A stretch of DNA of 64,000 nucleotides from Brachynemurus nebulosus (lineage: Eukaryota; Arthropoda; Insecta; Neuroptera; Myrmeleontidae): the NCBI GenBank assembly GCA_035578155.1, contig JAPWDM010000020.1, positions 8,841,269 to 8,905,268 on the forward strand, written 5' to 3'. Shown here piece by piece: positions 1-64,000 of this stretch. How positions within the stretch are numbered: the first letter of the stretch is position 1; each line of letters starts with the position of its first letter. The translations under genes and the position numbers were made by a program. Below the pieces are notes generated by a model. That model saw only the letters and a program-made list of their open reading frames with translations. It was not told the origin of the DNA and did no database searches.

Positions 1-600
1 GAAGGTGAAAACTGAAAAACTGGTAATTGTCGTGTTATACAATTGGTAGCACTAATAATACACTATGCATTAAGATTAAAAAAAACAGAAAAGGTCGGTT
101 GTTATTGCATAATTTTTTGAATTTTTCCGAAGTATGACTTACGCCCTTTTTGCAGATAAAATTTTGATTGAACAAAAACATAAGTTCTGTTTCCTTTTTC
201 TGAAATTCTAAATAAACTTTGTCAGCACATTTATTAAATTCTAAACCAAAACATTTGATTCATGTTAATTTCATGAATATTTATATGTATACTTGTACAG
301 TGTCCGCCTGAAAGTTGGTTATATGTGGGAAATTATTTTATATCAAATTTTTCAGAAAATTTTATTCTTGATAAAAGTTAGTACTTGATCTTAGGCTAAA
401 AAAGCACCCACAGAAATTTGGACATAACTGGTTGTGTCGAGGGTGGGCTTAAAAATGTAAATATAGCTTAAGAGTAAAGTACTATAATTAATGAAAATAT
501 AAGAAAATATAATTTGAAAAAGTTGTTTAGAAGTGAAAGTTAATTCAAAATACAGAATCACAGCTAACTGCTCCAAAAAATAAATTTAGACTTTTTTTTT
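1..600. other. AT-rich sequence, no gene seen
   Basis: No coding sequence with family-like features was found. The stretch ends in a T-run directly before the conserved terminus of the left inverted arm. It lies outside that arm and has no visible counterpart beyond the right arm. Confidence 0.6.
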
Positions 601-724
601 TTTAGCGAATTTCGAAAACTCGAAATTCAGCTATTACAGTAGTTCTCATGACGCAATCTGAGTCCGGGACTATGGCAGAAATCTGTTTTGAGGTCCCTAG
701 AATACGAAAATGATATTCACTAAA

Positions 725-824
<100 letters not shown>

Positions 825-1439
825 TCCCACGATAACTCTCGAACGAAACGTCTAACGCTTATGAAATTTTGTGTGCGGACTGGATTCTGAATTGGCTTGG
901 CTAAGTTCGTTAGCCAGACACGTCGGATGCCCAGAAGTAGGTTTTCTGGCCATTTTTTATCATTCGATCCTATCATAAGACAGTTCGATTTTTATATCGT
1001 TGAAAACGAAAAAAAAATTATGAAGAAAATGTTCTTATAATTTTCTTTCTATGTTAAGTAGTTTTCGAGAAAATCGTAATTTTCACTATTGCCTTATTTT
1101 GCTCTCTTTCTCATTGTAATAAGTAATTTATATTTCTATCTCAGTTGCTTATAACATATACAAAAATTTCATTTTTTTTACGTAAAACAAACGGTAGTTA
1201 TTCAAAATCTATGTATTATAAATACCATATCTCTGTCTCATTTTTTTAAATTAAAATTAACCAGATATTTTAAGCATGTGTAATGAAGATTTTTTTAATT
1301 TTTTTATTGAATTCTAAATGAACAAGATAATGAAGGTAATGACATGATATAATATTATTAAATATTATAGAAAGATAACATAATAATAATGTTTATGTAA
1401 ATGCCAGGAAAAAAATTTTAAAGAACTAGATCGATTTTT

Positions 1440-3860
1440 TAAAATTTTTTCACTGTCGAAGATCTAAGCTATTTTAGATATTTTAGACAGATGTAGATTA
1501 CGTAATGTAAGGTCCGCCAAGGTCCATGGGACCCAAAAATGTCAACAATAAACTAACCGACCGATTTTGAAAATTTTTTCACTGTTAGAGAGCTAAACTA
1601 TTTTAGAAAGATATAGATTACCTCATGCAAGGTACGCTAAGGTCCATTGAATCTAGAAGTGTCAAAAATAAAATAAGCGACCGATTTTGAAAATTTTTTC
1701 ACTGGCAAAGAGCTAAGCTATTTTAGATAGATATAGAACACGTAATGTAAGGTCCGCCAAGGTCCATGGGACCCAAAAATGTCAACAATAAACTACCGAC
1801 CGATTTTGAAAATTTTTTCACTGTTAGAGAGCTAAACTATTTTAGAAAGATATAGATTACCTCATGCAAGGTCCGCTAAGGTCCGTTGGATCTAGAAGTG
1901 TCAAAAATAAAATAAGCAACCGATTTTGAAAATTTTTTCACTGTCAAACAGCTAAGCATTTTCGATAGACATAGAACACGTAATGTAAGGTCCGCCAAGG
2001 TCCATGGGACCCAAAAATGTCAACAATAAACTAACCGACCGATTTTGAAAATTTTTTCACTGTTAGAGAGCTAAACTATTTTAGAAATATATAGATTACC
2101 TCATGCAAGGTCCGCTAAGGTCCATTGGATCTAGAAGTGTCAAAAATAAAATAAGCGACCGATTTTGAAAATTTTTTCACTGTCAAAGAGCTAAGCTATT
2201 TTAGATAGATATAGAACACGTAATGTAAGGTCCGCCAAGGTCCAAGGGACTCAAAAATGTCAACAATAAACTAACCGACCGATTTTGAAAATTTTTTCAC
2301 TGTTAGAGAGCTAAACTATTTTAGAAAGATATAGATTACCTCATGCAAGGTCCGCTAAGGTCCATTGAATCTAGAAGTGTCAAAAATAAAATAAGCGACC
2401 GATTTTGAAAATTTTTTCACTGGCAAAGAGCTAAGCTATTTTAGATAGATATAGAACACGTAATGTAAGGTCCGCCAAGGTCCATGGGACCCAAAAATGT
2501 CAACAATAAACTGCTGACCGATTTTGAAAATTTTTTCACTGTTAGAGAGCTAAACTATTTTAGAAAGATATAGACTACCTCATGCAAGATCCGCTAAGGT
2601 CCATTGAATCTAGAAGTGTCAAAAATAAAATAAGCGACCGATTTTGAAAATTTTTTCACTGTCAAAGAGCTAAGCTATTTTAGATAGATATAGAACACGT
2701 AATGTAAGGTCCGCCAAGGTCCAAGGGACCCAAAAATGTCAACAATAAACTAACCGACCGATTTTGAAAATTTTTTCACTGTTAGAGAGCTAAACTATTT
2801 TAGAAAGATATAGATTACCTCATGCAAGGTCCGCTAAGGTCCATTGAATCTAGAAGTGTCAAAAATAAAATAAGCGACCGATTTTGAAAATTTTTTCACT
2901 GACAAAGAGCTAAGCTATTTTAGATAGATATAGAACACGTAATGTAAGGTCCGCCAAGGTCCATGGGACCCAAAAATGTCAACAATAAACTAACCGACCG
3001 ATTTTGAAAATTTTTTCACTGTTATAGAGCTAAACTATTTTAGATAAATATAGATTACCTTATGTAGGGTCCGCTAGGGTCCATTGGATCTAAAAGTGTC
3101 AAAAATACAATAACCGACTGATTTTGAAAATTTTTTCACTATTACAGAGGTAAACTATTTTAGATGGATTTAGTTTATATGTTGTATGATGTCGGTCAGA
3201 GTCCTGGGATCTTTTAAGCGCCAAGAATAAACTAACCGACCGATTTTGAAAATTTTTTCGCTGTTAGAGAGCTAAACTATTTTAGATAGTTATAGATTAC
3301 GTTATGTAAGGTCCGTCAAAGTCCATGGGACCCAGAAGTGTCAAAAATAAAATAACTGACCGATTTTGAAAATTTTTTCACTATTGCAGAGGTAAACTAT
3401 TTTAGATAAGTACAGTATGTTATCTGGGATCCACAACTGTCCTGCGGATGCAAATGCGGCATAGAAAACTACACAACGGGTTTTAAAAATAGTTTTACTG
3501 TTAGAAAGATAAAATATCCTATATTATATAGGATAGAAATAAGCTACCGAACCGATTCTCAATATTTTCTCATTGCTAGAGAATTAACTTATTTTAGGTG
3601 GATAGCACTATGCTGTACAAAGTCCGTTCGGGGTCTTGAGTCCCAAATACACCAAAAATAAATTACCTAGCCGATTTTGAAAATTCTTTTACTCTTAGAA
3701 AGCTAAACTAGTTTAGATGGGTATATGCGCCAAGCACCTTATGCGAAAAAGCGCCAAAAATTAACTACTCAACTGATTTTGAAAATCTTTTCACTCTTAG
3801 AAAGCTGAATTATTTTAAATGGATACAGGTCTTAGATGAGATCCGCCAGTGCCCAATATT
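1440..3860 (+). repeat. 120-bp satellite array with 240-bp higher-order unit
   Basis: A core beginning CCGATTTTGAAAATTTTTTC recurs about every 120 bp (for example 1561, 1681, 1800, 1920, 2039). Between roughly 1500 and 3050 two monomer types alternate. Type A has TTAGAGAGCTAAAC and CTCATGCAAGGTCCGC. Type B has CAAAGAGCTAAGC and CGTAATGTAAGGTCCGCC. The true period is therefore a ~240-bp dimer. Monomers become degenerate toward 3860. The same monomers, fewer in number, lie in reverse orientation at 44905-45975. Confidence 0.93.
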
Positions 3861-3908
3861 TCGAAATTCACTATGTTATGCAGATGCTGCGACAGGGGTA
3901 TTTTTTTC

Positions 3909-5432
3909 TGTATCATACTTGTACATCATAGGACCAGAAATGTCTTTTAAAGGCTATTATGTGTCATGTACTGTAAAAATTCATTCTTAGTTGTAAATTA
4001 CTAATTATATATTTAATTTTTTGCAAATATGGCTTATACGCTTCAAATTATTATCGTAGCGTAGGGGCATTAATTGATTTCTGGTCATTGTAAAAATTTA
4101 TTTACTATAAGTAGACACTCTAAAGAGTTAGAAAATCAATTCTAAGGAAAAAGGGCGTAAAGCGACTTTTGCCGTTTTTCCACCCAGCTCCTCAATTTAT
4201 TATGGTATTGAAAGCGCGTACACTGCCAACTTAAAAGAGGGGTAAAATACTATAGGGGCCATTGGCGTGATGGTCATTTTGGTGACACTGGGTAAAAATC
4301 ATCTCAGCCATGTATTTTAGGCGGGCTGTACATAATATAGCTTATATCCAATTAAAATATTTTAGCTTTCTAATCGTGAATATATTTTGAAAATTGGTTT
4401 TGTAGCTCGTTCTTGGAACTTTTCGGAGGATACTGGCGGACTGAATAACCTGCATCGTATCCGTCTAAAATAGTTCAGCTTTTAAGATGAAACAATTTTT
4501 TTAATCGGTTTGAAAGTTTATTTTTTTCGTTATGGGGTCCGCAGGACTCTGTCACTTACATTACAATTTGATTTAAAATTGGGGTTAAAATCTTTTGAAT
4601 TTTCGTATTTAATAAGTAAATCCACTAAAATTTAGTCAAATTAAATCAAATACGATTTGAACTTTTAAACAAAGGAAATCAAACAACAAAAAATCATATA
4701 ATTTTTTTTATACAAGATAAAGTAGGTGGTCACTTACATTACTCAAAAAGGAACATAATTTTTCATCTTTTATACAATGAGAATTTTCTGCTCTTTTTTG
4801 ATAACAAACAGCTTCATTTAAATAAATTTAAACAAATAATGTTTCAACAAATTATTTTAATAAGAAATTTCATAACTTATTATATATTTTTGATAAAGTT
4901 TTATTAAAAAGTAAGTAGTTTATTAGTTTGATTTTTTGGAAAATATGATAGATAACAAAGATAAAAGTTTATTTTTAGTAATTAAAAAAACGTCTGTCGG
5001 TTTTGATAGCCTCCATTACTCGAATTCGTGGCTTGACAAAAAATCAAAATAATAATCAAAACGAGTATAATAATTATTTCAGCAGAAAGAAAAATGTAAA
5101 TTTAGCTGTATTTTAATATTCACTTGAAAAAAATCACAAGTTACGGTAATTTTTTTTATTAAGTAAAAAAATTTTAAGCTAAATTTACAGAATAAAGACA
5201 ATTACAGGTAAAAAATAAAATAAAAAAACGTTGTAATTAGTTATTTAGTCTTTTGAGTATCAAGTAGGCATGATATTGATTATTTATTTTCATTTTCTAA
5301 TTTTTATTAAAATTCCATGTTTTCATGGAATTGTCCAGTATCAATTTAAAATTGTTTAGCTCTATAACACTGAAAAAATGCCAAAACTAGTTGGATTGTT
5401 TATTTCTGGCGTTTCTGGTTTCTCGCGATATC
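3909..5432. other. intergenic; degenerate inverted satellite monomers near 4310-4555
   Basis: No gene seen. At about 4310-4555 fragments such as TCTAAAATAGTTCAGC followed by an AATCGGTTT-like stretch are degenerate satellite monomers in the opposite orientation to the main array, so the left array is followed by a small inverted segment. The rest is AT-rich with no recognised element. Confidence 0.5.
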
Positions 5433-5434
5433 TA

Positions 5435-7006
5435 GGGTAGGGTCGTGTAAGATGGCCCGGTTGGTAAGAGTGCGCACTCCTGTTTTCTCGAAATAGGAAC
5501 GAAATTTATAACAAACTTGAATCGTGTTTTGAAGTGTTCGGGAATCCGTAATTGTTCACCCAAAAATATTGGTTTACGACATAATCCCAATATTCTAGAT
5601 AAGTTTAAAATTTTTAGTACGATTTGATATTATTTTCCTCAAACTTGAATACGTTACTACGGTTTATGTCGAAACAAGTTAAAAGTTATGAATGTTCCTG
5701 TGGCTAGTAAAGTTAGTCACGAACTAGCGCCGATCACTTTAATTTGTGTCAGAACGCGTGGATGGTTCCCACAGGATGATTTTGTTGACAATAGGCAGGC
5801 GTGTAAGATGGCGCAATACAAAGGCATGTAAGACGGCGCACACACAGCAAACTTTCGTACAATGTAAATTCGTGTAACCCAAGTTTCTACATCAAAAGTT
5901 TACGATTACGAAAACTAACGATAACGAAAAGTATTTTGTTTTTAATATTCTATTGCTAATAAAGTCAGTGGGACTAGTGGAGCCTAAAATTAACCAACTA
6001 TAACCAATTTATAAAAAGTAATTCGGTATCGATAATTTTCAATAACGAAAACTATATTTTAATAGTGGTAAAATATTTGTAATACCCACAACTTGCTTCG
6101 CTTAAGACTTCAAAAATTTCGTTATTTTTTGGCTACGACGCATCGTTCACGAGATATTTACGATCAAAAGTTTTCTGTTACGAAAAGTTACGAAAATTAA
6201 TTTTTTTTTAAAATGTGTTATTGCTGACCCAATCAATTCGATTAATGGAGCCTAAATTACACAGTTATAATCAATCTATATAAGTAATTCGGTATCGATA
6301 AGTTTCGAGAACGAAAAGTAGGTTTTAACAATCGCAATACGTTTGAGTAGAAAAGCTATGACAGTAAGGCGGCACACTACGTTGTCAAAAGTATGGGGAC
6401 ACGCTGGCCCAAGGTGTATCCACATTTTTGACATCGTAGTATACTATAGCATTAAGTATAACACGGCGTCAAAAGTGTGGGCACACCTTGGGTCAGGTGT
6501 GCCCACACTTTTCCCATACTTTTGACAACGTAGTGTGCCAGTGTACTGTCATAGCTCTTCTACTCGTTTGGGATACCCATAACTTGTTCCACTTAAACCT
6601 TCACAAATTTCGTTATTTTTTTACTACGATCCGCCGTTATTTACGATCAAAGTTTAGAATAACGAAAAATATGGAGCAGTGCCTATTACGTAGGTGCGGG
6701 ATTGTTTAAATGTGATTTGTGCTAAGTTCCAAGCTTTTTAATAAGTGCGCCATCTTACCGACCTCAATGCGCATTCTTACACGACCGGTCGTGTAAGAGT
6801 GCGGATTTCCCATTTTGAGAATTTCTTTTTAATAACTCGGTCGGTATTTATATATAATATAAAGGAGTCTATAATAAAAATCCTCTATCACAGCATTAAC
6901 TAATCATTAAGGTACTAGAATAAATACAATTTACTTCTATAACATTTTCCGTTATTTTTTTATAGCCACCTAAATTATAAGTGCGCCGTCTTACATGACA
7001 CTACCC
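5435..7006. mobile_element. TA-flanked 1.6-kb MITE with ~22-bp TIRs
   Basis: The left end reads GGGTAGGGTCGTGTAAGATG. The reverse complement of the right end reads GGGTAGTGTCATGTAAGACG. TA dinucleotides flank both ends (5433-5434 and 7007-7008), as expected for Tc1/mariner-type target duplication. The interior repeats the GTGTAAGATGGCGC-like motif several times and holds degenerate direct repeats (AAATTTCGTTATTTTTT with flanking sequence). No transposase reading frame was found, so it is probably a non-autonomous derivative. A palindromic insertion sits at 6331-6572. Confidence 0.7.
6331..6572. repeat. ~240-bp imperfect palindrome nested in MITE
   Basis: The outer arms share GAGTAGAA(A/G)AGCTATGACAG. 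The inner arms are GGCACACTACGTTGTCAAAA and its reverse complement (TTTTGACAACGTAGTGTGCC). The small open frames that cross it are a by-product of this palindrome. The inner motif CACTAC..GTCAAAA is shared with the terminal repeats of the 12-kb element at 19.1-31.1 kb. Confidence 0.8.
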
Positions 7007-7233
7007 TACATTTGTTATTTCCAAGTTATACATTAACAAACTTTAAAGCATCATAAATAAAAAGCACCATAAATTTGCTGTTTAATTACGAGTTTTAATT
7101 AACTACAATTTTCATAAAAAAACTTCTTGCTAGATAAAAAAAAAAATTGTTCCATTTTGAATTTGAAACAAAAAGTAATAAAATTCGCCAAGTGCGTGCC
7201 AGGCACGCATTATCAAAGTTACGTGGTCAATAG

Positions 7234-7987
7234 CAGGGTTGTGCGTGTAATTTACTTCGGGTAAATTACACAGTTTTTTATATGTAAAAAACTTGGTAAT
7301 TTACACATACTTGTTTTGATAAAAAAACTCTAAAAAATGTAAAAAATGTAAAAAACTAAATTTTTTAAATTTAATAGATATGTAGGCGTTACTGATGGTA
7401 TTCCATATTTCCTATTGAAATATTTGCTATATTTGTAAAGTAAAACTTAATAATTAAGTAATTTGTAAATTAAAAATGTAATTGGGGACAAACAGGAAAA
7501 AGAAAGGTTAGTTTTGATACAACAGTTTATTTAAGAATTCAATATTAAAAAGATTTTTATTTATTCAGTTAAATTTTATTAAAGGTCTTAATCATCTTAA
7601 TCGTCATTATCATCAGTGATTTTATTGTTATTATAATTTCAAGAGAGATAAATAAGTAGTAGTTTTTTTGATCAGTCAAAACTCATTTTTTTTTAATTTG
7701 GAAATTTGAAGCTTTGTAGTCAGTTGTGGATGGCCTTCCACCAGCAGAAAATCATTTTTGTGTCGACATTTTGTTTACACGTTTTTTATGTGAACTTATA
7801 AACAAGTACCTAATAATAACCGTTAAAATAAATTGTTTGTCAGTGAAATGACAAATGATTTAAGTATTTTACATTTTGTACAATTTTCTACCATTTTTTA
7901 TGGCTTTTTACAGTTTTTTACGTATTTTACAATTTTTTACCTAAAAATATAAAAAACTGGTTTTTTACATCACATGGCACAACTCTG
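7234..7987. mobile_element. hAT-type MITE with 8-bp target duplication
   Basis: The termini are CAGGGTTGTGC and, at the right, GCACAACTCTG, an 11-bp TIR with one mismatch. The flanks are an exact 8-bp duplication GTCAATAG (7226-7233 and 7988-7995), the hallmark of hAT transposition. A related repeat at about 51700-51820 reads straight through this site (GTGGTGAATAGCTAATTTTT) without the insertion and acts as a paralogous empty site. The interior is rich in TTTTTTAC/GTAAAAAA subterminal repeats and has no transposase, so it is non-autonomous. Confidence 0.88.
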
Positions 7988-7995
7988 GTCAATAG

Positions 7996-10930
7996 CTAAT
8001 TTTTCACAATATTTAGGGTCAAATGTAGGAAATTTAATACTACGAATCGACGGCTTACTGCTAGAACCATGTATGTCGATTTTTCACTGTTTTGAGGTAA
8101 TTAGATATAAATGTTCAAAATCATCTTATACTGAGGATAGGCTAATAAGAATTTCATTTTATTTATCAGAATGAAAGTTATTTAACAATAACAAAACCTA
8201 CTATCTCCAAATTTCAAATTAGGTCATAATTTAATGGTATGTTACCATAAGAGGGTCAGTACAGAGATGCTCAGTCGTTTAGGCGAATTTTTCACAGAAA
8301 AAAATTTAATTTCTCTTTTTTCCCCTGAACCTAAAATTACATCGATTCAGAAAGAAAATAAGAAACTGTAAGCTTTTGAAAAAAAATCTAAAACGCCTTT
8401 TTGGTTATTTTTGTCTTTAAAAAAAGACTGAAATTTAAATGGAGTGAATTTTTTAGGTTCAGAGACTAAAAAAAAATATTACGCTTCCAACCCGCCCATA
8501 AACGTTATAATCCATAGAGAGCTACAGGCTGCAGCGTGGCAGCCGATTTGAAAATGTAGTTTTGTGTAACAGGTATTTAAATATTATTCTAATTTTTTTT
8601 TGTATTAAAATCGATTAAATCCAAAGAAATTGCTTACGTTTATCTAGTCCGCTATCCTAGGACCATATAGAAGCCCGAAGGTTTCCTCATGCAATTCTTC
8701 CTGCTCAACAATCATTTGTTTTCTAGCCGTCCTCGCCTTCTTAAATTTTCCAGTGGAGTGTTTTTCCAAAATTTTAACACGTTCGTTGTGTGTTTTATTA
8801 CTGTAATTTTATGCGTGCGGTCCAATTGGGAGGAAATTTTTTTTCGATTTTTTAATTTTTGGTGACAATTTGAAGTAAAAATACCGATTTTCGTCTAAAA
8901 AATTTACCAATTTGTTATTGTAAAATTAATAATTATGAAAAATAAAAAAAGCTCCCAGGGATAACTGGTCATTTACGTAAGGAAGCTGTATATAAAATTT
9001 CAAAACAATCGGTCGAGTAGATTTTAATTTAAACTGTTCACCGGTTTCAAAAATGACAAGTGTCAGAAAATTGTTTTAAAGTTTCGTATACCTGAAAATG
9101 CAATATTAAATATGAAAAATTTTTTCATACCTACGTCATTGGTTATAGTATACATTAGTATACTTCCAAAGACCTATCGATGAATAAAAGAATTCAGGGA
9201 TTCCGAGAGCACAAAGCCACGTACCTGCTGGGCAGTGATAAAAAAACGGCGCAACAAACACTCAGAGTTCTATATCTTAGTTAGTCTTACAATCTTAACA
9301 TGTTGTACAATCATATGAAAAAACAATAAAAAAAAAAGAGAAAAAAATTTAAATATATTACTATCCCTTTATGGTTAAAGCAAATTTTTCCGATGGAGAT
9401 ATAACTTTCCCTCGAAAATCACTTTTTATATGGAGCCACCAACTCATCCAAATTTTCCGGTGGCATCCGATAAAAATTAAAAAAAGTTTCTTCGTCAGAT
9501 ATCTTCATTTGTTGCGTCAAACTGTGAAACGCTCTTCCTTATAAAATCACGAATTGGTTTACGTTTTTTTAATATTAATAATTTACAACGAATATAAAAA
9601 TAACATAACGATGTTTGGTAACTTCGAGTGCAAATTCACCGAAACAATAACAATAAAATCAACAATTGTTAAATTAAATATGTATACTCTAATTGTTTAT
9701 CTACTTACCATGTTATTGTCAATTATCATGATATTCTAAACATTTAAATTTCATTGACATAAATTTCTTAAGTTTTTTTAAGTTATTTAAACCATAATAT
9801 TGCCTTTAAAATCTGTCATGTTCTAGTGTATGTATTATGTATCAATTTACCGACTTAATTCTGTTATGTATGCCAGTTAGGACATGACTTTTGATAGTCC
9901 GCAATTTTCTATCAACAATTTGTTTAAAATAAACTGGAAATAAATTAAATTTTTAAAAAAAATTATTTAATTCAACTTAAATACTTAATTAATTTAAGAA
10001 TACTTAAATTAAAAATTTTTTAACTTGTCACGACATATTTACTCAAACATGTGATAATTATTTTTGACATTCTTTGATGAAAAATGGTTGACATGTCCCG
10101 ACTATATTTTAGTATACATAGGCGTTCGATATAAATTGATAGTGTTCTGCAATCTAGCTGTCGTTTTTTATATTATATTTCTTTGAACAAACAATTCCAT
10201 ATGTAAATGAAACCAAGTGTCGATTTGAAAACAAGCCATACCTATCTTTTAACTAAGAACTACTTTTTATTAAAATTTGCTAGTATTGAATTAATTACAT
10301 TAATTATCTTACTTACATTATCAGTTATCAAATTTTTTCGTTCGTTTACGCGATTTACCAAAAATTATGAACTTTTCTCAAAAGTAAAGTACTTTTATCT
10401 TTAGTAATATCAAAAATTGTTATAAACAAAGTTGATCTGAATTTAAAACTACACTCTAATATGGATTTATATCGAATTACAAGAAAAATCAGGTTTTGTT
10501 GCTTTTTACAATTTTAACCTCTAATTTTGGAAATTTGTCTGCTTTGCTTATTAACACCATGACGATCATAACTTATCCCAACAAGAAGCCCAACTAGTAC
10601 ACTATTTTGACAGCTAATACATATTATGTGGTAACACAGTGGTTTTGTGGTAGTTGGTAACACTTCATTCAACGTCTCAGGACGTCAGTGGTGATAAAAA
10701 CATGATAACCTTTTTGTTTTTTTCTATTAAACAAAAAAGATAAATGGTCGATGTTGAAATTTACATAATTAGAAGTAATTTATATTTTCAATTAGAATCA
10801 ATGATTATGTACAAAAACTTTAAAAAAGAACAAAATCTGGTCTTTTTAATCTATACATATAATAAAACTGTAATAAGACCATTTCTGTACATGGAATATT
10901 TTTCGAAAATTGTACTGGCACATAAATATC
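7996..10930. other. intergenic, no gene recognised
   Basis: Nothing with family-like features was found. Short AT-rich open frames (9554-9739, 10207-10404, 10744-10986) have the low-complexity composition expected by chance and I do not call them. The first ~100 bp continue the repeat family that also occurs at about 51700-51820. Confidence 0.5.
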
Positions 10931-11315
10931 AGGTAATGAATTTTTGGAAAAAAATCACCAGTTTTATGAAAGGTTATATTTTTTAAAAATATATTTATTT
11001 TTTTGCTACGTAAGTTTCGAGACCATATAATCTCTTCATCAGGCCTTAAAAAATAATATAAAAATGTAATACAAATCTTTTAAACTTAAAAATTAATTAA
11101 AAATTATAATTACTTACAGTTTTTGGAGAAAAACAACTTTTTAGTAAAATGTCAAATAAAATAAAATAAATTACAAACATTCATTATCACATAAATAAAA
11201 TGATATAGAAATTTTTTTCATCTTTATAAAACGATTAACAATTAAAATTTTTTAGAAACAATAAATGATTATAGATTGTGTAATAATAAAAATAAAAATA
11301 AAAATAAAACTGTTG
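10931..11315 (-). repeat. inverted terminal repeat (left) of Penelope-like fragment
   Basis: This is an imperfect reverse complement of 12125-12500. The outer end AGGTAATGAATTTTTGGAAA matches the opposite end, and the inner end carries the AATAAAAATAAAAATAAAAC tract. Penelope-like elements commonly carry terminal repeats in direct or inverted order, and this inverted pair brackets a Penelope C-terminal coding fragment. Confidence 0.85.
11016..11043 (-). ncRNA. hammerhead-ribozyme-like core, left copy
   Basis: Read on the minus strand, this site has CTGATGA, then an extra A, then a hairpin (GAGATT, loop ATAT, GGTCTC), then GAAAC. These are the conserved CUGANGA and GAAA core boxes of the hammerhead. 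Downstream, ACTTACGTA could form a 2-bp helix III ending in a GUA cleavage triplet. Penelope-like elements are known to carry type I hammerheads with very short helix III. The extra A before helix II departs from the consensus, so activity is uncertain. Confidence 0.45.
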
Positions 11316-11398
11316 GAAACATTTTCATCGATTGTTACTGTATCCTGCTGTCATATCTATGTGGACTATTGTATTATTCGATAAAAATAGTTGCTGCA

Positions 11399-12158
11399 TT
11401 ATCGGTTATTTTGACAACTAAGTGCCTTCTCTGCAGTTACACACAAATTTTGATAAGCTGTCAAATTTGTGGTGTCAGTTTGGTTATTGTAATTATTGTA
11501 TGTATTTATCCAAAGACTTTTTAAATTTAGTCTTTTTTTAAGATTTTTTTCATATTGTAGCACTCGTTTTATGAAAATCAAAGCGATGGTCTTTTTCGTT
11601 GGAGTGCTGGGCCAGTCCTGTACGAACATCTCCCCTATCCAGATCCCACTGATGCTGTTTGAAACGTTGTTATAACTGTTTAGAGGTTTGTCCAATATAA
11701 AATAGTCCTTTGCATTCAGAACAAGGAACGGCATAAATTAGGTTATCTTTCTTCTCCGGTGGTATAGCAGGTTTTTGGTGGGTGTAAAGGGAATTTTTAG
11801 GTGTAAAACGATAACTAAATACCGGTTGCAAGCCATTGGATCGCAGAAGAGAGGATACGGGGGCAGTATGTTGTCCTAAGTACGGTAATTTTACCCAATT
11901 ATATTTGGTCGTGTTGCCAGTATTACTAACAATGAGTGGTATGGAATTATTATAGCTTCGGTGTACGACTGTTCTTATTACGCTGTTAGTTTCTGACAAA
12001 GAAAAGTTGTTCTTTTTTGGGATGTCTTTGGCAATTTTAAGCCATTCTGGGTGGTGTTTTGGCTGAGTCAAATTAACAGCCCTATTTGTGATACTGTAGG
12101 CAGTATTTCTCTTTATTTTTATATCAACAGTTTTATTTTTATTTTTATTATTACACAA
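11399..12158 (-). pseudogene. Penelope-like element C-terminal fragment (GIY-YIG endonuclease part)
   Basis: Two overlapping minus-strand frames (12158-11670, then 11734-11399) read as the 3' part of a Penelope-type polyprotein. The first has the finger-to-endonuclease linker, then YAVPCSECKGLFYIGQTSK, a cysteine pair followed by the second GIY-YIG half-motif (YIGQT). The second continues with the post-motif helices, ending in residues like NQTDTTNLTAYQNL. A frameshift just after the YIGQT motif breaks the protein. No reverse-transcriptase part is present. The apparent start codon falls inside the terminal repeat and is not native. In intact relatives this domain nicks target DNA for retrotransposition. 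Confidence 0.75.
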
Positions 12159-12500
12159 TCTATAATATTTTATTGTTTCTAAAAAATTTTAATTGTTAAC
12201 GCTTTTATAAAGATGCAAAATATTTCTATATCATTTTATTTATGTGATAATGAATGTTTGTAATTTATTTAATTTTATTTGACATTTTACTAAAAAGTTG
12301 TTTTTCTCCAAAAACTGTAAGTAAATTTTTAATTAATTTTTAAGTTTAAAAGATTTGTGTTACATTTTTATATTATTGTTTAAGGCCTGACGAAGAGATT
12401 ATATAGTCTCGAAACGTACGTAGCAAAAAAATAAATATATTTAAAAAAAAAAATAAATTTTCATAAAACTGGTGATTTTCTTTCCAAAAATTCATTACCT
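12125..12500 (+). repeat. inverted terminal repeat (right) of Penelope-like fragment
   Basis: Reverse-complement partner of 10931-11315, with small indels, mostly in A-runs. It contains the plus-strand hammerhead-like core at 12387-12415 followed by ATAAATATATTT and an A-rich tract. Confidence 0.85.
12387..12415 (+). ncRNA. hammerhead-ribozyme-like core, right copy
   Basis: CTGACGA, an extra A, a GAGA/TCTC-closed hairpin, then GAAAC. The following bases ACGTACGTA allow a 2-3 bp helix III ending in a GUA triplet. Flanking GGC upstream and GCAAAAAAA downstream can form a weak helix I with an internal loop, with TTTAA upstream pairing to the A-run. Compared with the left copy the stem has diverged, while the core boxes are conserved. 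Confidence 0.45.
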
Positions 12501-12533
12501 AATAACACATCACCAAAAACCCTCGATATAAAT

Positions 12534-12962
12534 ATCAAAACAGCGATTTTTAAAGTTTCTCTCTATCTGTCTATCTGTCTGTCTGTCTATTCACGCCTCA
12601 CGCAAAAACTACTAGACACATTTTAATGAAATTTGGTGCGATGATAACTTATTACCTGGGTCAACATCTAGGATAATTTTTACTCCAGAAAAATAGAAAA
12701 ACCATTTTGAGCATGTACACAGATTACGTAAAAATTACTGGACGGATTTTAATGAAATTTGTATTACCTGGGTCAACATATAAGATACTTTTTATTGCGG
12801 TAAAATGTTTCTTTCCCTTAAGAAAATATAAAAACCATTTTAAACATACGCATGCATTACGTAAAAATTATTGTTGTATGCAAGTTCTGCATAATTATTA
12901 CACATACATATATACTTCTCATTGATTTCATAACAATGCGTTGCGTGAACGACGTCGCAGGT
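12534..12962 (-). repeat. interspersed repeat family copy 1 (minus)
   Basis: Reverse-oriented copy of the family also seen at 15545-16170 and 18508-19138. On its sense strand it starts near GCGACGTCGTTCACGC. It contains degenerate ~130-bp internal subrepeats (GAATGAGACATTTTCC-like and CCAAATTTCATTAAAATCCG-like motifs). It ends in (GACA)n, visible here as CTGTCTGTCTGTC. Such ends are common in insect non-autonomous repeats; the class is not resolved. Confidence 0.8.
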
Positions 12963-14641
<1,679 letters not shown>

Positions 14642-14743
14642 TTTTTGCAGCTATATTTTTCTTTTCTTTTGAGAATTATTTAAATTCTATATAAAGTATA
14701 CAAAGGGATAGCAAACGTCATTGAAAGGTAGATATTGCATGTA

Positions 14744-15087
14744 CAGTAAAACCTCGATAATCCGGCTGAAATGGGCGACCGGTAGGCCGGATTTACGAGA
14801 AAGTCGGACCACCGAGAGACAGTTTAAAAGGTAATGAATTTGAGACCCCTTACAGCTTCTCTAAGAAGTTAACAGCAAGCACTGCTGTTCTATGTACTGG
14901 GTTTGTAGGCAGTTCTGCGTTTCGCGTGATTACAATTACTGTACAATACAATTCTATTTTATAGTGTACTAATTGACGGTAAATATAGAATGTAAATGTG
15001 TGCAAATTGTATCTACTATTTGTTAAACCGGGCCGGATTACTGAAGGGTTCGGATTTTCGTGGGACCGATTTATCGAGGTGCTACTG
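14744..15087. mobile_element. pogo/Tigger-like MITE, 344 bp
   Basis: The left end is CAGTAAAACCTCGATAATCC. The right end is ATTTATCGAGGTGCTACTG, giving an imperfect ~22-bp TIR of the CAGTA..CCTCGATAA type typical of pogo/Tigger-related elements. TA precedes the left end, but a clean TA is not seen at the right. Subterminal CCGGAT/ATCCGG motifs are present. No transposase. The open frame at 14850-15341 runs across this element and is not a gene. Confidence 0.65.
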
Positions 15088-15544
15088 TCTAAGAAGAATG
15101 GGAATAGAGTGGGAAAGTAGTGATAGCGAAGAGTTCGAGGGACAGATGATTCTCTACTAGGAATACAGTCAAGGTTGCCAGATTGGGCGGATTTCAAACA
15201 TAACTTGCGCTCATAATTTGTATTGGGCGATTTTCCACAATTTGGGCTATTTTCAAAGTAGTCCATATGATAACTAAAGATGTTTAAATTTTTAATATTT
15301 TTCTTTATTTTTGAAAATTTCTTATTTTGTTCTTGGTTCATTTCAATTCTTTTAACTTTTACTACATATATACTTGTTGTGCCGTTTCTATTTTATATAT
15401 GGAAATAGCTCTATTGTTTGCAGAAATTCGAGAAATACATAACCATTATTGATAGCCAGATTTTCAAATGTTTTAAGTTTATTTACTGTACGGTATTATC
15501 CGTATTAGAAGTGTAAGTATCATTAGAAGAAAATTAGTTTAATC

Positions 15545-16170
15545 TAGCTGTACACACGACGTCGTTCGCGCCCGCATTGTTATCAACTCTATGAGAAGTA
15601 TATAAATGTAATAATTATACAGAACTTGCATATAACAATAATTTTTACGTAAGGCATCCACATGCTCAAAATGTTTTTTTTTATTTTCCTGGGGGAATGA
15701 GACATTTTCCCAGAGTAAAAAGTATCTTAGATGTTAACCCAGGTAATAAGTTATGACCACAACAAATTTCATAAAAATCCGTTCAATACTGTTTGCGTAG
15801 GTAATGTGTGCAGATGCTCAAAATGATTTTTCTATTTTCCCGTAGGAATAAGATATTTTGCCGGAGTAAGAAGTATCTTAAATGTTGACCCAAGTAATTA
15901 GTTATCACCAAACCAAATTTCATTAAAATCCGTTCAATAATTTTCCGTAATGTGTGCACATGTTAAAAATGGTTTTTCTATTTTTCCGTGGGAATGAGAC
16001 ATTTTCCCGGAGTAAAAAGTATCTTGGATGTTGGCCCAGGTAATAAGTTATCATCATACCAAATTTCATCGAAATCCGTTCAGTAGTTTTTGCGTGATGC
16101 GTGAACAGATAGACTGAGAGACGGACAGACATACAGAAAGACCGAAAGACAGACAAAAATTTTGAAAATC
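15545..16170 (+). repeat. interspersed repeat family copy 2 (plus)
   Basis: Begins near ACACGACGTCGTTCGCGCC and holds three to four ~130-bp subrepeats. Each has AAAATG followed by a TTTTCTATTTTCC block, a GGAATGAGA block, GGAGTAAAAAGTATCTT, ACCCAGGTAATAAGTTAT and a CCAAATTTCAT...CCGTTCA block. It ends in (GACA)n. This copy has the most complete tail of the three in the window. Confidence 0.85.
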
Positions 16171-16190
16171 GATGTCTTGATATCTACATC

Positions 16191-16948
16191 GATAACTATT
16201 TACAGTACCAGTACAGTTTTCAAAAAATATTTCATATACAGAAACGGTCTCGTTACAGTTTTATTATACGAGTAGGTATAGATGATTGCCCTTTTAACGA
16301 AATATAACAATCATTAATTTCGTCAAAAAATAATCAAAAAATTTCGATAACTGCATTTTTTATTGATGTCTCTAATATTTGTTATTTTTTTCGAAAATCT
16401 ACGAATTTTCGAAACTGCGATAATTTTATATGGGGAAACTTTTTACTTAACCCCCCCCCCAAAAAAAAAAAAAATCATTGAAATCCGTTCATTATAAATG
16501 GATTCCGTCATTTTCCCATAATAATGACTAAATGCACTGGACTATTATAAAAAAAATTATTTTTTAAGTTGATTTACCTATTTGACGAGATTTTCGAAAA
16601 TTTATATTTCTAGCCTGTGACCAGGGCCAGATTTTATTCTAAGTGCCGTCCTAGGCACCGTGAAAAATGCCGCCTATAACTTTTGCTACTTTTTTTAGAA
16701 CTTTTCCCTACAAACAAAAACTGACGAGCAAAGAAAAAAAACGTCAAATTCCAACTTTTGTTGCCCTTTTCTACAAATTTGCTACCCCTAGGCCATAGCC
16801 TAGGTAGGTCTAGTCGCCAATCCAGCTAATCCGGCTCTGCCCGTGACTGTTTATACAATAAATTTTTGATAAACACAAATTACTGAGAATTATGTATATA
16901 AAAAAAGTGTCTACATAATTTAAAATTTTTTACAGAAAAAAACAATTA
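16191..16948. other. intergenic, no gene recognised
   Basis: Contains a short C-run followed by an A-run near 16450 and otherwise ordinary AT-rich sequence. No element boundary or reading frame of interest was found. Confidence 0.5.
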
Positions 16949-17947
16949 GGGGAGAGCGGGGCTATACCGTACAGCGAAGCTAAACCGTACACCCATTTTT
17001 CCTGTCTAGATTTCAAGCCAGACGAGTCCAATCGGTGTCGCAACCTGGCGTCTGACCGCGAAAAATCACAGGATTAAGTTCGTTCGGCTGTGCGTATAAA
17101 TGCCAATGTGACGGTGAAAAAACTTCTTTTTATTATTTCTCTTATAATTTTGGGACACTGCCAAATAAGAGGTGGGTGGAGAATCTTTACTTATAAGCTA
17201 GTAGCTATAAGATCATAAGAAACTACTTCTCTTAAGCTCTCTCTTGATCACTACTGATGACTAGTTAGGCGACGAAATTAGAGGTTAGATTATGAAACTC
17301 CCACGAGGTACAGGAGGGAGCTAAACCATACAGAAGTGTACAACTTAGCCCCAAATGGCATTTGTTATGGCAACATTAATAGATTGTAGTTGTTGCAGGA
17401 AATACCATAAACATTATAGTTTTAGTACTGTCGAGTCTGCAGATAACTTTATTTGTGATTTATGTTTAAATGTATAAACTTTAAATAAAATAATTTCGTT
17501 CTATAATCTTTATCACTTTTTTTGATAAAAGTTAACCTAACACTTTTTATATTTTTGCAAGTTGAACTAAATATACCGATAATACAAGTTACGTTATGAT
17601 GTTTCTTACTAGTTGAGTCGACAATAAGTAATAAAATGTGTTTTGTATAATAATTTATTGCATTACTAATATTTACTTCCTTAATAAGATGATTTTTTAT
17701 TGGACAGTATAGCCCCTCCTGTCGTACGGAATAGCCACGACCCCCGGGGCTATTTCGTACAGAGACACTTTTTTTAAATTTAATTTAAACATACAAACAG
17801 TGGAATAATTCAAATTTCTTTGTATGAAATCAATAGCCAATGTTCCAAGTTACATATATATTACTTATTTTCTTACAATTTTATACTCGATATTAGCTAA
17901 GCAATAACAGCTCTCTCTTAAGTGTAGAGTATAGCCCCGCTTTCCCC
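16949..17947. mobile_element. TA-flanked 1-kb MITE
   Basis: The left end reads GGGGAGAGCGGGGCTATAC. The reverse complement of the right end reads GGGGAAAGCGGGGCTATAC, a 19-bp TIR with one mismatch. TA flanks are at 16947-16948 and 17948-17949. Internal copies of the motif (TATAGCCCC, GCTATTTCGTACAGAG, CTAAACCATACAG) give subterminal repeats that could be transposase-binding sites. No transposase frame, so it is a mariner-type non-autonomous element by structure. Confidence 0.78.
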
Positions 17948-18249
17948 TAAAATAGTATTATTTAATGTTATCTATACATTTAATTTTATCTATACCTCTG
18001 TTGCAGTATCCTGCATAATAGAGTGAATTTCCTTTTTCAAAAATTAGTTATTCTCGAAAACCAGTTCACATAGAATATGAATTTAAAACCTTTTTTATGT
18101 GGTTTTTGTTTCTCTTTCTGAAGGTGTAAAAAAATTTTGAATTCGGGGAAATTTTCGCAAAAAAAAAATTTTTTCCACAAAAAATGCTAGAAAAAACATG
18201 TCCTGGACGCACATATAGAAAAGCTAATCGAGTATGTCCCCTCAAGCGG

Positions 18250-19138
<889 letters not shown>

Positions 19139-19140
19139 TA

Positions 19141-20058
19141 GGCTATGACAGAGCGGGAGCACCGTAGAACCCCAATTTTCAGGACTACTTTTTGACAGTG
19201 TTAAGAACCGTGTAATTTGGGATCCTATGGTACCTCATGTATGAACCGGCACGTCCCGAGTACATGTATCAAAATTTGTTGTTGACATTTGACCCCACAC
19301 TCGCTCATACTGTTGGCCTTGAAATTCCTAAGACATGAGTCATCACCTCAACAACCAAATTAATTCAAGTTCACCCATTATGCGTCATTACAATTTGTTC
19401 ATCACGATTTGGATTTGTGTTAGCCCATTACCCGCCAGCACTAGCATGGTTTTTGAATGCAAACCTAACGTATGCGCAGACTGAATTTTAGTACACGACG
19501 CATGCGCAGAGTGAATTTTAGGCTACAAATTGATAGCTGGGGTACACTACCGCGTCAAAAATGCGGGGAATACTCTGACTCGACGGTAGCCTCAAACTTT
19601 TGACACCGTACTGTACTTAAATTTTTGGTACACTACCGTGTCAAAAGTGAGAACCCCCTGACTAAAAAGGTATCCGATCACTTTTTAAAGTCTACTGTGC
19701 TTATTACATGCAAACCTTGGCCTTTAACCTCGCTTAACTTCGTTATCTTTAACGAATAAAGAAAACATTTGACTCGGCCGCTAACGATAAATTTTGTGGG
19801 GGCACTGTATCGAGCGTTGGACACTGGTTAAGATTTTAAAAATAACTTCGGACTTTGGGGTCCAGATTTCTGACCACCACCGTACTACCGAAAATCGGGA
19901 GGTAGCTAACGATAAATTTTGTCGAGGCACTGTATCGAGCGCTGAACACAGGTTAAGATTTTAAAACTAACTTCGGACTCTGGGGTCCAAATTTCTGACC
20001 GTTACTGTACTACCGGAAATCGAGTGTCGAGTGTACCTCAGGGGAATTTTTCGTATAT
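19141..20058 (+). repeat. left TIR of 12-kb element with internal ~126-bp tandem duplication
   Basis: Aligns to the reverse complement of 30197-31110 with scattered substitutions. It contains palindromic blocks built from TACACTACCG(C/T)GTCAAAA (19550-19650). It also has two ~126-bp tandem units (about 19778-19903 and 19904-20030) sharing GCTAACGATAAATTTTGT and CACTGTATCGAGCG. The inner end is GTACCTCAGGGGAATTTTT. Confidence 0.85.
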
Positions 20059-20100
20059 GTGTCAGCACTTTATAAGATTAAGTTTTTTATTTTAAGTTCT

Positions 20101-20515
20101 GTTTGTTTATATAAGATTTTTTTAGATGACTATTTAGGATGATGTAATTTCATGATCGGTTACATCATAGTCGGTGAGGATTTTTATTTAACAACAAGTC
20201 ACTATTTGTTAGTTCCAGGAATTAAAAATAAATTTGTTTACATTAATGTAATCATAAATCATTAATATAGCTGTGTGTTTATTTAAGATTTTGCTGACGC
20301 ATACTCGGATATTTTTTCAATTTGTTTATATAAGACATGTTTTTAATTTTAAAAATGTTTATTTAAGATTTGGATGACTGGCAAATTTGTTTGTTGGATT
20401 TATGGTTTGGAATTTTTAATTTATGGTCTGATAATAATCGGGGGTTTTTTCAATTTGTTTATTTATATAGTTTGATTTTAAAAATATTTATTTAAGATTT
20501 TGATGAGTCATCAGT
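20101..20515 (+). repeat. dispersed direct repeats just inside left TIR
   Basis: The motif GTTTAT(T/A)TAAGATTT recurs near 20104, 20277, 20330, 20357 and 20487, sometimes followed by TGATGA or GGATGA. It lies between the TIR and the first gene promoter. Spaced near-identical motifs in this position could bind a replication or transposition protein, though ordinary AT-rich decay cannot be excluded. Confidence 0.5.
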
Positions 20516-20646
20516 CCCTTTATTAGGTTTCAAATGCGAAATAATTTTCTCGGAATTTATGGTTTGACATTTGACCTTCGGTTATTTGTGTTGTAAAAAT
20601 TCTGCGGCAGCATTTTTTATGATTCCCCTCCAGAATTTTTCGAGTG

Positions 20647-20682
20647 TATAAAAGCTAAGAGTTAATTTTCGTGAAATCATTC
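20647..20682 (+). promoter_or_regulatory. insect core promoter: TATA box and Inr
   Basis: TATAAAAG at 20647-20654 is followed, 32 bases from its first T, by the A of TCATTC (20677-20682), an insect initiator (TCAKTY). Start codon 20794 lies 115 bases further on. The spacing is canonical for RNA polymerase II. Confidence 0.7.
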
Positions 20683-20793
20683 AATCAAACGAAAGTAAGA
20701 AAAAAGTTTCTAAATCAATTCAGTACTGTATATTCTAAGATTAAATATAATCAAACGTAAAAATAATCTACGTTTATTTTAACAAAATAAAAA

Positions 20794-21078
20794 ATGGAAA
20801 AGTTTCAAAAACTGAAGAATAGATACAAACCACTTATTAAAATCAGTTATCTTAAAGTGGGTGAAACGCATTAAGAGTACAATTTTCGACGAGTTAAGAC
20901 AAAGTATGGAGATAGAGTTATTGTAGAACTGGAAACACATGCGTTATTTCTACCAGCTCGATTTAATCAGCTAACTGATGAAGATTTAAGTGAACTGTGC
21001 AAACAGAAACCATTCGTTGTTAGCCGAGGCAAGATTGATGGGAATTCTTACAACATCGATTTGGTTAAAAATCAGTAA
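20794..21078 (+). pseudogene. small beta-rich protein (94 codons, one internal stop), mobile-element associated
   Basis: The ATG at 20794 opens a frame of 94 codons ending at TAA 21076-21078, interrupted only by TAA at codon 27 (20872-20874). The N-terminus is Lys/Tyr-rich (MEKFQKLKNRYKPL). The middle has alternating hydrophobics typical of beta strands (FRRVKTKYGDRVIVELE), then FLPARF and LTDEDLSEL, and a strand-like C-terminus. From memory, small proteins of this pattern (KTKYG..V.VEL...FLP.R...L) recur in insect genomes, and I infer an OB-fold-like nucleic-acid-binding protein. This is a fold guess, not a demonstrated function. A TATA/Inr promoter lies upstream. Confidence 0.6.
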
Positions 21079-21083
21079 AATAA

Positions 21084-21332
21084 AAAGAAGAAGCAGAATT
21101 ATGTCATAAACCACAACATAATGAAACCAATAATTTCTTTGGAATGCAATATCAACTATATGCAGTACCTGAATCTGTTACAGGAAAGATTAAATAAGTT
21201 GGGAGTATTCGTGTCGAGGAAGTCATTCAAGTCAATATCAATATTTACACACAGCATTTACCATTGGAAACTCTCAGTGCAAGATGATTGGATTACGGAT
21301 TCCTTATAGCTCTGGAACTTAGTAGCATTTAA
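21084..21332 (+). pseudogene. unknown protein remnant, two stops
   Basis: A different frame from the preceding gene stays protein-like for about 82 codons, with stops at 21195-21197 and 21285-21287 and an end at 21330. Readable blocks are NNFFGMQYQLYAVPESVTG, VGSIRVEEVIQVNINIYTQ and LDYGFLIALELSSI. The alternating polar/hydrophobic composition looks coding, but I do not recognise the family. No credible start codon is seen; it could be a downstream exon or the shifted C-terminal part of the upstream gene. The overlapping open frame at 21121-21309 is a shadow. Confidence 0.4.
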
Positions 21333-21776
21333 GTATACTTATCAAATCATTTCACTTATTGTATAATGAAATATTGAAATATTCCAAATATTATATTACA
21401 TATAAATTACTTAATTTGAAATACACAGTATTGAATTTATTTTCAAAATGTCATAATTCTGTATTTATTGTATGAGTAACTTACAGTAATATATAATTAT
21501 TTCTAAAAATATGTTATAATTCTAACATGTTATAATTATATATTTTTATTATTATGAATAAATAAAAAAATATTTGAAAAACAAGGTGTTTGATCTTTTT
21601 AAATATACCTATGTATATCTGCTATCTAAAAATTTTAAGGAAAACAATTTTTAAACTTATTACATGAAAAAACAAAGTACTTATTACAATTTTTAGTTGA
21701 AATTTGTAAAAAAATTTCTATCATCCTAACTTATGGTTATAAAGAAGAAGAAATTTTGTTATAAGAAATTTGTAAG

Positions 21777-22299
21777 TATATACGTAGGTTATGGTATAAG
21801 TCTTATCGTACTGCTCTTAAACATAACGCGGTATCAATTTATTATAAAGTATTCCCTTCTTATTGTTTTAGTACAAAATATAAACTACGTAACTGATTCG
21901 TCTATCTTTGATTATTGCTTCCCTCACAACTTCAATGTTTGTTTTTAGTTATGACTTCTGTCGGCCAGCCTGAACGAGAATCGTCTTCTAAATTAAATAA
22001 CCTACGCTTAAAATTTAAGAACTATCTCTCAGTAGTTCTTAAGGATGGACAATCCTTACCAAATACCTGCTCCATTTCCTCTTTACACTGTTTGGCAGAT
22101 AGTAAGCGATGAAAGTTGGAAACGACTCTATTATAGCGATCCATTTAAGAAATCACCGATTAAATTGTGTTAATAGCTAATAGTTTATATTTTATACTTA
22201 GACAATATAAAGAGGGTACTTTTTGATAAAGTAACAAATTGACACCGCGTTATATTTAAATGCAGTATGACAAGACTTATACTGTGACCTACATACAAT
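21777..22299. repeat. foldback with ~120-bp arms inside 12-kb element
   Basis: Arms 21777-21896 and 22180-22299 are imperfect reverse complements (shared blocks GTATAAGTCTT, ATAACGCGGT and ACAAAATATAAACTA or close variants). The loop of about 280 bp contains the 42-aa frame at 22045. The long hydrophobic open frame at 21733-21948 lies largely on the left arm and is not called. Confidence 0.65.
22045..22173 (+). CDS. possible 42-aa small protein
   Basis: The ATG at 22045 opens 42 codons to TAA at 22171. It starts MDNPYQIPAPFPLYTVWQIV and continues with SDESWKRLYYSDPFKKSP. The Pro/aromatic-rich non-repetitive composition differs from chance AT-rich frames, which are mainly Ile/Asn/Lys. It overlaps in another frame a 54-aa stretch ending near 22112. 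No family is recognised and expression is unknown; it may instead be one exon of a larger gene. The surrounding foldback suggests the segment may be separately mobile. Confidence 0.3.
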   Translation: MDNPYQIPAPFPLYTVWQIVSDESWKRLYYSDPFKKSPIKLC

Positions 22300-22674
22300 C
22301 ACATATGTAAAAATATCTATACGTATTATATGTCAGCTGATAATAATTAAACAGTTACCGGCTGTTTAACTTTTTCTTTATTAGTTATAAATGATCTTAT
22401 TAAATTTAATAAAAAAATTTTTAAAAAATGTTCAACTTACACTTTTTCTATGATTGTAAATGGGAATGAAATGGTTTGATTTAATGGAATTCTACACTGC
22501 AGTTTATATAATTTATACATAAAATTTCCTCTGTACTTCATACAAGATGCATCATGAAAGATTTTTTAAAAATTGAATTATTAAAAAATTAAGTTAAAAA
22601 TTCTTTGTAGTTGGTTAAATAGATACTTTATCATAAAATATAAAAGCTCACTTTAGAAAATATATACACGTATT

Positions 22675-23031
22675 GCTATTTTTGCAAGTCTCAAAGCTGG
22701 ATCTTTGAATATATAGGGACAGGAAAGCATCGAATACCCGAACATCTCTCAACTGAAGCGTTATTTAAGTGAATGTGAACCTTTAGAAAGGTTAAAATTT
22801 AAAGGTTCAAGAAACAATTGTTTAGAAGTGAATGCTGCTTTTTTTAAAGAAATAACATTCTCAGACATAACTATTCCTATGAAATTTGATATTTTTCATC
22901 GAAATCAACATGTTTGACCATCAAAGCCTTCAATTTTATCTGAAATATTAATAATTCCAATTAATTCGGATAATCAATACTCTACTTACAAAACATATAT
23001 AATTTTTTTTTCAGTGAAATATGGAATATAA
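22675..23031 (+). pseudogene. unknown protein remnant (~119 codons, two stops)
   Basis: One frame remains coherent from about 22675 to TAA 23029-23031, broken by TAG 22714-22716 and TGA 22915-22917. Readable blocks are ISQLKRYLSECEPLERLKF, NNCLEVNAAFFKEITFSDI and IPMKFDIFHRNQHV, then PSKPSILSEILIIPINSDN. There is no frameshift across the region, which argues for real coding ancestry. A TATAAAAG box at 22639-22646 matches the one upstream of the 20794 gene. Alternatively the CAG before 22723 may be a splice acceptor. Family not recognised. Confidence 0.5.
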
Positions 23032-23780
23032 AATTGTTCACACTCTGTTGTTAATTTCAAGTAATATCTAATAATGAAACTTAATAGAATTCAAATTTTG
23101 ACAGGTGTTCCAATTATAATAATATTAAAATGCAAATGTTGTTACCATTACACTAGATATCCGTTAGTAATTTTAGAATTGTTAAAGAATCCTAACTTTG
23201 CCAAATCTATAGTAACCCTTACTTTAAACGAATTATTCAATAACGTATGAATAAATTAATATGAAACTCATAACCAATTTTCCCTATAAGAAAGTTTATA
23301 TGTTTATATATACTTGAAACACTCTGTATATACTTATATTAAAAATATGTATGTACATAGTCAAAATTAGAAATGTATTTCTTATTCTTGAGATCTTAGC
23401 ATTCTGTAATCTTAACAATAAAGAAATATGACGTTGATTATTTATAATGAAACTACATAATATGTATAAGAACATAACTCATAATCATAAATATATATAT
23501 TTAAAAATTGCTAATTGTTTAGATTTACATCCAACATACGTATCAAAACTGCTAACTCGTAAATTATTTAAGACAATAACACATATAATTATTGTATAGC
23601 ATAAATTTAGCAATATGTATGTATGTATGTATTCAAGCTTTTGGAGTAATCAGTATCTCAATTTTTTAAACTTTTAGAAAACCCAATATTAACTATGATT
23701 TTTCTTTTAATATAGCACTTTTAGGATATCAATACACCTTGGATTTTCTCTGATTTTAAAACTCATACACCAGTATCTCT
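23032..23780. other. intergenic within 12-kb element
   Basis: AT-rich with no coherent coding remnant. A short GTAT microsatellite is at 23616-23630. It precedes the nested foldback. Confidence 0.5.
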
Positions 23781-25705
23781 ACAAAGGGCATAGCCGGGTA
23801 AGATAGGGAAAACGGCCCTTGACGCAAAATTGATTGCTTTTATAGGAAATAATACTTCTTAGCCCCAGATACATTCCTGCCAAATTTCAACCCTCCGAGG
23901 CTAATAGTTTATGAATACACAAACGGACAAAAATTTTCAAAAAAAATTTTTTTTGACGAAATTACTGAACCAATTTATTTGAGTTTAATATATATTGTGT
24001 ACCCACCTTAGACGAAGTAACGAAAAAAAAATTAACGTTATATCCCTCTATTATACTAATTTTTTTAAATTTTTAAATTTAAGAAAATTTTTTTTTGGCA
24101 CTTAGGCGTTAGCGACACCCACCATTTTTTGTTCAATAATTTGTCTCTTAGTACTCTATAACATATATTTTTATGGAAAAATTTTAGTTGGTAGAACATA
24201 GTAATATTTCAATACAAATGCATGCCATGTTCTGTACTACATATATTACTTATGTATAAAAAGGACCATAAAGTAAAGCATCTGCCTGATTTCTAAAACA
24301 CAGTAGAACTCTAAGGAGTGCAATAAAATGTTCTCTTCCCCCCTGAGTTGCAGTTCTTGGAGTTAATGTGACGATCTAAAAAAAATATATATTTTGAGCT
24401 GTTATAAAAAATATGTTTTAACTTGCTAAAAAATAATTTTCAAGGTTAATTTTACCATGAATCTGAATATTTGAATGAAATCAATAAAATTACCTCAGCA
24501 TACTTACTAATTAAAATTATATCTAACTCAACAAAAATTATAAGTTTTAGAAACTTTATTTAAATAAAGATACTAATAATAACAATAATACGTCTTAAAT
24601 GTTATATTGCTTTAATAATAATAAACATTAACTTAATAAAATGGAACAAAAAACTTCAACAATGTATAGTAATAACAACAATCCGGCTAAAACCTGTTGT
24701 AGTTATTACATGTACATATAACTAACTTGAAGAAAGTAGTGTACAATTGTACGCAATATGTAGCTCGTCCCTCTCACTTGATGTTTTTGTTGCACTTCTT
24801 AAGGAGGTGCAGAAAGTGAATTTTTTCTGAAATAAAATTACATACGTTCATAACTACGACAAACAAGCTGAGACAAACGTCTATCTTTATCTGCCGTCTG
24901 CCTTATTTTGTTAACACGATGACGGGTCATGGGGAATTATAACGAAATGACCAACTGGTATACTATTTTGACAGTTAATCAACTTTGTATGAAATTGTTG
25001 ACATCGTAAGACGTGGTGTATGAGCTAACAAAGTTTCACTTGACGTCTTACAAAGGAAAAAACTCTAACAAAAGAGAAATCAATGTCTATTTTGTTTTAT
25101 TGATAAAAAAAGACAAACGGCAGATAGTGTTGAACTTTTGTAAATTTAAACTAGTTTATCGTAGTTATGAACGTATGTAATTATATTATTTTAGAAATAG
25201 GGTAGATATTTTACTTTATAGTCCTTTTTATACATAAGTAATATATGTAGTACCGAACATGGCACGCATTTCTATTGAAATATTACTATGTTCTACCAAC
25301 TAAAATTTTTCGATAAAAATATATGTTATAGAGTACTAAGAGACAAATTATTGAACAAAAAATGGTGGGTGTCGCTAACGCCTAAGTGCCAAAAAAAAAT
25401 TTTCTTAAATTTAAAAATTTAAAAAAATTAGTATAATAGAGGGATATAACGTTAATTTTTTTTTCGTTACTTCGTCTAAGGTGGGTACACAATATATATT
25501 AAACTCAAATAAATCGGTTCAGTAATTTCGTCAAAAAAAATTTTTTTTGAAAATTTTTGTCTGTTTGTGTATTCATAAACTATTAGCCTCGGAGGGTTGA
25601 AATTTGGCAGGAATGTATCTGGGGCTAAGAAGTATTATTTCCTATAAAAACAATCAATTTTGCGTCAAGGGCCGTTTTCCCTATCTTACCCGGCTATGCC
25701 CTTTG
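23781..25705. mobile_element. 1.9-kb foldback element with ~0.5-kb inverted arms
   Basis: The outer ends are ACAAAGGGCATAGCCGGGTA at 23781 and its reverse complement ending at 25705. The arms (about 23781-24290 and 25195-25705) are nearly identical, indicating a recent insertion or recent homogenisation. A second, smaller inverted pair lies inside (24830-24920 and 25085-25195, sharing ACATACGTTCATAACTACGA). No reading frame suggests a transposase, and a target duplication is not obvious (left flank CTCT, right flank TCGA). It is non-autonomous by appearance. Confidence 0.85.
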
Positions 25706-26321
25706 TTCGAGGTGATTATTTTATTTAGGTTTTTAAAATATACATATTGTCACTTAATATTGTAAACATCTAATCCATGTATTTGAACAAGTAGCTTTAT
25801 TTTAGGATATATTATAAAGTTTCAAGCTAAAATTTTAGAAAGTTTGGCAAATTAGCTTTTTCGTTTAAAATCAAATTTTTTATGTTTTTAATCATTTTTT
25901 AAAAACTCAGTGTATATAGATAGAATTTATTTATCTTAAAGTAAGCATAGTTATTAGGGAACTCAGAATTTTTAATCAATAAAATTGGTTTTTAATCTTT
26001 TTAAAAAATTTCTCTGAATAAGAATTGATTGAAACGAATGTGTTTTAATATCTACATATTGTCAAGAGATTAATATGCTGTTTATTTAACATTGAAATCA
26101 AGAATGTATGAAAAAGTAATGAATTGATGATGTATACAAATTTTGGAAGGCTAAAAACATATTTAATGATTAACTAAATAGTTTACCAATATGTATTCAT
26201 TTTAGATATGCATATACATATTATAGTCATGTACATAGTAACAATTTATAAAATATGTATATAGGGTGTGTTATGAAATATGTTTTTAGAAGTATCACAT
26301 ACATCATATTTTTTATACAGT
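25706..26321. other. intergenic within 12-kb element
   Basis: No coding remnant recognised. AT-rich spacer between the foldback and the next gene remnant. Confidence 0.5.
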
Positions 26322-26681
26322 ATGGCAATGAAAATTGACAACTTAGAGAATTATCATAATTATTTCAAAGTGATGGTTGTAGATTAAATCTATTTCCATG
26401 AATTGGCGGTTGGTGAACCATCGACATTAACACGGATTTCACACGTTGAAGATATATTTCTGACTCATCCTTATTTGTATACAAAAGTCAGAAATTTCGA
26501 TATGTTATTATACTTAACAAAACAACTATTGAAATATGATATTTGGGTGCAACATCTGTATGCATATATGATATCCGAATATGCACAACGAATTTGTCAG
26601 GTATGGGATCAGTTACCTGAAAACATGAAACAACTAAGTTCCGTTGTTATTGAATATATAAACAAATCATACATCTTTTAA
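26322..26681 (+). pseudogene. unknown ~119-aa protein with one stop codon
   Basis: The ATG at 26322 (MAMKIDNLENYHNYF) runs in frame to a TAA at 26385-26387. The same frame then continues open to a stop at 26679-26681, with blocks HELAVGEPSTLTRISHVEDI, THPYLYTKVRNFDMLLYLTK and ISEYAQRICQVWDQLPENMK. The composition predicts several amphipathic helices and is unlike random AT-rich sequence. No catalytic motif or zinc site is visible and I do not recognise the family. It lies on the same strand as its upstream neighbours and convergent with the C2H2 gene. Confidence 0.55.
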
Positions 26682-26684
26682 TAT

Positions 26685-27226
26685 TTATTTATTGTAAAAA
26701 AATTTCATATACATTTATTATAAAAATATTTCATATGCATACATTTATTGTAAAAAAATATTACATATGCATTTATTGTGAAAATATTTTGTATTCATAC
26801 TTATATTTTAAAAATAAAGAACAGTAAGTATTTACATATATGTGTTATTTATTTGAAGAAAACCTTTTTATCTTACAAAATTAAAAAAAAGACAATATAA
26901 AAATAAAATATGCACTTCAATGATAGATAACTGCTGCTTCTTATACGGTGGTGTTCTTCAAAATTCAGTAAATTTTTATTTATAGTCACAATCACTAGCA
27001 TCTTTATAAGATTTATATGAGCTATATAGAATATGAATATATAGAATATTTCTTAATCAACAGTAGTTTCTTTTAAAGCAGTTAACTATTTCGTTAAAGC
27101 TTCTCAATCTTCAACGTTGTACTTTCCTCTAGACCTCAAATAATTTTATATATTTGTTTTCTAGTCTCTGAAGTTAGATATAGAAGTTACAATTTAACCA
27201 ACAAAGTATCAAGATCATATTTTATC
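26685..27226. other. intergenic between convergent genes
   Basis: The first part has degenerate direct repeats of a CATATGCATTTATTGTAAAAA-like unit (26700-26790) and an AATAAA signal near 26813 for the upstream gene. Nothing coding is seen. Confidence 0.5.
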
Positions 27227-27775
27227 TTATTCAAAATCCTCTGAGCTGTTGCATTTGAAACGCTTAGCAAGTAATTCTTGCTCCATTAAATTGACTAGAC
27301 AACTCACTGCTATTGGTTTATTAGAATTCTCACCTTTGTTTTGAGTTTCTTTGACTAATAAAATATTCAAAATAGTTTCTAAAGCCGTAGTTAATTTAGG
27401 ATTGATAACAATTTCACTGTCAGAAATGGTTAAAATTCTGTTATCAGACTCATCGCTTCTAGGTGTGTAAACATTACCCTGATTTCTTAAATTATCAAGT
27501 TTAGTTTGAACTGCTTTTGATGTAATTTTAATTCTTTGCTTAAGTGGATTTTCCTCAGCTATACTATTTTTAGATCCATCGTCAACATCATTTCTCCCCG
27601 TATCATAACTTAGCAAGTTATCAACCATGCTTACTACTTCCTTTTTCAGCGGATTAAAAGAATAACTATTTTCAAATCTGTTTGGTGAGATTCTTCGCAT
27701 ATGTAAATTTCTTATATGACGTGAAAGAGAATCTTTTCGCGAGAAACTTTTAGAGCACTGCATGCACTCAAACAT
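27227..27775 (-). CDS. single-C2H2 zinc finger protein, intact, 182 aa
   Basis: An intact minus-strand frame starts at ATG 27773-27775. Residues 1-25 form one classical C2H2 finger (C4, C7, H20, H25; FECMQCSKSFSRKDSLSRHI). The remaining ~155 residues are acidic/Ser-rich with a hydrophobic helix near 134-155 (LTTALETILNILLV) and an acidic tail. A single N-terminal finger is unlikely to give high DNA specificity alone; it could regulate or recruit proteins to the element. A TATATAAG box lies upstream on the same strand (27839-27846). It diverges from the 28474 gene across the tandem-repeat region. It is the longest uninterrupted frame among the element's genes. The role is inferred from the motif only. 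Confidence 0.75.
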   Translation of the reverse strand: MFECMQCSKSFSRKDSLSRHIRNLHMRRISPNRFENSYSFNPLKKEVVSMVDNLLSYDTGRNDVDDGSKNSIAEENPLKQRIKITSKAVQTKLDNLRNQGNVYTPRSDESDNRILTISDSEIVINPKLTTALETILNILLVKETQNKGENSNKPIAVSCLVNLMEQELLAKRFKCNSSEDFE

Positions 27776-27838
27776 TATAACACATGTGTAAAGCTCAACT
27801 GGTCTTACAAGATTAATTCAGATATGTGTTAACGATTA

Positions 27839-27846
27839 CTTATATA
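27839..27846 (-). promoter_or_regulatory. TATA box for the C2H2 gene
   Basis: TATATAAG on the minus strand, about 64-71 bases before the start codon, places transcription start near 27810 with a short leader. Confidence 0.55.
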
Positions 27847-27906
27847 CTCCACCACTGCAACACAGCTATCACATTTGAGTTGCTTATTTTGCTACATGAA
27901 GTAGCA

Positions 27907-28004
27907 GTCGAACCGAAATAGTGTGCGGTCGAACCGAAATAGTGTGCGGACAAAACGAAATTATGTGCGGTCGAACCGAAATAGTGAGCGGTCGAACCGA
28001 AATA
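27907..28004 (+). repeat. 21-bp tandem repeat array 1 (iteron-like)
   Basis: About four to five units of GTCGAACCGAAATAGTGTGC plus one base, with substitutions (one unit GACAAAACGAAATTATGTGC). It lies in the divergent region between the C2H2 gene and the 28474 gene. Confidence 0.85.
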
Positions 28005-28025
28005 GACTAACTTACAAATTTTTAC

Positions 28026-28278
28026 TCATTTTGCTCCAAGGAGTGACTCATTTTGCTCCCGGAGTGACTCGTTTTGCACTCGGAGTGATTCACTTTGCTT
28101 CCGGAGTGACTCATTTTGCCCACGGAGAGACTCATTTTGCTCCCGGAGTGACTCATCTTGCTCCCGGAGGGACTCATTTTGCTCCCAGAGTGACTCATTT
28201 TGCTCTAGGAGTGACTCATTTTGCTCTCGGAGAGACTCATTTTGCTCCCGAAGTGACTCATTTTGCTTCCGGAGTGAC
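28026..28278. repeat. 21-bp tandem repeat array 2 (iteron-like, twelve units)
   Basis: About twelve units of GAGTGACTCATTTTGCTCCC plus one base. The sequence differs from array 1, but the period is the same. Each unit contains TGACTCA, a 7-bp match to an AP-1-type bZIP site. Because 21 is a multiple of 3, all frames stay open: the minus strand (28313-28026) reads as heptads NESLREQ, which would be a coiled coil if translated, and the plus strand reads FAPGVTH. I treat these as repeat by-products, with the minus-strand heptads noted as a possibility. Confidence 0.85.
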
Positions 28279-28360
28279 TCATACACCTTATCATGGGTAA
28301 AGAGCTCATACACCTTATCATGGTTAAAGGGCTCATATCCATTATCATGGTTAAAGGGTA
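28279..28360 (+). repeat. ~27-bp tandem repeat array 3
   Basis: Three units containing CTCATACACCTTATCATGG then TTAAAG, directly abutting array 2 and ending at the TATA box of the next gene. Confidence 0.8.
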
Positions 28361-28365
28361 TAAAA
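28359..28365 (+). promoter_or_regulatory. TATA box for the 58-aa gene
   Basis: TATAAAA lies at the end of tandem array 3, 109 bases before the ATG at 28474. No strong Inr was seen at the expected +1. Confidence 0.5.
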
Positions 28366-28473
28366 TAGTTGAACTTACACAGAATATTGTCTATTTACCG
28401 GTGATTGTCAAAGAGTTAACATTTCGTTCGCTAAAAATTATACTTTCGTGGTAAAACAATTACATTTCGAACC

Positions 28474-28650
28474 ATGATAATTTACAATTCAAAGCAGTCC
28501 ACCGCTAGCCAACATAGCAAAGAACTTTCGAAACCTAAGATCATTAAACGTAAAACATTTAAGCAACAACGCATTTCACCCGAAAATTTAGCATTCCTTA
28601 AATCACTAGGTCTTAAAGTGAAAAAAACATGGTACTCACCAATGTGCTGA
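28474..28650 (+). CDS. 58-aa Lys-rich protein, intact
   Basis: The ATG at 28474 opens 58 codons to TGA at 28648-28650. The first half is Ser/Lys-rich and basic (KPKIIKRKTFKQQR), then ISPENLAFLKSLGLKVKK and a short WYSPMC end. A LAFLKSLGLKV-type helix-turn tail is something I recall seeing at the ends of small proteins in insect mobile DNA, but I cannot check this. The basic half suggests nucleic-acid or nuclear association. A TATA box and three tandem arrays precede it, and the 28814 gene follows in the same orientation. Confidence 0.55.
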   Translation: MIIYNSKQSTASQHSKELSKPKIIKRKTFKQQRISPENLAFLKSLGLKVKKTWYSPMC

Positions 28651-28761
28651 ATATTATTAACAGTTTGTAATTTGATGGTAAACTAGCAAGAGCAATTAGT
28701 AGCCATTTTCGAATACATTCCACAAATTAACTAACTATACCCACCACTTTTAATTATTCCA

Positions 28762-28796
28762 TATAAAGTTGTGGATTGGGTGAATAATTTCAGTTC
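28762..28796 (+). promoter_or_regulatory. insect core promoter: TATA box and Inr
   Basis: TATAAAG at 28762-28768 and TCAGTTC at 28790-28796, with 30 bases from the first T of TATA to the A of the initiator. The start codon at 28814 is 22 bases downstream. This is a textbook insect arrangement. Confidence 0.75.
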
Positions 28797-28813
28797 TACG
28801 GCGGCGGTAAAAA

Positions 28814-29299
28814 ATGGCGTTTCTTGATATACAAGGCTATCAAGGAGCTAACAATTAATTTTATTTTAAAGAAGTTGGTATCGCTGCAGAAAATTCAGAT
28901 GAAATATTACATCTTATATTCGACGCACCGTTTGATTTCAAGGAGTTTCCGAATAAATATCAACGAGTTGCTCTTTGGCTTTGCCGAAATTAGCATGGGA
29001 TACCTTGGTCGTATTGATTTATTCCGTACAAAAAACTTCATACCATATTTAAACCTATATTAAACAAGTTTGATATCATATACGTCAAGGGCAGTGAAAA
29101 GAAGAAATGGATTTCAAATTTGTTTGATGACACCGAAAACCAGCCGTGGATTTTGAATTTGGAAGAAATATTTGATGTACTGAAGATTTCCATTCTGCGA
29201 GATGAATATTATTCAAGACGTTGTATATTTCATTCAGATAAAATTTGTTCATTAGAAAATTGTATTCTTTTAAAAAATTTTTATATGGAAAATAAATAG
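28814..29299 (+). pseudogene. 161-codon protein of an invertebrate mobile-element-associated family, three stops, no frameshift
   Basis: The frame from ATG 28814 to TAG 29297-29299 is interrupted only by TAA 28856, TAG 28991 and TGA 29015. The N-terminus is MAFLDIQGYQG, followed by a FKEVGIAAEN strand, FPNKYQRVALWLCRN, HGIPW, FIPYKKLHTIFKPILNKFDI and the conserved-looking IYVKGSEKKKWISNL. The C-terminus has a His/Cys pair block CIFHSDKICSLENCILLKNF. From memory, proteins with DIQG...VKG.EKKKW and a terminal C..H....C block occur in many invertebrate genomes without assigned function. A nuclease/RNase H-like fold is a guess from the opening strand. A clean TATA/Inr promoter precedes it and an AATAAA lies at 29354-29359. 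Confidence 0.6.
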
Positions 29300-30196
29300 A
29301 TTTTAAGTAATATATAGATTTAAGCAATTTAATTTCTGTATACATATTCTGTAAATAAAATTTTTAAAAAAATTTGTGCGTTTTATTATTACCCTGAATT
29401 CCCCTATTTTTTAGAGCAAGAAGTTTCTTTCGTTAACCTATAAAAGTAATTAAAAACATCTAATCATATTTATTATTCTAATTGAAGAGCATATTTCATG
29501 ATAGATCCTGTATAAAAATACACCCGTATACATGCATTTGTACATATATTATATTATATGTGTGTGACGTAAGTTTTAAGATAATATTCTATAAATTTTT
29601 ACCTCAAAACTACTAATTTATAAAAAAAAAAAAAATTAGCAAAACTCAATTCCCCATCTTAATTTTTATATTAAACAACATAGTTAAATTATTGCAATTA
29701 AAAACCAAAAAATTTGAAATTTTATTCTGTCTAAAATATTAAATAAATGAGCCAAGTACGAATACATATAAATATGAAGCTAAATATTTACAAACAGTAC
29801 ATAGTTTTGCTAACTAAACAAATTTTTTATGTTGATAATTTATTTTATAGTTTATTCATCTGTGTGTTATAATAAGATTATGTATAAGATGAGCCTTCGT
29901 TTGATTTATAAATTATGCTAGAAATAAGTTTGTGCTATACTCAAATTCTTAAATGTTTTGCTCTTCACCTTAAAATTCTAAGAAATTTTGTTAATTAAAC
30001 AAAAAATTACTAACGGTGTAGGTTATATGTTAAAATTCATGAGGTACTAAATTAGGTTACACTTCTTTAAATTCGAAATAAGTATGTTTTTGCAGTCTGC
30101 TGTCAAGATCTGCTAAAATAAACATTTAGATATTGGTTGTTTATTTATTTTAAAACTGATAAAAATTCCTTGAACTAAGAAGATTTTCCAAGGTTA
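29300..30196. other. intergenic within 12-kb element
   Basis: Apart from the AATAAA at 29354-29359 serving the upstream remnant, no coding sequence or strong repeat was seen before the right TIR. Confidence 0.5.
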
Positions 30197-31110
30197 AATA
30201 TACAAAAAATTCCCCTGAGGTACACTCAACACCCGATTTCCGGTAGTACAGTAGCGGTCAAAAATTTGGACCCCAGAGTCCGAAGTTAGTTTTAAAATCT
30301 TAACCAGTATCCAGCGCTCGATACAGTGCCTCGACAAAATTTATCGTTAGCTACCTCCCAACTTTCGGTAGAACGGTGGTGGTCAGAAATTTGAACCCCA
30401 GAGTCCGAAGTTATTTTTAAAAACTTAACCAGTGTCCCGCGCTCGATACAGTGCCCCCCACAAAATTAATGGTTTCTTTATTCGTTTAAGATGACGCAAT
30501 TAAGCGAGGTTAAAGGCCAAGGTTTGCATGTAATAAGCACAGTACGCTTCAAAAAGTGATCGGATACCCTTTTAGTCAGGGGGTCCGCACTTTTGACACG
30601 GTAGTGTACCAAAAATTTAAGTACAGTACGGTGTCAAAGGTTTGAGGCCACCCTCGAGTCAGGGTATTCCCCACATTTTTGACACGGTAGTGTACCCCAG
30701 CTATCAATTTGTAGTCTAAAATTCACTCTGCGCGTGCGTCGTGCACTAAAATGCAGTCTGCGCATGCGTGTTAGGTTTGCATTCAAAAACTGTGTTAGTG
30801 CTGGCAGGTAATGAGTTAACACAAATCCAAATCGTGATGAACAAATTGTAATAACGCATAATGGGTTAACTTGAATTAATTTGGTTGTTGACGTGATGAC
30901 TTATGTCTTAGGAATTTCAAAGCCAACAGTATGAGCGAGTGTGGGGTCAAATGTCAACAACAAATTTTGATACATGTACTCGGGACGTGCCGGGTCAAAG
31001 GTCAATCCATACACGAAGTACCGCAGGACCCCAAACTATACGGTTCTTAACACTGTCAAAAAGTAGTCCGGAAAATTGGGGTTCTACGGTGCTCCCGCTC
31101 TGTTATAGCC
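30197..31110 (-). repeat. right TIR of 12-kb element
   Basis: Reverse-complement partner of 19141-20058, including the tandem duplication, the GTACACTACCGTGTCAAAA palindromic blocks and the terminal CCCGCTCTGTTATAGCC. The open frames at 30634-30822 and 30939-31187 run through this repeat and are not genes. Confidence 0.85.
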
Positions 31111-31112
31111 TA

Positions 31113-33678
31113 CTAACAAATAAACTTACTTTCACATTTATAATATTAGTTAGGATTAAGATTAGGATTTACACGTTAAAAAAATGAATTTTTAACAATT
31201 TTAAAGTCACCAAGATGTTAATTGATTTGAGAATTACTTTATGGTATTCCATATTTGTAAATAATAAACAAATATTTTACTTCGCAAAAATACCATTTTT
31301 ATTTTGAAACTGTGACAATATTGTTTCGAACCGTCAGTTGATGTTCAAACAGAATAAGCCATCCGATACCATACCACATCAGTTTCCATAATTCTAATTG
31401 TAAAAATGATAAACTTCCATTTAAAGTTTCTTCCCCTCTTTTACCCCCCTAAGGAATGAATTTTTAAAAGCACTGAAACTTTTGTTTTCAAACCAGTATC
31501 CTAACACAAATTTCCATATTTCTATCTAAAAAAATTACAGATGTCTATATTTCATCCCCTATTTTAGCCACTTGGGGGTTGAATTTCCAAAAATCCCTTC
31601 TTAGTGCTCATCTACGTTGTATAAGAAATCACTGTTCAAAATTTCACGTTTCTAGGCCCAGCGGTTTGGGCTGTGCGTTGATCGATCTGTCAGTCAGTCA
31701 GTCAGTTTTGATTTTTATATAGGTAATAATAATAATATATAGATATGGATTTTCACAAAGTAAACCTTTCTAGTGTTTATTGTCTGTTTGTCTATTAAAT
31801 TTGTTACACAGAGCTTAACACCGTTTTTAATGTGACCAGTAGATAATCAGTATATCAATTTACCTTTCGCTGTAGCAGCACAAAGATTTAACGACTGACT
31901 TTACGTATTCGGTACATTATTAGGTGAGTACATGAAAGTAGATATACGAGTATGTACGTATATCCATTCAAATATTCTACAATATGTATCCGACGAGACG
32001 CTACACAAAACCATAATGTTGTATTATTTGAGTAGACATAAAATTATAAAGTTCAGAGAGACACATCATCAAACGAATAAATTGTGAAACGGGATAAAAT
32101 TTTCACAGCGTATGGTAAACGTGTTCAATACATATGTGAAGGACAAAGGGTAATTTTCCTTTCTTTTATTTATTGAAATTTAATGAGGCAATAAAAAAAT
32201 GAATTTTATATGCGAAATTGATAATAGAATTATTATTTTAGGGCTTCACTTTTTTTCTTATATCTATACTATAATAGTATATCTACTTATTCTACGAGCT
32301 TACGAGAAAATGGACGATGAAAATAATTAAAGCGAGAAAACGGGCGATTTATCCACTTATACAGACTTAATAACTTGTGAATTCTCATTTTTATTACGGC
32401 TAAACTATTGACTTAATTGGAAAATTGTTCAGATAAGAGTTCTAGCTATCTCTGGTTAAGATTGATATAATCAGGTGCTTTACCAGTGGCCAAAAACTTT
32501 TTGGCGCGCAGATAGTAAAAGCGGGACGTTTTAAATTATTTAGAAGTTATTTAAGTTTTTGTACTTACCAAAATTTTATACTAATGTTTACTATGTGATG
32601 ACCATCAGTGATGGTTACGGCTCTAAAACTCATACTATAAAAAAAAATTTTATAAACAAAATAAAAGTATAAAATTAATATTTTAATATTCGTGACAGAA
32701 AAAAAGTAGCCTAGTTGGCTATCTATAGCCAAAAGGAATGAAATATTATCGCCACTTGGTGAGAAAGATAGCTTCATAGGCGCTAAATAGCCTCATCTGG
32801 CAACACTGTGCTTTACACCTACTTGCAGTTTTTGAACTATGATGCAAACTTGTTAAATTGAAACTAAATTTTTCTTTAAAAAAAGAAATGAATTTTTGAG
32901 CTATTCAGCATTTTGAATTTATTTCTATGACTGCATTAAAAATGACATTGAAACACTGTATTTTAAGTGAAAATTACAAAGCACTTGTTTGATTTTTTGA
33001 AATATTAGTAATTGCACTAATTTTTACTCATATTGTAATAAACTGAGACATGACAGATTAAGGCGTTTCAATTTGAGGTTAAACAATAAGCAGTCCCGCT
33101 GAGATAGTCAGTCTGTTAAAAACCTATTAATAAGCTATAATGCTAATTATAGGAACGATGAATAAATAAATGTCATAGAAAAATACACTAAAGAACACTA
33201 TCTCTGTACAAATTTGCTGAAACACTATTTAGATGTCATCTCTCGGTTTGGGAGTGTAGCGTAATTTCAATTAATATTTAATTAATTATTTTCTATAAAA
33301 TTTTGTTTATTTAATTGAAATGACCGCTACTCAAACATAACAATCTTTTTAAACATACTTATTATGTAACTGTAATATTTTGTTGAGTATAATTTTGTTT
33401 GTCTAAATGGTCAGTAAAGTAAATATTTCAATACATTCACATGTATCTATATTCAAATTGTATAACTTATTTTTCTATTTTATTCTTTTTCTAGAATATT
33501 CTTAAGCGCATGCGATAATTGTCGGATAACATTACTTTAAAGATAATACTGTTACTTGAAAGGAGATTTAATCTGGTCGTCGACGAGATTTAATCGGGTC
33601 GTTGAATCCAATGGTTCACAACCATTGTTGTGTTCACATCCCTTAAGGATGTTTAGACTATATTTTTCATTTCAAATT
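31113..33678. other. intergenic with two repeat tails
   Basis: 31113-31170 resembles the downstream tail of the repeat interrupted by the 12-kb element (TTACTTTCACATTTATAATA). About 31370-31740 resembles the 3' tail of a common insect interspersed repeat (CCCAGCGGTTTGGGCTGTGC then (GTCA)n). No gene was recognised up to the Jockey insertion. Confidence 0.55.
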
Positions 33679-33685
33679 TTATTTT
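33679..33685. repeat. 5' target-site duplication of Jockey element
   Basis: TTATTTT directly before the element start; the same seven bases follow the poly-A tail at 38277-38283. Confidence 0.7.
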
Positions 33686-33719
33686 CAGTTCGATACTATT
33701 ATCCATCGTAAACGGACGT
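33686..33719 (+). promoter_or_regulatory. internal Jockey promoter: Inr plus DPE
   Basis: TCAGTT with A at 33687 fits the insect initiator. GGACGT begins at +28 counting that A as +1 and fits the DPE consensus exactly in sequence and spacing. TATA-less Inr/DPE promoters at the very 5' end are typical of Jockey and I-type elements and let the transcript include the whole element. Confidence 0.8.
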
Positions 33720-33981
33720 GTTTATTATTAAATAATTATTTATGATTATTAATAATAAAAAACATTGTTGTGTTTGCAAATTCTTATAAAAGTTATAAAG
33801 GTTATTGTTACTGTACAATAATTCGTTCTAATATTTGCAGTGCTTAGTCAGCAATTACTTAACTTTTATTAATATTTTTGCCTTTTTTATTTTTATTTTT
33901 AACTGTTCATTATGCTTATTGGGCAATATTTTCGTGTAATATCTAATAACCTAGTTATAGTGAACTAATTAGTGTTTTGTT

Positions 33982-35381
33982 ATGCAATCAGCCAGTGGCG
34001 GCTCAGATAATGTAACAAGCAGATATATTTATCTACTAGTTGCATCAAATACGCCTAAATCACTGTTCGATGAATTAAGTGAAGTAAACAGCGATCAACA
34101 GTTACCTGATACATGAGCCATTAGAAAAATAAGGGATAAACTTTCTAATTATAAAAGCCAAACCGAAAAATTTGAACAAGAAAAACAGAATGCTATAAGA
34201 AGATTAAGCACTTCGTCGCAGGCCTCCATTCCAGATAACGACCAACCGAATAACAAATCGGTGATGGAAAATAATACAACAGCCAGTCAAAAACCCAGTT
34301 GGCAAGGAAACGACTTTGTTGTAGTATCCCGTAAAAAAAGAGAAGTCCAGATGCTAAACAGAGAAGAGTTAAGCAGAAGGAAAATTCGGAGACGGAGGTC
34401 ACTACCAACAATCGCTTTGAAATTCTCCAAAGTGTTTCTCAAGACCCAGATATACCAACCGAAAGCTTGTCCAAAGATAAAAAAGAACCTGTGCAACCTA
34501 TTTTTGTAACCAATGTTATTAATTTTAAATCATTTGAGCAGGAACTAAATTCGAATGGCTTTACTAATAAATGCTTGTTTAAAGTTATGAATAAGCAAAT
34601 AAAAATTATACCAGTAGATGTTTCTACATACCGCGCGTTGATCACATATTTTAAATCACGTAATGTAAATTATTACACTCATCGCTTAAGACAAGAACTA
34701 CCTTTTCGAGTTGTTATGAGGAATGTTCATCACTCCACCACACAAGAAGAAATAGCCGCTGATCTTGCCGAACTTGGATACGTTGTAGAAAACGTATCCA
34801 ATATAAAACATGCTAAGACCAAAGAACCTTTACCTTTGTTCTTTATTGATCTGAAGAATAATGAAAATAACAAATCAATTTACCAGGTCACAAAAATGGG
34901 AAATAAAATTGTAAAATTTGAACCACCTAATAAAAAAAGGGAAATTCCGCAATGTAAAAGATGCCAGAGATTTGGTCACACCCAAAACAACTGTGGACGT
35001 ATTTATAGATGTGTAAAGTGTACTGGAAATCACCAGACAAGTGCGTGCGAGAAAAAAAGCAGAGATATCCCTGCTGTTTGTGTTAACTCTGGTGAAAATC
35101 ATCCAGAAAATTATAAAGGTTGTATCGTTTACAAAAAACTTTTAGAAAAACGTTACCCACCATTAAGAAGAAAGCAGCCTACTGAATCCAACTTGATCTC
35201 ACGAGCTCCATCTCCGAACTACGTGAGAGGAAACTTCACCTATGCACAAGCAGTTGGAGATTTGCCCTCCACTAACATTATTGAAGCCGCCACTGAACAT
35301 AATACAAACCAAGATTTAATCACTTTTATGAAGCAGTCATTTTCGGAGCTGAAAGAAATGTTTCGAGATCTTATGAAATAA
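33982..35381 (+). pseudogene. Jockey ORF1 (Gag-like RNA-binding protein), one nonsense codon and one frameshift
   Basis: The ATG at 33982 starts an N-terminal Ser/Gln-rich region, with TGA at codon 45 (34114-34116). The frame resumes until an A-run at about 34333-34339, where a one-base indel shifts it. From there the frame stays open to 35381. The C-terminal part has a Pre-C2HC-type domain (from LPFRVVMRNVHH) and zinc knuckles: CKRCQRFGHTQNNC (CCHC), CVKCTGNHQTSAC (spacing variant) and a third block CVNSGENHPENYKGC whose second Cys is Ser. The family protein binds element RNA in the ribonucleoprotein particle. Confidence 0.85.
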
Positions 35382-35435
35382 AATAGCGTGATGGTTAATC
35401 TATTAACAGCGCTGGTTGCTAAAATGAAATAAAAA

Positions 35436-38123
35436 ATGGCTCTATCCATAAATATCGTTTTATGGAATGCAAATGGTTTGTTAAACCGTCATCTGGAACT
35501 TGAAACATTCCTTCAAGATCATGACATAGATATAGCCCTAATATCCGAAACGAGATTTACTCAGAGAAGTTATCTTAAAATAAGAAACTATACTGTGTAT
35601 GATACGAAACATCCTAGTGGTAGAGGCCACGGTGGTACAGCGATTATAATTAAAAACAGCTTAAAGCATCACGAGCTACAAAAATATAACGAAGAATACC
35701 TTCAAGCAACAAGCGTAGTGGTGGAAGATTGGATTGGACCAATAACTTTTTCTGCTGTGTATTGTCCTCCAAGATATGCAATCAGCCAGGATATGTTTCA
35801 AAATTTTTTCAACATCCTTGGAAATCGATTTATCTCAGGTGGTGACTACAATGCTAAGCACACGCATTGGGGTTCTAGACTCATCAACCCTAAAGGTAGA
35901 AATCTTCTAAAAGTTATCCATGAAAGCAACCTGAATCATCTGTCTACGGGTGAACCAACTTATTGGCCATCTGATTTAAATAAAATTCCAGATTTGTTGG
36001 ACCTATTTGTTACGAAAAATATGTCTAATAGATACATGGAGATAAAGTCGTGTTTTGACTTATCATCGGACCATTCACCTGTTCTGCTTACAGTTAGCAC
36101 TAAATTAATCCATAAAGAGAAAACACATGTTCTGTTCAATAAGCACACGGACTGTGATTACTTTCGAAATTATATTGACAAAAAAATTACCTTAAAAACA
36201 TCCTTAAAGTCAGAATTAGAATTAGATCAAGCAGTGGTAAATTTTACTAATATCATTCAATCTGCTGCTTGTGAATCCACTCCAGACATTGTCAATAATT
36301 CAGGTGTCAAAGTTACCTCACCAGGTACAGTTAAGGACTTGATTTTAGAAAAACGGAGGCTAAGAAGAATATGGCAACAGACCAGGTCTCCAGGAGACAA
36401 AAATCGTTTTAACAGAATACCCCAGAAGTTAAAGCGATTACTGAATAAATTAAAACAGGATGCTCTTGAAGATTATCTCGAAAATCTTTGCCCAACTGAA
36501 GCATCTGACTACTCCCTCTGGAAAGCTACTAAGCACATTAAACAGCCACAACAACAAATACCACCACTTCGTGGAAATAATGGAAGCTGGGCAAAAAGTG
36601 CACGAGAAAAGGCAGAACTTTTTGCTGAAACTCTATCTGAAGTTTTTCAAGCCAATCACGGAGACAACTTAAATATTGAAGAAACTCAACTTTTAGAAGC
36701 ATCTCCAGAGCCAACTGTCTCAGTTGAACCTTTTTCGCCAAAGGAAATTAAAAGATTGATCTGGAATGAATTAAATATAAAGAAAGCTCCTGACTATGAT
36801 CTTGTCACAGTTAGGATTCTAAGAGAATTGCCTAATAAAGGTATTATGATGATAAATTTAATTTTTAATGCCATTTTAAGACTAAAATATTTCCCTGCTA
36901 TTTGGAAATTAGCTCAGATCATCTTAATACAAAAGCCGGGGAAGCCAGTAAATGAGGTGACGTCGTACAGACCAATCAGTTTACTCCCCGTTTTATCCAA
37001 AATGTTCGAAAAGTTATTTCTCAGAAGACTGCATCGAGTCCTCGATGACCTTAAAATTATTCCAGATCATCAGTTTGGTTTTCGCGCAAAACATTCAACC
37101 GTCGAACAAGTTCATCGTGTAGTTAATACGATCAATCGCTCTTTTCAAGAAAAAAAATATTGTACAGCAGCTTTTCTCGACGTGAGTCAAGCATTTGACA
37201 AAGTATGGCATACTGGTTTATTGTATAAATTAAGGAAAAATATTCCTGAATTATTTTACTTAATACTGAAATCTTATTTGTCAGATCGTTACTTTCATGT
37301 AAAGTTTCAGAGTGAAATATCAGAAATGTTTCCAACCCGTTCTGGTGTACCACAAGGTAGTGTTCTAGGGCCTATTCTTTATCTTATATATACTGCAGAT
37401 CTGCCGGTTGATGAAGAAAATACTACTGCAACATTTGCTGATGATACTGCTATCCTAGCTACTGATAAAGATCCAAATGTTGCATCACAAAAGTTACAAT
37501 CTAGCCTGCGTCGAATACAGGAATGGTTACATAAATGGCGTATTCGAGTAAATGAAACGAAATCAGTGCAAGTTACATTTACTACGAGAAAAGGAACCTG
37601 CCCTGCAGTTAGTTTGAATGATGTAGTGTTACCATTAGCTACTGAAGCTAAATATCTAGGTATGCATCTAGATAGAAAACTAACATGGCGTAAACATATT
37701 TGGACTAAACGCAAGCAACTAAATGTTAAGTTTTCTAAGTACTATTGGCTTCTATGTCATAAATCAAAGTTGTCCTTAAGAAACAAAGTGCTAGTTTATA
37801 AAAGTGTTATCAAACCAGTATGGACTTATGGTATTCAACTTTGGGGTACTGCTAGTGTTAGCAATATTGAAATGTTGCAACGATTTCAGTCTAAAGTGCT
37901 ACGAGCCATAAGTGCTTCCCCGTGGTACGTGCGTAACGATGACATACATCGCAGTCTTCAAGTGCCCACAGTGCGTGAGGAAATAGTACGATACAGTGAT
38001 AAATACATTCATCGCCTAGAAAATCACCCTAATGTGTGTGCCCTTAACTTACTTGACAATAGTGACTCTTTGTATAGACTCAATCGACAGAATATTTTAG
38101 AATTAAGATATAGATTTATTTAG
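35436..38123 (+). CDS. Jockey ORF2: apurinic-type endonuclease and reverse transcriptase, intact
   Basis: 895 codons without interruption. The N-terminal ~220 residues are an exonuclease-endonuclease-phosphatase domain: NIVLWNANGL (Asn site), ISETRF (Glu), SGGDYNAKHTHWGS (Asp/Asn) and SSDHSP (Asp-His). The reverse transcriptase follows, with SYRPISLLPVLSK, FLDVSQAFDKVWH (first catalytic Asp), GVPQGSVLGP and FADD at about residue 667. A thumb/connection region with KYLGMHLDRKLTW and a C-terminal domain follow. It nicks target DNA and copies element RNA by target-primed reverse transcription. All visible catalytic residues are present and the length fits the clade. ORF2 starts 54 bases after the ORF1 stop. 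Confidence 0.95.
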   Translation: MALSINIVLWNANGLLNRHLELETFLQDHDIDIALISETRFTQRSYLKIRNYTVYDTKHPSGRGHGGTAIIIKNSLKHHELQKYNEEYLQATSVVVEDWIGPITFSAVYCPPRYAISQDMFQNFFNILGNRFISGGDYNAKHTHWGSRLINPKGRNLLKVIHESNLNHLSTGEPTYWPSDLNKIPDLLDLFVTKNMSNRYMEIKSCFDLSSDHSPVLLTVSTKLIHKEKTHVLFNKHTDCDYFRNYIDKKITLKTSLKSELELDQAVVNFTNIIQSAACESTPDIVNNSGVKVTSPGTVKDLILEKRRLRRIWQQTRSPGDKNRFNRIPQKLKRLLNKLKQDALEDYLENLCPTEASDYSLWKATKHIKQPQQQIPPLRGNNGSWAKSAREKAELFAETLSEVFQANHGDNLNIEETQLLEASPEPTVSVEPFSPKEIKRLIWNELNIKKAPDYDLVTVRILRELPNKGIMMINLIFNAILRLKYFPAIWKLAQIILIQKPGKPVNEVTSYRPISLLPVLSKMFEKLFLRRLHRVLDDLKIIPDHQFGFRAKHSTVEQVHRVVNTINRSFQEKKYCTAAFLDVSQAFDKVWHTGLLYKLRKNIPELFYLILKSYLSDRYFHVKFQSEISEMFPTRSGVPQGSVLGPILYLIYTADLPVDEENTTATFADDTAILATDKDPNVASQKLQSSLRRIQEWLHKWRIRVNETKSVQVTFTTRKGTCPAVSLNDVVLPLATEAKYLGMHLDRKLTWRKHIWTKRKQLNVKFSKYYWLLCHKSKLSLRNKVLVYKSVIKPVWTYGIQLWGTASVSNIEMLQRFQSKVLRAISASPWYVRNDDIHRSLQVPTVREEIVRYSDKYIHRLENHPNVCALNLLDNSDSLYRLNRQNILELRYRFI

Positions 38124-38247
38124 CTTTTAATGAATAGCATATTATATTTAGTATATAATTTATTTTGAGTGATTACCAGTGGGTAATCACCATTCCCGTT
38201 ATATTCTATCATCGCTCAATTTATAGTTCTATTTAGAATTGATAATC

Positions 38248-38276
38248 AATAAACAAGGATGTTAAAAAAAAAAAAA
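38248..38276 (+). terminator. polyadenylation signal and A-tail of Jockey element
   Basis: AATAAA at 38248-38253 is followed 10 bases later by 13 A residues (38264-38276), then by the target duplication. Confidence 0.85.
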
Positions 38277-38283
38277 TTATTTT

Positions 38284-39189
38284 AAAAATGTTAAACGACC
38301 ATTACTGGCTACAGATCCCTTCAGGAAATGTAGTCCTTTTATTTCTTTTAAATTTGTTTAAAAATGAAATTGCAATTTCTGTAGGAATGCTCGGTGGTGA
38401 TTTCGATAATTTATTTTTGGATATTAATTTTTTATTTATTCATTATACCATTTTATGTAACCTTAGTGATTTGTAAGTATTTATGCGTCCGTGCCGCAGG
38501 TACGTTTTTATTTTTACACATTGTAGCTAACGGTTGCACATATTTGTTTTGTAATTTTATTGTTTTATTTTTCTATATTATCGGACTCAACATCTGGCAA
38601 ACTCCTGGTATTTCATCATCTTTATAATGTGTATACAGGTACTTTAATTTTATTTTTCTAATTTTTAAAAAATTGTATACACTTTACCTGGTATAACCAG
38701 TTTATTACAATTTTGATAAAAATTAATTTTGAAATGTTACGGTAAGATTTCTGTATCGTTCTAATTTTGTGTTTTGTATTTTCTTTATTTTGGCAAGTCA
38801 TCAATAGTCTAATATTGTATTTGAATTTCTGGTTTAAACTGTTATAAAGTAATTTATGGATAATAATTGAGCATTGTGGCTTTTACAATTATTATCATTT
38901 CTGATTAAATGTTAACTCCTAATTTCATTTTAAATAAATGTAACTTTTAAATTTTATACTGCGTATACTCTGTAAAAATGTATATTGTTTTCAGTAATAA
39001 ATTTTTATTATTGTTGAAATAATTGAAATTTCTTTCTACTTAATCCTTTTAAGATTTTCAGCAAAATTGTGAATTTAAAAAAATAAAAATAATAACTGAT
39101 TATAAATTTAGAATTACCATACACAATTTATTTTTTTACTGCTGTAAGAGAAAGCAAAATTTTTTTATGAAACTTGGCGCAAGTATAGT
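38284..39189. other. intergenic, no gene recognised
   Basis: T-rich sequence. The two overlapping hydrophobic open frames at 38288-38627 are Leu/Phe-rich products of composition and not called. Confidence 0.5.
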
Positions 39190-40542
39190 CCTTGGCAATT
39201 AGAATAGGGATGCTTTTGAAAAATTGCAAAATATTCAATGGTAGTTTTTGCAAAAATCAATTTTTTCGAAAAAAAGACGTTTTTGCAGAATTCTATTTAA
39301 CCAGGCTCTAGACCACCTGCAGGCACGTTTGCGGTCTTAAAATTTTCTTAAATATTTGTATTAACGTATGCCATAAGTGCGCGCATTATTAGGTTACTCA
39401 GAGTACGCAAAATAAACGACCGAAAGATCAATGATTTGTATGAATCCAGCAAACTTCGATTATTTTTCATATTTTGAAATTTTATTTTTTTGATTATGTC
39501 TTTAAAAATCATTAATTAGAGCTGTAAATAGGTAGAAAATTATTATTAATGATTCTTCAGCCCCATTTTTGGGATAACGTTATTTTCAATGACTAAAGTG
39601 AAAAACTCCGTAAGTGTTGTTTTTTTTTAAATTTTAAGGATTTGCTCTTAAGTGCTTCACTGTTATGCTAGGCATCAGCCCACAAAACCTCATACGGACC
39701 ACATTTATGACTTCCAGAGACATATCAAATATTAATCATAAAGGCAGTACCAAGAAACGTTTTTCGTGTCTCAGCAACTTTAAAAAATATACTTATAAGA
39801 TTTTAAACTTGAGCTGTCGATTTTCAGGCCAGATTCTTTATTGTTTCAATAAATAATCCATGAATTTTCAAACACTCGATATAAGTATACACGTATATGT
39901 ATAGGTACGTAAATATGTTGTATTTCATACAATTTATCAAATGTTATTAGTGTTTTATTTCCATCCTCCAGGCCAGATTCTTTATTGCCCCAACAAAGAA
40001 TCTGGCTTGGAAATGAACTTTATCCTAACAAAATAAGGCTGGAAATCGAAATTCGGTGGACTAGTGTCTATAGAATTATTGTGAAGCTCTTAAGAGTAAA
40101 AAATTAAAACTGGAAACAATTGACTTACGAGGTGTTTTACTTCAGCCATTGAAAATAACTTTATCCCCAAAAGTGGGGCTGAAGAATCATTAGTAATACT
40201 TTTCAACCTATTTACAGCTCTAACTTAAAGATTTTTAAAAACATAGTCAAAAAAAAAAAAATAAATAAATTCATCACAAGTTTGCTGGATTCATAAAAAT
40301 CATTAATCTTTCGGTCGTTTATTTTACATATTTTGAATAACTTAATAATGCGCGCACTTATTGCATACGTTAGTACAAATCTTTTAGAAAAAATTTTAAG
40401 ACCGCAAGCGTGCCTGCAGCTGGTCCAGAACCTGGTTAAATCGAATTCTGCGAAAACATATTTTTTTCAAAAAAATTGATTTTTGCAAAAACTACCAAAT
40501 ATTTTGCAAATTCCGAAAAACGTCCCTATTCTAATTGCCAAG
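39190..40542. mobile_element. 1.35-kb foldback with ~0.43-kb arms
   Basis: Arms of about 39190-39620 and 40130-40542 are imperfect reverse complements. The outer block is CTTGGCAATTAGAATAGGGA, and a middle block AAACGACCGAAAGAT is matched by ATCTTTCGGTCGTTT. The loop of about 500 bp has a short direct repeat (GGCCAGATTCTTTATTG at about 39827 and 39971). No transposase; arms diverged by many substitutions and A-run indels. Confidence 0.8.
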
Positions 40543-41929
40543 AGTGCCCCCCTGCAAGATTTCAGAAGAGTCAAAACGGTGAATTTGACGTTTTTTTTTT
40601 TTTTTTTTTGCTTGTCACTTACTTTTTGCAGGGGAAAATTTAAAAAATATCGGTGCACCAAAATGTTTAATTTGGTGTTTTTCTCGGGGAGGGCGCCAAC
40701 AGCAAAGTTTGGCCCTTCCTCGTAACAACTCTAGGTCCGGCCCTAAGCATAGTATATAGAGCGATATACAGTGATAAACATAGGTTACTTTTTACCCCGA
40801 GAAAGTATCTTACTCCCGAGGGAACATGTATTTAAAACGAAACAATGAAATAACTCCAGCTGACAGTTAAAAAAGTAGAAGATTGATTTTAGACTTTGCA
40901 TACTGTTTACAGAGGGGACAAAAAGGGACATAGACTATTATCTACCCCGGGAAAATATCTGAATCCTGTGAAAAGTCTTATTCCTGAAAATATATTTAAA
41001 ACGATATAAAAAAAAGATCATTGACTTCATTCGAATTGTTAAAACTGTGTTATAGTCTACTTTTTCCCCGAAGAAAATATTTTATTTTATTTTAGAACCA
41101 GCTAAGCCCTGCTATTGCCACGCAGGCGAAGCCGCGGGTAAATGCTAGTTTTTTTATGGTAAATGTAACTGAATAAATATACATACATTTTGTAAGCAGT
41201 CAGTATCCATAGTAGTCAAAGTAATCGACTTTTTGTGACGCGTCCGCAGAAACAAGATTTATAACCAGTTTTTGTGATGAATCTATCTAGTTTTAGATAG
41301 ACAAGAAAAGTACAAAATTATTTAATACATTACTAAAAACATGTAATTGTTATTTCTTTCGTCTCAGTTACTCGATTTGGGAACTTTTTCTGTATTATAC
41401 ATAATGGTAAATTAATGGTATTTTCAACATTATTTTGTTTTGCAAGAAATTGCAAGTGTTTTTTCTGTTGTTTTTAACTTTTTGTTTTACTTTGTTTAGT
41501 CTTCTGTTTTCTTTCTCTCTGAATCATTTTATAAAAATAAAAATAACAATAAAAAAACACATCTATATATAACACTTGCGTTTTATTTTGTTTACGCTGT
41601 TACCTCAATGTTTTCGTAAAGTTTTCAATAATAAAGTTTTGGTTAACATCATCACAAAATTATTATTATAAATATATTGCAGAGAGATTACAGTTAATTT
41701 ATATTGTGTTTGTATATTAGGCTAGTGAATTTATGAAAAAAAAGCTAGTTAGCGGAAAGTTTAGTCACAGTCCTAATAATCTTTATCCTTTATGTTTCAT
41801 GAACAACTTTTCGAAAAAGTTGTCCTTTACAAAATTTCCTACAAATTTTGCACATAACAACTCTTTCTACGACCAACCGTTACGCCGCTAGAGCGCACTA
41901 AAAAACAGGCAGAATTTCGAAAAATAAAA
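40543..41929. other. intergenic with repeat tail at about 40740-41157
   Basis: Contains degenerate ~130-bp subrepeats with TTTACCCCG and GAAAGTATCTTA motifs. It ends near 41157 in GCCACGCAGGCGAAGCCGCGGG, the reverse complement of a CCCGCGGCTTCG-type start common in insect interspersed repeats. So an element in minus orientation lies here. From 41160 on nothing was recognised. Confidence 0.5.
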
Positions 41930-42600
41930 ATTGCCAATTGTCATTGGCTTTTATCAATAAAAATTTTTTTGCCGTCAGTGGCCAGAAAACCATGCATAGG
42001 ATCTAGTTGAAATTTTCGTTGGTTATTGTTAATATAATGAGCAACAAAACGCCATGCCAGAAAATACACGGCTGGTCTATTTCCCGAAATTGGCATCAAA
42101 TCGTCATTATTATAGACGCATATTTACAAAAAATTTTTTTGGCCGTCAAGCGTCAATTGCCAGAAAACCACGCATAGGATCTAGTTACAATTTTCGCTGG
42201 TTATTACTAATATAATAAGCAATAAAATGCTATGTCAGAAGAAAATACACCGTTAGCCGTTTTCCGGAGATTTGTCTTCGAATGACGTATTATAGGCGCT
42301 TTTTTCAACAAAAAATTTCTTTTGCCATCAATTGTCAGAAAACCACGCATAGGATCTAGTTACAATTTTCGCTGGTTATTACTAATATAATAAGTAATAA
42401 AATACTATGCCAGCAGAAAATACACCGTTAGCCGTTTTCCGGAGATTTGTCTTCGAATGACGTATTATAAGCGCTTTTTTCAACAAAAAATTTTTTTTGC
42501 CATCAATTTCCAGAAAACCACGCATAGGATCTAGTTCAAATTTTCGCTGGTTGTTACTATTAATCGAGACAACAAGACGCCATGCAAACAGAATATAGCA
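41930..42600. repeat. ~175-bp tandem repeat, about four units
   Basis: CGCATAGGATCTAGTT recurs near 41994, 42171, 42346 and 42521, with CCAGAAAACC before it and TTTTCGCTGGTTATTACT after. Units two and three are closest; the first and last have diverged. Confidence 0.85.
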
Positions 42601-42765
42601 ATTTTTATATTTTATCATTTATTTTCCAACATTTAAGGTGCGAAAAATTTTCTAAATTTTTCTTGTATATTAGTTTTTTAGTTCTTCTCAACTTTGTTTT
42701 TTTTCCTTTTATTTTGGATCAAAATTATTAGATGATTTTGAATCATTCAATATGTTGTGAGTGGT

Positions 42766-42990
42766 TGAAAAATGCGCACCCCAGATTTGCTCACACGAAA
42801 ACTCCTCACAGTGATAAATGCTCACTCGAAATATCCTCACATAGAAAATTTCGCACACTGAAAAATGCTCACACAGAAAATTCGGCACACGGAAAAATGC
42901 TCACACAGAAAATTCCTCACATGGAAAAATGCGCACAGTGATAAATTCTCACAAGAAAAATTCCCATGTTGATAAATCCTCACACTGATA
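42766..42990 (+). repeat. short-period minisatellite
   Basis: Degenerate units of about 16-19 bp (GAAAAATGCTCACACA, GAAAATTCCTCACAT, GATAAATGCTCAC). The short open frame crossing it (AHTENSAHGK) is a by-product. Confidence 0.75.
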
Positions 42991-43463
42991 AATGCTTACA
43001 TTAGTTATTAAACAGGTGACACAAAATTAATATTTCATGAATTTCTCAAGCAAATAAGTTGTTTAATAAAAAATTAGACATCTTAGAATCTAGACCAAAT
43101 TATCGATCTCGTTATATCCCGGTAGAGTATTCCCACAGGAGAAAATACAAATTTATTATAGTAACACCAGATTGGCTGAACCGAGACTAATTAAATCTGG
43201 TAATATAGTATGTATGATTTGGATTAACAGGAATCATAATTTTATCCTGATGAAGAGTTCCCACGGGGTCACTTACTACAAAACAGTTGTACCAGTTTAT
43301 TGAACCAAATCTGATATAGAAATCTTGGTCTTAGTACAATGTGAAAGTTCGTCTAAAAAGAGTTCTTCAAAGTATGTAGCTACTTATGAGAAAATAATAC
43401 AACTTATTTTAATTTTAATTATAAAAGAAGTAAATTGACTTTACAATAAACAACTCACAAGTA
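42991..43463. other. intergenic, nothing recognised
   Basis: AT-rich spacer up to the inner end of the right inverted arm. Confidence 0.5.
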
Positions 43464-43851
43464 AAAATACCCCTGTCGCAGCATCTGCAAAACATAGCGA
43501 ATTTCCAACTATTGGGCACTGGTGGATCTCATTTAAGACCTATACCCATTTAAAATAATTCAGCTTTCTAAGAGTGAAAAGATTTTCAAAATCAGTTGAG
43601 TCCCTAGTTAATTTTTGGCGCTTTTTCGCATAAGGCGCTTGGCGCATATATCCATTTAAGCCAAGTTTAGCCAAAATCGGCTGGGTAATTTATTTTTGGT
43701 AGTTTTGGGACCCAAGACCCCGAACGGACTTTGTACAGCATAGTGCTATCTACCTAAAATAACTTGGTTTTCGTGCACTGAGAAAATTTTGATAATCGGT
43801 TCGGCAGCTTATTTCTGGTGTCTCCGGATCTGCAAGATCCCGGTGGACGTC

Positions 43852-43852
<1 letters not shown>

Positions 43853-43920
<68 letters not shown>

Positions 43921-44002
43921 GTATATGTATATACATATATATATATATATGTATACATACATGTATATATGTATATAAGTATATATATATATACACACAC
44001 AT

Positions 44003-44067
<65 letters not shown>
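43853..44067. repeat. compound (TA)n/(TATG)n microsatellite
   Basis: Two long TA tracts joined by GTATATGTATATACATA and CACACACATACACA-like segments. Open frames YIYIYI on both strands are artefacts. Confidence 0.95.
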
Positions 44068-44071
<4 letters not shown>

Positions 44072-44780
44072 GTGGTCCAGAATTATGTACCGTAATTGCT
44101 GGAGCTGATAGTATGTTCAAAAATAATGGTACCTTTTCATCTACACTTTTTTCCAAAACTCAATAATAAGGGAGATAAAGCAGAGGGGTAAAATGTAGGG
44201 GGGTGAAACGAAACTGACTTCTTTTTTTTTTTAATTTTTTAGGCGCTTTTGATTACTGGATTCATATTCTAGGGGCGCGTATGAACATTAAGATAATTAA
44301 ATTTATGGTATCGATTATTCGATCACTTATGATTAGGGGATAATTTGGAAATAGGTACTTCTACTTTAAATTACTCGAAAACGGTAATATTTATCGACAT
44401 GTAACAAGTATATCTTTTTTGCGTGAAATTGTTTGAGGAAGTATATTCTCAGGGATTTTGTTTAAATAATTGCAAATTAAAAAAGAAAAGACGTGATAAC
44501 TCACACCTACCACCCAAAACCACCCCTTAGCCATGAGTGGTGGAATAAGTGTTGACATAAATTTAATCCTTCTAACGCAAAATTAGTACCCCTAAAATAT
44601 CAATCCGTTATTGAAAAGCGTTTGAAAAATATTTAAGAAATAATGGTTTTTGTTTCACCCTTTACAGAGTTGTATCTCCCTTATTATTGGGTTTTGAAAA
44701 AAAGTATACATGAAAAGGTACCATTATTTTTGAACGTACTACGAGCTCTACCAATTACGGTACATAATTCTGGACCACCT

Positions 44781-44782
<2 letters not shown>
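44068..44782. mobile_element. 715-bp MITE with ~115-bp TIRs inserted in TA tract
   Basis: The left end is CAGAGTGGTCCAGAATTATG. The right end read inward is CAAGGTGGTCCAGAATTATG. The TIRs continue with GTACCGTAATTG and AATAATGGTACCTTTTCAT. TA flanks both ends (44066-44067, 44783-44784), consistent with TA-target insertion into the microsatellite and a mariner-type origin. No transposase frame. Confidence 0.85.

Positions 44783-44783
<1 letters not shown>

Positions 44784-44863
<80 letters not shown>
44784..44863. repeat. (TA)n microsatellite
   Basis: About 80 bp of TA continuing the tract interrupted by the MITE. Confidence 0.95.
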
Positions 44864-44865
<2 letters not shown>

Positions 44866-44904
44866 GTATATTTAAAACCCGTAGGGTATTTTCTATGCCG
44901 CATT

Positions 44905-45975
44905 TGCATCCGCAGGACAATTATGTATCTCAGATAACATAACTTGTATTTATCTAAAATAGTTTGACTCTGCAATAGTGAAAAAATTTTCAAAATCGAT
45001 CAGTTCTTTTATTTCGGACACTTCTGGGTCCGATGGACTCTGTCAGACCTTACATAACGTAATCTATACCTATCTAAAATAGTTTAGCTCTCTAACAGCG
45101 AAAAAATTTTCAAAATCGGTCAGTTAATTTATTTTGCGCTTTTAAAATCCCAGTACCCTGGCCGACCTCATACATGATATGAACTATATCCTTCTAAATT
45201 TTTTATCTCTGTAACAGTGAAAAAATTTTCAAAATCGGTCACTTATTTCATTCTTGACACCTTTGGATTCTATGGACCTATATATGGACATAACGTAATC
45301 TATATCTATCTAAAATAGCTTGCCTCTGTAACAGTGAAACAATTTTCAAAATCGATCGGTTAGTTTATTTTTGACACTTTGGGGTCCCATGGACCCTGCC
45401 GGACCTTACATAATGTAATCTATATCTATCTAAAATAGCTTACCTTTGTAACAGTGAAAAAATTTTTAAAATCGGTCGGTTATTTTACTTTTGACACTTT
45501 TAGATCTCACGGACCCTAGCGGACCTTACATGAAGTAATCTATATCTATCTAAAATGGTTTAGCTCTCTAACAGTGAAAAAATTTTTAAAATCGGTCGGT
45601 TAATTTATTTCTGACACTTCTGGGTTCCATGAACCCTAGCGGACCTTACATAACGTAGTCTATATCTATCTAAAATAGCTTAGCTTTTGGACGGTGAAAA
45701 AATTTTTAAAACTGATCAGCTAGTTTATAGTTTACAATTATGGGATCAGTGGACCCTGGCGGGTCATATAACTTACGGCAGTTCATGAGAGCCTTGCGGA
45801 CATTATTTAATAACTTAACTAATTCAAATACTTTAGCTTACTAACGGTGAAAAAATTTTCAAAATCGATTGAATAGTTAATTTTTGGCATTTTTAGGTCC
45901 CCAATAGCCTCACGGATCTCACATTAGCTTTCTAACATTAATGATTATTAGTGAAAAAATTTTCAAAATCGATCC
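44905..45975 (-). repeat. 120-bp satellite, reverse orientation
   Basis: About eight to nine monomers marked by GTGAAAAAATTTT(C/T)AAAATCG every ~120 bp and TCTATATCTATCTAAAATAG. Monomers here are more divergent from one another than in the left array, and the strict two-type alternation is not evident. Confidence 0.9.
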
Positions 45976-46562
45976 AGTTCTTAAAAATGTTTTTCCTGGT
46001 ATACAAACATAATTATTATGTTATCTTTCTATAATATTTAATAATATTATATTATGACATTACGTTCATTATCTTGTTCATTTAAAATTCAATAAAAAAA
46101 ATAAAAAAAATCTTCATTACATATGCTTAAAATATCTGGTTAATTTTATTTTTAAAAAATGAGGCAGATATGGATACATAGATTTTAAATAACTACCATT
46201 TGTTTTACGTAAAAAAATGAAATTTTTCTATATTTTATAAGGAATTAAGACAGAAATATAAATTACTTATTAGACTGACAAAGAGAGCAAAGTGAGGACA
46301 AAGTGAAAAATTACGCTTTTCTCGAAAACTACTTAACATAAAAAGAAGATTATAAGAACATTTTCTTCATAGTTTCCTTCTCCTTTTCAACGATGTAAAA
46401 ATCGAACTGTCTTATGATAGGGTCGAATGATAAAAAATAGCGAGAAAACCTACTTTTAAGCATCTGATGTGTCTGGTTAACGAACTTAGCCGAGCCAATT
46501 CGGAATGCAGTTCTCACACAAAATTTCATAAGTATTAAACGTTTAGTTCGAGAGGTATCGCG

Positions 46563-46621
<59 letters not shown>

Positions 46622-46821
46622 TTTAGTGAATATCATTTTCGTATTCTAGGGACCTCAGAACATATTTCTGTTATAGTCTTGGCCTCAGATTGCGTAATGG
46701 GAGCGGCCGTAATAGCTGATTTTCGAGTTTTCGAAATTCGCTAAAATGAAATTAAAAACAACTTATTTGCATGAGAAATTCATTAAGTATTAATTTTGTG
46801 TCACTTCAAATATTTTTATTA

Positions 46822-47146
46822 AGTCGTGTCAGATGACGTTTATAAACAAAGTTTGACGTTTCAGATAAATGCTTGAGAAAATTGTCAAAAATAGAAGAAA
46901 AATTATTAGTCAGTTAAATGTAAGAACAGTAGTGATTTATTCAATTAATCCAAGTTCGAATATGATTTACAAAAAGTATTTATTGTTGGCAATTAAAAAC
47001 CCATATTGGGACTTGGATTCATTGAGTAAATCGCTACTGTTCTTACATTTGAAACTGGCTAATAATTTTTCTTCTATTTTTGACAATTTTCTCAAACATT
47101 TATCTGAAACGTCAAACTTTGTTTATAAACGTCATCTGACACGACT
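46822..47146. repeat. 5' inverted duplication of Penelope-like element
   Basis: 46822-46931 is an imperfect reverse complement of 47034-47146 (AGTCGTGTCAGATGACGTTT against AAACGTCATCTGACACGACT). The right copy reads as protein in the element's frame, so the left copy is an inverted duplicate of coding sequence. This is a known outcome of Penelope-like insertion and of twin priming. Confidence 0.85.
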
Positions 47147-49512
47147 CAATGAAAAGATTTTTAACCTCCAAAAAATTCAATGTTCCAAACATAATTATAC
47201 TAAAGTTCAAAATGTAACTAAATTTAACGAGGATTTTTTGTTTGATACAATAGTTAATGATTTAAATAATTTGTACAATTTAACTTTGCTAACAAATGAT
47301 CGGTTCCTTTCAGTCGAAATTGACGCTCATTTAAGTACTTAATAAATTTTTTTGAGAAATTTAATTCTTCATATAAAACTACGTTATCATATGACGATGG
47401 TTCGAGTTTTTTTCAATTTGATCATTGCTTTATGTCCCCTCCAACGACATCTAGTGAGTTTTCTTCCAACAGTTTGTCTAATAACATTATTTATGTACGT
47501 TTTCCTGAATCTGATGATTTTTTTACTTCGATTTGTTTGGAACCTGATATTCAATTTCACGAACGTGTTTTGAACTTATCCACAATTAACTTGAGCTCAG
47601 ATGAATTTGAAATTTTTGATAAGGGGCTGAAACATTTCCCGAAACTTCCTATAACTTTTTCTAGTTTATTGGAATTTACCACTGCTACTCTTTCACAATT
47701 TCAGAAATTTAATATCGATACGCTCTTTATATTTAAAGTCATAGAAGGTTTTCGACTTACAGTGTGATAGTGAATCTCTACCTAACCTAAAAACTATTAA
47801 AAATCTTACCAAGAAACTCAGATATAATAATGTACTTCTCTCGAGAGCCGATAAGGGCAAGACTGTGGCTTTGTTTGACAGGGGCTTATATGAAGGTAAA
47901 CTCTACGATTTTTTAAACACTTATAACTTTATTAAATTAAAATCGAATCCTACAGAACGCCTTAAAACTAAAATCAAATTTTCATTCGTACATACGACCT
48001 CCAAAATGATATAAATTTTCCGATGAATCCACAAACACCTCGGTTGTACGGTTTGCCTAAGATCCATAAACCAGGCAATAAATTTGAACCGGTCGTTTCC
48101 CACATCAATTCAGTATTTAATAGTCCATGTCGTTGGTTTCTGAAAATGATTCGATTTACGAATTTCAAATTTGAATTTACTTTAAATAAATCAGTTGAAC
48201 TTACTTCCTTTCTAACTCAACTTAAAACTCCGGAAAATTGCATTTTACTATCCCTAGATGTCTCTGATTTGTATACCTCCGTTCCGTTGGATGAACTTAA
48301 AATACCTTTCCAGAATTTTATCATGCTCAACTCACATTGTTTTCCTGGATCTGTCAATATTGAGTCAATTTTCAGTTGTTTGGGTCTCCTTCTGGACCAT
48401 AATTATTTTAGTTTCAATGATAACATCTACACACAATTGAATAGATTAGCGATGCGCATGGCTATTACGCCGTTCATGGCTGATTTTTTCATGAATCACC
48501 TGGAGTATATCTTTTTCAATTCGAATTTCAAATTCCTACATAAAATAATATATTGGAAACGTTACATCGACGATATCTTTGTAGTTTGGTCTGGTTCCCA
48601 CCAGGAGGCTCTTGAACTCCTTGAATTTATTAATACCCTCCATTCTAGAATAAATTTCACAATAGAATTTGAATATGAAAACAAATTAAATTTTATTGAT
48701 CTTACCATATGTAAAGATCCTTATTCGAACTTTTTGCAGTGTTCTGTTTACAGGAAACCGACTCACACCGATCATTGTATCCACGTAACTTCCTCTCATC
48801 CACAACAGCATAAAATGGCTTTTTTCAATCATGCGCTTCACAGACTTTTCACTTATCTTCCGAACAAACCCAATTTCTGTAGAGAAGTATCCATCATCAT
48901 TCACATTGGTTGTCGTAACGGCTATTCTTTAGAATTCCTATATAATATCTATAGGAAATTTTTGAACCGTAAATTTTCCTAACCTTTCTTCCACTAACCA
49001 TATAAGCTCAAACCATTATGCGTCAATTCCTTTCATCCAGTGAACAGGCTAGTTTGTTTAATAAAATTTTCGGTGATCATAACGTGTAATTAAATTTTTC
49101 TTCATCCAACAATTTGTCATCTCTGTTGGTGAAATCTAAGGACTCGATCCCTAAATTTAACAAATCCGGCATTTATAAATATGTCTGTTCGTGTGGAGTT
49201 TCGTACACGGGTCAGACTGGTAGAAAATTTATAACCAGGTTCAATGAACATCTTCCAGCCATAAAATCAGCTAACACCAGGAATCATTCTGCCACAGTTC
49301 AGCACATTATTGATACTGATCACGTTTTCAATCTAGAATCTAACTTCGAAACTTTGCACATTTGTTCTAAAGGTAACCTTATGAGTCATCTGGAAGGTCT
49401 CAGAATAGCACAAGATGTCATTTTGGACAACCCTATTCTAAATGAAACATCTCAACTATATGATTTCAATACGTCACTGCGTATTGTTCAACTCATACGC
49501 GACCGTTTTTGA
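46869..49512 (+). pseudogene. Penelope-like element polyprotein: RT plus GIY-YIG endonuclease, frameshifted
   Basis: The coding path changes frame several times (46869-47342, 47432-47767, about 47770-48020, 48023-48982, 49114-49512). N-terminal blocks include LSTINLSSDEFEIFDKGLKH and LSRADKGKTV. The RT has LYGLPKIHKPGN, LSLDVSDLYTSVP (first Asp), RYIDDIFVVW (catalytic Asp pair), LNFIDLTI and YRKPTHTDH, the Penelope/telomerase-related RT signature set. After a stop, 49114 onward has SGIYKYVCSCGVSYTGQTG, both halves of the GIY-YIG motif with a Cys pair, then RFNEHL. The protein would nick DNA and reverse transcribe. This copy is 5'-rearranged and dead. Confidence 0.88.
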
Positions 49513-50099
49513 GTTTCATTACCATTTTCAGTCTAAGTACATGTTTGTCGGTGGTCATTTGCTTATTGATCGTTTTGCTTTGTGTAATTGCATCCGTTGT
49601 TAATAATTTTTCTAATCTTGGTTTTTACTACAATTTTTTTGTTACTTTGTGATATTTGATTTTCAAGCTGTGACTTTGTCAGTGTTTCTTCTAAATTTAA
49701 CTTTTCTTTTATTGTTCAACGTTTTTTCGCATTTTATTTAAAATGTTTTCTATAAATTTATCAATTTTATTTTCCTTTCGATAATTTCTTTGTCTGATGT
49801 TTGGGCGTGGTTTTGAAATTTGTTTTCAAACCTCCTAAAAAATTGAGTGTATAAATTTAATTTAAATTTAATTTTAATTAACCACAGAATTTTCGTAACT
49901 ATGTGGGTATATTCTGATTCTGTTCACACCCTATACAAAAATTTTTACCTTTGACAATTTTTATACCTTTTCTTAAATGTTGCGTTTTCTGACGAAGATT
50001 TGGGTCTGTTGTTTTTGAAAATGACTGTTAATACGGTCGAAACTACTCAAACTTGACTTTTATTGATTTTCAATTTTATTTAATTTTGTTTTTTGAATT
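49513..50099 (+). other. 3' region of Penelope-like element with hammerhead-like boxes
   Basis: T-rich 3' untranslated region. CTGACGAAG at 49989-49997 and GTCGAAAC at 50036-50043 match the two core boxes seen in the 10.9-12.5 kb Penelope repeats. The intervening sequence is longer (39 bases), with a GACTGTTAATACGGTC hairpin just before GAAAC. No adjacent GUH triplet and helix III is evident, so this is a relic motif at best. Confidence 0.5.
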
Positions 50100-52329
50100 T
50101 ATTATGTGGGGATTTTTATCACTTCTAATTTGCAGGTTTGTCGTCATTTTTTGAACTTATGTTCCTTTATATAAGAACGAAGATTGTTAGGACTGTGACT
50201 AAACTTTTCTTTAATATTCCTAATATGCTTAGACTATGTTAAAAATTTTACAGGAGCAAAGTGTCACGTTATATAAGGGTGACTTTACTTTTTAGGTCTT
50301 TCAAAAAATGAAAGTTGTCTCCACAATAGGGAAAGTTAAAACTATATACAGAATGAAGATACTGTCATTTGTTTTATTTAAATAAAGCTAATAACTCCTA
50401 TTTAGATTGCTCCCTATTACGTATTAACTCCCTATTACGTATTGATTGGAACTATAACGTTTTTTAAAAATAAGTTTACTGAAACCACACAATTTTATAA
50501 ATAAAAAAGACAGTTAAATTGGTGCGCATGGTAATTAGAAAGTTAAATTTTATTTATCTGCAGAATTGTTGTTTTTTTTTTGGCGTGACGAAAAATTGTC
50601 GCGAAAATTTGAGTATCCTTCCTCACAACTGCCAAAAAATATTACTATAAGTTTAAAAAAAAAATAGGTGAAAGGGTTATATTTTTTGGTAAAACCAAAC
50701 GCCAAAGACCATAGAACATAAAGCAAAAGTCAAATCAAGTGATTGACATTGAGAGTTTGTGATTGTTTTTTACATCAAGCAAGAAAACCGGCTGCGTGTG
50801 TTTATTGAGTATATCCTTCGTCAAGGCTTTTTCTGGTATGTATTTAACGAATTTCAAATCGTTTATACGTAAATATTATTTGTAATAATGTAAGCTTTAC
50901 GATAAATTCAAGTTTTCGATCTAAATGATCATTGTTCACCATTAATAACGATTTTGTTGGAAAATGGTATCCTTCGTCATGCGTGTATCCTTCGGCACAG
51001 TAGAATGTGACGATGGGAGACATGAAAGTGACGGAGGATACGATAATAAAAATAAGTATATATTTATTATGTTAGTTCTTGTTTGTATATCAACTAAATT
51101 TTTTAGTTCTAAGTTGATTAATTTGGTCAACTTTCCTAACCAATTTTTTTTATATCATAAAACATAAACAACAAAACACACTCTTTTTTCGCAAATGAGA
51201 CAAAAAAACAACTTTTTTTAATTTTTTTTAATTGATATTAGGAGAACATAATATAAATATTATTTCAATAATAATTTAAATTTTATTATTTAAATTTAAT
51301 TTGAACATTTTTTTTCTGCCTGGATTCAGTAATCCGCAAAACAATATTAGATACCGATTCTATGGCAATTTTCCTACATTCTAGTCGCATGAAATCTACT
51401 AAATGGGTTTCTGTATTTTTTTTTATGGTTGATACCTAAAAAGTAGAACCACCCATAAAGACTATATTTTTTTTAAATTTTTTTTTTTAATTTGTCATGA
51501 TGTTTCAATTCACCCACTTCTAAGTAGCTTTTTCCGGTCTCGGATGAACTTTATACTAATATAATTTTTCAGTTTCCCTTCACTTTTTACCTCAATATTT
51601 TCGCCTGAATAATTAATCAGAATAAAGGTTATATTAGACGGTTCGCGAAAGAGACATGGAAAACGCCTTAATGTTTGCTTTTAATTCTTTGTAACTTTTG
51701 TAAAGTACCACATAATAAAATTTGCCAAAGGCGTACTGGACAGGCATTGTCAGAGTTCAGTGGTGAATAGCTAATTTTTCACAATTTTCGGGATCAAATG
51801 TAGAAAATTGAATAGTATATTACGTAATTGAGTTTGTGAGTCGCATATTATAAGCGACAAAATTACGCAAGAATCGCGTAGTGCGAGTTTAAATTTTTTT
51901 AAAAATAATCATGTGAAATCGAATTAATTTTCCCAGAACGCATTTGTATTCAATATAGAAAAATAAAAACATCTATTAGTCTTACACGTGTTGCTGTCTA
52001 TTCAAAAACGATGGCTGGAGATTAAACTAATAAAAACTAAAACAAAATGAACGCAGTACAGCAGCGAGCGTAGAGAAAGTTCAAAGGGTAAAGTGGAGAC
52101 GCTCGTATCAATGAAAAATACCTCACTGACAGGCTTTTTTAACTACAGTGAAAAGCGCCACCGATTAATTTAGGGATTTAATGACCACTTATGAAGAATG
52201 ATTACTGACATGAATGCATTAGAGTAACGTGATTATGATCACGTAACTAAATACGCGGAAACACTATTTTTGTACACATATTTATGCGTGTTTTGTATAC
52301 GCATGTTTTGCCAAAATCATATGTCCATT
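50100..52329. other. intergenic, no gene recognised
   Basis: A 25-bp block near 50190 (AAGATTGTTAGGACTGTGAC) has a near reverse complement at about 41760. About 51700-51820 is an uninterrupted relative of the sequence that hosts the hAT MITE at 7.2 kb. Open frames at 50942-51167 on both strands lack family features. Confidence 0.5.
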
Positions 52330-52337
52330 CTTTATTT

Positions 52338-52980
52338 TAGGGATGGCGATCTGAGATCGATTAATCGAAAATCGATTTTCTGGGCTAAGAAAATCGATTT
52401 TTTAAATCGATATTTAGCAATGAATCGATTCAGTGAATCGATCTCAGACACTTAAAAATCGGGATTCGATTTTTCCTGAAAAAAAAAAATATATTTACAA
52501 TTATCGGAATACCTCTACTGGTACTTCAACTGTTGAAGGTGAATCAACATTCGTAAATAGGACAAATAGTGATGCGCAATTTATTCATCATTTTTTGGTT
52601 GAAAAATTAACTTACTCGGCCCGTAAGTTTATTTTTGTGGTCATGGATTCTTAAGAATCATCAGCTTTCAGCTTCGGATTCTCAAACTGCATCCGAGGCC
52701 AAAAAAACTTACTGTCCTTGCTAAGTAATATACTATTTTATATTAGAAATAATTCTTAACTTTGACCTAATTATAAGAAAGATTTATACTTTTTACTTAA
52801 AAACAATATAAGATCGATTATTTTGGATTTTGTTTGTTTTCCATAAAAAAGTTTTCTTCAAAAAAATCGATTTCTCAAAATCGATTTTCTAGACCACGAT
52901 TTTTTGTGAATCGATTCTCTTCGACTTCGATTCGAATCGATTTAAAAATCGATCTTTTTTTAGAAAAATCGCCATCCCTA
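52338..52980. mobile_element. hAT-type MITE, 643 bp, with 8-bp target duplication
   Basis: Begins TAGGGATGGCGAT and ends ATCGCCATCCCTA, a perfect 13-bp TIR. An exact 8-bp duplication CTTTATTT flanks it (52330-52337, 52981-52988). Both subterminal regions are packed with AATCGATTT motifs, a plausible transposase-binding cluster. Open frames inside are short and lack hAT transposase motifs. Confidence 0.93.
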
Positions 52981-52988
52981 CTTTATTT

Positions 52989-53510
52989 ACATTAATCACA
53001 TCAAGTGCAATTACCTGCATATACAAAGCACGATCCTGTTTCATGTGAAACATGTCCGATAAGCAGTTATTATATAAGGTTGTTTGGCGAAACTTATTTT
53101 TGAGAATAACCTCCACATATTGTATTCTATATTTTCAGTTTCCATGAGAATTTTCTTTAAATCTTAATCATATAGTGGTTTTTATTTAGGTGTCTGTACA
53201 CATACCATTTATTTAATTTGCATGTACGATGTTTGTTAGAAATATAGTTATTATCCTCTTATAAGATGGTAATGTAAACAAATGTCTCTACCTATATGTG
53301 GAATTAACGGGTAAGAAGATAAATTCATGTTTCAGAAATTAATTAGCGTCTGGGAGAAATTTGCATTCTTTAAGTACATAAAACAAGATTGTAGTTAGGT
53401 GAAATTTATTGTAATAAGAATAACAAAATATTTATAAACGCGGAGATATATTGTGATATCTTCTACTTTAAAAATGATGTATTAAAATCAATCTATTAAT
53501 ATTATATATG

Positions 53511-53517
<7 letters not shown>
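52989..53517. other. intergenic, nothing recognised
   Basis: AT-rich spacer. The 3' LTR expected for the minus-strand element above is not found here. Confidence 0.5.
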
Positions 53518-53558
<41 letters not shown>

Positions 53559-53632
53559 TATATAAATATATATATATATATAAATATATATAAATATATA
53601 TATATATAAATATATATAAATATATATATATA

Positions 53633-53715
<83 letters not shown>
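53518..53715. repeat. (TA)n/(AAATATAT)n tract truncating the env region
   Basis: About 200 bp of TA with AAATATAT interruptions. The env-like coding of the adjacent element stops where this tract begins. Confidence 0.95.
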
Positions 53716-53717
<2 letters not shown>

Positions 53718-54916
53718 CGATTAAGGTGTATGTTGCTGATATGTGAAAGATTCCTTGGGAACGAATAGTTTGAATGTTATCCCTATTTTGTATGTGGTAT
53801 GTATGCAATTTTTCCAGGTTTAATTTATTGGTTTTCTAATTTAATTTCGTTGATTTCGACGTAGTGTAAGGGTAGGTTCCGAAGTGGTTGTTTTTAAAGT
53901 TGGTACGTTGTATCGTCGTATGATAAGTTATTGACGGTGACGGAACAATTGTTAAAATGTATTAGAATTGTTTCATTTAATACACGTTGCCTGATACTGT
54001 AGATACTAGTTACAGGGGTGGATCGTATGTTTTTCAAGATGATGTATTGGTTTCTCAATTTCAATCCCGTTTCCATATTCTTGATAGGTACAGTTGCCAG
54101 TATTTCCGCCAAGTATTTTTCCAAAATATGGATCAAAATTTGTTTTAATTTTAATTGATATTTTCGTCTTGACACAGGAAAATGTTCTCCAATTTAGGGC
54201 ATAGTTTTCCCATAAAATACATGTAATTCTTATTAAACAGGACATATGGGTAATAGCTGTTTTGTAGGTAGTGGTTCCAGGAAATTTAAATTAAATGGTA
54301 TGGGATAAAACTGTGGTATTTGAATGTTGAAAGCAATATTTGTATGGTTATAGAATGTTTGAAATGGTAATAATTCGTATATTTATTTCGTAGAAATAAT
54401 TAGGATATTTTACCTTTTTAGGGTTTGATATGCTAAATCTAATTCTTCAGGTAAAAGAATATTTCTAGATGTTAAGTTTAATTTAGCTAGGTTTATTGAC
54501 TGTATGATATTTTTAATATGTGAATTTAATAAATCAATTTTGTATGTTAGTTGGGATAGATATTGTAAATACTGAATTTCATCCTCGTCTCTTAAAATTT
54601 AGTTTTGAAAATCTGAACTAATTGTCTTTAAATATTTATTTATTATCTCCTGTTGTTTATTGATATTATTCTTAATATTATCGAATCTATTGAGCATCTC
54701 ATTATTGATTCTTACTTGTTTATTTAGTTGGAATATCACATTATTGTGATTTAATTTTAAATTATCAATGTCTTTGGTAATTTGCATAGCATTGTTGGTA
54801 TCCATGTTACCTGTTTTGCACTTAATTACTGTTCCTAGGCCATTAATAAGACCACGTTTGGAAATTCCACGAGGATAAATAGTTTTAAAATTATTAAAAT
54901 TTAGCGTTAACAGCAT
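53716..54916 (-). pseudogene. errantivirus env-like remnant
   Basis: A minus-strand frame from ATG 54916 opens with a region containing a basic SKR followed by RGLINGLGTVIK, which fits the cleavage-plus-fusion-peptide segment of insect errantivirus envelope proteins. Coiled-coil-like Asn/Leu helices follow. Later frames (54245-54006, 54175-53894) keep the C-terminal ectodomain character (NETILIHFNNCSVTV). Stops and frame changes occur throughout, and the C-terminal membrane anchor is not seen because the region ends at the TA tract. The N-terminal surface part is also not evident. Family role: entry glycoprotein; this copy is non-functional. Confidence 0.75.
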
Positions 54917-55269
54917 CTCTTGTTTTCTAATTTATTATTTTTATTGACAAATTGTATTGCTTGTCTGATTTTAATTAAATTATTCTAACTATTCAGATCT
55001 ATGATATGTATGTATTTTACGTAATTTCTAACTATCCTTGCTTGTCCCAGATTGAGGGCTAATACTCCGGGGTTGTTTGTCATGTCCTGTATCTCGATTA
55101 TCTGTGTCATTATTTTGGTCATCAGGAATTGGAAGAGGATTAACCTGTAATTCAATAGGTCGTTTCAGTTTTTGTTTGCGTAATTTTCAATTTTTCTGAT
55201 GTAAAATAGCCTATTATTTTGTTTAATTTGGACTCGTTTGAATTTTGGATTTAATTTATTGTTATGTTT

Positions 55270-56230
55270 GTTTTCAATCATGTAAGCTGTAGTATTTGAG
55301 GTAGTATTCAAAAGGTTCGTCCCTAGTCTGATTTACTTTTTCTATTTTGTTTTGTTTATTTTGTAGAAACTTTTCGCTAACTTTGTCATAAAGTTCTTGT
55401 TGTTTGTTTTGAATCTCCTGTAAATTTTGTTTTGTCTTGTCATATTCTCTACCAAAGAATAGTTCCAAGGGTGTATATTTTGTAGTGGAACGAACTCAAT
55501 TATTGCAAGTGAAAACTGCTTCTGCTAATTTTTTGATCATGTGTTTCTGATGTAGTTTGATTGTCTTCTATAAAATTCAAGTAGAGTCGAATGGAATGGT
55601 TCTACTGGCGAGTTTGAGTTTGAATTTCTAATTGACGTAATATGTAATTTGATGTTATAATTATCACAAAACTGTCTGGGTAATATTGAACCAAAGCCCT
55701 TTTCAGAGTCTGCAACTAATTGTTTTGGCTTACTATAGCTACTTATGAATTTTACGATAGCGTTAATTATATGGGTAGAATTTCTGGTTTAGATTGTATA
55801 CGCCTGTGCGAATTTAGAAAATTTGTCGATAATTGTTAATTTTTAATTAACAATTGTTAATCGATAATTGATAATTGTTAATTGCCTGTTTATTAACATA
55901 AAATATGTCTATATGAACTATTTCTGATGGTCTTGTTGGTGTTAGAGTTAATGCAAATTTTTGTTTCAGTGGGTGTCTGTCCATCTATGATAGGTCAGTT
56001 TTGATTTTAAAGAGGAAAAATAATAGTCACGTCTTAAATGTTGAAATATTTCGTTAATTCCTTTATGGTTATGATATTTAGATATGATTTCGTCTTGTTC
56101 TCGTTTATCTGTTATGTCTTGTAAAAGTTTTGTACAACGTACTATTTTAAATTGTTTACCCTGATTGAAATATTGTGAGTAAATTTCCTATAATCTATTA
56201 AATATTTGATCGGCTGAGCGGAATAGAGCT
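55270..56230 (-). pseudogene. integrase remnant
   Basis: Fragments in several frames. A YHNHKGINEIFQHLRR block (the His pair of the zinc-binding domain) lies at about 56090-56040. SSYSKPKQLVADSEKGFGS (about 55750-55690) holds the second catalytic Asp. NSNSPVEPFHSTLLEF contains the catalytic Glu. The last readable piece is the frame 55468-55274 (LELFFGREYDKTKQ). A ~50-bp AT-rich palindromic insertion (TTAACAATTGTTAATCGATA near 55840-55880) interrupts the core domain. Confidence 0.75.
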
Positions 56231-56231
56231 A

Positions 56232-58330
56232 CTATCTTTTTAGGAGCAAAAATTGTTTAAGAAGATTTACAATTAATTGATTAGAATAATTGGGGAATTG
56301 AAATGTTTTTCTACGTTTTGTTTTAAAAATTATTTCAAGTTTTCTGTTTGGTATATTTTTATTTTGCTTTAAAATTATTTGTTCACTAAAGTCATTTTCG
56401 AAAATTGGGATAAAGGATGTGTTGTCCTCGTCTGCACTGTGTATTGTTTCAATGTCCTCGTTAGCTGTATTTTGATCACCTTGGAGTAATGTATTACTAG
56501 AATTACTACTCATACTTTCAGAGTCGTTAACAGCATCAGCATTGGTGTTGCAACGGCCTGCTTTATGTATTATCTGATAATCAAATTCTTCAAGTTTTAA
56601 TCGCCATCTAACTAATTTAGAATTGGGTTTCTTTAAAGACATTAACCAAGTTTAGTCGGCCATACAATAGCTAACAGTTCTTTCTCTATTGTCGAGTAAC
56701 TTTGTTCGCTTTGTGTTCGAGTTCTGGATGCGTAACATATGGGTTTGTCCTGCCAGATAGGTCGTTGTGAAAGTACAGCTCCGATCGCCACGTTACTTGC
56801 GTCCGTGGTTAAGTTCAACGTTTTAGTAAAATCAGGATAGGGTAAAATTGGGTCATTAAGAAAAAGTTTTTTACGGGTTTGGAATATGTATTTGATGTAT
56901 TCAGGTGTTATTTTTACGTCTGTTCCTTTCTTTAAACAACTAGTCATAGGTTTTATTAGTTTCGAAAAGTCTTTAATGAATTTTCTGTAGTAGCCTAAAA
57001 GTCCGAGAAGGCTTTTTATGTCTTTCTGTGTTGTTGGTATTGGGTATTTTGTAATAGTTTCAGTTTTCGAAGGGTTAGGCTTTATACTGTCTCTTGTAAC
57101 TACGTGCCCTAAAAAGGCTACTTCGCGAAGTAAAAATTCTGACTTACCTAGTTGAACTTTAAGATTAGTTTGACGTAGTTTTTCAAATGTTTTAGCAAGA
57201 TTCGTTACATGTTCTTGTAAAGATGTTAAAAAGACGATGATATCGTCCATATAAACTAAACAGGTAGTTCCCCGTAGCTCTTTAAGGACATTATCCATAA
57301 CGCGTTGGAAGGTGGAAGGTGCGTTTTTTCAATCCAAATGGCATTCTGACATATTCGCAATGTCCGTGCTCGACTGTAAATGCTGTCTTTTCAATATCTT
57401 TCGGATCTACTTCAATTTAATGAAATCCACTCGTGAGATATTCCCGCCAGAAACGCAATATATATTGTACACGAAATACAGAAACGCGGTTTATGCCTCC
57501 TTCTGGTGTCATATCGCATGTTTACTTCATAGAGAGGCATACTATGCATTGCCCCCTCTTCCTTCCCACAAAATGTTTTGAAGCCTTTGACAGGTTCAAA
57601 GACATCAGACGATATAAAACACTGTCCTAACCCCGACGGGAGAGGTTAGTTTGCATGTTATTACATTATTTAAGTAAGTGTCCGGGTCAAGACGGATTTG
57701 GGGTGTAGACCCGGACACTTTTTTATTTTTACTTATAATGAAACTAATGGGTCAGGGATATAACAAATAATATACGCTCTTTCTAATGGTAATACTTTTA
57801 TCGGTGATATCTATGAAGGAGACAGATATAAGCATAAAATTATACAAAAAAATGTAAAAAAGTGCCCGGGTCTAGACGGTTTTACGGTATATACACTTTC
57901 CAAGTTTGTCTAAAATATTAGTTATGTTGGGAAGTGGATAACGGTCGTCTATATCTTCCTCGTTTAACTTTCGATAATCGCTGCAAGACGCCATTTCTTA
58001 TTACCACTAGCATCACGCTTCTTTGAAACGATCCAAATAGGCGTTGATGAGAATAGAGCATGGTGAGAAATTTGGTTTGATGATGCCCTGTTGTAACATT
58101 TTATCTAACTGATTTTGTACTTCTTGCTTGTGAATTTGTGGAGACCGATATGATTTCGTATAGATTGGGATATTGTCTGTTGTATTTATTTTGTGTTTCA
58201 CCTGATTTGTTAAAGATAAATTTTGGCCTTCTTTAAAAAATATGTCTTCGTATTCGTGACATAATTTTAAAATGGCTTTCTTTTCTTCTAAATTTAAATG
58301 ATCAATACGAATTAGTTTTCCAATAGGTAT
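56232..58330 (-). pseudogene. reverse transcriptase and RNase H remnant
   Basis: From about 58330 downward: IDHLNLEEKKAIL, VKHKINTTDNIPIYTKSYR (RT start), NKKWR, RKLNEEDIDDRYPLPNI, then a ~450-bp insertion, LTSGFH and [20 protein letters not shown] frameshift in an A-run follows the MPFGLK block. The frame 57298-56642 then has [11 protein letters not shown] (catalytic YMDD), [17 protein letters not shown] and RNase [17 protein letters not shown]. The frame 56642-56232 completes RNase H (IIHKAGRCNTNADA; the usual LSR that follows is lost) and the acidic linker to integrase. Ty3/Gypsy type beyond doubt. Confidence 0.88.
57437..57890. mobile_element. ~450-bp insertion inside RT
   Basis: It separates RT blocks that are adjacent in the family (DKLGKC and LTSGFH), so the ~450 bp are foreign, with loss of a few codons. 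It contains a perfect 13-bp inverted pair (AAGTGTCCGGGTC and GACCCGGACACTT, 57679-57725) and a related AGTGCCCGGGTCTAGACGG at about 57871. Termini and target duplication are not resolved. The open frames at 57312-57630 fall across it. Confidence 0.6.
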
Positions 58331-58699
58331 AGAAGTTTGATCAATTTCACTATTATTTCACGATTATTTGATGATTTCAAGTTTCAAGTTTTAGCGGTTG
58401 TTTAACAAAAAATGGTTAAATTTGATTAGTTAAGTTTTTACCAGGTGCAAAAATACGCCAACCTTTTGAATTATAAATGCCTTCGGAAGTTAATATTTTA
58501 TTGTTCAATTAAGTATTTTTAAGCAAAACTTCACTGTATTGTATGTCAACTGGTAGTTTTATCAGTTGTTGATTATGAGGTTGAATTTCATATTTTCTTG
58601 ATGTAAAGTTCGGTTTAAAAAGTAATTTATTTAAAGAATGTTCCGTTACAAGTGTCCTGTCATGTATATTAATTTGAGCTTTTAATTTATTTAGACTGT

Positions 58700-58960
58700 C
58701 AAGTTCGGTAAGTCAAAGTAATTATGAAAACGAAAAACTATAAATTCTAAGTCGCGGGGTTGATTAAACTCAGTAAGTATTGGAAGATTTACTTTTTTGT
58801 TCAATTTATATGTATTTAAAATAGCACGAATTTCTATGGGGGATGTTTCGTAAATGTCATGAGGATGTAAAAATGCGGGATTGATAAAGGAATTGGATGA
58901 GCCGGTATCGATAAGGAATTTTAAGGGTCGGTTGAAGGGTGAAAAAATATGGATATATGG
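58700..58960 (-). pseudogene. retroviral-type aspartic protease remnant
   Basis: LKFLIDTGSSNSFINPAF (about 58930-58880) holds the DTG active site, followed by a KKVNLPILTEF and FIVFRFHNYFD core. The catalytic Asp is intact here, in contrast to the 61.5-kb copy. Frames are broken upstream and downstream. Confidence 0.75.
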
Positions 58961-59149
58961 TAAAGTAATTCCGTGGCTATTATTGTCTATATATCCGTAT
59001 TGTTCGGGTAACTGAATTGAAAATCCGGTTCGTCAATTTCCAATGGTTGATCAAAAGTTCCATCGTCAGTAGATTTTAGTTGAAAGACACTATAGTCATT
59101 GTTTAACTTCTACAGGTACATCCTGATTATGTAACTCCTGGCTAGTAAA

Positions 59150-60407
59150 TATAGGTTTACTCTGTGTTTAGAGAAATTATTTCATACTGTTGGTTGAGGT
59201 CGGTATTGTTGTGAACGTATATGTGTGTAATTTGTTACCATGTCCATTGGAGTAGGTCTGTATGATTGTTGAGGACGATTTTGACTGAAATTTGTTCTAG
59301 GTTGTGGTTTTTGAATAGGGGGACGGCGTTAATATTGAACTGATTGAACAGGAGGTTTTGGTTGATATTGGTTAGGTTTATTAAAGGTTAAAGGATTTCA
59401 ATTTGGATTTGCTGGAATTTTAAAATGAGCTGGTGGCAATGTTTGGTTAATTTTTGGTGTTAGTCTGTTTTGTGTATATGTACTTGATATGTTCCTAGCG
59501 TAATGTATATTCTGTTCAATGGTACAAAATTCAAAAGCTTGTTTAAGTGATTTGGAATTCCGTCGGCTCTAATAGCCGAACCAATTGGTTCCCTAAGTCC
59601 TGTTAAGAAAAGATTAAGCACATATCTGAATATAATTTTGTATTAGCTACAACAACAGTTTGATCTATTTCATATAGTTTAATATGGTTTCTCATTGCAG
59701 AGAATAATTCAATTATGGAGGAATAATATTGTTCGATTGTTAAGTTACTTTGCTTTATGCTATGCAGATCGTGTATTAGGCTGGTTTTTTCCTCTTATCA
59801 GAATAATGGGATAAACGATTTGACTTAATTTCGTTCCAGTTAAGACCCATTCCATACATATCTAGAACTTCGTTAGTCTGGTCCGAAACTTTATTTCTTA
59901 TGGTTCTGAGCCATACTTTGCCATGAGGTGTACCATCTGCACCTGGTATTACTTCTAAAAATTTTCCAGATTCGAAATAAAATCATATAAAAGTCGAGGA
60001 TTGCCATCAAATCTTGACAATTCTTTAATTGTATCGGGAATTCTTAAGGCATCGAAATATTCCTTAGCGATTGCCATTTTATTAAAATTATTACTATTAT
60101 AATTATATGTAAGATTACTACTTAAATCAGAAGTTGGATTGTTTAAATTATTATTAAGAATTAAATAAAAATTATTTTCGTTTTCTTTTAAATTAATATT
60201 TTCGTTTGAATTGAAATTAATATTTTCTAAACTAACACTTGCTAAATTAATTTCTTCACTAATCGTATTCAGCGAAAAAGAAGAATTTGACTCTACACTT
60301 GTATATTCAGCACCGTAAGTGGGAGGGAACTTCTTGGAAGGATATGGTTGGTGTAAGGATTTAACTTTAAATTTCTGAACGTTAGGCATAGATAATGAGC
60401 GAAACAA
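59150..60407 (-). pseudogene. gag remnant
   Basis: ATG 60407 opens 150 codons: a Ser/Asn-rich N-terminus, then FNKMAIAKEYFDALRIPDTI and LSRFDGNPRLLYDFISNLEN. A frameshift follows. The continuation reads WLRTIRNKVSDQTNEVLDMY and LNWNEIKSNRLSHYSDKR, the errantivirus-type capsid helices. The C-terminal part is Gln/Asn-rich without a zinc knuckle. It aligns with the gag at 61605, so the two elements are relatives. Confidence 0.8.
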
Positions 60408-60636
60408 GTAAAATTATGGTACTTACATGCACACTCTCGCCTTCATCTGGATGACTCTGGATGTAAATTCGAATCGGGAATTGAAGGATCGATATCCACC
60501 AATTCAATTGTGATCCACTATCAGGTACACGGCAAAACCACTCGTCCAAATTAACCGCTTAGATTGAACACTTATACTGATAAATCTTCAATATTTTGTC
60601 CACGATTTTACAACAATGTACACAACAATAGTTTGG

Positions 60637-60654
60637 GTCCTACCGAATGCGCCA
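60637..60654 (-). promoter_or_regulatory. primer binding site, tRNA-Ser type
   Basis: On the minus strand TGGCGCATTCGGTAGGAC follows CTTACT. It matches the TGGCGCAGTCGGTAGGA-type PBS I recall for tRNA-Ser-primed 17.6/297-group elements with one mismatch. This sets the 3' end of the 5' LTR at 60655. Confidence 0.65.
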
Positions 60655-60830
60655 AGTAAGGACTCGATACTCGCACGTGCCAAAAAAATTAAATTTATTT
60701 AGTCCAAAATACAAAATTTACATATCACTTCAAATACGAAAAAGATCACCGACGTGAAATGACAATGGTTATTTATTTGCTTTTAATTGATTAGCGATTT
60801 TTTTATATCCGACCAATTGTGATTCCACGT

Positions 60831-60940
60831 GCTGATTCTACAATTTACAATTGAAGAAATTATTATTTTATTACAAAAATTATTTTATAAAATTTATATT
60901 TGATTGAAATTTATTTTATATAGGCTGTTCCTTAAGATCG

Positions 60941-61008
<68 letters not shown>

Positions 61009-61134
61009 CGATCTTAAGGAACATGCTGATTCTACAATTTACAATTGAAGAAATTATTATTTTATTACAAAAATTATTTTATAAAATTTATATTTGATTG
61101 AAATTTATTTTATATAGGCTGTTCCTTAAGATCG

Positions 61135-61214
<80 letters not shown>

Positions 61215-61327
61215 CGATCTTAAGGAACAGCCTATATAAAATAAATTTCAATCAAATATAAATTTTATAAAATAATTTTTGTAATAAAATAATAATTTCT
61301 TCAATTGTAAATTGTAGAATCAGCATG
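60831..61327. repeat. three identical copies of a ~117-bp unit in palindromic arrangement around TA tracts
   Basis: The unit starts TGCTGATTCTACAATTTAC and ends GTTCCTTAAGATCGTTATA. It occurs at 60832 (plus), 61023 (plus) and 61327 (minus, ending 61213) with no base difference that I could see. A (TA)n tract (60942-61006, 61135-61213) follows each plus copy. Between the first TA tract and the second copy is a partial inverted copy (ACGATCTTAAGGAACA). The 61023-61327 part is a perfect inverted repeat with a TA loop. Confidence 0.9.
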
Positions 61328-61342
61328 TATGTATATGTTGAC

Positions 61343-61343
61343 C

Positions 61344-61418
<75 letters not shown>

Positions 61419-61434
61419 TATATATATATATATA

Positions 61435-61485
<51 letters not shown>
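61343..61485. repeat. (TA)n microsatellite
   Basis: TA tract with CATA and CTAT interruptions, ending exactly where gag-like sequence of the second element begins. Confidence 0.95.
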
Positions 61486-61490
<5 letters not shown>

Positions 61491-61604
61491 CTAATAATTT
61501 AAATACAAATATAGATAATTTAAATACAAAATCTAATCTAATAATTTAAATACAAAAATAGTTTAGAAAGTTTAGGTTTTAACAAATATTATAATAATAC
61601 AAAA

Positions 61605-62757
61605 ATGCTAGTTAACGAAAATGCAGTCAGTGGCTTCTCACAAGTGCTCGACGCATTTAAAATACCAGATCCAATTAAATTCCTACCTGAATTTAACGGA
61701 AATCGTAGAATATTGCATGATTTTATTGAGAATGTGGATGACATCATAGCATCTGTAAGTGTCGATTGGAAACAAGGATACGGTAAATTATGGATACGGG
61801 CTATCCGTAATAAAACTGTAGGAGAAGCAAATGAAATTCTAAATATGTACGGTATTCCCACGGATTGGCAATCAATCAAATCAAATTTAATTTCACATTA
61901 TGCGGACAAACGGAACGAAACAAATTTAATTAGGGAACTTTACAGCTTAAAACAAAACCAAAATCAGAAAATGGAAGAATTTTATGCAAAGTAATCGAAA
62001 TACTTTCTTCATTAGTTAATTTTACTAAACTAAACGAAAATGATTCAATCGCAATAACTTCTAAATTACAATTATTTAAAAAGTTGGCCCAGAACGTATT
62101 TTTAGCTGGACTTAGAGAAACTATCGGGTCAGTCGTCCGTGCACGAAACCCAGACACAATTTAAAACGCATTTGAATGCGCTATTAAAAACAAAATATCC
62201 ATTACAACCAAAAATCATATCAACAAATTACAGTTAAACCTACAATATCCGCACGTGTACCGATCAGATCACACAATTTTCATAATTTCATACAATATCA
62301 AAAACATTTTATTACACATACACCATTTAACGCACAAAATAATATACAATGAACACGACCATTTTACACTCAAAATAATATACAACAAACACGATAATTT
62401 AATACACAAAACAATACAAAACAATTACCGCGACCAACACCTATGGACATAGGCAGTAATAGGTTAAGCATTAGACAACCTAACACACAACAGCAACAAT
62501 CACGGCCTAATTTTCAACCACAACAACCAATTATACGTAATCTTTTCCAACCCCAAAGTAGGCCAACTTTTGCTTCAAGCGAACTTTTTAACACAGATGC
62601 ATCGGGATTCAGTTCACTAGATGAATATGTAGTCGAGGAAAATTATGACGAAAACAGTTATTTGGTAGACGAATACGAACAGACAGACCAAAATAATCAA
62701 AATGAGATTGATGATCAAAATTTTCGGTTAATCTCGGACAACAATTTGGGTACATAG
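61605..62757 (+). pseudogene. gag remnant of second element
   Basis: Frame 61605-61994 has FSQVLDAFKIPDPIKFLPEF, NGNRRILHDFIENVDDI and WIRAIRNKTVGEANEILNMY, co-linear with the gag at 60407. A frame change follows (FLAGLRETIGSVVRARNP at about 62100) with a stop near 62161. A Gln/Asn-rich C-terminal frame lies at 62443-62757 (acidic tail, no zinc knuckle). The loss of the first part by the TA tract means the ATG at 61605 is probably internal. Confidence 0.8.
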
Positions 62758-62779
62758 AGTTAAATATTCACGAATCTAC

Positions 62780-63540
62780 TTTACCTTACATTCATATTAC
62801 TGACCAAAATGACTGTACCCCCTTAAAATTTTTAATTAATACTGGTTCTTCAAATTCTTCCTTAATCCTGAAATAGTTCATCCAAACCTTACAACCGAAA
62901 TTAAGTCTACCACAATTAAATCCCCTTTAGGATTGTATAATGTTACAAAAAAGGCAAAATTACCCATTTTTAATGAATTTAATCAAACTGGTATAACAGA
63001 TTTTCTTCTTTTACGATTTCACGGTTATTTTGACGGCCCTATTGGACTTGATATACTTAACCAACTTCAAGCTCAAATTGATATTCCCGGTAAATAATTA
63101 ATAACACCATTTTCTACAAACAGATTGTTGTTCAAACCCAACATCACTAGTGGCATACACATAATTGAACCAAATTTCAAACAATTAGTCAAAATTTCAA
63201 CAGACGTACAATCAGGCGACGTATTAGTACATGACATTAAAATTCAATAAATTTTCGATCCCTTCTGGAGTATACAATGTTAAAGATTGGCATATACTCG
63301 CACCTGTTTTAAATCCACAACTGATGCACAAAAATTTTTAATCGAACAGCCATTCAAAGTAGAAATTTTAAATCATAAAATTATTGAATGTAATTTTAAA
63401 AAATTTCAAACTGTTAACAACGCGGAATTACCTCCGATCGAATCCCTTATTAGGACCGAACATTTAAATAGCGGAGAAAGACAGGCTTTGTTTAAACTTT
63501 ATCAGAGAAATATTAAATTACATATTTCTCAAATAATTAA
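62780..63540 (+). pseudogene. protease and pre-RT remnant of second element
   Basis: PLKFLINTGSSNSS (about 62820-62865) aligns with the DTG block of the first element but has Asn in place of the catalytic Asp. IFNEFNQTGITDFLLLRFHG and IGLDILNQLQAQIDIPG follow, ended by a TAA near 63096. The last part in frame 63287 has QKFLIEQPFKVEILNHK and the pre-RT LIRTEHLNSGER block. Confidence 0.72.
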
Positions 63541-63560
63541 TGAATTTTTAAATAATTGTA

Positions 63561-64000
63561 ACAGTATGCCAGAATCCAAGTGCTTTTCACGTCACGTCCG
63601 TAACATCAACTTTATTAGTTCTAGTATTAAATTTATATTCAGTATAAAAATTGTGTACACCTTTGTCTATCCTTTGTCTATAACTTTTATTTTTTTTCTT
63701 ATGAATAGGCGTGTAAACGTCACGTCCGTAACAAAAGAATTGCTGTTTTGTTAATAACTTAAAAGCTACTTTTAATATTAAATAAATAAAAACAATAAAT
63801 ATTTAAGCCCGAGAATTGTGAAAAATTATAGCTACTGAATTACAAAATCCTAACTTAATGCGTGTCTAACGCGCACTTCACGAATTTTATTTTGTCAAAT
63901 ACTTGTACTTTTTTTTCAGTTTTTTTTCGGTGCAACTTATATTGGAGTCTTATAAGCCATTTCACGTTTAAAATTAGTCATTCACTATGCTTTGTAGTAT
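63561..64000. other. intergenic with a 17-bp direct repeat
   Basis: ACGTCACGTCCGTAACA occurs at about 63589 and again at about 63717, ~128 bp apart. The duplicated block begins near the loss of retroelement homology and may mark an insertion or deletion event. No gene seen to the window end. Confidence 0.55.

What the first reader, a model, noticed from the sequence alone, without database searches (positions are those of the whole stretch)
19141..31110. 12-kb element with 0.92-kb TIRs carrying an unrecognised multi-gene cargo
Seen: long imperfect terminal inverted repeats with matching termini, TA at both outer edges, and at least eight small coding regions between them, several with TATA/Inr promoters. 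Known: Polinton/Maverick and virus-like elements combine long TIRs with multi-gene cargo, but carry polymerase, integrase and capsid genes that I do not find. Inference: this is a decayed member of an undescribed or poorly described class of large insect DNA elements or an endogenised virus, or a non-core derivative of a known one.
Basis: partly seen in the sequence, partly recalled or inferred. Interest (0 to 1): 0.88.

Follow-up and report, generated by a model that had tools for sequence, protein, structure and literature searches.

The report
Decayed 12-kb inverted-repeat gene island
A 12,000-base stretch of this genome (likely an insect's) is framed by two matching 0.92-kb inverted repeats and is probably a decayed mobile or virus-like DNA element that would have relied on enzymes supplied by another element; the part of its interior that was scanned gave no match to known polymerase, integrase or capsid families, and only a weak match to a transposase in a likely later insertion.

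Summary
The repeats are real: 19139-20058 and 30198-31112, inverted, 837 of 901 aligned bases identical, 1272 bits against at most 44.6 in 50 simulated regions. Their outermost eight bases match and TA stands at both edges, but no longer target-site duplication was found. Two frames have coding signal after allowing for a search of the region: A (20794-21078, one stop) and C (27227-27775, intact, a C2H2 zinc finger). E is suggestive; B and D are not separable from chance; F was not tested that way. One ORF is a 21-bp tandem array; two stretches are likely nested transposons. Added here: two 21-bp arrays, one of 12 units around GACTCA, between the divergent starts of C and D. No relative of any searched part was found, but the collections that answered appear mostly microbial and viral, and the whole-genome search did not complete (17 requests). 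Most likely this is a decayed, non-autonomous mobile or virus-like DNA element. Polinton membership is not supported. Whether it is a new class cannot be decided without other copies.

The parts
19139..20058 (+). left terminal inverted repeat, 920 bp; outer end TAGGCTATGACAGAGCGGG; contains a 118-bp direct duplication (19780-19897 / 19905-20022) and a 53-bp imperfect palindrome (19596-19648)
   Evidence: the palindrome folds with z -4.3 against 200 shuffles, while the outermost 122 bases do not fold better than shuffles (z +0.75); GC 0.427 against 0.277 inside
30198..31112 (-). right terminal inverted repeat, 915 bp, with a matching internal duplication (30232-30343 / 30357-30468) and palindrome (30589-30641)
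   Evidence: GC 0.433
20794..21078 (+). frame A, 94 codons, one in-frame stop at codon 27; open piece 20875-21075 predicted as three strands, two helices, two strands
   Evidence: codon score 15.1, 0 of 60 simulated regions as good; AlphaFold2 single-sequence mean pLDDT 70.7 for the best of five models, 43.2 for the worst; no significant structural match
22717..22914 (+). possible coding piece F, 66 codons
   Evidence: best of its six frames, score 6.6, 0 of 1000 simulated single frames as good, not corrected for searching the region
26322..26681 (+). frame B, 119 codons, one in-frame stop at codon 22; open piece predicted helical at low confidence
   Evidence: best of six frames but 31 of 60 simulated regions as good
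27227..27775 (-). frame C, 182 codons, intact, one C2H2 zinc finger at the start
   Evidence: Pfam zf-C2H2 E 5.2e-06, 27.1 bits against cut-off 25.2; 0 of 300; codon score 24.7 against a maximum of 15.8 in 200 simulated regions
27904..28008 (.). tandem array of five 21-bp units, four of them with GTCGAACCGAAAT, between the starts of C and D
28030..28281 (.). tandem array of twelve 21-bp units around GACTCA (ten exact), in the same gap; 7 exact TGACTCA of 14 in the whole 64-kb window
28474..28650 (+). frame D, 58 codons, intact, divergent to C
   Evidence: score 11.2 for 28495-28641 against a 95% level of 11.1; 11 of 60 simulated regions as good
28814..29299 (+). frame E, 161 codons, three in-frame stops (codons 15, 60, 68), no frameshift; TATA and TCAGTT 28 bases apart upstream
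   Evidence: codon score 8.4, 5 of 60 simulated regions as good
21781..22295 (-). likely nested mariner-like remnant with arms of about 110 bp, 76% alike (not part of the original cargo)
   Evidence: inverted arms; weak HTH_48 (Mos1 transposase) match, E 0.01, 16.4 bits against cut-off 24.1; translation
23781..25706 (.). nested fold-back element, 518-bp arms 97% identical
   Evidence: no target duplication found

Best explanation
The 12-kb stretch between two matching 0.92-kb inverted repeats, with two frames that carry coding signal and no polymerase, integrase or capsid match in the scanned interior, is likely a decayed, non-autonomous mobile or virus-like DNA element that would have been copied and inserted by enzymes supplied in trans. 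Shown: the paired ends, the frames and their stops, the arrays between the divergent starts of C and D, and two nested inverted-repeat stretches. Inferred: the ends served as recognition and replication termini. C, D and their neighbours would be small Pol II genes, and the GACTCA array, which resembles AP-1 (TRE) sites as I recall them, would act as a two-way enhancer or as protein-binding iterons. A might be a single-stranded-DNA-binding protein; that reading rests only on a modest-confidence model without a structural match. After insertion the copy would have decayed at about the neutral rate.
For: Paired ends far beyond chance with matching outer termini. The ends are GC-rich (0.43) against a 0.28 interior and about 0.30 flanks, which suggests a separate unit and not an inverted duplication of local DNA (inference). 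A and C have coding signal. Frames A, B and E carry 1, 1 and 3 stops and C and D none: five over A-E against 2.8 expected from the divergence of the ends, of the order expected if they were open when the ends were identical. C and D start away from each other across 21-bp arrays. The interior holds a likely mariner remnant and a fold-back element, so it is probably not recent. No polymerase, integrase or capsid match in six frames of the scanned interior at E 0.1.
Confidence: 0.5

Rival explanations
1. Two copies of an unrelated 0.92-kb repeat inserted independently in opposite orientation, and everything between them is ordinary repeat-rich host DNA.
For: No whole-element target duplication longer than TA; the window is full of other repeats; most small frames inside are not secure.
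Against: Neither copy alone has a convincing duplication of its own (none for the left; the right copy's best score of 6 is reached by 25 of 200 random pairs). A solo repeat with its own sharp ends remains possible, since both copies also share their inner edge, which does not speak against this rival.
Confidence: 0.2
2. An oversized cut-and-paste DNA transposon (TA-inserting) whose transposase was lost and whose interior is captured host genes.
For: TA at both edges; long inverted repeats with a C2H2 gene inside; Pack-MULE-type gene capture is known (PMC6431247, passages seen).
Against: No transposase match in the scanned interior apart from the weak one in the nested mariner-like remnant; ISL2EU duplicates AT, not TA (PMC4482050, passages seen), and an AT reading fails here.
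Confidence: 0.2
3. A Polinton/adintovirus-like element that lost its core genes, that is, a decayed internal-deletion or non-core derivative of a known family.
For: Long repeats and several small frames in both orientations; a terminus beginning AG is one of the possible readings.
Against: No PolB, integrase, protease, ATPase or capsid match in the scanned interior; 12 kb including about 2.4 kb of nested stretches, against 15-25 kb typical (PMC6431247 section 10); the 6-bp duplication (recalled) fails, 1 of 6 at the AG boundary.
Confidence: 0.1

Closest known systems
Polinton/Maverick elements and adintoviruses
   Same: long terminal inverted repeats, several small frames in both orientations
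   Different: no PolB, integrase, protease, ATPase or capsid match in the scanned interior; shorter; no 6-bp duplication (recalled feature)
Bidnaviruses (PMC4061559, passages seen)
   Same: terminal inverted repeats; arthropod hosts (recalled)
   Different: no PolB, helicase or jelly-roll capsid match; this copy lies among other repeats in genomic DNA
Large cut-and-paste elements with captured genes (Pack-MULE type; PMC6431247, passages seen)
   Same: genes enclosed between inverted repeats, enzyme in trans
   Different: no MULE transposase match; no 9-bp duplication (recalled length; best 4 of 9); the only Pfam match above cut-off among the frames is a single C2H2 finger
Baculovirus homologous-region enhancers and origins (recalled; the one search for them returned no paper)
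   Same: tandem short units with AP-1-like motifs
   Different: no baculovirus-type gene recognised; motif likeness only

Membership tests
Polinton/Maverick | protein-primed PolB and retroviral-like DDE integrase (PMC6431247 section 10) | tested here: not met
   six frames of 20059-23779 and 25707-30197, X at stops, Pfam E up to 0.1: none; a loss by decay is possible and no positive control was run
Polinton/Maverick | long terminal inverted repeats | tested here: met
   920 and 915 bp
Polinton/Maverick | 6-bp target-site duplication (recalled) | tested here: not met
   1 of 6 bases for the AG boundary, 2 and 3 of 6 for the two others
Polinton/Maverick | length typically 15-25 kb (PMC6431247 section 10) | tested here: not met
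   11,974 bp including two nested stretches of about 2.4 kb
Tc1/mariner | TA duplicated at the insertion site (recalled) | tested here: inconclusive
   TA at both edges, but indistinguishable from the repeat end
Tc1/mariner | DDE/D transposase (recalled) | tested here: not met
   only a weak HTH_48 match inside the nested stretch 21781-22295
ISL2EU (PHIS superfamily) | AT duplication; DDE-THAP transposase and YqaJ protein (PMC4482050, passages) | tested here: not met
   flanks AT and AC at that boundary; no such domain in the scanned interior
MULE / Pack-MULE | 9-bp target-site duplication (recalled) | tested here: not met
   3, 1 and 4 of 9 for the three boundaries
Bidnaviridae | PolB, superfamily 3 helicase, jelly-roll capsid (PMC4061559, abstract passage) | tested here: not met
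   no Pfam match in the scanned interior
Any family, by relatives | homologous cargo or ends elsewhere in insects | not testable with these tools
   The genome search unanswered 17 times; no relatives in the large protein set or viral contigs, which appear to hold few or no insects

The most novel reading that the evidence does not exclude
This is one decayed copy of an undescribed class of insect virus-like DNA element: 0.92-kb ends, its own set of small early-type genes (a compact beta-rich DNA-binding protein, a zinc-finger regulator and others) run from a central two-way enhancer of AP-1-like iterons, replicated by a partner's polymerase much as a satellite virus is.
Probability: 0.15. Interest if true: 0.75.

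Novelty: new variant of a known kind. Interest (0 to 1): 0.45.

Why it matters
If other copies share these ends and genes, it would add a multi-gene, polymerase-lacking class to the known large animal DNA elements and give sequence handles (the ends and frames A, C and E) for finding its autonomous partner. If not, it is one more decayed repeat-rich region with a striking but ordinary origin.

Tried and rejected
Rejected as genes: the ORFs on both strands over 27904-28300 (a tandem array whose 21-bp period keeps frames open), the coding-like stretch 21953-22141 (likely nested mariner remnant) and the piece 21079-21306 (not the best of its frames).

Papers: nine searches. Six returned listings; some returned none. 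I saw passages of PMC6431247, PMC4061559 and PMC4482050 and section 10 of PMC6431247. Nothing that I saw described this element, but most subscription papers are not held.

Recalled, not tested: E and A remind me of repetitive uncharacterised proteins in aphids and other arthropods. No call supports that.

Full report
The observation. A pair of inverted repeats lies at 19139-20058 and 30198-31112. They align over 901 bases with 837 identities, 46 transitions, 18 transversions and three gaps; K2P is 0.075. The pair scores 1272 bits, while 50 first-order Markov simulations of the region gave at most 44.6. The outermost eight bases (TAGGCTAT) match on both sides. The repeats are GC-rich (0.43) against 0.28 inside and about 0.30 in the flanks. 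Each holds a tandem pair of a unit of about 112-118 bp and a 53-base imperfect palindrome; the left copy's palindrome folds with z -4.3, whereas the outermost 122 bases do not fold better than shuffles. TA stands at both outer edges, but a palindromic dinucleotide cannot be told from the repeat itself. No other target duplication was found for the whole element, and none that exceeds chance for either repeat alone. No further copy lies in the 64-kb window.

The cargo. Against simulated sequence, stop counts alone single out only frame C (0 of 300). Stretches as open as A, B, D and E arise in 294, 167, 290 and 181 of 300 simulations. A codon-content score trained on unrelated retroelement ORFs in the window, and corrected for searching the region, adds A (0 of 60 simulated regions as good). 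E is at 5 of 60, D at 11 of 60 and B at 31 of 60. For A-F the named frame is the best of six; a further piece, 21079-21306, was not and was dropped. The score has a known failing here: the tandem array gets the highest value of all, 31.0, ahead of C at 24.7. C is an intact 182-codon frame with one C2H2 finger (27.1 bits, cut-off 25.2). D is an intact 58-codon frame. A and B have one stop each and E has three. With half the K2P of the ends as the age, 2.8 stops are expected over the five frames and 5 are seen; about 3 indels are expected, and no frameshift is seen in frames that were chosen for continuity. This is compatible with neutral decay of once-open genes, but it does not prove coding.

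What does not belong. 21781-22295 is a likely mariner remnant: it has inverted arms and a weak Mos1-type HTH match (E 0.01, 16.4 bits against a cut-off of 24.1) on the minus strand. 23781-25706 is a fold-back element with 518-bp arms at 97% identity, closer than the 93% of the outer ends and so probably younger (inference). The ORFs over 27904-28300 come from tandem arrays.

The central hub. Between the start of C (minus strand) and the start of D (plus strand) lie five 21-bp units, four of them with GTCGAACCGAAAT, and twelve 21-bp units around GACTCA. Ten of the twelve keep GACTCA exactly, and seven are exact TGACTCA, out of 14 such sites in the whole window. A third short repeat of about 27 bases follows, seen by eye. 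TATA-like boxes lie 71 and 115 bases upstream of the C and D start codons, although 1.1 per 250 bases is expected by chance, and neither has an initiator match at a fitting distance. TGACTCA is the AP-1 site as I recall it. A two-way enhancer or an iteron-like origin is my inference.

What it is. Six-frame Pfam scans of 20059-23779 and 25707-30197, with X at stops, show no polymerase, integrase, capsid, packaging ATPase or protease match at E 0.1, and no transposase beyond the weak one in the nested remnant. The repeats and the fold-back element were not scanned in this way, and no positive control was run. Polinton features other than the long repeats are not met. ISL2EU and bidnavirus features are not met. 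The best-supported account is a decayed, non-autonomous mobile or virus-like DNA element mobilised in trans. The main rivals are two independent insertions of one repeat, a large cut-and-paste element with captured genes, and a gutted Polinton relative.

Limits.

Noticed in passing
34467-38123: A non-LTR retrotransposon with two long open frames (304 and 895 aa; gag-like and endonuclease-reverse transcriptase by eye).
   Followed up: no
46869-49512: Frames resembling a Penelope-like or related reverse transcriptase with a GIY-YIG-like C-terminal part (by eye from the translations).
   Followed up: no
1436-3824 and 44934-46746: Long tandem-repeat arrays with offsets near 120 and 240 bp, present in opposite orientation at two places in the window.
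   Followed up: no
18510-19014, 15544-16107, 12523-12997: A repeat family with units of about 110-150 bp ends some 125 bases left of the element and recurs upstream in both orientations.
   Followed up: partly
19473-19522: Inside the left end, an imperfect direct repeat around ATGCGCAGAGTGAATTTTAG, and several GTACACTACCG/GTACTACCG motifs that may be protein-binding sites (by eye).
   Followed up: no
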